64,000 bases of DNA from Sparassis latifolia (Eukaryota > Basidiomycota > Agaricomycetes > Polyporales > Sparassidaceae). A model generated the notes under the pieces. That model ran no database searches. It was not told where the DNA came from and saw nothing but the letters and a program-made list of their open reading frames with translations. Made by a program: the position numbers and the translations under genes. The stretch's first letter is position 1; every line of letters begins with the position of its first letter. Below are positions 1-64,000 of this stretch, piece by piece. The stretch spans positions 1,488,001-1,552,000 of the forward strand of contig CM031559.1 of the NCBI GenBank assembly GCA_018466975.1, read 5' to 3'.

Positions 1-1049
1 ACGTGTCATGTCGACTCTGCATGACTAGGTCTGCGTTCTGAGACTTCTGAGTCTTTCAAGTTGTTCTCACTCAAGGTCGACAAAACTCTATTACGCCTGT
101 TGGCAAGCATTATCCTGGGCTAAGAATTTTGCGTACTCCCGTTGAAGCCATACGACGCGAACAGCGTCACAACGTTTACACAGCTACGACGGGAAGCTGG
201 GGTACTAAGAGGTACTAAGTAATGCTGAACACAAACTGAATTTGGTGCCTTCCTAATAGCAGAGTCGAGGTACGTTGTCTGTTCTTTGTACCGTAATAAT
301 TTGGCCGAATTTACTTCCGATATTCTAGTGGTCGATGGACATCATCCGCGCCATCGTTAGCTTGACGCGAAGGCTGAGTCGATTGCCAACACTTGATATT
401 AATTATGCTGCGAACGATGAAACTTACCCGTGATTATCCTATGCTTAGTTGTTGCTTCATCACAAAGCGAAGAAGACGAATACATGTGGTCAATCTCTGT
501 CAAGTTCAGACGAAAACCGGTGTAACGTGTGGGTCTACAGTCTGGTCCAGCATTTTGGAGAACCTGTATTGAACTGACCGTCTTAAGGGATGTGCTTGTT
601 GTTGCAAACGGACACGTTTAAATTTTCGTCCTACACTTTGGAGAGATTTCTCAACGTGAATGCCATGCAGGTTGTAATGAATGGACCTCGCAGTCTGCCT
701 AGTGCGGTTGTCTGATGTTGACCTATTAAGATCCAGCGACGACATCCAACAATGATTGAAGGGCAATGTGGGGATGCCATTCAACCTCCCTCTTCCCTTC
801 TAAGTCATAACCACCCTTCACCTACACGAGTGTAGCATCAATGCGCTCTGGTGAGTTTCCAGTTGGCATGCTAACGAGGCATCTCCTTTTCATCGCATCG
901 TGGCCATCGGTTGAACGTCTGGATCACGAGACTGGCTGGCCATAGCCTCATTCATTTGCGTTCATTTGAACATTTGCCTCCACACCTTACCAACATACCA
1001 TCATCTTCCCTGGCTATTACATGCGCCTAGCATAATTCTCCAAGACACA
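1..1049. other. Upstream non-coding stretch
   Basis: No reading frame here has a recognisable domain, convincing splice signals or amino-acid composition typical of a protein. The last part (about 790-1049) is the likely promoter and 5' leader of the zinc-finger gene that starts at 1050. It holds no clear TATA box that I can defend. Confidence 0.5.
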
Positions 1050-1969
1050 ATGTCCCCCGATCCAGATAAGCATAGTGAAGACATGAAGTGCGTGCCTCTT
1101 CCATTTATCGGGTATCGACGTGCTCATGCCTTTACAGCTACTATTTCCAGAGCGCTGAACAGGACCGTCTGATGGCCGAATTCGACCAGGATCTGACGGA
1201 CGCTTGGCGTGAATCGGAAAGAATCGTTGAAACAGACTTCCACATCTATTCTGCGATGCAAGATGACATCCGGTTTTCTGAACTGGCCACGCAGGATGAT
1301 AAAAAGCCATTACAGCCAATCCAGCTTGATGCAGAAGCACAGCCCGCTACACCGCCTACCCCCACGGTTCACTGCTGGAACGATGGTCCTCCTCCTGAGG
1401 TAGAGTCTAGCTCGTCTGCCCGTGATGTCGCAGCTCTCTCGCCTCCGTCTACAAATGGGCCTGCATACGACGAGGTGAACTGGATACCATATCATAAACA
1501 CATGATGTTGAAGGACGATGACAACAACCCTCTGGTCATTCAGAGCCTGGTTACGAACAGATTATACAGGTGTTGCTTTGGCCAACCATGCACCCAACTA
1601 TTTCAGGGTACGGTGGAAGGTATACGTGACCACATTCGCCTATGTCACGCACCACATCATGGAGCTGTAGTCTCATGCACATGCGGGAAGAGCACCAACG
1701 CTAACTCGAACAGAGTGAATGCCTTCAGCCTCCACATCGCGTATGAGCATCTACAATCAATCCAGCACACGTGTTTGGTGGATTTGTGCCCATTCAAGTC
1801 GCAGGAGAGGTGTCATGAATCTGAAATGCATCTTCGGAGAATGCACGGAGCGACACGCGTTCAGAGCGAACGCTATAATCCACGTATTCAGATGGAGGTG
1901 AGTTCTGATCTTCGTATTTATGATCTGAAGGCTGAAGACGCCTGTAGCGCAAAATATGAAGCAAGATGA
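1050..1969 (+). CDS. Small C2H2-like zinc-finger protein (copy 1)
   Basis: Exon 1 (1050-1087) begins MSPDPDKHSEDM. A 50-nt intron (1088-1137, GTGCGT to TTACAG) joins it in frame to exon 2, giving NYYFQSAEQDRLMAEFD near the N-terminus. The C-terminal half carries three Cys/His clusters: CCFGQPC with H-x4-H, a CTCG cluster ending HIAYEH, and CLVDLC ending HLRRMH. These resemble degenerate C2H2 fingers, so nucleic-acid binding is a reasonable inference, not a demonstration. The middle is acidic and Pro/Ser-rich and probably disordered. A GTGAGT donor at 1898 could start another intron, so the C-terminus after residue 270 or so is uncertain. A related gene lies at 38650-39982 and shares the SAEQD...MAEFD motif and the same intron acceptor. 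I do not recognise an orthologue with a known job. Confidence 0.6.
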
Positions 1970-2391
1970 CTGGATGCCCTCTGACGTGCTCCTCCAATCG
2001 CGCCCACGATGCCATATGGATTTTATGCGCCCCTTTTCCTGTCCGTATCTCCCAGAATTCTGAACTCTCAAATCGGCCCCGTCACTGACCATACAGTGTC
2101 GTTCTGCAATTGCTTCTGCTTTAATCCTATTGTCCCATGCCGTCTACTGTACTGCTGTGCTGTTGTAGACGATATATATTTTGTCGGGCTGGTCTTTCAC
2201 TTGAATATTCAACATACAATTAGGTGTAGCGGCGAGGATCGGTGGAAGAACAAGTAACTAAACGGAGAGTTCAGAGCACACGGCAGCAGACCTCGCTCGC
2301 CGCGTCGATATCGATAGTCATGACTTACAAGGCGCCGTCGCAGCAGGAGGGCAGGAGATTTGAGCGACCTTTACAAGTACTCATTGAAGCC
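1970..2391. other. Intergenic stretch downstream of zinc-finger gene
   Basis: I see no supportable gene. It contains the 3' flank of the zinc-finger gene and ends at the left arm of the palindrome. Confidence 0.5.
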
Positions 2392-2739
2392 CAGGCTCCT
2401 AAAACCAGCCGTCGCTATAGCGTTCTCGCTCCTTTATCATATGTTTTAAGAGATCATGTGATATATATATTTTATGAGACTTACCCGCTTGAGCGAGAAA
2501 ATAGCCGAACAAGAGGAGGAGAACACTATAGGACGGCTAGCCTATAATGTCAACCGAGGTTTCGCCGTACAGTGAGAAGCGCCGGATAAGCGCCCACCCC
2601 CCCGGTGTTCTCCTCCTCTTGTTCGGCTATTTTCTCGCTCAATCGGGTAAGTCTCATAAAATATATATATCACATGATCTCTCAAAACATATGATAAAGG
2701 AGCGAGAACACTATAGCGACGGCTGGTTTTAGGAGCCTG
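2392..2739. repeat. 348-bp palindrome (foldback/MITE-like)
   Basis: Two 134-bp arms (2392-2525 and 2606-2739) are near-perfect reverse complements with only about three mismatches, separated by 80 bp. The outer ends read CAGGCTCCTAAAACCAGCCG and its complement. Because the arms match, the same peptide (for example RRYSVLAPLSYVLRDH) is read from both strands; this is a by-product and not a gene. The arms contain a run of TATATATAT. I could not find a convincing target-site duplication, so either the insertion is old or this is a head-to-head pair of one repeat. A foldback MITE is the best label. Confidence 0.8.
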
Positions 2740-3261
2740 TGAACGGCCCAATCACTACGTTTAAGGGCTTTAGAGTCGAAGTCTGACGAGGTGAGAGAAA
2801 GCGCCCTAGCCATGCATCATCGGAAGTAGCCGCATTGTCTAAGTAGTGTGTATCTACATCGATCTGTCTGTCTACGTCTATCTCCATATTCTCATGTAGC
2901 CCAAGTTAAATTTCCCCATGTTCTCCAACATCTGGCTATCTACGGCCTCCAGAAGTCTATGCAGGTAGTTCAACTGTTGTTATCCCAAAGAAATAGACCT
3001 AGTTCAATCATCACGGTTCCACCAAATTCTCGCACCGAGTGTCATCTTTGACACTTAGACTTACTCTAAGTTTTCTGAGTCCCGCTGTACCTACGATTCA
3101 CATGCGCGTCTAACGAACGCTGACGCGGCCCTGATTCACACCACGATTAATCTTCAAGAGGCCGCTCGGGGCTTCAGTGTGCGTCCATATTGTCACACAA
3201 ACGCAGACAACAGATACTTGGAGGGAAACCATGAGCCAGGTATGTCTTTTTAATATAAAGT
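2740..3261. other. Non-coding flank of the transposase
   Basis: No gene is visible. The stretch could include the left terminal region of the Plavaka-like element. A short inverted motif (AGTGTCA near 3038 and TGACACT near 3050) is present, but I could not pair it with a right end. Confidence 0.4.
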
Positions 3262-6200
3262 ATGACCCACTTTGCTGAAATGTCTCAGCAGAATTTCGCC
3301 GTTGGGCAGGGCAGTCGCCTGGTTCTATGCATCTGCGATAAATGCAAAGCAACTGACACACGCGGAGAAGGGATTGAGATGACAATAGCTGAGAGAAGGA
3401 TCCATCTAAGCAGACAGCAGCTGTCACGCTCTGCACTCACCCACCGTGGTCGAGGCATGCAGAAGGCCATTCTTCGGGGTGCCAATCATCCCCGAGTAGC
3501 AGTTTTAGGCACCCTTCGGGGTCGAGGACATGCAGCACCAGCAGGGCCTCTGCGTGGAGGTGCAGCGATCTCTGCGCGAGGCGGACGAGTGTCAGTTGGA
3601 GCATCATGGTAAGCATACCGTGCGTCGTGAGATTCAAAACTCATTCAGAACATGCACAGTGTACCGAGAGGACTTCAAGCTGCCACAAGTTCCAACCGTG
3701 TCGACGTGCTGGCCATGCATACATCACCTATCATAGGTTCTGATGCAGTAATGTCCATCGAAGACGAGCCAGCAGTACCACCAAGTGATCTGATGGATAT
3801 TGACTGGGTACCGCCAAGCAGCGCCAGTATCACAGTTGACGATTCATCAGTTGGACCGGCGCGTGCACAGACACCAATGGAGATTTTGAATGATGCCGAC
3901 ACTGACGATGACATGTATGCAGACCCAGCACCACGGGCGCATGATGTGATTTCTCCCCCATTCGCCAATCATCTTAACTCCCCTCCATCAGGGCGTGCCA
4001 TTGATACTTCCGCCCTTCGGTCTTCCCTACAACACACAGCTCTACCACCTGCTAATTTAATGGCCTCACACATCCCCCCTGCGGCATCATTCGACTCATC
4101 ACAGGCTCAACGAGGGCCTACATTCCCAGACACCTCATTTCCATTGCCTCCCCTTCCACATGTCATAGCCACTGAGTCCATTCCCGTGAGACCCTCTATG
4201 GCAGCAATGACAGATGTTTCGAGGAAGACCCGAGAGCCATCGAGGTGCAAGAAGTGTCAGCGAGTGAAGGAACGTGCCGCCAACCTGGAGGATATTGTCC
4301 CCACCCACGATAATCCTGACACAGGAGATGAATCTTCTCGTACTCAACATGCAGCAGAGATGGACCTCGAAGAGTATGGAACCTTTCTCGAAGACAACGA
4401 GCACAGTGGGATACGAAATCCAGCTCCACACCAGCGAGCATCTCCTATTCATTCTGGTGAACCCTCTTCAGATGAAACCGCTACGATCGATCCACCTGCA
4501 GACCTCCCACCTCCGTTGACCGACATTTACAATGACAGCCACCCAATCTGGTTTGTTCGCATCGTGATCACGCTTGTCATGCTGCTACATACAAAGCATC
4601 ACATCTTGTTCCGTGCATGCGCACTGATACTGACAATTCTTAATGCTATTTTTCTTGTTCTAGGGGTCATCCCCGCCGACGCTCCTATGCCGATAACACT
4701 GCACACTATACTCCATCGACTCGACCTCCGCGATCGGTTCATCGTCCATCCCATATGTCCCTCCTGTCATCGAATCTTTGAGACTGATGTCAAGACGGAC
4801 ATAACGTGCCCATCATGCAATTCATCTGTTTTCGAGCCTGCGATGCACTCTGTATGGGAGCATATCTCTGGCGAGAGCAAAGCCCCACAACGTCCAAAGG
4901 CTTCAGCACCAATCCATCTTCCATCTGATGCACTCGCAGATATGCTTTCTCGGTAACCAGATATTGAAGAAGCATGTGATGAGTGGAAGACTCATGAGCA
5001 TGAGCCGGGCACATACAGGACAATGTCTGATGGCAATGTTTGGCGCAGCGTCAAGGGACATGACGGTAAACTGTTTTTTGATGCCGCCAACACATCGGAT
5101 GAACTACGAATCGGTCTCACGATACAAATGGATGGGTATGATCTTCTCATTCTCATTTAACATGATGATCAAGCTAATATGTTGAGTCGCAGCTTCAGTC
5201 GCAAGACTAGTGTATATGGGCCATCACATTCATCTACGGTCGCATCTGCAGCTATTGCAAACTTACCGGAGGCACTGCGGTGAGATCCATGACACTCTCA
5301 GCGAGTTGTACACTAACACATCTGATACAGATACCGTACAAACAACATAATTGTGTCATACCTGGCACCTGGCCCGACTGAGCCTACCGCTGAAGAGATT
5401 CAGCATTATAACATGCTTGTTGTGAACGATCTGATCAATCTCTATGACAACGGTATAGTCTACTATTCCCCGAAGTTCCCACAAGGCAAGTGCAACTCGT
5501 TTAAGCTGGTTCAAGTCTTGCTGATTAAATGCTGACAGGTCGCCATGTTCGTGTTTTCTTGCTCGCAATCATTTGCGACCACCCAGCTATGTGCAAGATG
5601 GGCAGTTTCGCAGAGAAGAACCATAAGGTTGCACCATGCCCGAAGTGCAAGGTGCCCCTAAGTGAACTGTTTTCAGAAAAGTCGCTGAAGAATGGTGCAT
5701 AGAGCAGTCATGTGGATCACGAGTATGATCTGATTCTAATACTTTTGCAGAATTTGAAGCTCGAACTGGTGATGAACACCGAAAGAATTGTTTTCACTGG
5801 CAGGATCTCAAGACCGACGAAGAGCGTCAGGAATTCTTCAACACCGTTGGGGCATGGTGGACGGAATTTGCATGTCTACCATATTTTGATCTTGTGCGGT
5901 ACTGTGTCATTGATCCGATGCATAATATCTGTCTCGGTGTGTACATTCCATTCGTTATGCTGCTAAGGTATAACTAATGTTCTTCTTAGGTATTCTTAAG
6001 ACACAGTGGTACGCAGTATGGATTCAAGGTGCTGCAATCTGAAGCTCAACTCAGAAAACACCACGAGAGCTTGATGTAATCCACCGCTTTCTCGAAATGG
6101 TATGAAAGTCCCCAGTTCAATTGTGATTCGCTGTACTAATGAAGACAATGCCAATAGTTTGAATCCCCCTCTTGGGCTGCTCAACTCCCGGCTCGTGTTG

Positions 6201-7908
6201 GTGAGCCCGCGGGTGGGAGCTTGACAGCTGACGAGTACAAATCTGCAGTTACTGCTCCTCTCGCTATCATCGTGAGTGTCACTCTCTTCACGTTTCACAC
6301 AGCATGGCGCATTGCTTACATGGCATCTGCACAGATCCCTATTGTTTGGGAGACATGTATGGAAGACTCGCAAGACCAGTATACCCGAGCTGAGAAACGA
6401 TATACAACTGCTTTTGCAAAGTACGAGAAAGAATTGGTTGCATGGAGAAATAGGCCAGGTAAAATTGCTGAGACTCCTGACGTGAAATCCGGTGATGCAA
6501 AGACTGGTGGACCTTTGAGCTCAAACAAGGTTAGCAAGAAGACAGCGAAGCAGAAAGACGACAAGCCAAACCCGCCAAAGAAGCCAGCTAGATGTATGCA
6601 AAAAGAGGAACCTGTTAATTTTCTTCGTCTTGCTATAGCAGTCAAGATTTTTCTTGGACGATCTATCACTGACGATATGGTTGTTCGTGCTTTAGAGCTT
6701 CTACAAGAGTATCTGCTTGAGTATCGAAAGGTGTGTCCCGACATACTCCTATCACCACGATGATCTTAATACTCACCTGAATTGTCTGCAGCTGTATGGC
6801 GAAGATGCCCTAAAACCAAACTTCCACTGGGTTGTACACTTGCCAGATCAGGTCCATGATTACGGGCCAGTGTATAACTTTTGGGCCTTTCTCTCTGAGC
6901 GTCTGAACAAGATACTGAAGAGTTTCAAGAGCAACACATGGGTCGGAGGACAACTTGAGATATCAATGTTAGGCGAGTTCGAACGCGGGACCCATCTCGA
7001 TGCCATGGTGAGGTTGCACTACATGTTTGTTCAAATGCTGAAATGCGACCTGTAGATAAATGAGGTTGTCTCTCCTGCATCGGATGCAGGAGAAATAGTA
7101 AAGGACATGCTAATGTGCATGCGCGGAGATAAAGAACACCTTCTTACAGAGCCCGAGGAGTCTCTACAGGACGATGGTGTGTGTTGTTTAGTAGTGTCTC
7201 TGTTGGAGTATGCTTATCTAGTGGGTCGACTAACCCAGAACTATGCCGCTTGCAAATTCAACCTGGCCCAATCACATCAGGATCACCTTGGTTGAGCGAC
7301 AGCGCTCGACTCGGCTTGTTCAAATACTACAATACGAATGAACTTCGGGTTCATTACTCGACTGACCGTGATGCAGTTTCAGGTACCTATGTATTGCAGG
7401 AGACTGCCCAGTACTATGACTGGGCTCTTCTCGATGGTCGTCGAATTACTGCAACATCGCGGACTCAACAGGCTGTGGCACGCTCTTCAATTGTCAAGGT
7501 ACTTCATGACGGCAAGTCTTATGCCGGTGAAGTTGTGTGCATATTTCATCACACACAGCGAGGCATCGCCAAAGAGCGACTCTTTGCAGAGTTTCGCTGG
7601 ATGAAGCCACTGGATCTGAGTCCTGTTGAGGATGATCCCTGGAGTGACTTGTATATGATTCTCAGGAATGACGCTGTACCATGCTAACTTAAGTCTACAG
7701 CCCGGAGCTTGAGGTCGAGACGTGGGTACTTGGAGAATATGCACTGCCAAGAAATGACAGTTTCCCTCCACCCATCTTGCCCTTCCGTTCAATCCAATGT
7801 CAGTTGGCTCGTGGGATTGTCTCCACGACTGTTCCGAAGATGTGGATCACAACCACAATGGATCGTGCAAGTCATTTCTCCTTTTCGATACTATTGTTGC
7901 ATTTATGA
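3262..7908 (+). pseudogene. Plavaka-group (CMC superfamily) transposase, decayed
   Basis: The order of segments matches basidiomycete Plavaka transposases. It starts with an N-terminal Cys motif (CICDKC, about 3330), followed by an acidic spacer and CPSCHRIF...CPSC (about 4760-4820). Next come SYLAPGPTEP, ICDHPAMCKMGSFA and the hallmark DPMHNICLG (about 5910-5936), then GEPAGGSLTADE, then HWVVHLPDQVHDYGPVYNFW with the LSERLNKILKS segment (about 6826-6930). It ends with FPELEVETW and QLARGIV (7645-7830). Introns of about 50 nt restore the frame at 5136-5192, 5280-5330, 5486-5538, 5695-5750, 6276-6332 and 7651-7700. Two in-frame stops break the protein: TAA at 4954 (MLSR-stop-PDIEEAC) and TGA at 6040 (GAAI-stop-SSTQKTP). 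Both sit where CAA or CGA would keep the frame. The element would excise and paste DNA in the nucleus, but this copy cannot make a full protein. The terminal repeats were not found. Confidence 0.8.
5486..5538 (+). other. GC-AG intron inside the transposase
   Basis: The frame SPKFPQ-G-RHVRVFLLAI is restored only if the intron begins GCAAGT at 5486 and ends CTGACAG at 5538. A GC donor is a rare but real splice class; here it may equally be a T-to-C change in a decaying transposon. Confidence 0.6.
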
Positions 7909-7995
7909 TTACTTCTGCAGCATGCAAGTGGGTTTGCATCATAAGTACTACACGAGAGCTGTGCTATATGTCTACAACATATTGGAGACCATCGG

Positions 7996-8065
7996 GGTAT
8001 CAAGAAATCCAGGGTGTCATCAACCGTCAGGGTATCAAGAAAAGGGTGTCATCAGCCAGAGTTCA
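7996..8065. repeat. Two-copy 35-bp tandem repeat
   Basis: The motif GGTATCAAGAAA followed by AGGGTGTCATCA occurs at 7996 and again at 8031. It lies between the 3' end of the transposase and the 3' end of the convergent minus-strand gene. Confidence 0.7.
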
Positions 8066-8102
8066 TGTTTCACATTCCCGTCACACCTGTACGTGCTGTC
8101 CA

Positions 8103-9282
8103 TCAAACCATCTCCACCTCTTCATTTTCCTCATCGACCAGTTCACCATCATCAACACCTTTATCTCTGCCATTGCCATCACTGTCGTCTATCTCATTGT
8201 TGGTTGCACAATCACCGACAGCGCTCCCAAAGCCATGTAGATCACCATGCGTGTACCAGTCTGTGAGGACATCTGCAAACTTCTCATTGTTCTTGTTCCT
8301 CTCCCACCACGTGTGATTGATGCCAAAATCGAATGGGGCTACCAGCGGTGGTACGTCAGAAGTGCGCCCCGTGTTTCGCACTGATATGATGATGACACGT
8401 TCCTTCAGTTTAGCAGGCTTATCCTGCCATGCCATGACATCAAGCTCCTTGAGGACGTTAGACAGCTGGTAACAATTAACTATATTCTCAAGACTCTGTT
8501 TGAATGATACATACCTCATCAGATCGCCACCCAGGGCGAACGACTTTGCAGAACTTAAGCTTCTCAAGCTCAGACACGCCCATCCGGTCACCATCCATAT
8601 TCTGCTTCTTCGCCATCTCCCTCTTCCACTCGATCTTTGACAGTGTGGACTCATCATCTGAGTCTGGACCCGATGCCTCATCGGACATGTGGGCCTCATG
8701 ACACAGGTCAGTCGGATCTATGCCATACTTCTCTTTGTATGTGTGCACAGCGGTAAGGCGGCTCTTTGCCTTCTGTGAGAGTTTGACTGACTTTCAGTGT
8801 TCAGATTGACGTTTAAAGCTATGGGACCTGACCTCTTCACGGCGATGCTTATGACGGTTTGTCCTCTGATTCCTCTCATGTGTCTTCTTCTTATTGGCAT
8901 CTACTTGAGTTTGATAGATTGTCTTGAAGCTGCGGAAACTGGTCTTAGCAAGCTCGACTAGCGTATCATGATTCCACTTGTACTTGCGGCATTGTTTCAA
9001 GACTTTGAGAGCATTGTCGGAGTTCTGCAAGCATATCAAAGGTAAGTTTTGCGTGTTGTAGATGCCAACACTTATACCACTCACAGTAACATCATTCTTG
9101 ACCAGCGTTGCAACATGCTCGAGAAGTTCTTTATTCTCGGGATATCGTACGTCTTTTGTGAAATTTGGAGTCCAGTAATGCTCATTTGTTGTGGAGTTGA
9201 ATCGTTCAGTGTCGGTTGGTCCTGGCCAATTCTGGCCCGTCTGAATGCCACATATGCCACGAAACTTCACCGTCACTCGGTT
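8103..9282 (-). CDS. Unknown TE-associated protein, 3' exons (2 to 4)
   Basis: Three exons give a clean frame on the minus strand: 9282-8841, 8786-8515 and 8465-8103, with introns of 54 and 49 nt (GTGAAG/TCAG and GTATGT/CCAG). The total of 1077 nt is a multiple of three. Recognisable segments are WPGPTDTERFNSTTNEHYWT, the basic stretch KKKTHERNQRTNRHKHR, EKYGIDPTDLCHEAHMSDE, RPGWRSDE and PFDFGINHTWWERN, with a very acidic C-terminus. Such proteins are, to my memory, repeated in agaricomycete genomes, often beside DNA transposons, and have no known function. No ATG opens this piece. The first base sits just after a splice acceptor (CACTAG, 9283-9288), so a 5' exon is missing locally. The exon at 36173-36661 fits it in phase (see that entry). 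The gene is convergent with the Plavaka transposase. Confidence 0.6.
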
Positions 9283-9768
9283 CTAGTGCATGGTGAGTAG
9301 AGTCCTTATGCTAATGGGGAAAACTCAAAAGTAGACATAAATGAACTTGAGCCTGATCTATATACTTTCTTACATAGTAAATTGAGTTTAAGTAGTAAAG
9401 ATTTTATGAGCTTTCCTTGGTTGTTATGCTTTTCTTCACCTTAGTTCTTAGAATTCAATGTTTTCTACTTCTTATCTAAGTTGTTAAGCTCATAAAATAA
9501 TTTTATTCAGCTAAACTCACTATAAATTTGTATTGAGCCTAGCACAATATAAACTTATAGTGAGCCCAGCTTTATATATACATATATTAGTGACATTATT
9601 TAGTTTAGTTGTTCAAATTTAATGTTTATTACTTCTTATATAAGTTGCTAAGCTTATAAATTAATTTTATTATCTTAAACTCACTATAACTTTATATTGA
9701 GCCTAGCACTATATAAACTGATAGTACATGACTCCTCACATTATTGTGGTGTAGATAAGTACTATTTG
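9283..9768. repeat. AT-rich degenerate repeat DNA
   Basis: This is low-complexity AT-rich sequence with internally repeated motifs such as AAACTCACTATAA, TTGAGCCTAGCAC and AATATAAACTTATAGTGAG. The last motif recurs near 35520-35545, right of the second relic copy. No gene is present. Confidence 0.6.
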
Positions 9769-12231
9769 TGCAGAGCTTTTGGGAATGTCACACTCTCTTA
9801 TATTAAATGTCAATAAACAAGTTTTGCATAATGAAGGTTGCTAGTTCTTTTCACCTCCTGCCAGGCCCTGATAAATAGGACATATCAGTAGCCTTGAATT
9901 TGATCAGGCTTCTGCCCGAAGATGAAGGGTATGATTATATTCTCTTTATCACTGATCACATTCACTCTGATGTGTGCATTCTGTCAAATTGCACGAACAT
10001 TACTGCCTCAGGGCTCTTTGTATTATTCTTTAATCAGTGAGACTATGTCAATGGCATGTTATTCAACATCATCTCTGATTATGACAAATTGTTCACTTCC
10101 TGCATCTGGACCAAGGTGCATAAGCTCACTGGGTAAAAACTGAAGCTATCTACTTATCATTATCATATCAACAGTCTTAGTGAATATACAAACAAAACTG
10201 TTAATCAGGCTTTACGCTATCATATCCATTGAACCCAGTGTGACTGGGTTCTGTGTGCTATTTTACAAACACTTTGACATAATGAATTTGCTTAACAGAT
10301 TTACTGATTTCTCTAATTTCTAACTTAAGACTTGAGTGATCTCCTGCCTCATTATCCTGTCATATCAAATGCACTCTCTGACATCTTTTCAGAATCACTT
10401 GTGCACCTTGCTATCAACATAATGGTATCCATTGAGCTTGACATGGGTGAGGCATGAGATAATATGATGCAGGGCAAAATATGTTAGGTGCGCTTCACCA
10501 ATGTCACATGTGGGCCCAATAATATTTTTACAGTGAGCAACAAGATTTGACTCTTTATCTTTCATCACTAAACTACCTTCAAAAAGAAGAGATTCTATCA
10601 GGCAGCAAAGTTCTCACAGTGAGACAGTCCCTTCACAGTGAGACAGTCCCTTCACAGTGAGACAGTCCCTTCACAGTGACAGTCCCTACATGCAGTCCTG
10701 AAACTTCAAACTGTACTCTGCTGCTTCCTAACAGTCTCCACACTTTCTTCACCTTCCACGCATCTGAACTGAAGTGACATAAATATAATGATCCCCTCTT
10801 ATTCTCCAGCAGCAAACTTAAACATCCAGGCCCTGTACTCTCTGCAGAAGATTTGAAAGAATGCACAGTCAACAAGATCCTCGACTCCTACTTGGCTGTA
10901 AATGGCAATTCCTTATTAGATGAGCTGAGTATGACTCCAAAGACAATTATTGGCTACTATGTCATGACTGCAAAGACTGCACAGCATTGGATGTTTAGTT
11001 GACTTAGAGTGGTAATGGTCTCACTCAATAGCTTTTTCTCACAGGGTTTTGATGCACCAATTTGCAGGCTGTTCCTTGGTGCTACAAAGTACTTTCTCTT
11101 ACTTTCCTTTTATCTTATTCCTTGCTCACATTCATTCTCTTTACCTCACCCCATGCTCCTTCTTTAATTACACAGAGGATGTAAGGATGTAAGCCTGCTG
11201 CTTATGACACATGGTTACTCATCATATTGTACCTTATTTGTACTACATTGAAGCCACATTAACTTTATCCTGTGGATCTTTCATCATTATCTGCTCTCAC
11301 TCTCTTATTATTTCTTATACCTAAATCTAGCCATCTCCTTCTACCTTGCTTATTTAATACATGCTCATCTAGTTCAGTTTAGTGTGATCCTCATCTCTGA
11401 GTTTTCACTGTCTGGTCACAACTCTAGGCAGTGTTTCAATTTGTCAGCTAATCTAACTCTAATTAAATAAAAATTAATGAGATATCACACTGTCTTTAGA
11501 AGTTGTACAACCACTATTAATAAGTTTTGTCACTGCTTTCTTTTCAGACAGATGTACTAAAGGTGGATAGAGTTCAAAATATGTGATCATATTACAAAAT
11601 ACACAACATTTAGAATCTTTCATGTGATGTCTAGTTGGACACAGTATGAATATTTGCTAAACTTGAGAAGATTTAAGTATCTCAAAAATTAGTAAATTAC
11701 TGTAGTTTAGCCCAGCTCAACAGAAATAACTATTAGCCTTGTGAATAGTGCAGATGCTAATAAATTTATACAAAGTATATTCAGAGCTAATTCCTCTTGA
11801 GTGCATAACTATGATTTTTAATTAACTACAATTTCTTCAGCATTCATGCTAAGATCATATCCAGTTACTTCATTTTTAAGATTAATTTACTTTAGCTTAT
11901 TACTGATGCCATAAGTAGCTCATGTCAGAATTATTATTACAAGAGTGAAGTAATCTTATTTTATTTTCTGGTCTGTAGCAGCTTAATTTTTTCAAAAGTA
12001 TGAGTCTTATACATACTATTTAAATTAATGTTCCCTTCTTATTTTCAGCACTCTGTGACAACTGTCTCATATTTTATTGTAATAAAATTCAAATAATAAT
12101 CAAAGCTTTAGTACCCTGCTAATACTATACTATTTTGACCAACTGTTTACACACTGTGACATGTGACCCTCAGTTTGGCCAGTTCAACAGCTCAGAGATT
12201 ACTAAGACTGGGAACAAATGTCTCTTACTAT
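9769..12231 (+). pseudogene. Decayed Ty3/gypsy integrase-chromodomain relic, copy A
   Basis: Reading through stops and shifts, about 9900-11000 still spells a gypsy integrase. DYILFITDHIHSD and ITASGLFVLFF are followed by LFNIISDYDKLF and CIWTKVHKLTG, then KLKLSTYHYHINSLSEYTNK. After a long decayed stretch comes FTFHASELK...NDPLLFSSSKLKHPGPVL, then DLKECTVNKILDS and NYWLLCHDCKDCTALD, which look like the GPY/chromodomain end of the protein. Many codons have become AT-rich and several stops interrupt it. About 11000-12231 is AT-rich non-coding sequence. The whole unit is nearly identical to 32650-35132. The copy stops exactly at the assembly gap. Confidence 0.7.
10613..10686. repeat. 19-bp minisatellite in relic copy A
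   Basis: The unit TTCACAGTGAGACAGTCCC is repeated about three times, followed by a copy with a 2-nt deletion. The matching array in copy B has one more unit. Confidence 0.85.
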
Positions 12232-12331
12232 NNNNNNNNNNNNNNNNNNNNNNNNNNNNNNNNNNNNNNNNNNNNNNNNNNNNNNNNNNNNNNNNNNNNN
12301 NNNNNNNNNNNNNNNNNNNNNNNNNNNNNNN
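12232..12331. other. Assembly gap (100 N)
   Basis: Exactly 100 N bases, the usual placeholder for a scaffold gap of unknown size. The relic copy A ends at its left edge and an unrelated gypsy fragment begins at its right edge. Confidence 1.
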
Positions 12332-12605
12332 AGCCGGGTGATATAGTGCTGGTTCGAAATTCCCAAATTAATATGGAGCTCAACTGTAAGACAAAGCCAC
12401 ATTACTTGGGACCCATGGTAGTTGTTCGATGAACCGATGGCGGATTATACATCCTCACGGAACCAGGCGGTGCAATGTCTCAGCTATAGTTTGCAGCTTT
12501 CGCGTCATTCCTTACAAGTACTGAACTCGTGCCGATCTCCACTTCACCCCGTTGTCCGATGCAGATGAGATGGACAGTGCTGCAGGATCAGATGATGAGG
12601 CTTGA
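12332..12605 (+). pseudogene. 3' end of a Ty3/gypsy pol fragment
   Basis: The translation reads GDIVLVRNSQINMELN, then KTKPHYLGPMVVVR, then a TGA stop, TDGGLYILTEPGG, a second stop (TAG) and FAAFRVIPY. This matches the post-integrase C-terminus of basidiomycete gypsy polyproteins (GDLVLVRN...KPRYLGPM type). It is a different family from the complete element at 16189-30830. The 5' part is lost in the gap. The TGA follows CGA in a context where CGA is expected, a C-to-T type change. Confidence 0.75.
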
Positions 12606-12812
12606 CATCAGCATGTATCTATTCCAGTTATTTCCTCAAGAATTTTAATTCTTGTTTAATTGATTATGAGATTCCTTGAGAACACTCCATCTCAACACAT
12701 TGAATATTGTACAAGTTCTAATTCCAGAAGTGAGTTTCGCGGAACACAACAAAAAATATCATACACTATTGTTGGAATTCAGCCCATGGATCTCCGATGC
12801 CTCGCAGTCCTC
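12606..12812. other. Short non-coding spacer
   Basis: No coding signal is seen between the gypsy fragment and the minus-strand remnant. Confidence 0.4.
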
Positions 12813-14255
12813 TCACATCGCAGCTCCTAATCCTCCCCATCGAAATCGTTCATCACCACTGCTGCGCGAACCTGTACCGGGATCGAACGTGCCTGTCGAG
12901 ATGCTGTGCATGACTTCTTCCTCCTCCTTGGAGGGAAACTCGTCATCTGAACCCTCCAACTCTCTGATGCATTTCTCCAACTGGAACAAAGCCTGTGTCA
13001 CCTTGCGGTGGTTAGAAGGAATCGCGCTGATGCAAGTGGCAAGGACACCGTAGCGAGCAGCGAACAGAGCAGGATTGCCGCTAAGTGCGCCCATGTGGCA
13101 TCCAGCTGTGAATGCATGGTGTGTTGGCTATCCTCGAGGGAGCGTATGCACTGCCAGCTATGCCAAAGTGCAGCCTCGAGTGTCGCGACTTGTTTACCCG
13201 GTTGCAATAATCGAAAGTTGGGCAGAAGGACGTCTGCAAAGTATGTGCTGGATGTTGGGGGACGAGGTGGATCATCGAGCAATATCATCAAGTGATATCG
13301 TCAGAACCTGCAGACTGCCAAGACTTCCCTGGGATCCAGTGCACTTGATCGAGGATGATGCATGGTGAAGGGATCACGTGGAGGGCTGCTGACTGAGTGA
13401 GCAGTCAGATGGGCATCTGGGAAGGCCAGCAGTGATGCAAGGAGGGGGCGAGGCATATGATACATCCATCAGATCGGCCGTGATGACTTGCGAGCGAGGG
13501 TGCACTCATCTGAAGCTGCGGGGGAGGCACGGCCGATGCGGTGCGAATCGGTGCCAGCTCATTGATCAGCATGGCATCTGGCAGTGGGGAGCCAGCATGA
13601 GGTTTCATTGGGCATTCATCACCTACAATTGATCTGATCGGCAGCGGGGATGGCTGACGACTTTGTGCGGATGGTGCACGAGGAATGGTGGTGATGTTGG
13701 GGGCATGCTGAATGCCAGATCCATGATCGATCAGATGCGCACCTCCCAAATCACAGTTCGGAGTGAGTTGTAGTGCGCGGGGAGTGGACCCTGCCAAAGC
13801 GGGCTGCAGAATGGGTGAGGCGATGGCAGGCTTACCAGGTTTGGCCCCATGCACACCCACAGTTGGACCCTTGTTAGCGGGTGGATCGAGTGGCGGCATG
13901 CAGATCACAATCTTTCCCTGAATCCTCAGGATGCTTGACACCAGAGGGAGCGACACGAGGGAATTGTATGCAGTCAAAGCATCCTCGAGGTCCGGGCAGC
14001 TCTCGAGTGTAAGGGGGACTTCAGACCCCTGCACAGTGAAATGTGCATGCATCGCCCGCACGCGCTCCTGCAAGTTTGGAATACACCACATGTTAGCCAT
14101 TGAAAGGCAGAAGAGGACAGGTAATGTACAATACGATCCTTTAGCCCCTCAGCCCATCCGTGATCCCACATGTATGAGACCTTCATCGAAGCAATGACCC
14201 CCAAGATGAAGACAGTGTAGTCCTTCATTTCCAGATTGGCGAACTCAGAAGACAT
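12813..14255 (-). pseudogene. Unrecognised minus-strand ORF remnant
   Basis: A start at 14255 (MSSEFANLEMKDYTVFILG) can be spliced at 14129 (GTACAT) to 14068 (TTGCAG), giving GLKDRI-ERVRAMHAHFTV in phase 0. The frame then continues to a stop at 13405. The second exon is Pro/Ser/Ala-rich. Further downstream, 13297-12813 carries two overlapping frames that look like one protein broken by a frameshift (LEAALWHSWQCIRSLEDSQH, then QALFQLEKCIRELEG with an acidic run FPSKEEEEV). Predicted heptad-like Leu spacing suggests a coiled coil. I do not recognise the family. Its position among retroelement fragments suggests a transposon-associated gene, but this is an inference from context. Confidence 0.35.
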
Positions 14256-14469
14256 GATGCAAGTCCAGAGAGTGTGAGATAGGTTCAAGAGGGAATGCAA
14301 GATGAAAACGACGCACGGAAGTTCCCATGAGACCGGTAGCAATACTAGGCCAGGGTGCAGACAGAAGCGCATTCCCGTGCCTTTCGCGCACATTTGGAAA
14401 ACATTCAATAATATTGGGTGCAGAGCAGGGACAGCGCGTTTATGGGTTCAATGCCAGGAAGGATACTAT

Positions 14470-14786
14470 TGTTATGTGGCAGTGAAACACAAGCATCAGG
14501 TCAAGTCATCATGAGACAAGGTCTTAGTCTAAGACACAAGTCCATTCAAGAGACACTTCTGGCGATGTCCTCGTACTGAAGGTTGGTCAGAGTTTGTTCT
14601 TATGACTCGCAGTAGCTGTCTGCTACTAATGGTCGATCTCAGTCAAAGGCAAGTGAAAAGCTGGTTTAATGGTAACCAGGTCGAGATAGGGATCCAGCTC
14701 GATGAGGTTGTCTACTTATACAAAAGGTATCCGCAGTACTACGCAGTAATACAGGATCATTCATTGGCTAGATAAGGTGAAACGAT
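14470..14786. repeat. Truncated LTR of the same gypsy family
   Basis: It starts TGTTATGTGGCAGTGAAACA and is colinear with the first half of the 641-bp LTRs at 16189 and 30190, including AGTAGCTGTCTGCTACTAA and CTTATACAAAAGGTATCC. Similarity stops near AAACGAT at 14786. It is a partial solo LTR from an earlier insertion. Differences from the other copies are mainly transitions. Confidence 0.85.
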
Positions 14787-14975
14787 TTGGATGTGAAGGG
14801 TGGTGGTGCTTGCTTGTCCTACATGTACATTCAGCAGTTTGGTGGTGGCAAGCGGTCCACGTATCTGCTGTTGACACTTGTTAAGTCCTGTCCTATACTG
14901 GAAGGGCACTGCATGCATGTGTCAGATGCTGTTGCATTCGAGTACCAGAGGCAGTGCAACTGAAAATCTCGTGAG

Positions 14976-15419
14976 ATGAGTGATGGACACCTGTCTTGTG
15001 TCATGGTCGATATTCTCATCCCGGCGCTGACAGACATTTTACCCTATTATTGTCTGCTAGAGCTAGTGAGGTTGTATCATATTAAACTGGATTATTCTTG
15101 GAAGTTGAAGAACGTGGTGGCTGCTCTCAAATCACATTGTTGCACGCCTTTCTGTGCTGTTTTTTGGACCATGGTGTCTTGTACTGCACCGGTTACTCCG
15201 ATGTTTTTGCCTCCTGTGGTTATTCTACCATTTGTACCAAATACTGCATCTGTAGGCAGAGTTGCTGAGGTGCAGAGTGCGAGCCTTCCATACAGGGCAG
15301 AGGCTGAAAGATTTCTGCCTAAGTCTCCTAGTGTTCATGATCTTGCGCACTTCATATCTGATTGGTGTGAGTTTACATCCCTTTCTGCTATTGGTGAGGC
15401 TGCTTGCTGGCCCATATGA
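14976..15419 (+). CDS. Unrecognised 147-aa ORF
   Basis: The reading frame of 147 codons contains ILIPALTDILPYYCLLELVR near its start, a Cys pair (HCCTPFC) and SVHDLAHFISDWCEF later. The first part resembles small SAP-like helical segments seen in some transposon-associated fungal proteins, but I cannot name the family. It sits between a solo LTR and an older ORF remnant, so a transposon origin is likely. No introns are needed. Confidence that it is expressed is low. Confidence 0.25.
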   Translation: MSDGHLSCVMVDILIPALTDILPYYCLLELVRLYHIKLDYSWKLKNVVAALKSHCCTPFCAVFWTMVSCTAPVTPMFLPPVVILPFVPNTASVGRVAEVQSASLPYRAEAERFLPKSPSVHDLAHFISDWCEFTSLSAIGEAACWPI

Positions 15420-15542
15420 CGTTTCTTGTAAGCGGTTCCTCCAGTTCACCACAACCATCATGAGTAACTTGCCGTTTAATGCTAGTAACTCCATTGCCTG
15501 TGACGACAAGAATATCCAAGTTGATGTCCACCCGATTAACTG

Positions 15543-16183
15543 ATGTTAACAAACCATGCCAAACCAATTCACCACACACAGCACAAGCTCATGGAAAAGT
15601 CTTCCAAAACAGGTATCAAACAGGCAAGGGACTCATCACAGCCGCTTTATTCGCTAACCAGAGACCTGCAGGCAGCCGAATTCAAGACCTCATTCAATGC
15701 CATGACACACTTCGGAGATGGTAACAGGGAGTATTGGCCGATCTGAAATATAGAGAAAAATGACCTTGTACTCTTAGAATGCAATGTCTGCCACTGGAGG
15801 GTCGACAACAAAGGAAAGGCAATCTACACTGATGATTGGAGACTTTGGCGTACAGCATTTGAGTTGCTCACCATCAACCTCCTCAATATTGGACCTGAAA
15901 TTGAAATCAAGATGCGGGAATCAGGAGAGATCAAAGAATTTATCTAAGTTATGGAAAATATTTTTGCTACTATCCTATAGTCTTCATGACATGGACATGT
16001 ACTGTATCGTTATGTGAATGGACTTTGACTGCAATGACTAACAGAACTTGTCTGAACGACCCCACCTCTGTAAGTGCTCACTGGAATTGGAACTGGGCAT
16101 GCGGATGCAGCGCTAACTCCCAACAAGTTGGTCAAGGACACTTGCGGCAACAAGTTGCACTTGCTACATGACCTTTCCAAATG
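15543..16183 (+). pseudogene. Older ORF split by the gypsy insertion, left half
   Basis: The frame from 15543 reads FGDGNREYWPI, then a TGA at 15744, then NDLVLLECNVCHWRVD and DDWRLWRTAFELLTINLL up to about 15947. A later segment (about 16075-16188) reads LTGIGTGHADAALTPNK and NKLHLLHDLSKWA. At 16188 the gypsy element begins. On its other side (30836) the frame resumes as KDAAGVKGKHHKASPK. Joining the two sides across one copy of the 5-bp duplication leaves the frame open, which shows that the gypsy element landed inside a once-continuous coding exon. The family is unknown to me; its company suggests an older mobile element or a multicopy gene. Confidence 0.6.
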
Positions 16184-16188
16184 GGCTA

Positions 16189-16720
16189 TATTATGCGGCA
16201 GCGAAACACAAGCATCAAGTCAAGTCGTCACGAGACAGAGTCTTAGTCTAAGACACAAGTCCGTTCAAGAGACACTTCTGGCAATGTCCTCGCACTGAAG
16301 GTCGATCAGAGTTTGTTCTTATGACTCGCAGTAGCTGTCTGCTACTAACGGTCGATCTCAGTCAAAGGCAAGTGAAAAGCTGATTTAATGGTAACCAGGT
16401 CAAGATGGGGACCCAGCTCGACGAGGTTGTCTACTTATACAAAAGGTATCCGCAGTACTACACAGTAATATGAGATCGTTCATTAGCTAGATAAGGTGAA
16501 GCGATGTCTGGGCAAAGTAACAGCGAGGAAGTAATATGTATGGGAAAGCTGAGTAAGATCGTGAGAGATAATCAGTACTAATGGGAATAACAAGTCATGT
16601 GTCAGAACGAGGTAAAGATGAGGCATACATGCACATCTTGCATGTGTGATAAGAAGAAGGTCCGGAGTTGGATCCGGTGTAACCCTAGACTAGGGGTTCT
16701 GGTTATCTGGATAGAGAATC
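16189..16720 (-). repeat. 3' LTR, first 532 bp
   Basis: It is colinear with the intact LTR at 30190-30830. It starts TATTATGCGGCAG where the other LTR has TGTTACGCGGCAG, that is, with G-to-A and C-to-T changes. It ends at the 7-bp target duplication GAGAATC (16714-16720) of the nested element. Confidence 0.92.
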
Positions 16721-16839
16721 CAGCCCATTCAGTCATGTTTGTGAACTGGACTCCCATTTACCCTGACATTGTCATGAACTGGACAGCCAGCGGACGTCGG
16801 CCCATCGGTCTGTGTAAGGAGTTGTAAGCAATCGGCTCA

Positions 16840-17700
16840 TGGCGAGAAAGGAAATGCTGGAGCGATCGGCCCACCGCCATAGGAGTATTTTTGAGTGACC
16901 GGCCCACCGCCATGGTGCTACTATTATATAGGCACGGGCCCACCACCACGGTGATAGTTCTGAGCAATTGGCCCACTGCCATAGGTGTATTTTTGAGTGA
17001 TCGGCTGACCGCCACTGGGGCTATTATACAGCCATCGGTCGGCTGCCATAGGTAGTGTTCTGAGCGATGGGCCCACCACCATAGGTAGTGTTCTGGGCGA
17101 TGGGCCCATCATCACTGGGGCTATTATACAGCCATCGGCCGATCGCTATAGGTAGTGTTCTGAGTGATGGGCCCACTGCCATAGGTAGTGTTCTGAGCGA
17201 TGGGCCCACCACCACAGGTAGTGTTCTGGGCGATGAGCCCACCGCCACCGGGGCTATTATACAGCCATCAGCCGACCACCATAGGTAGTGTTCTGAGCGA
17301 TGGGCCCACCACCATAGGTAGTGTTCTGGGTGATGGGCCCATTACCACTGGGGCTATTATACAGCTATCGGCTGACCGCCATAGGTAGTGTTCTGGGTGA
17401 TGGGCCCATCACCACTGGGGCTATTATACAGCCATCGGTCGACTGCCATAGGTAGTGTTCTGAGTGATGGGTGTTATTCTGAGCAGTGGGCCCACCACCA
17501 TAGGGGTACTTCTGAGCAGTGGGCCCATCACCATAATGCTATTATTTAGCAATGGGCCCACCGCCATAGGGGTACTTCTGGGCGGTGGGGCTCATCACCA
17601 TAATGCTATTATTTAGTGATGGGCTCACCGCCATAGGGGTACCTCTGAGCAGTGGGCTTACCGACATGGTGTTATTAGTCAGTAATTGATTCACCATTAT
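16840..17700. repeat. 33-bp tandem array, left arm
   Basis: Units of the type GGTAGTGTTCTGAGCGATGG plus GCCCACCACCATA (33 bp) repeat many times. They are mixed with longer units that insert a segment with GGGGCTATTATACAGCCATC. Each unit contains the palindrome TGGGCCCA. Open frames of 60-75 codons here come only from the 33-bp period and are not genes. Confidence 0.92.
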
Positions 17701-17739
17701 AATGCTGGCAGTGCCTGGACTCAGCAAGACACCTAATCG

Positions 17740-19050
17740 CTAACCTGACACTACATCTCTGGTGGAGTTTTTACAACATGGAGTCCTGCCTGAAACTTAT
17801 TGTAGCTGTCGTATAGAGTGCAGTGCCACCATTTTATGAGTTCCTGATATATGGTGAACCATGGCTTTACATTCTAGTGATGGCGAGACTCAAGCTGCCA
17901 AGAAGTCGCCAACCTGGCTGTTCTTCTCTGGCAAAGTGTGTTAAACTTGGAGGACTATTTGAAACTTGTAGCAGAGGATTTATAAAGTTAAATTCCATCA
18001 TTTTATGAGTTCCTAGCATATGGTGAGCCACGGCTTTACATCCTGGTGATGGTGTGACTCAACTAGTAAAAAACTCGCCAACCTGGCTCTCCTTCTTTGG
18101 TGAAGTTTGTTAAACTTGAAGGACTGTCTGAAACTTGTGGAAGAGGACTTATAAAGTTAAATTCCATCATTTTATGAGTTCCTAGTATATGGCGAGCCAT
18201 GGCTTTACATCCTGGTAATGGCGAGACTCAATTTGCCAAAAAGTCGCCAACCTGGCTGTCCTTCTCTGGCGAAGTTTATTAAACTTGGAGGACTATTTGA
18301 AACTTGTAGCAGAGGATTTATAAAGTTAAATTCCATCATTTTATGAGTTCCTAGCATATGGTGAGCCACGGCTTTACATTCTGGTGATGGTGTGACTCAA
18401 CTAGTAAAAAAGTCACCAACCTGGCTCTCCTTCTCTGGTGCCATTTGTTAAACTTGGAGGACTGTCTGAAACTTGTAGCAGAGAATTTATAAAGTCAAAT
18501 TCCATCATTTTATGAGTTCGTAGTATATGGCGAGCCATGGCTTTACATCCTGGTAATGGTGTGACTCAACTAGTAAAAAGCTCGCCAACCTAGCTCTGCT
18601 TCTTTGGTGAAGTTTGTTAAACTTGAAGGACTGTCTGATACTTGTAGTAGGGGATTTATAAAGTGAAGTGCCACCATTCTATGAGTTCCTGGTATATGGC
18701 GAGCCATGGCCTCACATTCTGATGAAGGTGAGACTCAACTAGTACAAAACTCAGCAATCTGACTCTCCTTCTGTAGTAAAGTTTGTCAAACTTGGAGGAC
18801 TGTCTGGGATTGATAGTAACTGCGATATCAAGTGAAGCACCGTCATTGTTTGAGTTTCTTGTAGATGGGAACTATGGCTTAATATCCTGATAATGGCTAG
18901 ACTCAACTGATAAACATATCGCTAACCTGGCTCTTTTTTTCTGATGAAGTTAGTCAAACTTGAAGCACTGTCTGGAATTTATGGTAGACATTTCATAATG
19001 TGAAGTGCCATCACTTTCTGAGTTTCTGATCAATGGTGAGCTATAGCTTC
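17740..19050. repeat. 169-bp tandem array, left arm
   Basis: The landmark TTTTATGAGTTCC recurs at 17832, 18001, 18170, 18339 and 18508, and in altered form near 18677, so the period is 169 bp. Units include GGCTTTACATCCTGG and CAACCTGGCTCTCC. Copies become progressively more diverged toward the centre of the element. Confidence 0.9.
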
Positions 19051-20470
19051 ATATCCTGATAATAGCTAGACTTAACCAGGAAAAGAATGACCAATCTGGC
19101 ACTTGTTCTCTGATAAAGGTTGTCTAACTTAAAGCACTGTTTAAAAATTGAAGTAAATGTTATATCGAGTGGTGCCAGCATTTCATGAGTTCCTTATAGA
19201 TGGTGAGCCACAGGGAAAATGTAACTGGCAATCTGATACTTCTTTTTTCACATACACTGATGAATTTCATATGATATAAAGTACTAACTATAAGTTGTAG
19301 CAGTAGCTATATACTGTGATGTCCTTTTATATGGACTTCTGGCTGATGTCAGGCTGTGTTTGTACATTTTGGCAAAGTGTGGATGCACTGAGATTCAATG
19401 CTGACAATCTGCTATTTATTATAAAGTGAAGTATCTAAGCCTTTCAAAACTTAGAGCAGCAGTTGCATTACTGTTCAATGCCAGTGCTGTATGACTTCGT
19501 AGTTGGTTTTGAGCCACATCTAATCATCCTAAATACACTCACAAGTTAGCATACTAACCGGCTGTGATAATCTTATATATGTATAATATGGAAGAGTGAC
19601 TAAATCTTACAACAGCAGTTGTATGCTCTAAATTAGAAGTCTTGCATTACTTCTTGAAGTTTAGCAAGATACACACAGCCATTCTAATGATCTGTGAACA
19701 CTTTGAGAAGTTCAGCATACAACTTACCATTTCTCTGCATGATACTATGTGTAATAAAGTACAACACTTTATATGCGAGATATGAAGTTGTGATTAGTTT
19801 TTATCATAATCACTTAGTGTTATGTGAAGAATTCAATATTGTCTACCTTTAATGAACTTCACGTGATTTGCTGAACTGGTCAAGGAATCACACTTTCCTT
19901 TTTAGTCTCCGAGTGCACACACATCTACATGAACATAATGGCTCCTATATGTGTTTTCTTCTATATATTTGAGATTCTTCTTCAATACATTTTTCTATCT
20001 ACATTAAAGGATGGTGATTACATAGACCTTATATCACAGCTAGATAGATTCTTGACACACTTATAAGAAGTCTATAGAGCTCAGAGTGAAATATTGCTAA
20101 CTCTTGGAAGTGAACTTTGCTGTTTTTGAGAAGTAAAGCTTGCCAATCACTTAACATTACAGTTGACTACATGTTGTCTTGAAAAGATACATCTGTCATT
20201 TTCTAATAAATCTCTGGCATTTAGTTATATGAAAAGCAAAACACACTTCATAAACTTAAGTGTAGCTCTCTCCAAAGAATTACACTTAATTGTTATTGAG
20301 AATTAATAGCTGTTAAGTCACAATATGATATTGCTACTCCAAGTTGCAGTTCATACTCCACAGTATATAACTTTGGCCATAAGTTTCAGATAATACTCCA
20401 TTGCATACAGACTTCATTACAGAAGCAGCTGGTCGTTTAGCATTTTATGTGTGAAACCATGGCTGGCCAT
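19050..20470. other. AT-rich core between the two arms
   Basis: No open frame or recognisable domain. The edges grade into diverged 169-bp units. The middle appears to be the only unique sequence of the large inverted-repeat element. Confidence 0.6.
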
Positions 20471-21890
20471 CAATCAGGAACTCATAACATGGTGGCCCTT
20501 CACTTTATATAACAGCTGTTATCAATTCCAGACAGTGCTTCAAGTTGAATTAACTTTACCAGAGAAGGACTGCCAGGTTAGTGGAGAATCACCAGATTAA
20601 GTCTAGCCATCATCAGGATGTGAAGCCATGGCTCAACGTCTATCAGAAACTCATGAAATGGTGATGCTTTACTTTATATACTAACTACTATGAATTTCAG
20701 ATAGTGCTCCAAGTTTTGTGAACTTTGTCAGAGAAGGAGAGCCAAATTGCTGAGTTTTTTACTGGTTGAGTCTCACCTTCACCAGAATGTGAGGTCATGG
20801 CTCGCCATATACCAGGAACTCATAGAATGGTGGCACTTCACTTTATAAATCCCCTACTACAAGTATCAGACAGTCCTCCAAGTTTAACAAACTTCACCAC
20901 AGAAGGAGAGCTAGGTTGGTGAGCTTTTTACTAGTTGAGTCACACCATTACCAGGATGTAAAGCCATGGCTCGCCATATACTACGAACTCATAAAATGAT
21001 GGAATTTAACTTTATAAATTCTCTGCTACAAGTTTCAGACAGTCCTCCAAGTTTAACAAATGGCACCAGAGAAGGAGAGCCAGGTTGGCGACTTTTTTAC
21101 TAGTTGAGTCACACCATCACCAGAATGTAAAGCCATGGCTCACCATATACTAGGAACTCAGAGAATGGTGGCACTGCACTTTATAAGTCCTCTTCTACAA
21201 GTTTCAGACAGTCCTCCAAGTTTAACAAACTTTGCCAGAGAAAGAGAGCCAGGTTGGCGACTTTTTGGCAGCTTGAGTCTCACCATCACCAGAATGTAAA
21301 GCCATGGCTCGCCATATACCCAGGAAGTCTAAAATGGTGGCACTGCACTTTATAAATCCTCTTCTACAAGTTTCAGACAGTGCTATAAGTTTAACAAACT
21401 TCGCCAAAGGAGAGCCAAGTTGGCAACTTTTGTACTAGTTAAGTCTCACCATCACCAGAATGTGAAACCATGGCTCACCATATATCAGGAACTCATAAAA
21501 TGGTATTTATAAATTCTCTTCTCCAAGTTTCAGACAGACCTCCAAGTTTGACAAACTTCGCCAAAGGAGAGCCAGATTGCTGAGTTTTTTACTGGTTGAC
21601 TCTCGCCATCACAAGAATGTAAAGCCATGGCTCTCCATATATGCAGGAAGTCTAAAATAGCAGTACTGCACTTTATAAATCCTCTTCTACAAGTTTCAGA
21701 CAGTCCTCCAAGTTTAACAAACTTTGCCAAAGAAGGAGAGCTAGGTTGGCGACTTTTTGGCAAATTGAGTCTCGCCATCACCAGAGCGTAAAGCCATGGT
21801 TCACCATATATCAGAAACTCATAAAATGGTGGCATTGCACTTTATCGACAGCTACAATAAGTTTCAGGCAGGACTTCATGTTGTAAAAAC
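20470..21890. repeat. 169-bp tandem array, right arm (inverted)
   Basis: The complement of the left array: GGAACTCATAAAATGG, GTAAAGCCATGGCTC and AGGAGAGCCAGGTTGG recur at about 169-bp spacing (near 20484, 20650, 20818, 20985, 21155). Confidence 0.9.
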
Positions 21891-21959
21891 TCCACCAGAG
21901 ATATAGTGTCAGGTTAGCGATTAGGTGTCTTGCTGAGTCCAGGCACTGCCAGCATTATA

Positions 21960-23260
21960 ATGGTCAACCAATCACTGACTAATAACACCATGTCGGTGAG
22001 CCCAGTGGCAGTAGGCCCATCTTTCATCTGATACTCTTGGAGATGGGCCCACTGCTCAGCTATTGTACTCTGGCTATGGACCTATTGGTGGCGATAACAT
22101 GCTCTGGTGATGGCCAACCCTCTGACCTTTGGTGGTGAGCCCATTCTTCATCTTACACTCATGGTGATGGGCCCACTGCTTATTGATCATACTTTGGCGG
22201 TGGGCCCATTGCTCAGAGAAACATGCTGTGATGATGGCCAACACTCTGACCTTTGGCAGTGGGCCCATTCTTCATCTTACACTCGTGGCGATGGGCCCAC
22301 TGCTCCTTGATTATACTCTAGCGGTGGGCCCATTGATGGCGACAATATGCTTTGGTGATGGCCAACCCTCTGACCTTTGACTACTCTGATGGTGGGCCCA
22401 TTGCTGGGAGAAACATGCCCTGGCGATGGCCAACTCTCTGGCCTTTGGCAGTGGGCTGATTGCTGGCGAAAACATGTTCTGGTGATGACCTATGCCATGG
22501 GTGCTTGCACTAAGGCCCTGACTGAGGTACTTTGACGATGGGCCCATTGCTGGCAGTAACATGCTCTGGCGATGGCCAACCCTCTGACTTTTGGCAGTGG
22601 GCCCATCCTTCATCTTACACTCTTGGCGGTGGGCCCACTGCTCAGAAGTACCCCTATGGTGGTGGGCCCACTGCTCAGAATAACATCTATGACAGTGGGC
22701 CCACTGCTCAGAAGTACCCCTATGGTGGTGGGCCCACTGCTCAGAACATCACCTATGGCGGTGGGCCCACTGCTCAGAACATCACCTATGGTGGTGGGCC
22801 CACTGCTCAGAAGTGCCCCTATGGCGGTGGGCCCATTGCTCAGAATAACATCTATGACAGTGGGCCCACTGCTCAGAAGTACCCCTATGGTGGTGGGCCC
22901 ACTGCTCAGAACATCACCTATGGCAGTGGGCCCACTGCTCAGAACATCACCTATGGCGGTGGGCCCACTGCTCAGAAGTGCCCCTATGGCGGTGGGCCCA
23001 TTGCTCAGAATAACATCTATGACAGTGGGCCCACTGCTCAGAAGTACCCCTATGGTGGTGGGCCCACTGCTCAGAACATCACCTATGGCGGTGGGCCCAC
23101 TGCTCAGAAGTGCCTTTATGGCGGTGGGCCCATCACTAAATAATAGCACTATGGCAGTGGGCCCAGTACTCCTATGGCGGTGGGCCCAGAAGCCCTATGG
23201 CGGTGGGCCCATTGCTCAGAACTACCCCCATGGCGGTGGACCCATCACTCCAGCCTTCCC
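21960..23260. repeat. 33-bp tandem array, right arm (inverted)
   Basis: Units such as GGTGGGCCCACTGCTCAGAA plus CATCACCTATGGC (33 bp) dominate 22610-23260. From 21960 to about 22610 the units are longer and include GATGGCCAACCCTCTGACC. A period divisible by three keeps frames open on both strands for about 200 codons (a YGGGPTAQN-type repeat). I treat these as spurious. Confidence 0.92.
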
Positions 23261-23397
23261 TTCATCGCCATGGGCCCATCGCTGACAGCTCTCTACACAA
23301 ACCGATGGGCCGACGTCCGCTGGCAGTCCAGTTCATGACAATGTCAGGGTAAATGGGAGTTCAGTTCAGGTAACATGACTGAAAGGTGTGGAGAATC

Positions 23398-23506
23398 GGA
23401 GGTTGTGCTCCGATGAGTCATGTGTTGGATCACGTGGTCTGGTAACGTAAAGGGAACGAAGAAAAGTAAAGGAAAAGATGTGCCATAACTGAGGAGCATT
23501 GTAACA
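23398..23506 (-). repeat. 3' LTR, remaining 109 bp
   Basis: The rest of the interrupted LTR, from GGAGGTTGTGCTCC to GCATTGTAACA. Together with 16189-16720 it totals 641 bp, the same as the right LTR. Just inside (23507-23530) the minus strand is purine-rich (GACGGGAGCTGA), which could be the polypurine tract. Confidence 0.9.
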
Positions 23507-23567
23507 TCAGCTCCCGTCTAACATTTCTTGTCCCACAAGATATATTATAGCCTTCATCATCATCGGG

Positions 23568-23606
23568 ACAGTCCCGAACATAATGATCACCTCCACATCT
23601 GTAGCA
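23568..23606 (-). other. CCHC zinc-knuckle signature before the 3' LTR
   Basis: On the minus strand the segment reads CYRCGGDHYVRDC, a perfect C-x2-C-x4-H-x4-C knuckle, followed by an acidic run (PDDDEG). It lies about 60 bp from the LTR and in a different frame from the 180-aa ORF just upstream. An in-frame TGA precedes it (23622-23624, GP-stop-TGWQ). It is probably the C-terminus of that post-pol ORF, displaced by a frameshift. Confidence 0.6.
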
Positions 23607-23749
23607 CATCTGCCAGCCAGTTCATGGTCCTTGTTCATGTGTATGTCCATCACGATAGGGATGACTGCAATGCGAAGAAGTCGATGCGTGTGAGAAGGAG
23701 GGTTGCGATAATGGGGATTGACCTGTACATGTGAACGAGGGGGGAGAGG

Positions 23750-24292
23750 TCAAACAGGAATTGGTTCTGGTGATGAACGAGGAGTGGATGCAGGTCTCCC
23801 ATCAATGGTGTATCCGAGGATGTGCCCGATGTCTTCATCCCCATGCTCCCTCCAGATCTCTTGTGCTGTATGACTGACCGTACTGCGCATCAGAGACCAG
23901 ACTTGGTCAACTCTGGTTCGGGCTCTACTTGTCCTCTCCTCTGCTGTGATGAGCTCTTGTCTGGCCATCTGCATCCACTCGACCATTTCTAATGCTCGTT
24001 GCATAGAAACCACCGCTTGTCGATCTTGCGGGTGATTCCATAGGGCGACGAGAATATCTGTGAAGTTGACAGGGATGCGGATGGCAGAGATCAGATGTGT
24101 AGCAAATTCTTGTTCGTCTGATGCGTGACTGAGTTCGATCGAAGGTGAAGGCGATGAAGCATGGATGAAGGGTGTCTGTGTTCGGAAGGGTATTCCATTG
24201 ACAAGCGTAGGTGATGCGGGGATGCTCATAATTGTAGAAGCGACTTCAGCGAGTATGTTGTGAACAAGGTCGTCTATAGCAGAAGTGGGCAT
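23750..24292 (-). CDS. Post-pol ORF of the gypsy element (180 aa)
   Basis: The ORF begins MPTSAIDDLVHNILAEV and ends SSPEPIPV at a TGA. The first third is Pro/Ser-rich, while the second part (NHPQDRQAVVSMQRALEMVE and AEERTSRARTRVDQVWSLM) looks helical and may form a coiled coil. It lies on the coding strand between the integrase and the 3' LTR, where most fungal gypsy elements have no gene. The nucleic-acid-binding knuckle at 23568-23606 may be its lost C-terminus, in which case the protein would look gag-like. I cannot assign a family. It overlaps the preceding hydrophobic ORF by 47 nt. Confidence 0.5.
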   Translation of the reverse strand: MPTSAIDDLVHNILAEVASTIMSIPASPTLVNGIPFRTQTPFIHASSPSPSIELSHASDEQEFATHLISAIRIPVNFTDILVALWNHPQDRQAVVSMQRALEMVEWMQMARQELITAEERTSRARTRVDQVWSLMRSTVSHTAQEIWREHGDEDIGHILGYTIDGRPASTPRSSPEPIPV

Positions 24293-24527
24293 TGATGATA
24301 CGTTGTTTTCTCCTCCCTTTATACCTTTCGGTCATTAAGGGATCACGGTTATCTGTGATGTGAAATAGAATGTCGTGGATGTGGGTGACAATCAAATAAA
24401 TGAAAATCCATTGGGCGATAAAGAGTATTCCCACGGAGATAAGAACTGCCTGGTCAGTTCCAGGCATTGTTCTGATCACCCCAGCCATTAGCGTGTGGGT
24501 TGTCTCGTGTGAAGAGTGTGTGTTCAA
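24246..24527 (-). CDS. Post-pol ORF with one predicted membrane segment
   Basis: A 93-aa frame with a strongly hydrophobic stretch (AVLISVGILFIAQWIFIYLI) about residues 27-46, preceded by a Ser/Thr/His-rich N-terminal part and followed by a basic C-terminal tail (KGRRKQR). This layout resembles a single-pass membrane protein. It follows pol by about 120 bp in the same orientation. An envelope-like role would be speculative; a leftover of a captured host exon is equally possible. Confidence 0.4.
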   Translation of the reverse strand: MNTHSSHETTHTLMAGVIRTMPGTDQAVLISVGILFIAQWIFIYLIVTHIHDILFHITDNRDPLMTERYKGRRKQRIINAHFCYRRPCSQHTR

Positions 24528-24546
24528 CGAGTCATCTGATAAGGAT

Positions 24547-24630
24547 TCAGTGGATGATCCAAAGAAAAGCGAGGGTTGTGCAGTGGAGGACGATTAGGAA
24601 GATGACGAGAAAGGCCGTCGTGGTAGTCAT
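24547..24630 (-). CDS. 27-aa hydrophobic micro-ORF
   Basis: It starts 18 nt after the integrase stop and reads MTTTTAFLVIFLIVLH and on to a TGA after LWIIH. The composition is that of a signal peptide or signal anchor. Its frame differs from the membrane ORF that follows, so the two would need a splice or frameshift to be one protein. Chance is a fair alternative for so short a frame. Confidence 0.25.
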   Translation of the reverse strand: MTTTTAFLVIFLIVLHCTTLAFLWIIH

Positions 24631-24647
24631 TCCAGTTTCCTCATCCT

Positions 24648-28469
<3,822 letters not shown>

Positions 28470-28516
28470 CGGTCCATGCGTTACTAATGGCCATCATTTC
28501 AAAAACCCAACTGGGT

Positions 28517-29818
28517 TCATTCTTCATCAGTCATGTCGTTGAAGACATTTTGCACATAGGCAATCTCTTCCTCTCTGGTTTCTTCCTTCGGCATCTCCTT
28601 CTTCTGTATGAGGTCTTCTCGCATCTTCTTGATCCATGTGTCTCTGTCCAACCCGGGCTGTATCATTCTAGCATGGATGAAACTTCCAGAATGGGGGTGG
28701 AATTGTCTGTCATTGGCTATATGGCCCTTCTTTTCGCATAGGAAACATAATCCTTCTTTCATTCTCTTCTGTTGCTCATCTGGGGATAAGTGCGAGATAT
28801 TGATACGATCAACATCCATAGCATTTGGATCCTTCGTAGAAGTTGAGTAGTAGGGACGATGGGTAGATCGGCCTTTTCTTCGTGTCGTCGTAGTGGCTCC
28901 TCACTTGAAGATCTGAGCAGATCTCCATTGGTTGTCAAACTGCGAGGCATATTTGTACCACTTGTCAAGTGTCTTGGGCATGCTTTCCATCCCATATATC
29001 CTTTGTCGGAGTGGGTTATTAAGCCCCCACTTGAAATACTCGATATTTCCGGCATCCTCTAATTTCGCCTTAGATTCAAGTGATTGGAATTCGGCAATGT
29101 AGTCGTCCACGGTACGAGTCCCTTGCTTGATGTTATGCAGCAAGGTACAAGCGGTTTCTTCAATATTTTCATCGCCAAATGCTTTGTTCACATCTGTAAT
29201 GAACTCCTTCCAATCTCCGTAAGATAGGAAGTTATCATCAGTGAGTTTCATTTCTATGAAACTCTGTGCCCATGACCCTGCTGTCCCTCCTTGCATGTGT
29301 GACAGCACAAATGCAATCTTCTGATTGTCCTCTTGGTAGATATGGCTATTCCCGGCCATGTAATTCTTGCATTGGTTTATAAATTCCCTAAGCTTTGAAC
29401 GGTCTGAGCCGTTGAAGATTTCGGGTTTTCTGAAACCAAGTTCCTTCTGGCTGACATGGTGACAATCTTCATCCATGGTAACTGTAGCCATCGGTAGAGC
29501 GTAATCGGGTACGATTGGTGCAAGAGTTGGTTGGAGTATGGGATCCTGGACAGGGAGGTTCCAAGGGGCATCTGGTCTTTCTCCTGGATAAGAGATAGGT
29601 ATGCCACTGTCTGCGATGTGTGATAGTACGAGCCCTCCAACGTTATGGGGTAGGGCTGCTTCGTAGTCACCACTTGGGTGATCAATGTGTTGATCTGGTC
29701 TGATGAGTAAAGGTCGTCCGTTTAAAATGTGTACGTTCCTCTGTGCATCCCACTCTGCCTGAGATAAAAGGAGATCGATGTACTGCCTGGGAAGAGCAGT
29801 CGGTTTGATGTAGTTCAA
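28517..29818 (-). pseudogene. Ty3/gypsy Gag with one nonsense mutation
   Basis: The frame starts [18 protein letters not shown]. The capsid-like retrotransposon gag region is visible around [33 protein letters not shown] and [19 protein letters not shown] at 28901-28903 ([18 protein letters not shown]) interrupts it. The same frame then continues through a basic stretch to [13 protein letters not shown], a zinc knuckle whose fourth ligand (normally Cys) is replaced, and ends at 28517 with NDMTDEE. The stop is best explained by CGA to TGA. Gag would package the element RNA in cytoplasmic particles. Including the broken codon it is about 430 residues, a normal length for the family. Confidence 0.88.
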
Positions 29819-30189
29819 AGCCAGCGTGGATAAATTCTTCTGTGTGGCCTATGTCTACATGTTGACTGCACACCATCCTCAACTAAGTGGGTTCGTTCGT
29901 CGTTGGCTAACAAGCCCGTAGAGTGTCTTCTATCTTCAAACTGATACACCTATTTGCTGATTGCTCGAGTGATTACCTCAGCCTCCTCGGCCTATTGGTC
30001 TCTCGGACAGACCTCTCTCCGAAGATGAGTGATCAGTCTATCCCTTCAGCTGCCTCGATTACAAAGTAATCTCAAACGGTGCTTTAGCAATCGAATCGGG
30101 TGTATCGTTTAGTCTTCAAGGTTCGGTCCGGTCAGTAGTTCGTTGTTAGACTTTGGGAAGTCACAGAGAGTAATGAGATCTCGACCTAA
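29819..30189. other. 5' leader of the gypsy element
   Basis: This is the untranslated stretch between the 5' LTR and gag. Next to the LTR the minus strand reads TTAGGTCGAGATCTC. It does not begin with TGG, so the usual tRNA CCA-end primer binding site is not obvious. Confidence 0.6.
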
Positions 30190-30830
30190 TGTTACGCGGC
30201 AGTGAAACACAAGCGTCAAGTCAAGTCGTCACGAGACAAGGTCTTAGTCTAAGACACAAGTCCGTTCAAGAGACACTTCTGGCAATGTCCTCGCACTGAA
30301 GGTCGATCAGAGTTTGTTCTTATGACTCGCAGTAGCTGTCTGCTACTAACGGTCAATCTCAGTCAAAGGCAAGTGAAAAACTGGTTTAATGGTAACCAGG
30401 TCGAGATGGGGACCCAGCTCGATGAGGTCGTCTACTTATACAAAAGGTATCCACAGTACGACACAGTAATACGAGATCGTTCATTGGCTAGATAAGATGA
30501 AACGATGTCTGGGCAAGGTAACAGCGAGGAAGTAATATGTATGGGAAAGCTGAGTAAGATCATGAGAGATAATCAGTACTAATGGGAATAACAAGTTGTG
30601 TGTCAGAATAAGGTAAAAATGAGGCATGCATGCACATCTTGCATGTGTGATAAGAAGAAGGTCCGGAGTTGGATCCGGTGTAATCCTAGACTAGGGGTTC
30701 TGGTTATCTGGATAGAGAATCAGAGGTTGTGCTCTGATGAGTCACGTGTTAGATCACGTGGTCTGGTAATGTAAAGGGAACAAAGAAAAGTAAAGGAAAA
30801 GACATGCCATAGTTAAGGAGCATTGTAACA
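30190..30830 (-). repeat. 5' LTR (641 bp, intact)
   Basis: It begins TGTTACGCGGCAG and ends GCATTGTAACA (plus-strand reading), with 6-bp inverted termini TGTTAC/GTAACA. It is followed by the target duplication GGCTA. Differences from the other LTR are almost all C/T and G/A transitions. Confidence 0.95.
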
Positions 30831-30835
30831 GGCTA

Positions 30836-31172
30836 AGGATGCAGCTGGTGTGAAGGGTAAACACCATAAGGCTAGCCCCAAACATGTGTCATCCGATGAG
30901 GATGTCATGCCTCCTCGCAAATTGATCTCAAGCCAGCACTGTTCATAAGGGAAAGAGTTCTCACTCGGCGCCACTGAAACGGTGTCGCAAAGAGTTCTCT
31001 TCCAGCAATAATATTGAGGTGATCGATGACAGCCCAGACAATATGCCACTAAAGGCTCAGCGTGGTACCAAATAGCTTGCTGCTGTGCCAACCTCTCATG
31101 ATCATGCTGTTCATTGTACTGCTGCACACGCAGTGGCAGATGTGATACTGATTGTTACAATGACTGAGGTAC
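30836..31172 (+). pseudogene. Older ORF split by the gypsy insertion, right half
   Basis: The frame continues from 16188 as KDAAGVKGKHHKASPKHV and SSDEDVMPPRKLI, then meets a stop. A +1 frame then reads KGKSSHSAPLKRCRKEFSSS and NIEVIDDSPDNMPLKAQRG. A GTACGC near 31170 could be a splice donor (after IVTMTE). The Lys/Ser/Asp-rich composition suggests a nuclear linker region. It belongs to the same unknown protein as 15543-16183. Confidence 0.5.
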
Positions 31173-32649
31173 GCGTAATCGTTCTAGTTGGACTCTGGAT
31201 GTGACGAGAAATTGCCCCAAGAAGCTGTGAGAACAAAATTTCAATACAAAATTTGTATGGAACACCTAGAGTTAGGGTCCACTCTGGTAACAAAGTTACT
31301 TACTGCTCTGCTTACTTGTCTACAATTTGCATTCAGTCGGACTGTGAAATTTTTGTATTAAAAACCAGCGCGACTTGCCCCAACATTGCCCAATATAGCT
31401 GATAAGATCTTTATCTTATCTGTTCGCCTCACTACTTACTCTTCTGACACTTTTCTTCACTTTATAGTCATCTGTAAATTTTCACTCTATACTTTATATA
31501 ATAGTTTACATCATAATATAGCAGAGGCCCTCCGGGCAGACCTGACCACGAGAGCATGAATTGATGAGAATAATTGGCAACTGAAATTTCTTTAAAAGGG
31601 TGGTTAAAAGCACACCTGCAACTGAGTGCTACAACTTTGCTGTGATGACTGTATCCAGTTGAAATCCCAATAAGAAATCAAAAATTGTGATGAAACTCAA
31701 GACCTCTCAAACAACTTAATGGTGTGCATGCAGTCTCATATGCATAGGTCTTGTTCACTCTTCTGCTGTCAACCTGCAGTTGACAGCTTCTGGGCTTGCA
31801 TGAAACTCTGAGACAATACTTAGGTGGAATGCCTGATAGTTGAGCAGTGAACACCCACCACTACAAGGTAATAGCCCATCTAGCAAGGTACTCAAGTATA
31901 TGTACTGAGATAATGGATGTGCAAAAGTCTTTTGTGAACTTACTGTGGGCTCTGGAATGCATTGTGTCAACCAGGACTGAATAATTTCCATAACAGGAGA
32001 CTCTAACATGGCTAAACTGGTTTCAAGACCTGTACCACTTCATGGTCAGGAATTCATGATCAGGAATACCAAGTCAAAGGAAATAAAGGAAAAACACCAT
32101 ATTGAAAGTTGAAAGTACCATCTAGAGGTCTCGGAAGCAAAGCCAAACATCGCTTACCATAAAAGGTGATTTTTACACAGTTAAACGGGAATACTGGTTA
32201 CAAGACCTATACCACTTCGTGGCCAGGAATATTTTGCTTCTGCTATTTAGCTATTGAATTATCTTTGATCCTCTGAGTTTATACGCACTTCAGGCATGTA
32301 GTTACAGTATTCTAGTCACTGTTTGTATAATCAAAGCTTGGACGATATGATAGTAAAATAAAGCATAAAAAACTACACATATAATAGCCTGAAAACACAT
32401 CTTTTACTAATAGCAAGACATTCCTACATACCCTTGGCACCATGGGACAACTAGTAATACTGGGATATAAATATCAATACCCTATTACTATAGGATATCC
32501 CATATAGTAATTTCATATAATGCCCTTGGACAGGCTCTTAGCTATAACACACTATAGATTATGTTAAAGCTAAGAGCTAGATCAGAAGGGTACTCTAAAG
32601 TGTTTATAAGTGCTACATGCCTTTGCATAATACTTACTACTGGACAAGC
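31173..32649. other. AT-rich spacer with small repeats
   Basis: No gene is seen. The segment ACTGGTT..AAGACCT.TACCACTTC occurs twice (near 32018 and 32192). A hairpin-like pair GGCTCTTAGCT and AGCTAAGAGCT lies at about 32533-32580. Confidence 0.5.
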
Positions 32650-35132
32650 ATGTGCAGGAATCTTGAGGAATGTCACATTCTCTCGTATTGAATGTCAATA
32701 AAACAAGTTTTGCACAATAAAGGCTGCTAGTCCTCTTCACCTCCTGCCAGGCTCTGATGAATAGGACATATCAGTAGCCTTGAATTTGATCAGGCTGCTG
32801 CCAGAAGATGAAGGGTATGATTATATTCTCTTTATCACTGATCACATTCACTCTGATGTGTGCATTCTGTCAAATTGCATGAACATCACTGCCTCAGAGC
32901 TCTCTGTATTATCCTTTAACTAGTGAGACTATGTCAATGGCATGTTATTCAACATCATCTCTGATCATAACAAATTGTTCACTTTCTGCATCTGGACCAA
33001 GGTGCATAAGCTCACTGGGTAAAAACTGAAGCTATCTACTTATCATTATCATATCAACAGTCTTAGTGAATATACAAACAAAACTGTTAATCAGGCTTTA
33101 CGCTATCATATCCATTGAACCCAGTGTGACTGGGTTCTGTGTGCTATTTTACAAACACTTTGACATAATGAATTTGCTTAACAGATTTACTGATTTCTTT
33201 AATTTCTAACTTAAGACTTGAGTGATCTCCCTGCCTCATTATCCTGTCATATCAAATGCACTCTCTGACATCTTTTCAGAATCACTTGTGCACCTTGCTA
33301 TCAACATAATGGTATCCATTGAGCTTGACATGGGTGAGGTATGAGATAATATGATGCAGGGCAAAATATGTTAGGTGCGCTTCACCAATGTCACATGTGG
33401 GCCCAATAATATTTTTACAGTGAGCAACAAGATTTGACTCTTTATCTTCCATCACTAAACTACCTTCAAAAAGAAGAGATTCTATCAGGCAGCAAAGTTC
33501 TCACAGTGAGACAGTCCCTTCACAGTGAGACAGTCCCTTCACAGTGAGACAGTCCCTTCACAGTGAGACAGTCCCTTCACAGTGACAGTTACATGCCCTG
33601 AAACTTCAAACTGTACTCTGCTGCTTCCTAACAGTCTCCACACTTTCTTCACCTTCCACGCATCTGAACTGAAGTGACATAAATATAATGATCCCCTCTT
33701 ATTCTCCAGCAGCAAACTTAAACATCCAGGCCCTGTACTCTCTGCAAAAGATTTGAAAGAATGCACAGTCAACAAGATCCTCGACTCCTACTTGGCTGTA
33801 AATGGCAATTCCTTATTAGATGAGCTGAGTATGACTCCAAAGACAATTATTGGCTACTATGTCATGACTGCAAAGACTGCACAGCATTGGATGTTTAGTT
33901 GACTTAGAGTGGTAATGGTCTCACTCAATAGCTTTTTCTCACAGGGTTTTGATGCACCAATTTGCAGGCTGTTCCCTTGGTGCTACAAAGTACTTTCTCT
34001 TACTTTCCTTTTATCTTATTCCTTGCTCACATTCATTCTCTTTACCTCACCCCATGCTCCTTCTTTAATTACACAGAGGATGTAAGGATGTAAGCCTGCT
34101 GCTTATGACACATGGTTACTCATCATATTGTACCTTATTTGTACTACATTGAAGCCACATTGACTTTATCCTGTGGATCTTTCATCATTATCTGCTCTCA
34201 CTCTCTTATTATTTCTTATACCTAAATCTAGCCATCTCCTTCTACCTTGCTTATTTAATACATGCTCATCTAGTTCAGTTTAGTGTGATCCTCATCTCTG
34301 AGTTTTCACTGTCTGGTCACAACTCTGGGCAGTGTTTCAATTTGTCAGCTAATCTAACTCTAATTAAATAAAAATTAATGAGATATCACACTGTCTTTAG
34401 AAGTTGTACAACCACTATTAATAAGTTTTGTCACTGCTTTCTTTTCAGACAGATGTACTAAAGGTGGATAGAGTTCAAAATATGTGATCATATTACAAAA
34501 TACACAACATTTAGAATCTTTCATGTGATGTCTAATTGGACACAGTATGAATATTTGCTAAACTTGAGAAGATTTAAGTATCTCAAAAATTAGTAAATTA
34601 CTGTAGTTTAGCCCAGCTCAACAGAAATAACTATTAGCCTTGTGAATAGTGCAGATGCTAATAAATTTATACAAAGTATATTCAGAGCTAATTCCTCTTG
34701 AGTGCATAACTATGATTTTTAATTAACTACAATTTCTTCAGCATTCATGCTAAGATCATATCCAGTTACTTCATTTTTAAGATTAATTTACTTTAGCTTA
34801 TTACTGATGCCATAAGTAGCTCATGTCAGAATTATTATTACAAGAGTGAAGTAATCTTATTTTATTTTCTGGTCTGTAGCAGCTTAATTTTTTCAAAAGT
34901 ATGAGTCTTATACATACTATTTAAATTAATGTTCCCTTCTTATTTTCAGCACTCTGTGACAACTGTCTCATATTTTATTGTAATAAAATTCAAATAATAA
35001 TCAAAGCTTTAGTACCCTGCTAATACTATACTATTTTGACCAACTGTTTACACACTGTGACATGTGACCCTCAGTTTGGCCAGTTCAACAGCTCAGAGAT
35101 TACTAAGACTGGGAACAAATGTCTCTTACTAT
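32650..35132 (+). pseudogene. Decayed Ty3/gypsy integrase-chromodomain relic, copy B
   Basis: It is nearly base-for-base the same as 9769-12231, including its stops and the motif FTFHASELK near 33645. The few differences are single substitutions, one extra C in CCCTGCC, and one extra 19-bp minisatellite unit. The coding damage is shared, so decay happened before the two copies separated, or the two are the same locus assembled twice. Copy B continues to the right into AT-rich DNA where copy A meets the N gap. Confidence 0.75.
33503..33594. repeat. 19-bp minisatellite in relic copy B
   Basis: Four full units of TTCACAGTGAGACAGTCCC type plus a partial one, against about three in copy A. Confidence 0.85.
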
Positions 35133-36172
35133 AAATAATAACACAAATAATTATACATCATTTAAATGAAGTAGCATTGACACTTAAAAGACAATAGAGT
35201 AAAGATTATTTTGTAGCAAGAAGCTAGACATCAAAACTGCTCTGAAGTCAATATAAGAGCAAAATCAATAAAAACTCCGAGTCACATTCAAGAAAAATTA
35301 TAAGTTAGGTTTATCAGAAAATAGTAGGAGCTAGGCCCAATAGAAATAATATAATCCAGATGGACTGAAAAAGATGTCAGGCAAGCTCAATAGAAAAACT
35401 TTGAGTTAGGCTCAAAAGAGATGAATTATCTTAGTATAACACTCAAATACTCACAAAGTGAACAAATAAAATCTATGTATATTTAAATTTAATGAGTCTG
35501 GCTCATATAGTTATTAGCTCAATATAAACTTATAGTGAGTGCAGCTTTATATATATACGTCTCAGGGACATGATGTTTATTTTATGCTGATATATTTAGC
35601 CAGGAGATCTACTACATTTTACAAAGATTGAGACTAGCTCAACATATTTATCTTGATAATATGATGTTTATTTTATGTGAATATATTTAGCCAAATTATA
35701 TAATATATTTTATAAAATGAGTTAGTAATTATAGACTCCTATTGTCTATCTTAGGAGCTGGGCTCAATAAAAATATATAAGCTCAGCTCAACAGGAATAT
35801 ATAAGCTAAGCTTATCAGAAATATAGGAGTCAAGAAGCTTAGCTCTGATTACATGATTGGCTCATACAATCTAATAACTTGCTGAAAGTAGGCTTTACTC
35901 AAACTATCACAAACTGAACAAATAAAATTTACTCATATTTAAATTCAATGCTCATGCTGTTATTTTTATAAGTTTAGCTCATGCTGTTAATTTTAAAGAA
36001 CTTATTTTCTCTTGTATTTGGTGTTTGATATTAGCCTCTACTAATACATTCTTTAGACATTGAAAATATATCCTAGACTCTTTTACAGTTTTTTGACCAA
36101 GCTCAAATTCGTATAAAGTAAATTTCTAATGCTAAACTCAAGCCTAATCATGTGGACCCCTGGAAAACTCAC
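35133..36172. repeat. AT-rich degenerate repeat DNA
   Basis: It contains AATATAAACTTATAGTGAG (also near 9540) and a two-copy motif TGATGTTTATTTTATG...ATATATTTAGCCA (35570 and 35660). No gene is present. It ends against the splice donor of the exon at 36173. Confidence 0.6.
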
Positions 36173-36661
36173 CTGAAGGTCATTCCGGGCCTTCTGTGCT
36201 GTGGTGGACAGACTATGTTTTGTGCCCAGCAGGTCCTCGGCATCCTCGTCATCACTCGCATCTTCTTCTGTCATCTCGGACGTCTCGTCTTCAAGCTCTG
36301 GCCACTTCTTACCACGTCCACCCTGTTTCAAGGCTTTTCGCTTCGCTGCTACACCCTTTCCACGGATAGCCATAGCACCCCGTTGGGCTGTACTGGACTT
36401 GTTACTCCAGGGTACGCCATCTTCACTTTGTTCAACCCTTTCTAAGCGTTGACTAAAAGTATCTTGCTTCTCGTGTAAGGCCTGAATTGATGACGTGATC
36501 GAGATCAAGGTCACAGCATCATCGGGAGCAGGGCTGGAGGAGGGCATATGTGTGAGGGTATTAGCAATGGCGCATGAGTATTCTGGAGACATGTCATGGG
36601 AGCGATGCAGCGTGTCTGGTGGGTGCGTCTGCAGACGCGGCTCATTAGGGTGTGGATACAT
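36173..36661 (-). CDS. Unknown TE-associated protein, candidate exon 1
   Basis: A 163-codon frame starts MYPHPNEPRLQTHPPDT and carries a short coiled-coil-like helix (SIQALHEKQDTFSQRLERVE), then basic AIRGKGVAAKRKALKQGGRG and acidic WPELEDETSEMTEEDASDDE. It ends AQKARNDLQ exactly at a GTGAGT donor (36172-36167). The exon length is a multiple of three. The next in-order minus-strand acceptor with a matching continuation is at 9283, giving NDLQ-NRVTVKFRGICG, so the pieces at 36173-36661 and 8103-9282 would make one protein of about 521 residues. The intervening 26.9 kb is nested transposon DNA. Function unknown; a DNA-binding or transposon-accessory role is only a guess. Confidence 0.5.
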
Positions 36662-36937
36662 TGTGGGCGAGCTGCGGTGACATGGTGGGTTTCTAGTATC
36701 TTAAGGGTCCTGATTATTATTGAAAATACCTACTTTTGTGGTGGTACAGAGACACTCTCATGACCCGTAGCGGCTGCATTTCGATCATGTGGGCTGCCGT
36801 TGTAGCAAGAACATCTAGTAAGTGGGTTATATGCGCATATAGTGCAGAAATGTTAACTTCTTGTTATATTTCTTCTTCTTCTTCTGCATGTGGATGTGCT
36901 CTGAAGTACCATGCATACCTCCAGGATCCACAAACCT

Positions 36938-37102
36938 CTACACCAGTGGGTATGGCTCGCCTCGGGGCCCGTTGCTCCAGGACCCATTTAGCAGCCGGGG
37001 ATCAAGTGGCGGTGCATGAGGAGGAAAAACTGCTCTCTGTGCCTCACTCATGTTCTTCCAAGCATCATGAGGTATGAATTCTGGTCTTCGAGGGTCATCC
37101 AT
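36938..37102 (-). pseudogene. Short ORF remnant
   Basis: A 54-codon frame reads MDDPRRPEFIPHDAWKNMSE and later FPPHAPPLDPRLLNGSW, stops at a TAG, and continues in frame as RFVDPGG. The Pro-rich, ordered composition looks like genuine protein sequence. A Ser/Arg/Pro-rich stretch lies upstream in other frames. I do not recognise it. It is on the same strand as the exon at 36173-36661 and may be part of the same degenerate element. Confidence 0.3.
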
Positions 37103-38098
37103 GACAGCGACGGGGTGCAGGAGCAGCGGGGACGAGAGGGGGAAGGGGAACGCGAGCGGGTACTGGGGGATGCGACGAGGTCACGTGGATTAGAATACCT
37201 GTCAAATGTCATCTCATTCTAGGTGCAATTATGAGACATCTACCATCCTAGTCAAACATGTAGGAGATCATAAACTTGCAATTATTTGTATTTCAACTAG
37301 ACTAACAACTGAAGGTATACAAAGCTCAACTACAGCTCCAGAAGAGGGCGCGAATGCCCAGTCTATTAAGATGTACTCAGACATAGCGCGAATTATTTGA
37401 GGCTAGATTATGCAACATATTTAAGATGCTGCTAATGGTGAGTATATTGTCTCGTTCCACATATTCCTACTAAGACTACATGGTCGTTCAACGGAGTGAA
37501 TTATGAGCTTGAGTTCCAAGACAGTACATAGGAGACACATGTAGGGATATTAGAGGAATAGAGTAGTCGAGGCGTCGGGGTTAGCCCAGGCGTTGAATAC
37601 GTGCTCAACCGCGTAGATAGGTTTTTCGTCTTTACTTTACTCGCTGAAAACCTGCCGTCCGAATATACTCGGTTCAGTGCATTTCCCGCGACTTAAGGAC
37701 CACCAAAGGCCGCAAAAGCCTTATACTACGCCGTTGGTATCATGTCGTCCATTTCTTGGTACGAGACGTTCATGACTTTTGGGCCATGTTCTCTAGGTCT
37801 GATCCCTCACTAATGATTAGACCCAGAACTCGAGAGAAGTGTCATCGAAACAGCGACATTACCTGGCATAATACTCGAGCATTATTCAACGCTCTTCTGA
37901 CCCTGCACGAACCATGATCAAGCGTTCCACGACTATTAAGGCCTTAGTTGTCGCCCGCCAATTGCATCGGGGAGATTTGGTATTGACGTTGCATGGTCGG
38001 TCCTCAACTTGGTGCGTTCTACATCTAATACTCCAGCGGGAGCAGATTCCTGGCACCCACAAGTCGCGTCGCGATCACGGGACTCACTGTGTGGCGTC
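37103..38098. other. Intergenic stretch
   Basis: No supportable gene. Small frames here have no recognisable motif. Confidence 0.4.
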
Positions 38099-38108
38099 GC
38101 TTTTCAAT

Positions 38109-38528
38109 AAGGGGTATGCATAATTCGGATTCTAGACACAGGGTCACAAAATCCGGTTAAGCCCCCAGGACCCCCTCCCCGTGGGAACTTTTCACGGTCC
38201 ATATATAGAAGGCACCTGCCATATAGAGATGGTAATCCTAGGCTTACGTGATGCAGGTCACCTTGTATCGTTGTGACCCGACATCACATCTGGCAGCGCC
38301 CGTGCCCGCCGCCACCTCCGAGCAGCCCACCCCTGCAAGTTGCGCAAGTACTCCGTAGGCCATCATCAAGGTGCCTTTCAGCTACTGAGTGTATGGTTTT
38401 ACTACAGGAGACCCTTACTTACCTCCTGCCGCCCATTTCATAAGTAAAAATAATTCTCAGTTAAGGACCTCGGAGCCCCCCCCCTCCCCCCTACCCTGTG
38501 TCTCGGAATCTGCCGGTGCATACCCCTT
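38109..38528. mobile_element. 420-bp MULE-like MITE
   Basis: Terminal inverted repeats begin AAGGGGTATGCA on both ends and continue with GGATTC..GACACAGGG-type similarity for about 35 bp. Direct repeats GCTTTTCAA flank it at 38099-38107 and 38529-38537 (10 bp if the T/C mismatch at the last base is allowed). A 9-10 bp duplication is typical of Mutator-like elements. No coding capacity. Confidence 0.85.
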
Positions 38529-38649
38529 GCTTTTCAACGAATAATAACCTCACTCCGCCTTGACAGCATACCGCCACGGTGCTATTGCTAGAGTCCATTA
38601 CCATCTCCTACATCTGCACTGTCTTCCCCACTCTTTGAAGTTTTTCATT

Positions 38650-39982
38650 ATGTCGAGTGAGTTCAATTCCACAACTCACGCCTCGGCAGCTACTCCTTCC
38701 AAAGCGCCGAGCAGGACCAAATGGTTATGGCCGAATTTGACGAAAGCCTGGAGGATACCTCTCTCGAGGTAGAGAAAATTATAAAAGCCAATTTCGAAAG
38801 TTTGATTATCCAGTCCACCGACATCAGCTTTCCCTTCGCGAAGGGGACGATGTACCTGGACAACCCCAAGACGGTTTCCTGGCCTACCGTACCATCGAGT
38901 GCCGAATTGGGCCGGACGTTGCATCCTACTCCTATCGGTGCCTCGCACCTGAGCCACTCCCTGGGAAACAAAGATGGAAGCTCGAGTGAGTAACGCAAAC
39001 TTCGGTTGATGAATCATCACTTACAGATCCACCTATCAACTGCGAACCCTCGGGAAACAAAAGATGGAAGCTTGTGTGAGTAGTGAAAAGTTCGGCCAAC
39101 AAATTATCACTTATCCAGGACAAGGCGCCTATTCAGCCGTCGCCGAGACAACTTCCTGCACTGCTAAACCTCGGCCCAAATCAACAATCAAATACTAGCA
39201 AGAGAGAAGTTATCGTCCCACGCAAACTAAAGGTAGAAACTGTGACGAACGATGATTCATCCCCAATGAGCAAGGTTTATACCAGCCCAATCTTTCATGC
39301 AAAGAGCAGCCCATCCGGAAATCCAGGGCAGTCCGGTCTTCGCTTGTGCATCACCTCCCGATGTTTGGCAAGGACATGACGCTGGCATCGCACACCGCTC
39401 TCGACAAGCGAAAGGCGGAAGTTTGGAGTCACAATGATTCGTCTCTCGGAGTCCATCGGGTTCATTCACGTCCATCCGGCTCGGCTCGTAGAAAGCGAAA
39501 GACGGCATATGAGAACGTTCAGTCGCGACAAGGAAACGCCATGGCGAGCCTGCTTGTATATCCCTTTGAGCACAAGTGCGAGACAGGAGAATGGGCACAA
39601 GTTCACGCACATCCTCCGTATAAGGTTGGAGAAAACACCCCTGCGACAGTGGTGTGCAGAAGGCGGAAGATAAGGTGCCCATGTTGGTTCGACGCGGAAT
39701 GCCGTAAGGTATTTGATGACGACGAAGACGTGAATACTCACCTCAAGCAGCACTTCTCCAAGCGGAGGAATGACGGGCAGAAGGTCCTATGCGGTCACCT
39801 TGGGTGTGAGTATAGTACAGAGCGACGGGAACATCTCGTGGGACACATCAAATTCAATCACTTACAGGACGTTATGCACGTGTTGTGTGCAACGTCGACC
39901 AGTGTAATTGGGACTCGACGGCCAACGGAAAATCAGGTCCTCGGACAACCATCTTTTCCGCAAGCACACCGCGAACCACTAG
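38650..39982 (+). pseudogene. C2H2-like zinc-finger protein (copy 2), damaged
   Basis: This paralogue of 1050-1969 has SYSFQSAEQDQ and MAEFDESLEDTSLEVEK at 38690-38790, preceded by the same CAG/CTACT acceptor. The obvious exon 1 (ATGTCGA, then GTGAGT) is one base out of phase, so the usable start may be the ATG at 38721 (MVMAEFDES) or the gene may be broken. The finger region is well kept: CWFDAEC...HLKQH (about 39680), CGHLGC...HLVGHIKFNH (about 39790) and CNVDQC...FRKHTANH (39890-39982), but the last finger needs a frame change. Another frame change lies near 39330-39370. Fingers of this kind suggest DNA binding. An internal 90-bp duplication copies an exon end and its intron. Confidence 0.55.
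38963..39119. repeat. 90-bp tandem duplication of exon end plus intron
   Basis: GGGAAACAAAGATGGAAGCT followed by a GTGAGTA intron and an ATCACTTA...CAG end occurs at 38963 and again at 39052. Each copy has its own donor and acceptor. Confidence 0.7.
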
Positions 39983-40850
39983 CTGCATGCAGTGAGTAGT
40001 TTCCTCTTCATTCGTGACCCGCATACTAAGGGTGTTCGACAGCACGTACTCCCAACGTACAAGAGCCGTCCGGGAGAAATTTATCAATTGTCCTCAATGC
40101 CGTCCCTCAACCTCTTTAGCTCGCTGTAATTTGCCGTTTAATCTGCCGCATTCTTCTCGTGCCCATTCTGTATCTGTCCGCTGTTCAGTCGTCTCTGTAG
40201 CGCTCCTCGTAACTGCAATATTGTTTGCTTGTCTTGTTGTCGTATCACTTTTCGAATACAAGAGACAAGAAACTATATATTACCCCAGGCTGGATCTCAC
40301 CATAGTCTTGGGTTGAGTTGAGGAGTCCACTCACCGGTCCGCGCGCGGGCGCGGCGGACCAATGAATTAATCTTGCGAAAATACTGCAAAGTCGGCGCCT
40401 CCAAGTTGCCTACTCACCTCCATATCCCAATAGTAACTTATTGTTCTGTAGCGTGCAAATCTATTTATGAGCTGCTAGTTCGATTTCATTCTGGAGCTGC
40501 GTAGTGTTGCACGTAATTTTTTTCAAGCTGTAGGTTGAATATTGGATCAACCCTTAATAGCAGCCGCCAATTGCTGTGGTCCATTGCTGTGGTCCACTGC
40601 CAGTGGGGAAAATAGCAATAATAACGCGAAGTGCTCACCTGAATTGGAAGACTCGGCAGCCTCAGGCTGCGCTCTACGATCACCCAGTGTAAATGTACTC
40701 AGCATAAACGAGAGCAATAGATACCTCGGCCATTCGAGCATCTGACCGGAGGTGTTACTCATACAATTAGATGGATTCTTCGGACTAAGATGCACCTCGC
40801 AAAGACCTGCATCGATGCTAGGATTCACGTGCACGAACAGATCTTCCACC
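39983..40850. other. Intergenic stretch
   Basis: It contains a GC-only run (CGCGCGCGGGCGCGGCGG near 40340) and a duplicated TTGCTGTGGTCCA (40570 and 40584). No gene is supported. Confidence 0.45.
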
Positions 40851-40857
40851 TATATAA
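40851..40857 (+). promoter_or_regulatory. TATA box of the tautomerase gene
   Basis: TATATAA lies 39 bp upstream of the ATG at 40896, a plausible distance for a fungal promoter with a short leader. Confidence 0.5.
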
Positions 40858-40895
40858 CTGATGAGTCCCTGCAACCTTTCACCAGCGAATCAGCC

Positions 40896-41381
40896 ATGCC
40901 GACCTACTTTGTCTACCATGACGCGGGCGCCCTCAAATTCGAACAGAAGCAGAGCATCGCGACGGCGATCGTAGATGCACACGTATCCTCCACGAATGCT
41001 CCCCGATTCTTCGTAAAGGTCATATTTCGGAGCTGCGATCAGGGCGATATGTTTAGTGGGGGCGTTCTCGACCAGAGCATACTCCAGGTGGTCGGCTACA
41101 TCCGCACTGGACGCGATGCTTGGCGCAGAATGAAGCTTGCTAAGGCTTTGCATGAGAATATTGCACTTCATGCATGGGCCACGCAGTTCAAGATTGGCAT
41201 ACAACTGTTAGAGCGGCCTGCGGAGGTACGCCCTGTCCTAGTACAAACATCCTCACCACTGATGCGTCTGCAACCTGGTCAGAATGTCTTCATTGAGGGT
41301 GCACCTATGCCTCAGCCGGGGTCCGACGAAGAGACACTATGCAGAGAATTGGGATTCGTACCGAAAGAGTTAAAGCAGTAG
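40896..41381 (+). CDS. Tautomerase-superfamily protein
   Basis: An intronless frame of 161 aa starts MPTYFVYHDAGALKFEQK. A Met-Pro start is the hallmark of this superfamily: after Met removal the N-terminal Pro acts as the catalytic base. The beta-alpha-beta pattern follows, with FFVKVIF about residues 38-44 and the conserved-looking ILQVVGYIRTGRD at about 66-78, then a long helix. The layout fits the fungal Tautomerase_3 / cis-CaaD-like group, which acts on small keto-enol acids; the true substrate is unknown. I chose the ATG at 40896 over an in-frame upstream ATG (40752) because it gives the Pro start and sits just after the TATA box. The C-terminal 50 residues extend beyond the core domain. 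Confidence 0.8.
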   Translation: MPTYFVYHDAGALKFEQKQSIATAIVDAHVSSTNAPRFFVKVIFRSCDQGDMFSGGVLDQSILQVVGYIRTGRDAWRRMKLAKALHENIALHAWATQFKIGIQLLERPAEVRPVLVQTSSPLMRLQPGQNVFIEGAPMPQPGSDEETLCRELGFVPKELKQ

Positions 41382-41694
41382 ATAACTTGAAGTCAGGTGT
41401 TACGCCTAGATTCCCACCGAAATTCATTGGTATTGAGTGTAGAAAGCCTGCCTGAGAGTCGCACCGCACTTGCGAGTATGTCTGCTGTTATGGCCCCTCG
41501 AATCCAATTTGTTCTTCTTCGGAATTGAAAGCCTTTGAGAGAGCGTGACTGGACTCTGTGTGATGAATGTGACACGTCGGAGTAGACGCGTTATGTCACA
41601 CTCACGCCGCGCCAGGTTGTCACTCGCCGCGGCCACCCTCTATTTCCGGGCTTGCTCAGTGGTCCTTCCTCTCTTCGTCGCTACTGCCTGCACA

Positions 41695-44428
41695 ATGTCG
41701 ACTGCCACAAAAGCAACTGAAAGGAGAAGTCTTCATGTAAAGGCAATTCTTGGACCTGAGTTATATGCTCGTCTTTCCACGACGAAGGTCCTTCTCGTTG
41801 GCGCCGGAGGGATTGGCTGTGAGTTGCGTACGTCGAGTGGCTTTTTATTTGTCGTATTATACTCACTGATCCGGATGCGATTTTTTAAATTCTGTAATTG
41901 GTTTGCGGTTACGCCCTGCTTATTTGACTAACCATAGTCAAGAATATCGTTCTGACTGGTTTCGGGGACATTACGCTACTGGACCTGGACACAATTGATC
42001 TTTCGAACCTCAATCGTCAATTTCTATTCAAGAAAAAGGATGTGAAACAGAGCAAGGCGCTAGTCAGTTTGGTCATATCCCCGTAAATCATCCTATTCCT
42101 ATCTTTGTTCTAGGTGGCCGCGAAGACGGCGTCCGCATTCAATCCTAACGTACGCATCACACCTATCCATGCCAACATCAAGGAAGCGCAATTCGACGTC
42201 GCATGGTTCAGACAATACGACATCATATTGAATGCTCTCGATAATTTAGGTATGTCTTACTTGCCGCTCCTGATTCAATCCGTCCAGCAAATCCACGAAT
42301 TGTCATATGATACTCGTATTCTAACGCTATAATTTCTCAAATTAATCAGACGCCCGTCGACATGTGAACAAAATGTGCATGGCCGCAAACGTTCCATTAG
42401 TGGAATCTGGGACCGCTGGATACTTGGGCCAAGTGCAGCCCATTCTCAAGGTACTCGCTAATATCCCATTAAGTAGCGTCAGAAGCTCATGTAAGTGTCA
42501 GGATCGAGCAGAGTGCTTCGACTGTGTTCCCAAACCAACTCCGAAAACTTTCCCTGTTTGTACCATCCGTTCCACGCCTTCACAGCCAATACATTGCATC
42601 GTATGGGCGAAAAGTTATCTCATACCGTGCGCCACTTTGTTTTTCGTGCATTTGCCCTTGATGTAACTTCTATCTCGCATAGCCAATTGTTTGGGGAAGA
42701 CGAGGACGGCGGAGAGTTGGACGAAGCGGAGAAACAAGGAGAGAACGGTAAGTGTCAAGCGTGCACGTATTTCTCTCGGTAACGTCTGATCAACTATGTT
42801 TACGCAGCACAAGAGATTGCAACATTACGGAAGGAAGCCCAAGCGTTCAAAGTCGTTCGGGCAGCATTGCGTGCACCGTCCGACACTGCTGGCTCGAATG
42901 CCGCCAAAATGGTGTTCCAGAAGGTAATATAAGGGTTCTTTTGTAGTCATTGCACCAATGCGCATCCCAACTCGTGCGAGGTGCTTTGATCGACGGACCA
43001 TGGTGCTCACATTTTCGACAGATTTTTCACTCGGATATTCTCAACCTTCTCTCCATGGCAGATATGTGGCGCTCCCGCGCTCCACCTACTCCGCTCGATT
43101 TTGAGGATGTCAAGACCGGTACCTTTGTCCTGAACAAGACAAGTTCAAACTCAAATTCGGTCGGCGGAGCTTGTACAACAACAGGTTCTTCATCTACCAA
43201 GGATGCAAAGATAAACGGTGCCAATGGCGGTGCCAGTGGTGAGAAAACACTAAGTGGCATCAACGGTATGACACCTGCTGCTTCGGGGTCCACCACGAAT
43301 GGCGGGTTGAAGGATCAGCGTGCGCTATCGCTGCAAGATAATCTCGAGCTCTTCTTGTCCAGGTGATTTATCGTTGCGTGATATGTTTTGGTATCGTTCC
43401 CTTATCGTTATTTGCACCAGTACGAACCGTCTGGCGTCGCGTTTGCGAGCGAGCGAGGACACGATATCCTTCGATAAGGACGATGATGACACTTTGGACT
43501 TCGTGACTGCCGCGGCTAACCTCCGTTCGGTGGCATATGGCATCGCTGGTCAAAGTCGATGGGAAGTGAAAGGTCGGTCTGTGCGGAAGTCGTGTTTCTC
43601 TCGATGTCTATCTCATACTCCTTATCCATGATAGAAATGGCTGGAAACATTATTCCTGCAATCGCGACCACGAATGCGATCATCGCCGGTCTCATTGTCT
43701 TGCAGGCCCTACATCTACTCCGAAAGGCATATAACTCGTTGCGCAACGTGCACGTCCAGTTCAAGCCGAGCATGCCCCTCAGCGCTATCACCATGTGTCC
43801 GCCGAACCCGGACTGCGGTGTCTGCAGGGATGCCTACACGGAGATTCTGTGCGAACCCGCGCTGGCGACGCTTGGGGATGTCGTCGACGGCATCCTCGGA
43901 GGAGGGCACGGCGACGGCACCGGGAAGCGGGACGTCAGCGTGTATGAGGAGAAGCGTGTGCTGAGCGACCCGGATTGGGATGATAATAACGGGCGGACGC
44001 TCGAGAGCCTGAATGTTACGAGAGGGAAGTTCCTCTCCATTGTCGACGAAGATGGTATTTATGGGACGATCCAGGTTGCGGTGGGCGTTTTGCCGTGAGT
44101 CCTCGTAGTCCCTTTGTTAGGCTATTGTTCAGCGACTCACTCTACTTGTGTCTGTTCTTGCAGTCCCAATCATCCAATCGATGGCTCGGCTATCATTTTC
44201 CCTGTACCGTTGCCAATACCTCCAAAGAAGGCCAAGTCACCGTCCTCTTTGAAGAGGCCAGCTTCCGACGACGATAACGTTGAACCATCGGCGAAGCGCG
44301 TCAAGACGAACGGTAGTGCACCCACTTTCTCTCCCAGCAAGAAGAAGAGGCTAGAGGAGGACGGACTTATCCTCGTTGACGACGCCAATCAACAACTGGA
44401 CGACGATGATGTCATCGAGATCGACTAG
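41695..44428 (+). CDS. UBA2: SUMO-activating enzyme subunit Uba2
   Basis: Eleven exons can be placed: 41695-41827, 41938-42062, 42114-42249, 42350-42450, 42502-42626, 42683-42747, 42808-42923, 43022-43362, 43421-43572, 43635-44094 and 44164-44428. They total 2019 nt (672 aa) with every junction in phase. The ATP-binding adenylation site reads [16 protein letters not shown], followed by [14 protein letters not shown]. Zinc ligands are in ECFDC and PDCGVC. The catalytic Cys that forms the SUMO thioester is in [15 protein letters not shown]. The [18 protein letters not shown] segment and a C-terminal ubiquitin-fold region follow. Uba2 works with Aos1 in the nucleus to activate SUMO. The tail has KR-rich nuclear signals ([13 protein letters not shown]) and ends [10 protein letters not shown] Gly/Ser/Asn-rich insert of about 60 residues lies in exon 8. 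The gene is convergent with MCM10, 256 bp away. Confidence 0.96.
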
Positions 44429-44684
44429 TACATTCTGCGCACGAGCACTAACATTGCTTTCATTTCATCTCATTCTTCTCTGGGGCCATCTATATCATCT
44501 GTCGCTCTCGCTGTTGCTCTCATCCGTAGATACAGTACAGTGAACTTATTACTAGTATGTATTACACCCAATGACGTTATAACTCATATTCAAGGATGCT
44601 TGCTGGAGCTTTGGCTGACGGCTCTCGCTGACAAGAGTCTGATTCCGATGTAGCCAACATTCGACATGCAGGTTGATCCACGAA
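44429..44684. other. Shared 3' region of UBA2 and MCM10
   Basis: 256 bp between two convergent stop codons. It must hold both 3' UTRs or have them overlap. No AATAAA signal is obvious. Confidence 0.6.
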
Positions 44685-47297
44685 CTAGGGAGGCATCACC
44701 TCCAGCTCCCCGTCACTGCTGTCTAGATCCACCACCTTCGATTGGATCGAGGCGAGAGGCTTCCCGAACGCTGCAATCTCCGCCTTCTCCATCTCGTCCT
44801 CGTCATCGCTGCTGTCGGGTATGTGCAGCGGATCATCGCCATCCGGTAAGTGTACCGACTTTGCGTTCGGGGCTTCAGTCTCAGGTGTTGGCGCAGCTTT
44901 TGCTGCCGCTTCAGGACGATGAACACAGGTGGTTCTCTTGCCCGGCCTTGGACCGAGGGCGAAGCCTCTCTTGGTTTGCAACACCGTTAGGGCGTCGAGC
45001 TACAAGGAAGTAAGGACGGCTTGAACATCAACTGATCAGCATATTGAACTCACTTTGCTCTGTACGTTTGAGTCCACAGATTTCCTTCCGTCCTTGACCG
45101 TTGGGTCAAATCCCAAGTTCCTGATGAGCTGGGCGGAATATGCATTCTTACGCGGCTTCTTCGCGGCATCCGGCTTCGTAGATTCGTCACCAATATCAGA
45201 CTCGAACTCAGAGGAATCTACGTCGTCTAGGTGTTTCGCCTTGGGCTTCTTGCTCGGCTTCTCGCTTTCCCTCTCCTTCCCCTTCGCTTTATCTGCGCTT
45301 TGCATCTGTTTGCTATACTCCCGGGCGGTGAAAAGTGCCTTGGAACCCTTCTTGTCCTTCTTCAGAAGTTGCCGCAACGCGCAATCCGCATCCTTCGCCG
45401 ACTTACGAGAAGCCTTTGCTTGAGCATTGCGCCCCATGGACTCCGTGAGGTACAAGTCTTTGGAGCCAGAGACAATGTGGCCCGACACGACGTACGTCGC
45501 ACCGGTACCGCTGCTCTCGTTCTCCGGCTTCAAGCCCCATCGATGTGAAGGGTCGTAGGCAAGCTTCTTCTTCACGCCTGTGGACATGCCCGAGGTTCTA
45601 AAAGACATAAATTCAGTTTATCAGTTATCGTGCGAAGATCTCGCGCAGTTTTTGCAGAGAACTCACCCCATAGAGAACTCTGCCCTGCCGGCCCTCTTAC
45701 GCTCGACAGCATGTTGGATATGCCAGTCGCAGACTTCTGCGACCCTCTTGTCGCACCATCCGCCGCATACGGAGCCATCGCGCTTGACAACTTTGCACAT
45801 GCCCAGGTCCTGAGAGTAGCCGATCACTGCAATGGATGCTACTGATTCTGGAGTAATTGCAAGAATGTTGTCGGTGGGATGGGGTGCATCTCCCGACCGC
45901 TGAGAGGTAATTAATAAGTTGATATGAAGTGTAAAGTTAGACCTCTCCATTCATACCTGGAAGGGCTTGAGAATCCTCGGATTGAGTAGCGCAACCACGG
46001 CGCCTTCCCTCAACATCGACAATTTTTCAAATGCGCCCCGACTTCCTCCCTTGTAAATTTTCTCCTTCTTCCCGTTCTCCTTCGTGACCAAGTCGAACCC
46101 GTCCGCCTCGAATAGCAGCAAGGACAAGAATGCATCGCCTCTGATCATAGACTGCCCGCCATTGTCGGATGACCCCCTCGAGCGGCAGCCGAAATCGATA
46201 AGCTTGAGGTTGACATACTTCTTTCCGTGTGGCTTCGGCTCCTCCTTGGGCTTCTTCCTTGGCGGGCCCTTTTGCCGCTGGGGAGGCTTCCCGGTGCCGT
46301 CCAAGGTTAAGGGCAAGTCCAGTTCCTCATCCTCCTCCCCCTGGACCTTGTCGTCTCGACCAGTACCCACCGGGGCCTGGCTGTATTTCAGCTTTCCTCG
46401 CTCAGCGACGACGGCGATGGTCAACCAGTCGCCCTCGACGGGAACATCGTAACCCTGCTTGCTTGGTAGGAGACGTATCACAGAGTACAACTTTGAGGGT
46501 GAAAGGTAGTATCGACCGCGGAGGTAGTCCTGGAAATCCTCATAAGGGATAGAGCGGGATCTGCCCGGGGTTACTTCGTCAGAATTTGGTTCAAAGATGT
46601 GAAGACGTACTCACGATAGGCGGATCATCGAGTTTGGTTCCAACTTCTCGAAGTGTGGGTCATCGAATGGTGGTTTGTGTTCAGCCGGGCCTAACACTAG
46701 TTCCTCAACGAGAGCAAGGCGGTCGTCACGAGCATGAGCACTGGTGCAATCTTCGCTTCTGCCATCCACAACAACGGTGTCGACGTTGGGAGTAGCGGCC
46801 TTGTCTGAGAAGGCAGACGATCGAACGACTACCGGGCCAACCGGGAGATGATTGTTGTGCGAATGAGCATTGGCGAGTTTCTGCAATACCGTCGAAGCCG
46901 TCAACTTCAAGGGCTGCGTAGCCTTCGCAGTGCTATGCACCGATGCTAGCTGCAAGGCCTTCGCTTGACCACTGGAGGCTGCAACCTGCGGCTTGCGAAG
47001 TACAGTCCTGCGATCCGCGCCGTGTCTTGACTGTTCCGCGACCTTTCGCTTCTCTTGTGCGGTCAGGTAAGCACCCTGACGTCGTATGAGATTTCGAATT
47101 CTGAACTCACTTGGAGAAGGTGTAGAGGGAGCCAGTAGTCCCGAAAGCCGTTTCCTTTTTGGAGATGATGATAAAAGTGGTGAAGTGGTGTCCGAGTCCA
47201 CAGGTTCGACGAGTTGGGCCTGAAGTAAAGCGATCTGCTTCCGGATCTCTGCTTGGCAAGCCGCTTCGAGCACTTCCTTGTGTGAGGATGATTCCAT
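44685..47297 (-). CDS. MCM10: Replication initiation factor Mcm10
   Basis: Five exons on the minus strand (47297-46615, 46560-45957, 45899-45667, 45597-45054, 44999-44685) total 2379 nt, 792 aa, with all phases fitting. The N-terminus has a Leu-rich helix (KEVLEAACQAEIRKQIALLQ) like the self-association coiled coil of Mcm10. The OB-fold is marked by YEDFQDYLRGRYYLSPSKLY, KYVNLKLIDFG and NPRILKPFQ. The zinc finger is the CCCH type: CKVVKRDGSVC, then CDKRVAEVCDWH. The C-terminal part is charged and includes VSGHIVSGSKDLYLTES, RNLGFDPTVKDG and acidic runs (DSSDDEDEME). Mcm10 binds DNA and the CMG helicase at origins and supports DNA polymerase alpha. The start MESSSHKE follows an in-frame stop and fits the family. 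Confidence 0.95.
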
Positions 47298-48602
47298 GTT
47301 CCTGAGGATTGTATCTGATTAATTTAACGTCAATCAAACTTCGTCGTGAAGGAGTTATAAAAGTGAAGACCTCGAAGTACGATTGGGGCACAATCGCAAC
47401 TTTCTCAAATAAGGATAGCAGTATGATTTCTTTCGCAGAACTGCACTCTACGGTAATTCTCAGCTGCCACGCACGCACAGTTCAACGTTAACGTCATCGT
47501 TCACAAGTGGAGAGATAACTCACCCGATGTCCGCCTCTCTAGTCGCTGAGTGGGCAGCTAGTGGCGCAATTGGAGAAAATGTGAAACAATCAAAGACCAA
47601 AAATGAGCATACAAAGAACCGCACATAAGCAAGCTCAACCTACCTACAAGTACGATCTTTACTGTTTCTGTGAGCCGACAATTTCTGAGTTCTACGCCAC
47701 TTAAATCGTGCTGGAGAAATGATAACTATAATTAACCTAGATTTTTCCGCAAGAAATGCGGTATAGGCACAATAGTCTGACGACAATGTCCGAGAGAAGA
47801 TTGCGGAGGAAGAGTAAATTGCTGGAACAGTTGGAGTTGCGCGTGCTATGTGTACGCGTTGTTTGGTTCTCGCGCACACGCGTCAGTCATGTGATAGAAA
47901 GCTTGGCCAGTTTTTGCGTGCCAAGAAATTAGAATGGTCGCTCGATAAAATTAGTCAAATCGTACGGGAAAGTACAGTCAGATACACATAATCGCAGATG
48001 GATATACTATCAATGACCATATGCGAACTGAACCAGTAATGCGAACTTTTTTTCAACGGCTTGTTTCGTCCTTCTTGTTCCCTCGGCTCAGTATTGTATG
48101 TCCTGCACAATCCGACTGTAAAAGTTTCGAGAGTGCAACGGCTGCCTCAAAGCAATTCTGAAAGCGGTTTCGGTTTTGGGCAGACGTGACGTTTTCAAGC
48201 TCCGTTTAAATCTTCCGTAACACATCCTTTGTTCCAGTGAGGGCATGCCGTGCGGACGTTAATTCGGCAGCGTGACAATGTGTGACACTGTCGCTCCATC
48301 CTGCAGGCAGCCTCCCCAGCTTTCCAGAGTGCGCTCAGCTGGGGAGAAAATTATAAACTCTTGTATTTCAATACTACAGATGCTATAGAATACATTGAAA
48401 AAAGCGCGAGGCAAGGCGATGAAGTGGTGAGCAACGGCGATGATGTTCGTATATCAGGGCCACCGATAGTACTACCTCTCCCTGGATGCATCGCGTGAGA
48501 CAGTTGTGCACTATGCAAAGCGTGCTATGGCAACACAATGGGCCCGGCGTTGTAACCGCGTGCATCAATAGAACCTGATCATTCCGTCAGGTAAAGCGTC
48601 AG
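47298..48602. other. Intergenic region upstream of MCM10
   Basis: The promoter of MCM10 (minus strand) and of the small gene at 48709 must lie here. No other gene is evident. A run of short frames near 47640-47880 has no recognisable motif. Confidence 0.5.
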
Positions 48603-48609
48603 TATAAAG
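48603..48609 (+). promoter_or_regulatory. TATA box of the 48.7-kb gene
   Basis: TATAAAG lies about 100 bp upstream of the ATG at 48709. Confidence 0.4.
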
Positions 48610-48708
48610 CACGATGGAGGAAGCCTCCTACTTCTTTCATCCGCACTTCCTTCTCAAACGATTCCCCATAGTGCCCGCCTTGACAGCTCACTCACCTCTT
48701 ACTCAAGG

Positions 48709-49366
48709 ATGCCATACCCATATCAGACTCGCAGCAAGACCAGTGCGCAGAAGATGGCCAAGAGTGGCAAGCTACAGCAGGCCACCCGTCGCCCAGTAAC
48801 TGCTTCACCCGCAAAGAAGAATCCACGCCTCAGAAGAAAAGGCCCTATACACTCTCCGAACCTGAAATCCGCCGTCGTTGGCTGGTCGGCTGGGGCCACA
48901 ACGTCGGGTCGCCACGATCGCACCACTCGACGCACACTTCATCAACCCTCCACGTTCGCGTGGGATCTCGCCGCGATGGAGCCCAACGCCAGACAGAGGC
49001 TCCTCGCAGACACGGAGAGTATTCGCCAGACGTTCAGTGGTGAAGAGGATCGTCATTTTAAAAAACAGTTGCTCAAGATACTACAGCGGAAGAAGATGGA
49101 GGTGGATGAATGGCAGCGCGCTGAAGAAGCAGGATCCTTCAGCAAGGACAACAGGTCGTCTGATATGCTCTTGCGAAATTGGCGAATGCAACCAATGGGG
49201 CTGGATTCCTCAGGTATGTGCTCGCGTTAATGTTCTGATCCTCAAGCTGAGAGACTGCACAGAAACAATCGCTTATGTCAAGCCCATGCTAGACCTCGTA
49301 GAGAGATTCCCGACTGACACAGACTGGAAGCTCGAAACATTTGAGGACAAATTCGGAGAACTCTGA
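48709..49366 (+). CDS. Hypothetical basic protein (202 aa)
   Basis: Two exons, 48709-49213 and 49263-49366, are joined by a 49-nt intron (GTATGT to GCACAG), giving 609 nt in frame. The N-terminus is very basic and Ser/Thr-rich (MPYPYQTRSKTSAQKMAK, then RRPVTASPAKKNPRLRRK), as in nuclear proteins. The middle (FAWDLAAMEPNARQRLLADT, then DRHFKKQLLKILQRKKMEVD) looks helical, and the acidic end reads WKLETFEDKFGEL. I do not recognise a domain. Between 48830 and 48910 another frame (KKRPYTLSEPEIRRRWLVGW) also looks protein-like, so a short frameshift or an unrecognised small intron is possible there. Confidence 0.55.
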
Positions 49367-52300
49367 GATCGATCGTCAGCCTGCTCACAAGCAATTTGCA
49401 GCGGTTTTCTCGTTATAGGTGGATCCTGAAGGCCCGATCAATAAGGCAACAACGAACGCACAATGGTAAACCAGTGACCACGAGCTACCTCACCTTGCTG
49501 CATCGCGAGGCGGGGCCACTCAGCTGGTGAGAGAATTCTCAACACTGACCTGAGATACCTTCAGAAAGTGTGTGAAAATTTGTCATTTTCGTAGTTCTTT
49601 TTCCAATGCGATTCCAATAAATTTTAGTTATTTTCGTGCAGGAAGGCGTCAGTTGGCCACCGCTCGCGCCATACACAATAGATTTGCCATAGTGGTATGA
49701 CGCGGAGATTGTGCGAACGCAGGCGTCTCCAGGGCATGCCGGATAACAACGACCTGTAAAGCACCTCAAATGCAGTGCTAGAAATCCAGTCCAGAGAAGC
49801 AGTCCAGCGGTCTCCGCAGTCGAGGTAGAAGTCGAGAATAACGCATTCCTTACATGGCAGAAAATAATACAGAGGATACAGACGGAACGCTTCAGAGTGA
49901 TCAGGAAAAGCGCCTGGAGGTGTTTGTGACATAACGTGACATTAGTGTGGAACGCGTAACGCGTGTATGACATTTTAATAATTTCAAGTACTTAGTTGAC
50001 GTTCCTGTGTCTTTCATTTCCCTCGACATGTACGAACTTGAGATTACTTCCCAGAGGGAGGAAGTTCCTGTGGATGCGGTACACGGCTGTGGGTATCCAG
50101 GCTGTTCTCTCAAACGTCACACTACTCGACGCAAGATTAGCAACACTGGCATCACGCTGTCTGCGACCCCTCTTGTGAAAACTTGCAGTGTCCACTGCGT
50201 CAACTTTGAGCTCCCCTAATGTATTCTGCGTCATGCGGAGAGCCTGCGGATTGTCGCGAAGTCGCTCACGTTCATAACAGGGATGCCTTCTGTGGGAACA
50301 AGGACTTCGACCACGCGGCATGTATAGCCTGCCAAGGCCTTGCGGTTGCACATACTGGTTCCCAGAATGTTTGGCATTTGTCCACGAAGGAAGATGTGCA
50401 TAAAATTAATCGTGAGTGCATGTTTTACAGGATGTGCTTATCCATTGGATGTGTACGGATATGGCTGCGTGGTCGACGAGAAATGGTTATTCGGCATGGC
50501 ATCCGCGATATTTGAAAACTCCAGCATTCCTCTTACTCAAGATCACTGATGTTTCCAGCGCAACAACATGGCACCAAGAGCAGGAAGACTCACTATTTTG
50601 TCGGCTGTAACTCTAACTTGTGATTAGCCGGAACGAAGACATTCGGGTTGCTAGGAGAATGCGAATACGCACCGCATCGCCAGCCAGTAGGTTGTGGGGG
50701 CAGGACGATGTGTCTTCCGAACTGATACTTGTCCATCTGACGCATGCAAGATAGAGCAATGTTCGGGTAGCCCAATGCCTAGTATGAACTCCTCCCTTTG
50801 CTCAGCAGGCCATGCGATTCTTCAAGGTGCTCCAGGGCATACTCGTACGTACTCTTCAAGTTTTTGCCGCATTCCTCAGCCTGGCAGTTGCAGTACTCGA
50901 CCAATACCTCCCGCCGACAGTGAAGTTTGCGAGTCTAAGTACAAGGAAATAATTCGAACTTCGAATCCGGAACGTCGATGCGAGCAGTGGAGACAGCCTA
51001 AGGCAACACCATGGATGTCAAGTGCTACTGTGCCAATGTTTGTATTGTCATCCCTGTCTCCCCTACGTGACCCAGGTACCTTTCACACACTGCGTTTAGA
51101 CTGCTTCTGCACCAGCACCCCGCTCCTGATCTTCGACTCACACACGCATGAACGTTCTTTGCGGACGAGGAGTGCTGCGTGTTATACCTTCTGATGTGAC
51201 ATCCTGTTCTTCTGCCCTTCGTTTTCTGAGAGTATGAGAAAGCTGCACCACACTCCTGGTTCATGAAGACCGGCTGCAGTGCTTGGGTGCACCATCAGCA
51301 CTGACGAGTACAATGAGAGAGTCGTCATGCTCCCGAGCATCAGTCCTTTTTTGTTTTTGTTTTTTTTCCTCATGTGTTTATTGTCCGCGAGGGCGTAGCC
51401 CTATGGTAGACATAGTACTAGTGTACATAGGATCGAGAGTAACCAAAGGGGGGTCAATGTAAACATGGTGAGCATCAGCCCTTCGTTTACTAAGTCCGGT
51501 GCTTGACCGGCGGGTGAACAGAGAGTAGTGAGTGACAAAGGCTGCAACGACCCAACAGGTAGTACATACTTGAGTAAGTGCCAGCCGGTTTTGCATGCTA
51601 GCGACATAAGACAAGTCTCCCAGATTTCGGAAGGAAGATCGTTGTCCGTCTGAGGTCCGTCCTTTGTTTTCGAACTGCCAACATTCTTCGCGAAGCGACT
51701 CTCTCATACTTCGACAAAGGGAGGCACCAGGCAGACCAGCGGGTCAAATCCCGGACCGGGCACCACACGTGTCTGCGCTCTTTGAGTGCAGCGCTGAGCC
51801 TACTAACTTGGAGTGCATCGTGATGATGATCAACAGCCGTCGCCGCCGTCTTCTGTCGATCTGCCTTCATAATGGCGTTGTGCTGTGTTCATTCCCATGG
51901 CATGGTCATGAAGACAGCACAATCACCACAGTCGAATCCAGCCGAGATCCGTGAATGTCTTTGTCCAGCATCGACATTCAATCTCTGGAATCCGCGTGGA
52001 TGTATCTGATAGTTTGTCTGAAAGGCAACGAATGAGTGGGGTGATGTGGACTGCGAATTCACTGGCCGGTACGCACTTGAGTTATTCCGGTTTTCAATGT
52101 CTCAATAAGATGATTCCAGTAGCTCTTCGACTGAAGTGGTTTCGTCAGCTCAATGGGTCCTTTATATTTGCGAACGGCATTCATCCTTCTCTACAGTGTC
52201 ATTGCGCTCACGGTGATCCATTCGACCTTGTCCGCTGAAAGGAAGATCGCCTGTAGCAATAAGATGCAGAAACTGGTGTTATCGCGCGTCGGTCCCTTCT

Positions 52301-53848
52301 CCCTATGACAAAGAGCGCGTTCAAATTCTGATGCTCTGCTCCGGTAATTTTACCACTTTATTAAGCACGCGATGACGGGCCCCTGCGTGACAGGACTATG
52401 ATAAACGAACCCCTTGGCTCGTCTCATCGTGTTCCCCAAAGGTCGCTCCGATTCGTGGCGAGTAGCCTACGTCTTCGCCGCAGAGACTCACAGGGCGCAC
52501 TTCGAGTTGCCAACAGATATGCATCATCCCCGAAATCTAGACGACTTTCATTTCGTTACCTCGGACGATTTATCCATGTATCGCAGGATTACTTTGTGAA
52601 GGATCTGGTACCCATCATCGTACGTTCGCAGTGCAGCGTTGTCACTCTAACTTATTGTGTCTTCGATATGCTTCAGGTTGTGCGATCGGCGACCTGTTCA
52701 GAGCTCTCAGCTTCCGATACAGAAAAGCAGATTTACCTCTAGGGTGTTCGTTGCGGCATCACATTTTATGAGGACTAGTCAGTTCCAGTCTTCCTACCGC
52801 GTTTTCGCTCGACCGCCACCCCCATCGGTTTCGTCCATCATGCAAATTCATTACCGTTCTTTGCTGATCGGTGCGTGTCATTCGAGGCAGACTTTCAATT
52901 ACATGCCATGGCGTGCATCATGCTCTTTGGCAGGCTAGGCTAGTTGTTACCCTCACCTCTTTCAGGACAATTGAGACGACTCGAATCCCTATCGATCGCC
53001 CTTCCGTCTCTTCATCCTTGTTAGGCACCTGTGATCACTCCTTCTCCTTCGTCGAGACAAGCGTGCCCGTCTGTTGCCTTGTGTAGGGGCGTGTGATCCG
53101 CAGTCATACTATCATCTTGCACGTACGTGCGAAACGTCAGTCTTTCCGAAGCTGACTGACAGGCTTTATGATGGTGAGAACAACGCCGCACATAGGGAGA
53201 AGACCCGCGTAATGTCCACGTCCGTCCCATCATTCTCCATCAGCTGATAGCGTCCTTCGTGTGTCGGCACGGTCTGCATCTTTCCCATATCATAACTTGT
53301 GTACTCCTCTCCGGCCGAGGCGCGTTTTCGCTGATTACTCCCCTGATCCTGCTCGGACTGTCAATTCATGTGTACATGTCACGTAGACCTGCGTATCTGA
53401 AACGTGTCGTACCCACCGTCTGATGTCATCATTCACGAGTATACGCCACGCCGATGTGAGAGTGAACGACGTGCCCACACTGGCGATAATGCAACGTTAA
53501 CGCCTCATGTAAATTTCCTGCCTCAGACAACGTTTTTGCAGTACATGTACACCGAGAAGTTGAAGTTGACGACGGGTTAATTGGCTCGGAGCTACAGAGC
53601 GACAATTATTGTCCGACTCCAGGATTACTTGTATCATATGAATGTTTCCGCAGTCACTGGAGCGTCTGATTTAGCGCTCCTTGAATGAGGGCTTGTCCTC
53701 TGCTCGCCCTGTGCCACGAACATATGGACAAAGCCGCTGGGTTATCAGCCGCAATATTGTCTGAAACAGGAAAGTGTGTGAGTATAATCCCTCTCTGGAC
53801 TTGCTGAGAGACCTACCTGAATCAAGTCTAACTCAGCCCGCACGGGCA
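49367..53848. other. Long stretch without a supportable gene
   Basis: Short frames exist on both strands. Two have Cys pairs or ordered segments (HGCGYPGCSLKRH near 50085; YGYGCVVDEKWLFGMASAIF near 50457), and one near 52414-52599 reads FELPTDMHHPRNLDDFHF, but none can be linked into a gene. They may be exon relics of genes I cannot reconstruct. Confidence 0.35.
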
Positions 53849-53857
53849 ATAGAAGTG

Positions 53858-54460
53858 GGATAATTCTATTGAGAAACCCCCAGAAACCCGGAAACCCCAG
53901 AAACCCCCTTAAGTTGCTCAGCAACCTGGTTTCTGTGCAAGGGAGACCGTTGACAGCCGGCCGGTTTTGATGGGGAGCCGCGCTTGCAGTCTCTTTCTGA
54001 AAGTGAGTAAAGTGCGGCCTCCCCGTAGCAGAGGCCTCGCTGCGAAATTGTAAGTTGATTCGGGGCTTACCGATCACACAGGAGCTCGGTACACTCTATG
54101 TACGTGAACAGGATGCGTCGGGCGGGACTCACAAGGCTTACGGCGGGTGCCAATTTTCCCTCTTCCTCTCCCATTCTTGCGAAAATTTACTTTAAGAATA
54201 TGGAGAGTGCATGCAGGCAATGTCTCTCGATCTCTTGTCCACTGCCATGAGAAGCTGAGGAGTGAGTCTGCCCTGCCTTCCCGCACAAACGATGATGCCA
54301 ACATGGCTGCCCCAGGAGGGCGTCCGGCCGGAGTCCGAAACTTCCTCCAGAGAGGGAAACCCCACAAGTTTCCAAATTGAGGGGTTTCTCCGAGCAGCCT
54401 CAGAAACCCGGGGTTTCTTGGGGTTTCCGGGTTTCTGAGGGTTTCCCAATAGAATTATCC
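53858..54460. mobile_element. 603-bp MULE-like MITE with AAACCC-rich ends
   Basis: A perfect 9-bp direct repeat ATAGAAGTG flanks it (53849-53857 and 54461-54469). The terminal inverted repeats start GGATAATTCTATTG and run about 60 bp through GAAACCC-type repeats (for example CAGAAACCCGGAAACCCC). A 9-bp duplication suggests Mutator-type transposition. Frames inside it show no transposase, so it is non-autonomous. Confidence 0.93.
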
Positions 54461-54469
54461 ATAGAAGTG

Positions 54470-57247
54470 CAACGAACACTCGAGCCGCGCACTGCATCCT
54501 CATAGATGCAGTCACCCTGGCACGGTGCGTCATATATGGGCTTGTTCTCTGGTAAACAGGACGCACCATTCTTGCTAATTCCGGCGAGCTACATGCATCT
54601 CCCTGTAGGTGACCGCTTGTAGTTGTCAATTCCTTACGTTCTCGCGCACCTCAAGATCTAACTCTTACCGTCGTCACAGAAGGCCGCCATGCTCTTTAGC
54701 AAACTGGTCGTGCTCCAAGTCCACATTTTCCTTACCATGCGAGCCGACGGATTAGTCCTCCCCTGTTCCTCAATGTAAAAGCCGCAGGTCAAATATGATT
54801 TTTCAAAAGCCGGCCTCTGGCGTGCCGACACGCATGCAGAATCTTCAAGGAGGTATGAAAATTTTTGACTATCATGCTGCGGATTGAAATTGGTCTTCTC
54901 TGCACGGATCTATTTTCTCGCTGGACAAACGTTCACTCGAGCATAATTGATTTGCGTTGGGTTGAACCAGATGTTGATAATGTACCATAACCGAATGGCT
55001 GAGCATATGAGCTGGCGAAAGGACAGGCACCGCCCGGCGCCTGCAACATTTTTTCAGCGGATCTGAGTAAGATCTGAGCGTGATAATCGGGCGTTTATCA
55101 GGCGAGATTAGATCGTGACCATCTAATAAGCGCCTAAGCACTTATCTTGATACGAAGACAGGCCTCACCTTGGTCAGTGACCGAACGAAAATATACAAAC
55201 TGCTACTGAGGCAAAACAAACTCTGAGTGAAGTATGAATGCTTCGCTGTTGAGTTCTAATCCCTGCAATGACCTGATCAGTAAAAATTCTCGACTTCGAA
55301 ATTGACGGAAATGATAAAGACGTACGGCAGACCAGTAAATGAACACTGCTATTTTCATTTGACCTTTTCATTGACCTCTAAGGCTCGAGTTCCATTAGGA
55401 GGGTGAGCCGTCGAGGGTCCAGACTGTGCCAGTCATGGCGTTCAGGCTGGATCAACGTCCGTGCGGCGAACTGCTCGAGAGTAAGCTCCGCAGCTCAGGT
55501 GCTCCTCCGCGCCAAAAAATGGCAAGGACGAGACAGGTGTGCGTGCGTCTGCTTATCTCTTCGCAGGACGCTGGCTTCCTCTGCCCTAGGGTGTGGGATA
55601 CGTGCTAGGAAGGTCCGACCCTTTGCCTTCCTCGCGCTGTGAGAAGGATGACTGAGGCTCCGAGAACATTTATCGTCGCCGTGGGCTTTGGGACCTGATT
55701 TGCGTTGTCTGCGATGGTGATATTCTGCATTGATGCATTGAGGGCCGCCTGTCCTGTAATATTGGACCCGGAGTGACGGTAAGGTGGGTGGGTCTTCCGC
55801 TCGCACAAGTGCGATAGGTTGCAGCGGACCCTACCGGAGATTTCTCGACGAATCTCGACTGTAGTGCAAAGGTAATATAGTATCATATTGCTGCAGCGGT
55901 CGTTGGCTGGCCATGGGCCGCTGTCTGTCTCTCACACGTGTCGTCCTGCGTACATCTGCGCCCACTTGCTGACACATCGCTGCCTCTCGACGACAGCTCG
56001 TGCGCATATACCCAGGCCTACCAAAGCCTAGCGTGACGTGCAGGCACATGTACCGCTGGGCGTGTGGTCCTCGTCTGGGTATCGCCAGTTCCCACTCGTA
56101 TAACATGACATCGCGTAGGATCGTGTACGTACTGCGGAGTGTAGGGCTTCGAGAAACGGCGAGAAGTAGCGGCAGAGTCTATGAAGCATGGCCTGAGTGC
56201 ACTCCGGCGGACCTCGCCATGGACTTGCGCTGGAAAGTCGTTCCGGGGGTTCGCCTTGCCCAGGAAGGCGCACCTGAACTTTGATTGCCCCGTATCTCGT
56301 GTGCAGTAAGTATCTCGTGGATCCGGGGCAGGAGGGGGACGAATGGTGTGCGAGTTGTGCATTCAAGGATCTACGGCTCCACGGCATCATGGGTATGCAC
56401 TGCCCCAGCTGCTTCTGTATGGCCGAGGAAGAGATGGGTACCGGGCATGGCAAGAACGTTCGAGTGTGGAGAGCTGGAAAACGTGATCCGCTCCACGTAG
56501 GGCAGCTGGTGTTGCCACTGCCAGCGAAGCACGGAGACGGCTCATTGCAGGTGCATCTGCCCCGCTGGGGTGCATCGATGCGAACAGCAAGGAGATCAGA
56601 TGCACAATTTACTCAACTTGCTTGGAAGGTACGCGATCAGGCTGGCAGCATTTGGGCTGCTCTTACATGGCGGTCGCAGCGACAGACGTCTTCCGGCTGC
56701 CTGCAGGCTCTCACCCGAGCTCGCTCGATTGAGCGTTAGCACACAGCGGGGCCAAAACCGTACCGATGGCGCGATCTTGGCGGCATAACCTTCGGATCGC
56801 GTTCGGGTGTCACCAACTCAAGTTTCTTCCGACTCCGGTGCATCGTTATCGTTGAGGCTATACACTCAACCGCGCACCAAAAGATTCACCATTTCGAGAA
56901 GGAACGTTTTGAGTGATTTAATTTCTCTTGTACCCTAGTGATACCTGTATGCCTACACACCAAACAGCCTTGCGATGATACTGATGATACAACATGTAAT
57001 GCAAACGTGGTCAATGCAAAAGCGAACCATGCAAGCCCTGGTCTCCACCGGCGCGGCGTCCAACAAGCAAGCGAACGATGGCGGGGGTATAGATAAAGGT
57101 CCATGGTCAACGCCAGAGAAACAATGAATATATGGCGATAGTGAAATTAGAGGTCGGCGTAGAGGTACAGAATGAAAACGAGCGATGATAGAATAACAGC
57201 TTCGCTGAAATCGAGAGCAGGTAAAAAAATAAAGAAGACCGCCGAGT
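54470..57247. other. Stretch without a supportable gene
   Basis: The best candidate is a 152-codon plus frame at 56281-56739 with clustered Cys (EWCASCAFKDLRLHG, then HCPSCFC). It lacks a convincing start or splice context and I do not recognise it. The rest shows nothing I can defend. Confidence 0.35.
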
Positions 57248-58337
57248 CTACCAGATACACGGCGAAGCGTGCGCGAAGTACTCCGTTTTTGTCTTTGGAG
57301 GCTTCGCGCGTGGAACTGGTGCAGGAACATACGACTTGCGTGATATTGGAATCGCCGCGGAGTCCGATTGCAGAGTGAGGGGAGTCCCGACCATGCCTGA
57401 GGTAACGATCTTCGCGGAAAAGTCTTCGTAACCTGGGGGTGTTGGTGGAGACGCCGATGATGCGGGAGACGTGAACGTCGAACGCGAGGATCCGGGTGTG
57501 GCGGGAGTGCGCGGCGAGGAAGGGGGAGATAGGTAAGCCGTCGCGTGGCTTGCTGCGACCGGAACAGCAGGGGGTATGGGTTTCGGTGGTGACGTCGGCT
57601 GTTGTTGTGGCCGCGCGAAGGTTGGTGCCGAGCCGACCTGCGCATACGGCGTCGTTGACGGGACCGGTGAGGGTGCTGGCGAAGGCAGGACGTAGTTCGG
57701 GAATGGACCTTGTCCCTTGAAGTCACGCCGCACCTTCATCTCGAACTCCTGAAGTGCCTTGGGCTCAATGTTCAGCTGCCACTCCAGGTAGCTGCACATC
57801 TCCCGCTCCATTTGGTTGATCTCCCGCAATGCAAACATTCCCTGCCCGACGATCGACCACGACTTGTTGGAATATGTGTCGTCGCAGATCACTTTCGACG
57901 CAATCATGAAGGCGGAAATAAATAAGCGGTGGCCCGACGACCCGCGCGCTGCAGGGAACCGAGCTTTTAGTCGCTGGAGGAGGTAGAGGGCGGCGAAGGT
58001 AACAGACGCATTCAGCCGCGTTCTATGCAGCGCATACGCGATGAAGAGGCCAAGCGGGGGCGACGGCACCGGAGGATGCGTTGTCGATACTGGGGGGGTG
58101 TCTGGACATGCGAAGAGATTGGTAACGAACTTCGCGCATAACCGAGCCGCTTCTTCGTGGCCGTAGAACGGGTCCGGCTTGTTCTAAGCGTCAGGACGGG
58201 GAGCAATGAGCGATGTGGCATCGAATACTCACCATCTGAGAAAGCGTACCCGGTGGAGGTGGTGCTCGGGAGCCCTTGTGCGGCCTGCGAGGAGGACTCC
58301 CGTGTTGACGAGCAGTGCCAGGGCCAGGAGCAGCCAT
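57248..58337 (-). CDS. PCL-type (Pho85-like) cyclin
   Basis: Two exons on the minus strand: 58337-58233 (35 codons, MAAPGPGTARQHGSPPRRP) and 58183-57248, joined by a 49-nt intron (GTGAGT to CGCTTAG) in phase 0. The product is 346 aa. The cyclin box runs from about residue 40 to 180, with ARLCAKFVTNLFACP, PPLGLFIAYALHRTRLN, VTFAALYLLQRLKARFP, FISAFMIASKVICDDTYSNK and REINQMEREMCSYLEWQLNI. This is the pattern of PCL1/PCL2-like cyclins, which activate Pho85/Cdk5-type kinases in cell-cycle and polarity control. The C-terminal 160 residues are Pro/Ser/Thr-rich and probably a regulated disordered tail. The ATG at 58337 is the first in-frame start that splices cleanly. Confidence 0.88.
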
Positions 58338-61300
58338 GGCGAAAATTGCAGAGGATGGTGATGGAGATTGGAAGAGCGTCTGTGGACACCAAGTGCCTTG
58401 GGGATCTAAGGTGGCACGGGTCGTATAAGTACCGCGGGCTGAAGCTGAAGGTTAGGGCCAAAAAGGGTGCAGGAATTCGCGGCGCATGGTAGGTGCAGAC
58501 ACGGCCACCAAAAAAATATTTTCATATCCGTCACCATGTAACTCCGCACCGCAAAAAATTCCCGCGGCTGGAACCGGCCATTTAGAACACGTGCTTGCCG
58601 CGTTAAATATCAGCTCCGCACGGTTCCCAAGCCAGCCTCATTTTTTGATTCCGATATCATTTTCCAACAGAAACTCACCGTGCGAATCCCGTGACCTCCG
58701 GTAACTGGAACGAGGTTGGGGCGTGTTCTCGAGGTAGAGGTCACTAGCTACAATCGACGGGCTCGGTATGGCGGGAAGGCGGGAAGGCGGGTGGACGAGG
58801 GGCAAGCTCGGGGTGAGTTGGGGAGAACTTTATGATGAGGGGTTATATATGCGCTGACGAGGGAATGATTCCGAATTACTTCGGGCTTCAAGCGTTGAAG
58901 GATGGCGCTCAAAAGCACCATCTGCTTCCGACAAGTGGCATATCTGCCAAACACAACACCCTTTCGACCACCCTTTCTGGGAAGCTGGCACCCTCGCTGT
59001 CACAGCCTTGCAGACACCTTTTGATAGTATACTGTTCCCGACTGTTGCACCTATCCATCACCGCCTACTGAATCCGAAGATACTCGCCTTCTCTCGCCAT
59101 CCCAGCCTGATCCTTCTCTGAGCTTCCAGCCTGCTACGACTCGTCTTCGGAGTTGCTGTACCCGTGTTTCGCCACAGCTTGCGCACCCGTTGTGTGCACT
59201 TGTGTGCATCGCTCCGTATAGCTTCCATTTCTGTCTCTTCAAAGCGCCGTTTCATCAGCTGAATGAAGCACAACGGCTGACTCGGAACTCCCGTACAATT
59301 CACTGCAAACGCGCTTCTTTTTGGGACACAATTACCCCTCCGCGCCCGCTTCCTCGGAGGGCCCTCGCGTTATCAGGTGATGCACTTCAATCTCGCCGTC
59401 CCGCGAGGCCGATTTCAAGTTTATGATAATGAGTTGTGCACGAAAGGCACCACAGCAGCACCGAAATTCGTGATGACCTGATCTTGCTCCACAAAATCAT
59501 GGGGTGCACATTCGCGACAAGCGCTGCTGTAAGATCCTTGCGACTTGGAAATTCGACTTCTTACAACATCGCCTGGAGAACGGACCTATTTTACAACAGT
59601 CGTGAGCACAGAGTCAACATGATTATTCCCTTTTTGGGAGGTGTACCGTTCATGGGACATTGCACCGCCAGACTGGCCGAGCGACACCGTGTCTGACGCC
59701 TATGCTCCGATGTCTGCAGCTGCTTGCTCCGCCCGTCTACCGCCCGTTTCACCTGCTGCGCGACCTGGCACCGGTCGGAGGTCAGTTCAAGAACCAGGGG
59801 CTGGGCGCCCCAATGCAGAAGAGTGTGGCGCCTAGCACGGCAGCGAACCGTTTTCGTACGAGACGAGCAAAATTTATGAGGCCTCTAAATCCACATCGCT
59901 TCTTTCAACTTTGCCACTTTCCGGATATCCATCATTAATATCCTTATTTGACAAGTGGTTTCAGTGGTTTGATTCAGCAGATACGGCAGGAGTGCTTGTG
60001 GTCTTCGTTGTGGCACATACACTCATGCGACCGCTTTGACGACATGCGTCTCTCTGACCACAGTATACACAAGTGTGTGCACTCATGCACGGCGGCCTCC
60101 TTGCAACCAGTTCTTTGTCTGACTCAGCATGCTTCTTCAACATTCCCAGCAAAACCGCCGTTCGCGATGTTTATCCTTGTCCTTATCTGGCAGGTGGTTT
60201 GTGGCCTGATCCCGTATTCGCTTTGTCTTGCTTGTGGCCCGGCTTTTGTATGGCAGCAGTTGGGGCCTTAGTGTCGTGGCCCTTGCTCCAAGCTCTAACA
60301 AGGATAGTCTTTCCAAAAATGGCGAAAGAAGATCAGTTGGGCGAAGAAGTGGTCGGACGCGGGTTGTCATTAGTCTCCCGAGGGCAGATGGTAGACACTC
60401 TGCTTCAACCTCGTACCTCGGATATCCGTGTCTGACGTCTGCTTTCTATTACGGGCTCTTACTAGGAGGTCTTGATCGACCCGGCACATCACGTGCTGGC
60501 ACAACACGTCTGTAAATCGCGCTGAACGCGTCGCGTTTCGAGCGCAAGAAGCACCCGTTGTCCTGTGCTGCATGTGTATACAATACTTTCCAATGGGTAT
60601 ATTAATTGAGATTGATTTTGGAGACTTTGCTGTCTTATCTGCTTTGCACTGGTCCAAGAGGGCATTACACGTTTGAATCTCGTAGGAATCCCTCTATTCT
60701 CTGTGCCCCGCGCCCAAGCAAAATTCACCATTCCATCACCCATCCATTGTAGCACCTCATCTCACCTGCGATGTGCCCAAACCAGGGTGGAGAGGATCTT
60801 CAGGAAGACTTTCGTGAATTTCGGCGGACTTACAGCGCCACCTGCATCACGTGGTATCACAAAGGTTTAAGATTCCGCATTAGAAAGAACTACCAAACTT
60901 TAGGCTCCGCCTAAATTGTCCGACCTCTCGACAAGGAGGCGCGTTAGAAAGCAGACTAGTTGTCATTAAATTTGCATCGCTCCGCGTCTGACAAATTTAG
61001 CCCTTATCCCTTCGCACAAAAGTAACAAAGATACGACAAGGGCGCCAGGGAAATGCTCGAGCTTGCGTTCAAGGCTGACGCCCATCTCCACACTGCAGCC
61101 GCTAGTCCAACCACACTTCTCACGAGAAAACATCGATACGGCTACCGCTGAGTTCTCATTTTCGGTCCGTGGAGGTAGGTACTCATGGCCAAAACGTTGT
61201 ATTCTAAATTTCAACCTGCACGGTTGCGTTGCAGTCGGTCGGACCCTCACTCATGCGGCACAGCGCAATCGTCGGCGCAAGGCACGTTTATCGTATTCAT

Positions 61301-64000
61301 AGTGAAATCCCCTGTTGAAGTGTCTTCAACAGTCCTCATGCAGATTGATAGGTCCGGCCACGGACGGTTCGCCTCACCGACCGGCAGCCAATTCGCAGCG
61401 GAGACGTAGCTCGAGTCTCATCTTTGTCACAGCCAACCTCACGTGCCATGTCTCATGGACGACACTGCGCGAAAGCAGGCGTTTTATTCGCGTACCCGCG
61501 AAGTCGCGAATCGTGTCAAAGCCACTCAGATTATATAGTGAGCACTTCCTAGCACTAGACCCATATCGGGTGTGGCGTTGCTCCCATGATGTGATCTTAG
61601 AGCGGGGTGAAGCTCCCAAATTCATCCATATATTCACCTTGCCAGTGGCAGTGCGCCGCCTTGTGATGGCGCGTTTGGCTGCTGGCAGATAGGGCATCGT
61701 CCGACGTCACAACCCGGTGAGTGCGCCTCGCTACGTCAAACGCATAGTCCTGCGGCGCAAAACAGACAACAAATAGCACGCTCGAGAATAGATGAGCTGT
61801 CAGGCGTTCTGATCCTTCAGTGCAGTCGGAGCAAATTTGGAGTGCCTTGCTCTTGCCTTGGTCGATCAGATTTCAAGCTTCAAATGCAACTGTATCTGGA
61901 TGTGGCACGAGGGTCTGTGCGCCAATGGTAAGTGAGAGAGCGTTATCACGATCGCGGGATCGTCGAGGCCGTCCAGATAACAGATAGTGTATCTTTATCC
62001 GTTCCTCTGGAAATACGTCGGGTTCGACCGCAGGCCACTCCGAGATTTTACGGCGATTTACGCAGAAACTCATCTTCTCGTTTTGCATGTGTATGCGCAT
62101 GTGTGCGGAGAACAGAATAAAAATTCCAGAGATGCGCAGCGAAGTTGCCTCTATGGTATTCACTATCTGTGCTGGAAGTGCGTGTAAACTCTGTTGGCAT
62201 TTCTGATTGATTCCTTGTGCGTACGCGTTGTATTACGCCTCTGGAGCCGCAACACGTGCTGGAAGAGAACAATAACGTGACGGCGTACTCGATGCGCAAT
62301 TCAAATATAAAGTGCGACGAGGCAAAGGTCACCCGCAGGAGAAGCATCCGTAGGACGAACCAGCGACTGAGCTATAGAGTTCGTCTGACCAGCATGGGGC
62401 CACATGGAACTTGAAAGACCGATTCCTTTGCAAGTTCTTGATACATTTCCTGCTCAAACGTCGCCTTGAAGGGATGCACTTTCTTCGACAGAAATATTCT
62501 TTTGATATCCTAAGATTAAAATTAAGCGACACCGAGTAACAGAATAATTAGCTTAGCTGCATCATATGGTAACGAGAAGAACGCAAGCCAGACTTAGCCA
62601 TGGCCATTGATGATGAGCGGCTTGCCATAGACCTTGGTTCGCATACCGAGCGGAGTCATCGAGTGCACCGTCGTGCAACTAGTGCGCCAACTGGTTATGT
62701 ATGTGGTCCCCGGGTGGTATCTTCAGAGACAGGCTTCTCACCATCCAGTCGGCGGTGATACTTCCCTTCCGAATCTATGCTGAAACTAGCGGGTGTGGTA
62801 CGCGAGATGCATTGTCACATCTGACCACGGGTTTGGAGATGAGGTCGATCTCATTGCAACTTATACGAAGTGTTGTCGTCGTCCGGGTTCACTTCCTAGA
62901 CAGTCTGTAATAATACGTTCGTTCGCGGACATTAAACATCACGAGTAAAGACAAAGACGAAGTACACGCACAATGCACCCCGTGGTTCTGCCGCATCTTG
63001 TATCAAAAGGCAGAATAGGTACATGTGCAGACCTGACAGCATGGTTCAATCACCTTAGGTACGATGTACTCCGTTAGCGACCATACCCGCATCTTTATCT
63101 GGCAAATTAACCTCACTTTCGAGTGACACCAAGTACATCCAAATACGATGCTCCCAATTATCTCACGCAGTCATTTGTTAGCGAAAGCATCGCCAGATCC
63201 ATAATCACCAAAAAGGCAGTGGTGTATGTACCGACGGTCTAGCAGGACGGTAGTCTGTCACTGCATTAAAATTGGCCACGACTAGGTATATCGGTCAAAT
63301 TGTGACAGAATTGCGCCTCGAAATTAGGGGAAATGCAGAAGCGTGAGGAGAGAGAGGGGCGTATCGAGGTGTAGAGACAATAGAGAATATGAAGATAAGA
63401 TAATGTGGAGATCACGACGCACATACTACTGCCAGCCGCTTGTCCGGAAGAATGATGCGCGGGCCGCGACTTGAAGGACGCCACGGTTAAGCTCTATACG
63501 GTTCGGGCTCAGACACCAGATCGTTCACTTTAGCGTGGCTGCCAAATCTCATGTTACAACCGAGATTGCAATGGACAGTTACGAGCGAAGAGTTACGAAC
63601 TGGACAATCCCAAATGTGGTGGTAGTTTATTCATGCGGGATGCAATGCGATTGTGGTCTGAAAATGGATAGAATTGCCAACCAAGTGAACAGTCTATTCC
63701 AGCACAATGATCTGCTAGTCAGTTTAAGTGCGCGAAGCACAAGTCTGTTCACGGAGGCGGAGCGAATATCCATGTCCGCACGAGAAACGTACTGCTGAAT
63801 ACTTACCAATCATTTCTAACGGCCATCGGTCTTCAATCTGCGCCGACTGTGCAGGATGCTCAGCCGAGGACAGGAGCATCCCATCTATTGTGTATCGGGT
63901 CCATTCTTGCGTGTCTATTGTCGAGTTAGCCGTGACCACACTTATTGTGGCCATAGTCGGGTTAGCATCGACATAAGGAGTCACACTCACTAACAAATAT
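58338..64000. other. Stretch without a supportable gene
   Basis: It contains the upstream region of the cyclin gene and about 5 kb more. Only short frames with no motif or consistent splice pattern are seen. A 17-bp perfect palindrome, TTTAGGCTCCGCCTAAA, lies at 60899-60915. Confidence 0.4.

Follow-up and report, generated by a model that had tools for sequence, protein, structure and literature searches.

The 6,670-bp insertion at positions 16721-23390 of the window, the 64,000-nucleotide stretch of Sparassis latifolia DNA that was analysed, is very probably a KDZ-superfamily DNA transposon, large and non-autonomous, that has a Foldback-like body, most likely belongs to the Kyakuja branch and would take its transposase from KDZ elements of about 20 kb. 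It begins with CA, ends with TG and is enclosed by a 7-bp target site duplication (TSD), GAGAATC. Its parts and the retroelement repeats that mark its insertion site are as follows.

16188-23506, unstranded: LTR of a Ty3-type retroelement split by the insertion (LTR letters 16188-16720 and 23398-23506)
16714-16720, unstranded: left copy of the TSD GAGAATC, identical to 23391-23397
16721-16842, forward: left terminal inverted repeat (TIR; CAGCCC...), conserved in the 20-kb KDZ elements
16860-17657, forward: left 33-bp array with the core GATGGGCCCACCGCCATAGG, resembling the left end of the 20-kb KDZ element
about 17702-19211, forward: left 169-bp array, unmatched in the 20-kb element C9:391555-410964
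19212-20390, unstranded: central spacer, no gene found, with 28 near-full copies in the genome
20391-21858, reverse: right 169-bp array, mirror of the left one
21846-22007, reverse: 162-bp mirror of 17650-17811, 96% complementary
22006-22620, reverse: 124-bp array, in the right half only, resembling the right end of the 20-kb KDZ element
22624-23250, reverse: right 33-bp array with a 165-bp higher-order unit
23279-23390, reverse: right TIR (...GGTGTG)
23391-23397, unstranded: right copy of the TSD GAGAATC
30189-30830, unstranded: sister LTR without the insertion, that is, the empty site

The boundaries and the GAGAATC duplication given in the earlier note proved right to the base, both copies being exact. 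The end inverted repeats, which it had put at roughly 100 bp, were seen with arms at 16742-16922 and 23188-23368 and a complementarity of 85%, and the 33-bp and 169-bp arrays that it described in the left half were located there and, mirrored, in the right half. Its count of two array classes has to be raised to three, as it had missed the 124-bp array. Occurrences of the palindrome TGGGCCCA were also counted. The 169-bp unit is near the size of a nucleosome repeat. The empty site, for which the earlier note would have turned to related genomes, was found within the same window, where the sister LTR of the interrupted retroelement is continuous across the insertion site (30222-30830) over 609 bases with no gap and at 94%.

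The mirror symmetry was measured by inverted self-matching (BLAST, E ≤ 1e-6), in which the matched share is 74% for the left half against the right and 70% for the right against the left; the same measure gives 0% in the shuffled element, 0% in window positions 40001-46670 and 1% in one 20-kb relative. The 169-bp arrays flank the centre on both sides in 7 of the 8 loci inspected, or 6 of 7 once the duplicate is set aside, and one locus, L016, has the right 169-bp array only. Because of this recurrence, the mirrored structure is not an assembly artefact. The opposing explanation, namely that the mirror half is an artefact of assembly and that the second copy reflects no transposition, is extremely improbable as a whole, since the mirrored plan is seen again in other copies with different flanks and different TSDs and the unit-specific differences are present in both arms. 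However, its part concerning the second copy is correct. The window copy is part of a duplicated segment of 23.8 kb, which starts at a run of N (12232-12331), and its 1,500-bp flanks are 99.9% alike to those of the copy at C8:1962096-1968757. An independent jump was rejected as the origin of this near-identical copy because the flanks are shared; it is a segmental or assembly duplication. Two further pairs share flanks, C8:1439306 with C8:2367486 and C10:2838182 with C11:3042893.

The 28 copies of the element centre were obtained with the query 19250-20400. The TIR core pattern (30 bases, at most 3 mismatches) occurs at 62 + 61 = 123 places in the genome, and its reversed control at none. Among 62 ends that were read, chosen by a pattern allowing 4 mismatches, 61 start with CA and one with TA. 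Further copies with target duplications, which the earlier note had proposed to look for, exist: adjacent pairs in which both ends were read number 17, of which 9 have exact 7-mers, 2 have one mismatch and 6 have no TSD, and neither 8-mers nor 6-mers match in the 11 TSD-bearing pairs. As a background, all 952 combinations of left and right ends, the true pairs included, yield only 13 at one mismatch or fewer. None of the 4 non-adjacent end pairs has a TSD; together with the 6 adjacent pairs, this points to recombined or chimeric copies, or to faulty pairing, in some cases.

The absence of a gene, already stated in the earlier note, was borne out by the Pfam search, in which none of the 19 stop-to-stop open reading frames of at least 70 amino acids in the element reaches the cut-off. 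The sole match at E ≤ 0.01 lies in a frame encoded by the repeats and is to DUF1858 (E 0.0029; score 18.1 bits, cut-off 32.2). A search of 16400-23800 against Rfam gave no family at the gathering score and no known structured RNA.

The same ends bound elements of about 20 kb with a KDZ transposase domain. In C9:391555-410964, the one 20-kb element read, the KDZ (PF18758, E 1.6e-31), CxC2 (PF18803, E 8.4e-27) and Tet_JBP (PF12851, E 4.2e-20) matches all exceed the Pfam cut-off. Its KDZ match is interrupted by a stop, and other KDZ copies have open exons. Its TET domain matches the solved CcTet 7vpn (E 8.4e-26), and the TET/JBP domain may be of the AG type, as this Coprinopsis match suggests. 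The 113 ends gave 41 adjacent convergent pairs, which were sorted by the 150 KDZ places listed (164 in total) and the complete set of 44 TET places: 20 pairs hold the element centre only, 19 KDZ and TET, 1 KDZ only and 1 neither, and none holds both kinds among the KDZ matches listed. A KDZ place from that listing is present in 20 of the 41. A smaller marker set (35 KDZ places assigned by eye and 32 TET places above the Pfam cut-off) gave the same split save for one 20-kb element, which is KDZ-only with the smaller set and carries KDZ and TET with the fuller one.

The left ends of the non-autonomous and the KDZ copies agree at 99% over bases 1-40, 98% over bases 41-90 and 75-88% beyond; the corresponding values for the right ends are 99%, 86% and 43-66%. 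The outer arrays are also common to the window element and its 20-kb partner, with similar arrays at the ends of the latter, and are no peculiarity of the window element; the 169-bp arms are private to it.

The shared ends, the 7-bp TSDs and the CA..TG termini (CAGCCC..GGTGTG in the window copy) point to a non-autonomous KDZ element, probably of the Kyakuja branch. The superfamily traits, the PF18758 domain and a CxC cysteine cluster (CxC2 in the one partner read), are present in the same-ended partner, and the window element itself has no PF18758 domain. Kyakuja transposons of Agaricomycetes that carry TET genes are described as having 7-bp TSDs and CA..TG termini (Kojima 2025, PMC12730594), and the Sparassis family resembles them in these features and in the KDZ domain and TET/JBP gene of the 20-kb partner. 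The two Laccaria Kyakuja families are said there to lack TIRs. In the Sparassis family TIRs occur, along with subterminal arrays; the presence of TIRs was treated as a family-level difference and not as a defining feature, because other KDZ elements have them. The window element further differs from the described Kyakuja elements in having no gene found and in its private mirrored 169-bp arms. In the main text of that article, the words 'Sparassis', 'nonautonomous', 'subterminal' and 'satellite' are absent, and 'non-autonomous' appears once.

Membership in the Zisupton or Dileera branch instead of Kyakuja is unlikely. PF18758 spans all three branches, and Cryptococcus KDZ2 and KDZ3 combine TIRs with TSDs of 4-8 bp (PMC12810828), which would suit such an assignment; however, TSDs of 8 bp are on record for Zisupton and for the Dileera of Puccinia graminis (PMC12730594), as against 7 bp with CA..TG here, and in Polyporales, the order of Sparassis, Kyakuja alone was found to have TET genes (PMC12730594). 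The Cryptococcus elements KDZ1-3 share the superfamily and the possession of TIRs (139-241 bp), and their insertion into a reporter gene was observed; they differ in their length of about 9-11 kb, in CxC1 and in TSDs of 8 bp (KDZ1) or 4-8 bp, and no foldback body is described for them in the available text (PMC12810828).

The earlier note could name no family built in this way. The layout, with mirrored ends that are long and repetitive inside, is nevertheless that of Foldback-type elements such as Tetris and Galileo (PMC4079207, PMC3573991, PMC3688188), and the window element has the features that characterise them: long inverted repeats composed of tandem units, on either side of a non-coding middle that varies. 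Tetris of Drosophila virilis is likewise non-autonomous, with long TIRs that include a flanking domain, a variable number of internal tandem repeats of about 220 bp and a non-coding middle, but its TSD is 8-10 bp, a Mutator affiliation is suggested for it, and an autonomous partner was sought and not found (PMC4079207); the Sparassis element has a 7-bp TSD and a same-ended KDZ partner. A Mutator-type Foldback element with no relation to KDZ would account for the gene-free middle and the internally repetitive inverted repeats, and most Foldback elements seem to be of Mutator type (PMC4079207), yet this reading is very improbable in view of the TSD length and because elements carrying a KDZ transposase domain have these very ends. 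Galileo of Drosophila also has Foldback-like TIRs with tandem repeats, in which the transposase (THAP) binding sites lie, and active sequence exchange among its copies has been proposed; it differs in belonging to the P superfamily, with a P-type transposase and different sequences (PMC3573991, PMC3688188). A literature search found no report of a Foldback-like build within KDZ.

The 169-bp unit is of satellite-like size, as would be expected if the arrays were ordinary genomic satellites that had received transposon ends. This has scarcely any probability given where the arrays lie: a 338-bp query gave 187 matches (40 of 67 candidates scored), and among the 150 places listed 144 are at most 5 kb away from the centre of an element and the remaining 6 at most 2.5 kb away from one of two TIR ends, C11:1333825 or C12:2109076. 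Higher-order units of 338 bp occur in 3 of 8 loci.

Folding of one 409-nt stretch of one arm gave a z of −1.98, with 3 of 100 shuffles folding equally well; therefore, there is no strong RNA structure within one arm, as judged from this stretch. The observed/expected CpG ratio is 0.15-0.51 across the five parts of the element; for comparison, the 20-kb interior has a ratio of 0.81, the Ty3 element one of 0.70 and window positions 40001-64000 one of 1.03. This depletion fits methylation-driven decay and is no proof of methylation. In seven centre copies, C>T/G>A changes affect 6 of 69 CpG sites against 31 of 2667 other C/G sites, which are small numbers. As the earlier note suggested, hairpin transcripts might feed small-RNA silencing. 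It is conceivable, but doubtful, that the mirrored arms are a functional device acquired by non-autonomous KDZ elements, a palindromic satellite homogenised through conversion from arm to arm, whose long double-stranded RNA or phased heterochromatin would draw host silencing to the gene-free copies, while the TET-bearing partner, with an oxidase erasing methylation, would supply the transposase.

The earlier claim of movement in trans has gained support from a partner in the same genome that has the same ends and bears a transposase, and the movement itself is what we infer from it. The 20-kb elements, with their KDZ, CxC2 and TET/JBP domains, are the likely transposase source. Their transposase would recognise the ends that both kinds have in common, some 90 bases on the left and 40-90 on the right, and probably also bind the subterminal GGGCCCACCGCC arrays. 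The gene-free element would then be moved by a cut-and-paste mechanism that leaves target duplications of 7 bp. As for the inner 169-bp arms, they are very probably a private acquisition, vary in length and seem to be kept uniform by exchange between the two arms.

For the KDZ superfamily, the result is a Foldback-type non-autonomous subfamily together with its likely transposase source in one genome, a source that the authors of Tetris sought for their element without success (PMC4079207). Two questions are opened: whether the demethylase encoded by a transposon works in trans on the elements that parasitise it, and how alike inverted satellite arms arise and are kept inside a mobile element. 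Both can be asked directly, because gene-free and TET-bearing copies share their ends in one assembly.

The window corresponds to C8:1488001-1552000, and the genome searched comprised 41.4 Mb in 22 pieces. The features on which the analysis rests are as follows (TSD, target site duplication).

16721-23390 exactly: window element, flanked on both sides by GAGAATC
22006-22620: 124-bp array in the right half of the window element
24648-26258: Ty3-type integrase core, H2C2 and chromo domains (domain matches)
C9:391555-410964: 20-kb partner element on another contig, TSD CGTCGAT, sequence read (loci L077 and L078)

The target duplication GAGAATC proposed in the earlier note is present on both flanks of the insertion, and an empty site was found inside the same window. 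When both flanks were joined with a single TSD copy (703 bases), window 30222-30830 aligned gap-free, at 94%, to the first 609 bases of this query. The junction was also crossed at L061 (92%), L031 (92%) and L053 (90%), where the alignments, containing 1-5 gap openings, extended to base 609, and at L064 (91%, to base 547). The segment 16188-23506 without the insertion shows 94.1% identity over 642 bases to 30189-30830, and the two are taken as the LTR pair of a Ty3-type element. The window by itself therefore shows the inserted and the empty state as well as the target duplication.

The LTR pair differs at 34 of 609 compared sites, with 33 transitions and 14 sites at CpG in one copy, a methylation- or RIP-like pattern; copies of the element's centre, the spacer between the mirrored 169-bp arms, show 25 transversions among 75 changes. 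A further piece of this LTR, the third, lies at window 14466-14786 (92% identity). A direct repeat of 2.48 kb (98% identity; 9767-12231 and 32651-35132) flanks the Ty3 element, and each repeat copy contains a 19-bp tandem array (TCACAGTGAGACAGTCCCT).

A genome search with the centre (19250-20400) recovered 28 near-full copies at 93-100% identity and four short matches, and a 30-base core pattern of the terminal inverted repeat (TIR) occurred at 123 places, with none for the reversed control. From 113 ends, consisting of 100 listed of the 123 core places and ends from other searches, 41 adjacent convergent pairs shorter than 26 kb were obtained; other ends could alter these pairings. Gene content was scored with 150 listed of the 164 KDZ transposase (PF18758) places and all 44 TET places, and on this basis no pair held both the centre and genes (0/41). 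The centre without a listed KDZ or TET place was found in 20 pairs (5.3-16.6 kb, 11 of them 6.4-7.7 kb), three long ones of which (12-17 kb) may hold nested insertions. KDZ and TET occurred together in 19 pairs, one of 14.3 kb and the rest 19.3-21.5 kb, and KDZ only, among the listed places, in one of 20.6 kb. The remaining pair, C8:719725-720886 (1.16 kb), has neither centre nor listed genes and is possibly a MITE-sized derivative of the same TIR family. Eight of the 28 centres lie outside any pair. At C10:4330448-4340349, the start of the non-autonomous copy C10:4331048 (TSD TGGAGCT) falls within array-like sequence, 600 bases into another end belonging to this family. Many of the 164 PF18758 matches do not belong to paired elements with these TIRs and represent other KDZ families; some of them have a near-full domain in one frame.

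The further copies with the same ends and target duplications that had been anticipated do occur elsewhere in the genome. Both ends were read for 17 adjacent pairs; among these, the 7-bp TSD was exact in nine, had one mismatch in two and was absent in six, and none of the four non-adjacent pairs in the same comparison had one. All 952 left-by-right combinations gave 13 with at most one mismatch, namely the 11 pairs and two cross-combinations involving the duplicated copy. Since the nine exact cases include both the window copy and its duplicate, the distinct insertions number eight.

This duplicate, C8:1962096-1968757, was rejected as an independent transposition, because it shares flanks with the window copy at 99.9% over 1,500 bases on each side; a single alignment through it spans 8,914 columns at 99.65% identity with 21 gap positions. 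The shared segment of 23.8 kb (window 12332-36162 and C8:1949342-1972917, inverted; pieces at 97.6-99.7%) is directly preceded by a run of N at window 12232-12331, and therefore starts at an apparent scaffold gap; it could represent a genuine segmental duplication or have arisen in assembly. The genome has a single copy each of window 1101-2000 and 62801-63800. Two other copy pairs share flanks, so that independent insertions are fewer than copies.

The partner element encodes KDZ, CxC2 and Tet_JBP domains, each above the Pfam cut-off, and an HMG-box-like ORF below it. The solved structure matched by its TET domain is Coprinopsis CcTet (7vpn, E 8.4e-26); an HxD and a distal H and R, which act as iron and co-substrate ligands, are retained in the alignment. 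Among named relatives of the TET ORF, a Sparassis crispa protein ranks first (81% identity over 70% of the query), and a second protein from that species matches at 100% across 13% of the query, so that the genome appears to be that of a Sparassis (cauliflower mushroom; Polyporales). The KDZ match in this copy is interrupted by a stop; nine others among those listed lie in open frames of 384-387 codons with a stop-free match.

Bases 1-619 of the window element, including the 33-bp array, align with the partner's left end at 83% identity, and its right end from window 22006 onward matches that of the partner piecewise, at 78-88% among the 59 rows listed of 87, whereas bases 913-5285, containing the 169-bp arrays and the centre, gave no match in the partner at E<=1e-5. 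Ends of non-autonomous and KDZ copies (left, 10 and 13; right, 12 and 10; first 80 pairs per comparison; 17 unassigned of 62 ends excluded) were 99% identical over left bases 1-40 and 98% over 41-90, followed by 88, 85, 75 and 76%; on the right, identity was 99% for the first 40 bases and 86% up to base 90, then 43-66%. Near-identity of the outermost bases with divergence further in would be expected under selection of the ends in both element types by a single transposase. The earlier proposal of movement in trans thereby gains a likely transposase source with shared ends in the genome, while the movement itself is what we infer.

A core around GGGCCCACCGCCAtAGG is common to all four 33-bp-type arrays, at both ends of both element types, and the spacer is more variable. 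With three mismatches allowed, 12 further matches to the core fall in the remaining 57 kb of the window and 13 in the partner's 16.4-kb interior; the core is therefore enriched in the arrays, not exclusive to them. Exact copies of the palindrome TGGGCCCA number 39 in the window element and 2 in the rest of the window (57 kb); the 20-kb partner has 16, each within its outer 1.5-kb ends. The tandem repeats of Galileo contain transposase binding sites (PMC3688188), and by analogy the 33-bp-type arrays are likely candidates for such sites.

The unit finder recovered 11 169-bp units in the window copy, which is not every unit. The loop-proximal left and right units diverge (WL7/WR4, 66%), whereas the match of each to its same-side counterpart in other copies is 96-99%. 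Some outer mirror partners are near-identical (WL5/WR2, 99%; WL6/WR3, 96%; A13L3/A13R5 in another copy, 100%), exceeding the likeness of most same-arm neighbours; however, WL2 and WL4, of the same arm, reach 95%, and for WR1, the outermost unit on the right, no mirror partner is closer than 80%. At four columns of one mirror pair, both window-copy arms have a common state and both arms of the copy C10:1232117 carry another; either state is found in single arms of other copies, and no arm-shared state was seen in a second unit group (g2). The arm-shared states, which involve few sites, would be accounted for by arm-to-arm exchange within the element or by recurrent inverted duplication. Array lengths vary between copies, and of the 150 listed places that a 338-bp unit query matched, 144 have an element centre within 5 kb and the remaining six are close to two other TIR ends.

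Two array classes had been described earlier; with the additional 124-bp array at 22006-22620, there are three. The suggestion that no named family has such a plan was too broad, as Foldback-type architecture as such is already known from Tetris and Galileo (PMC4079207, PMC3573991 and PMC3688188). No report of a KDZ foldback or an array-bearing non-autonomous KDZ element was found in the titles and abstract openings of the openly available papers listed. Kojima 2025 (PMC12730594) describes Kyakuja in Agaricomycetes, including Polyporales, as having CA..TG termini, TSDs of 7 bp and TET genes. The window element is genuine: a non-autonomous KDZ element, present in multiple copies and Foldback-like in body, whose likely transposase source resides in the same genome.
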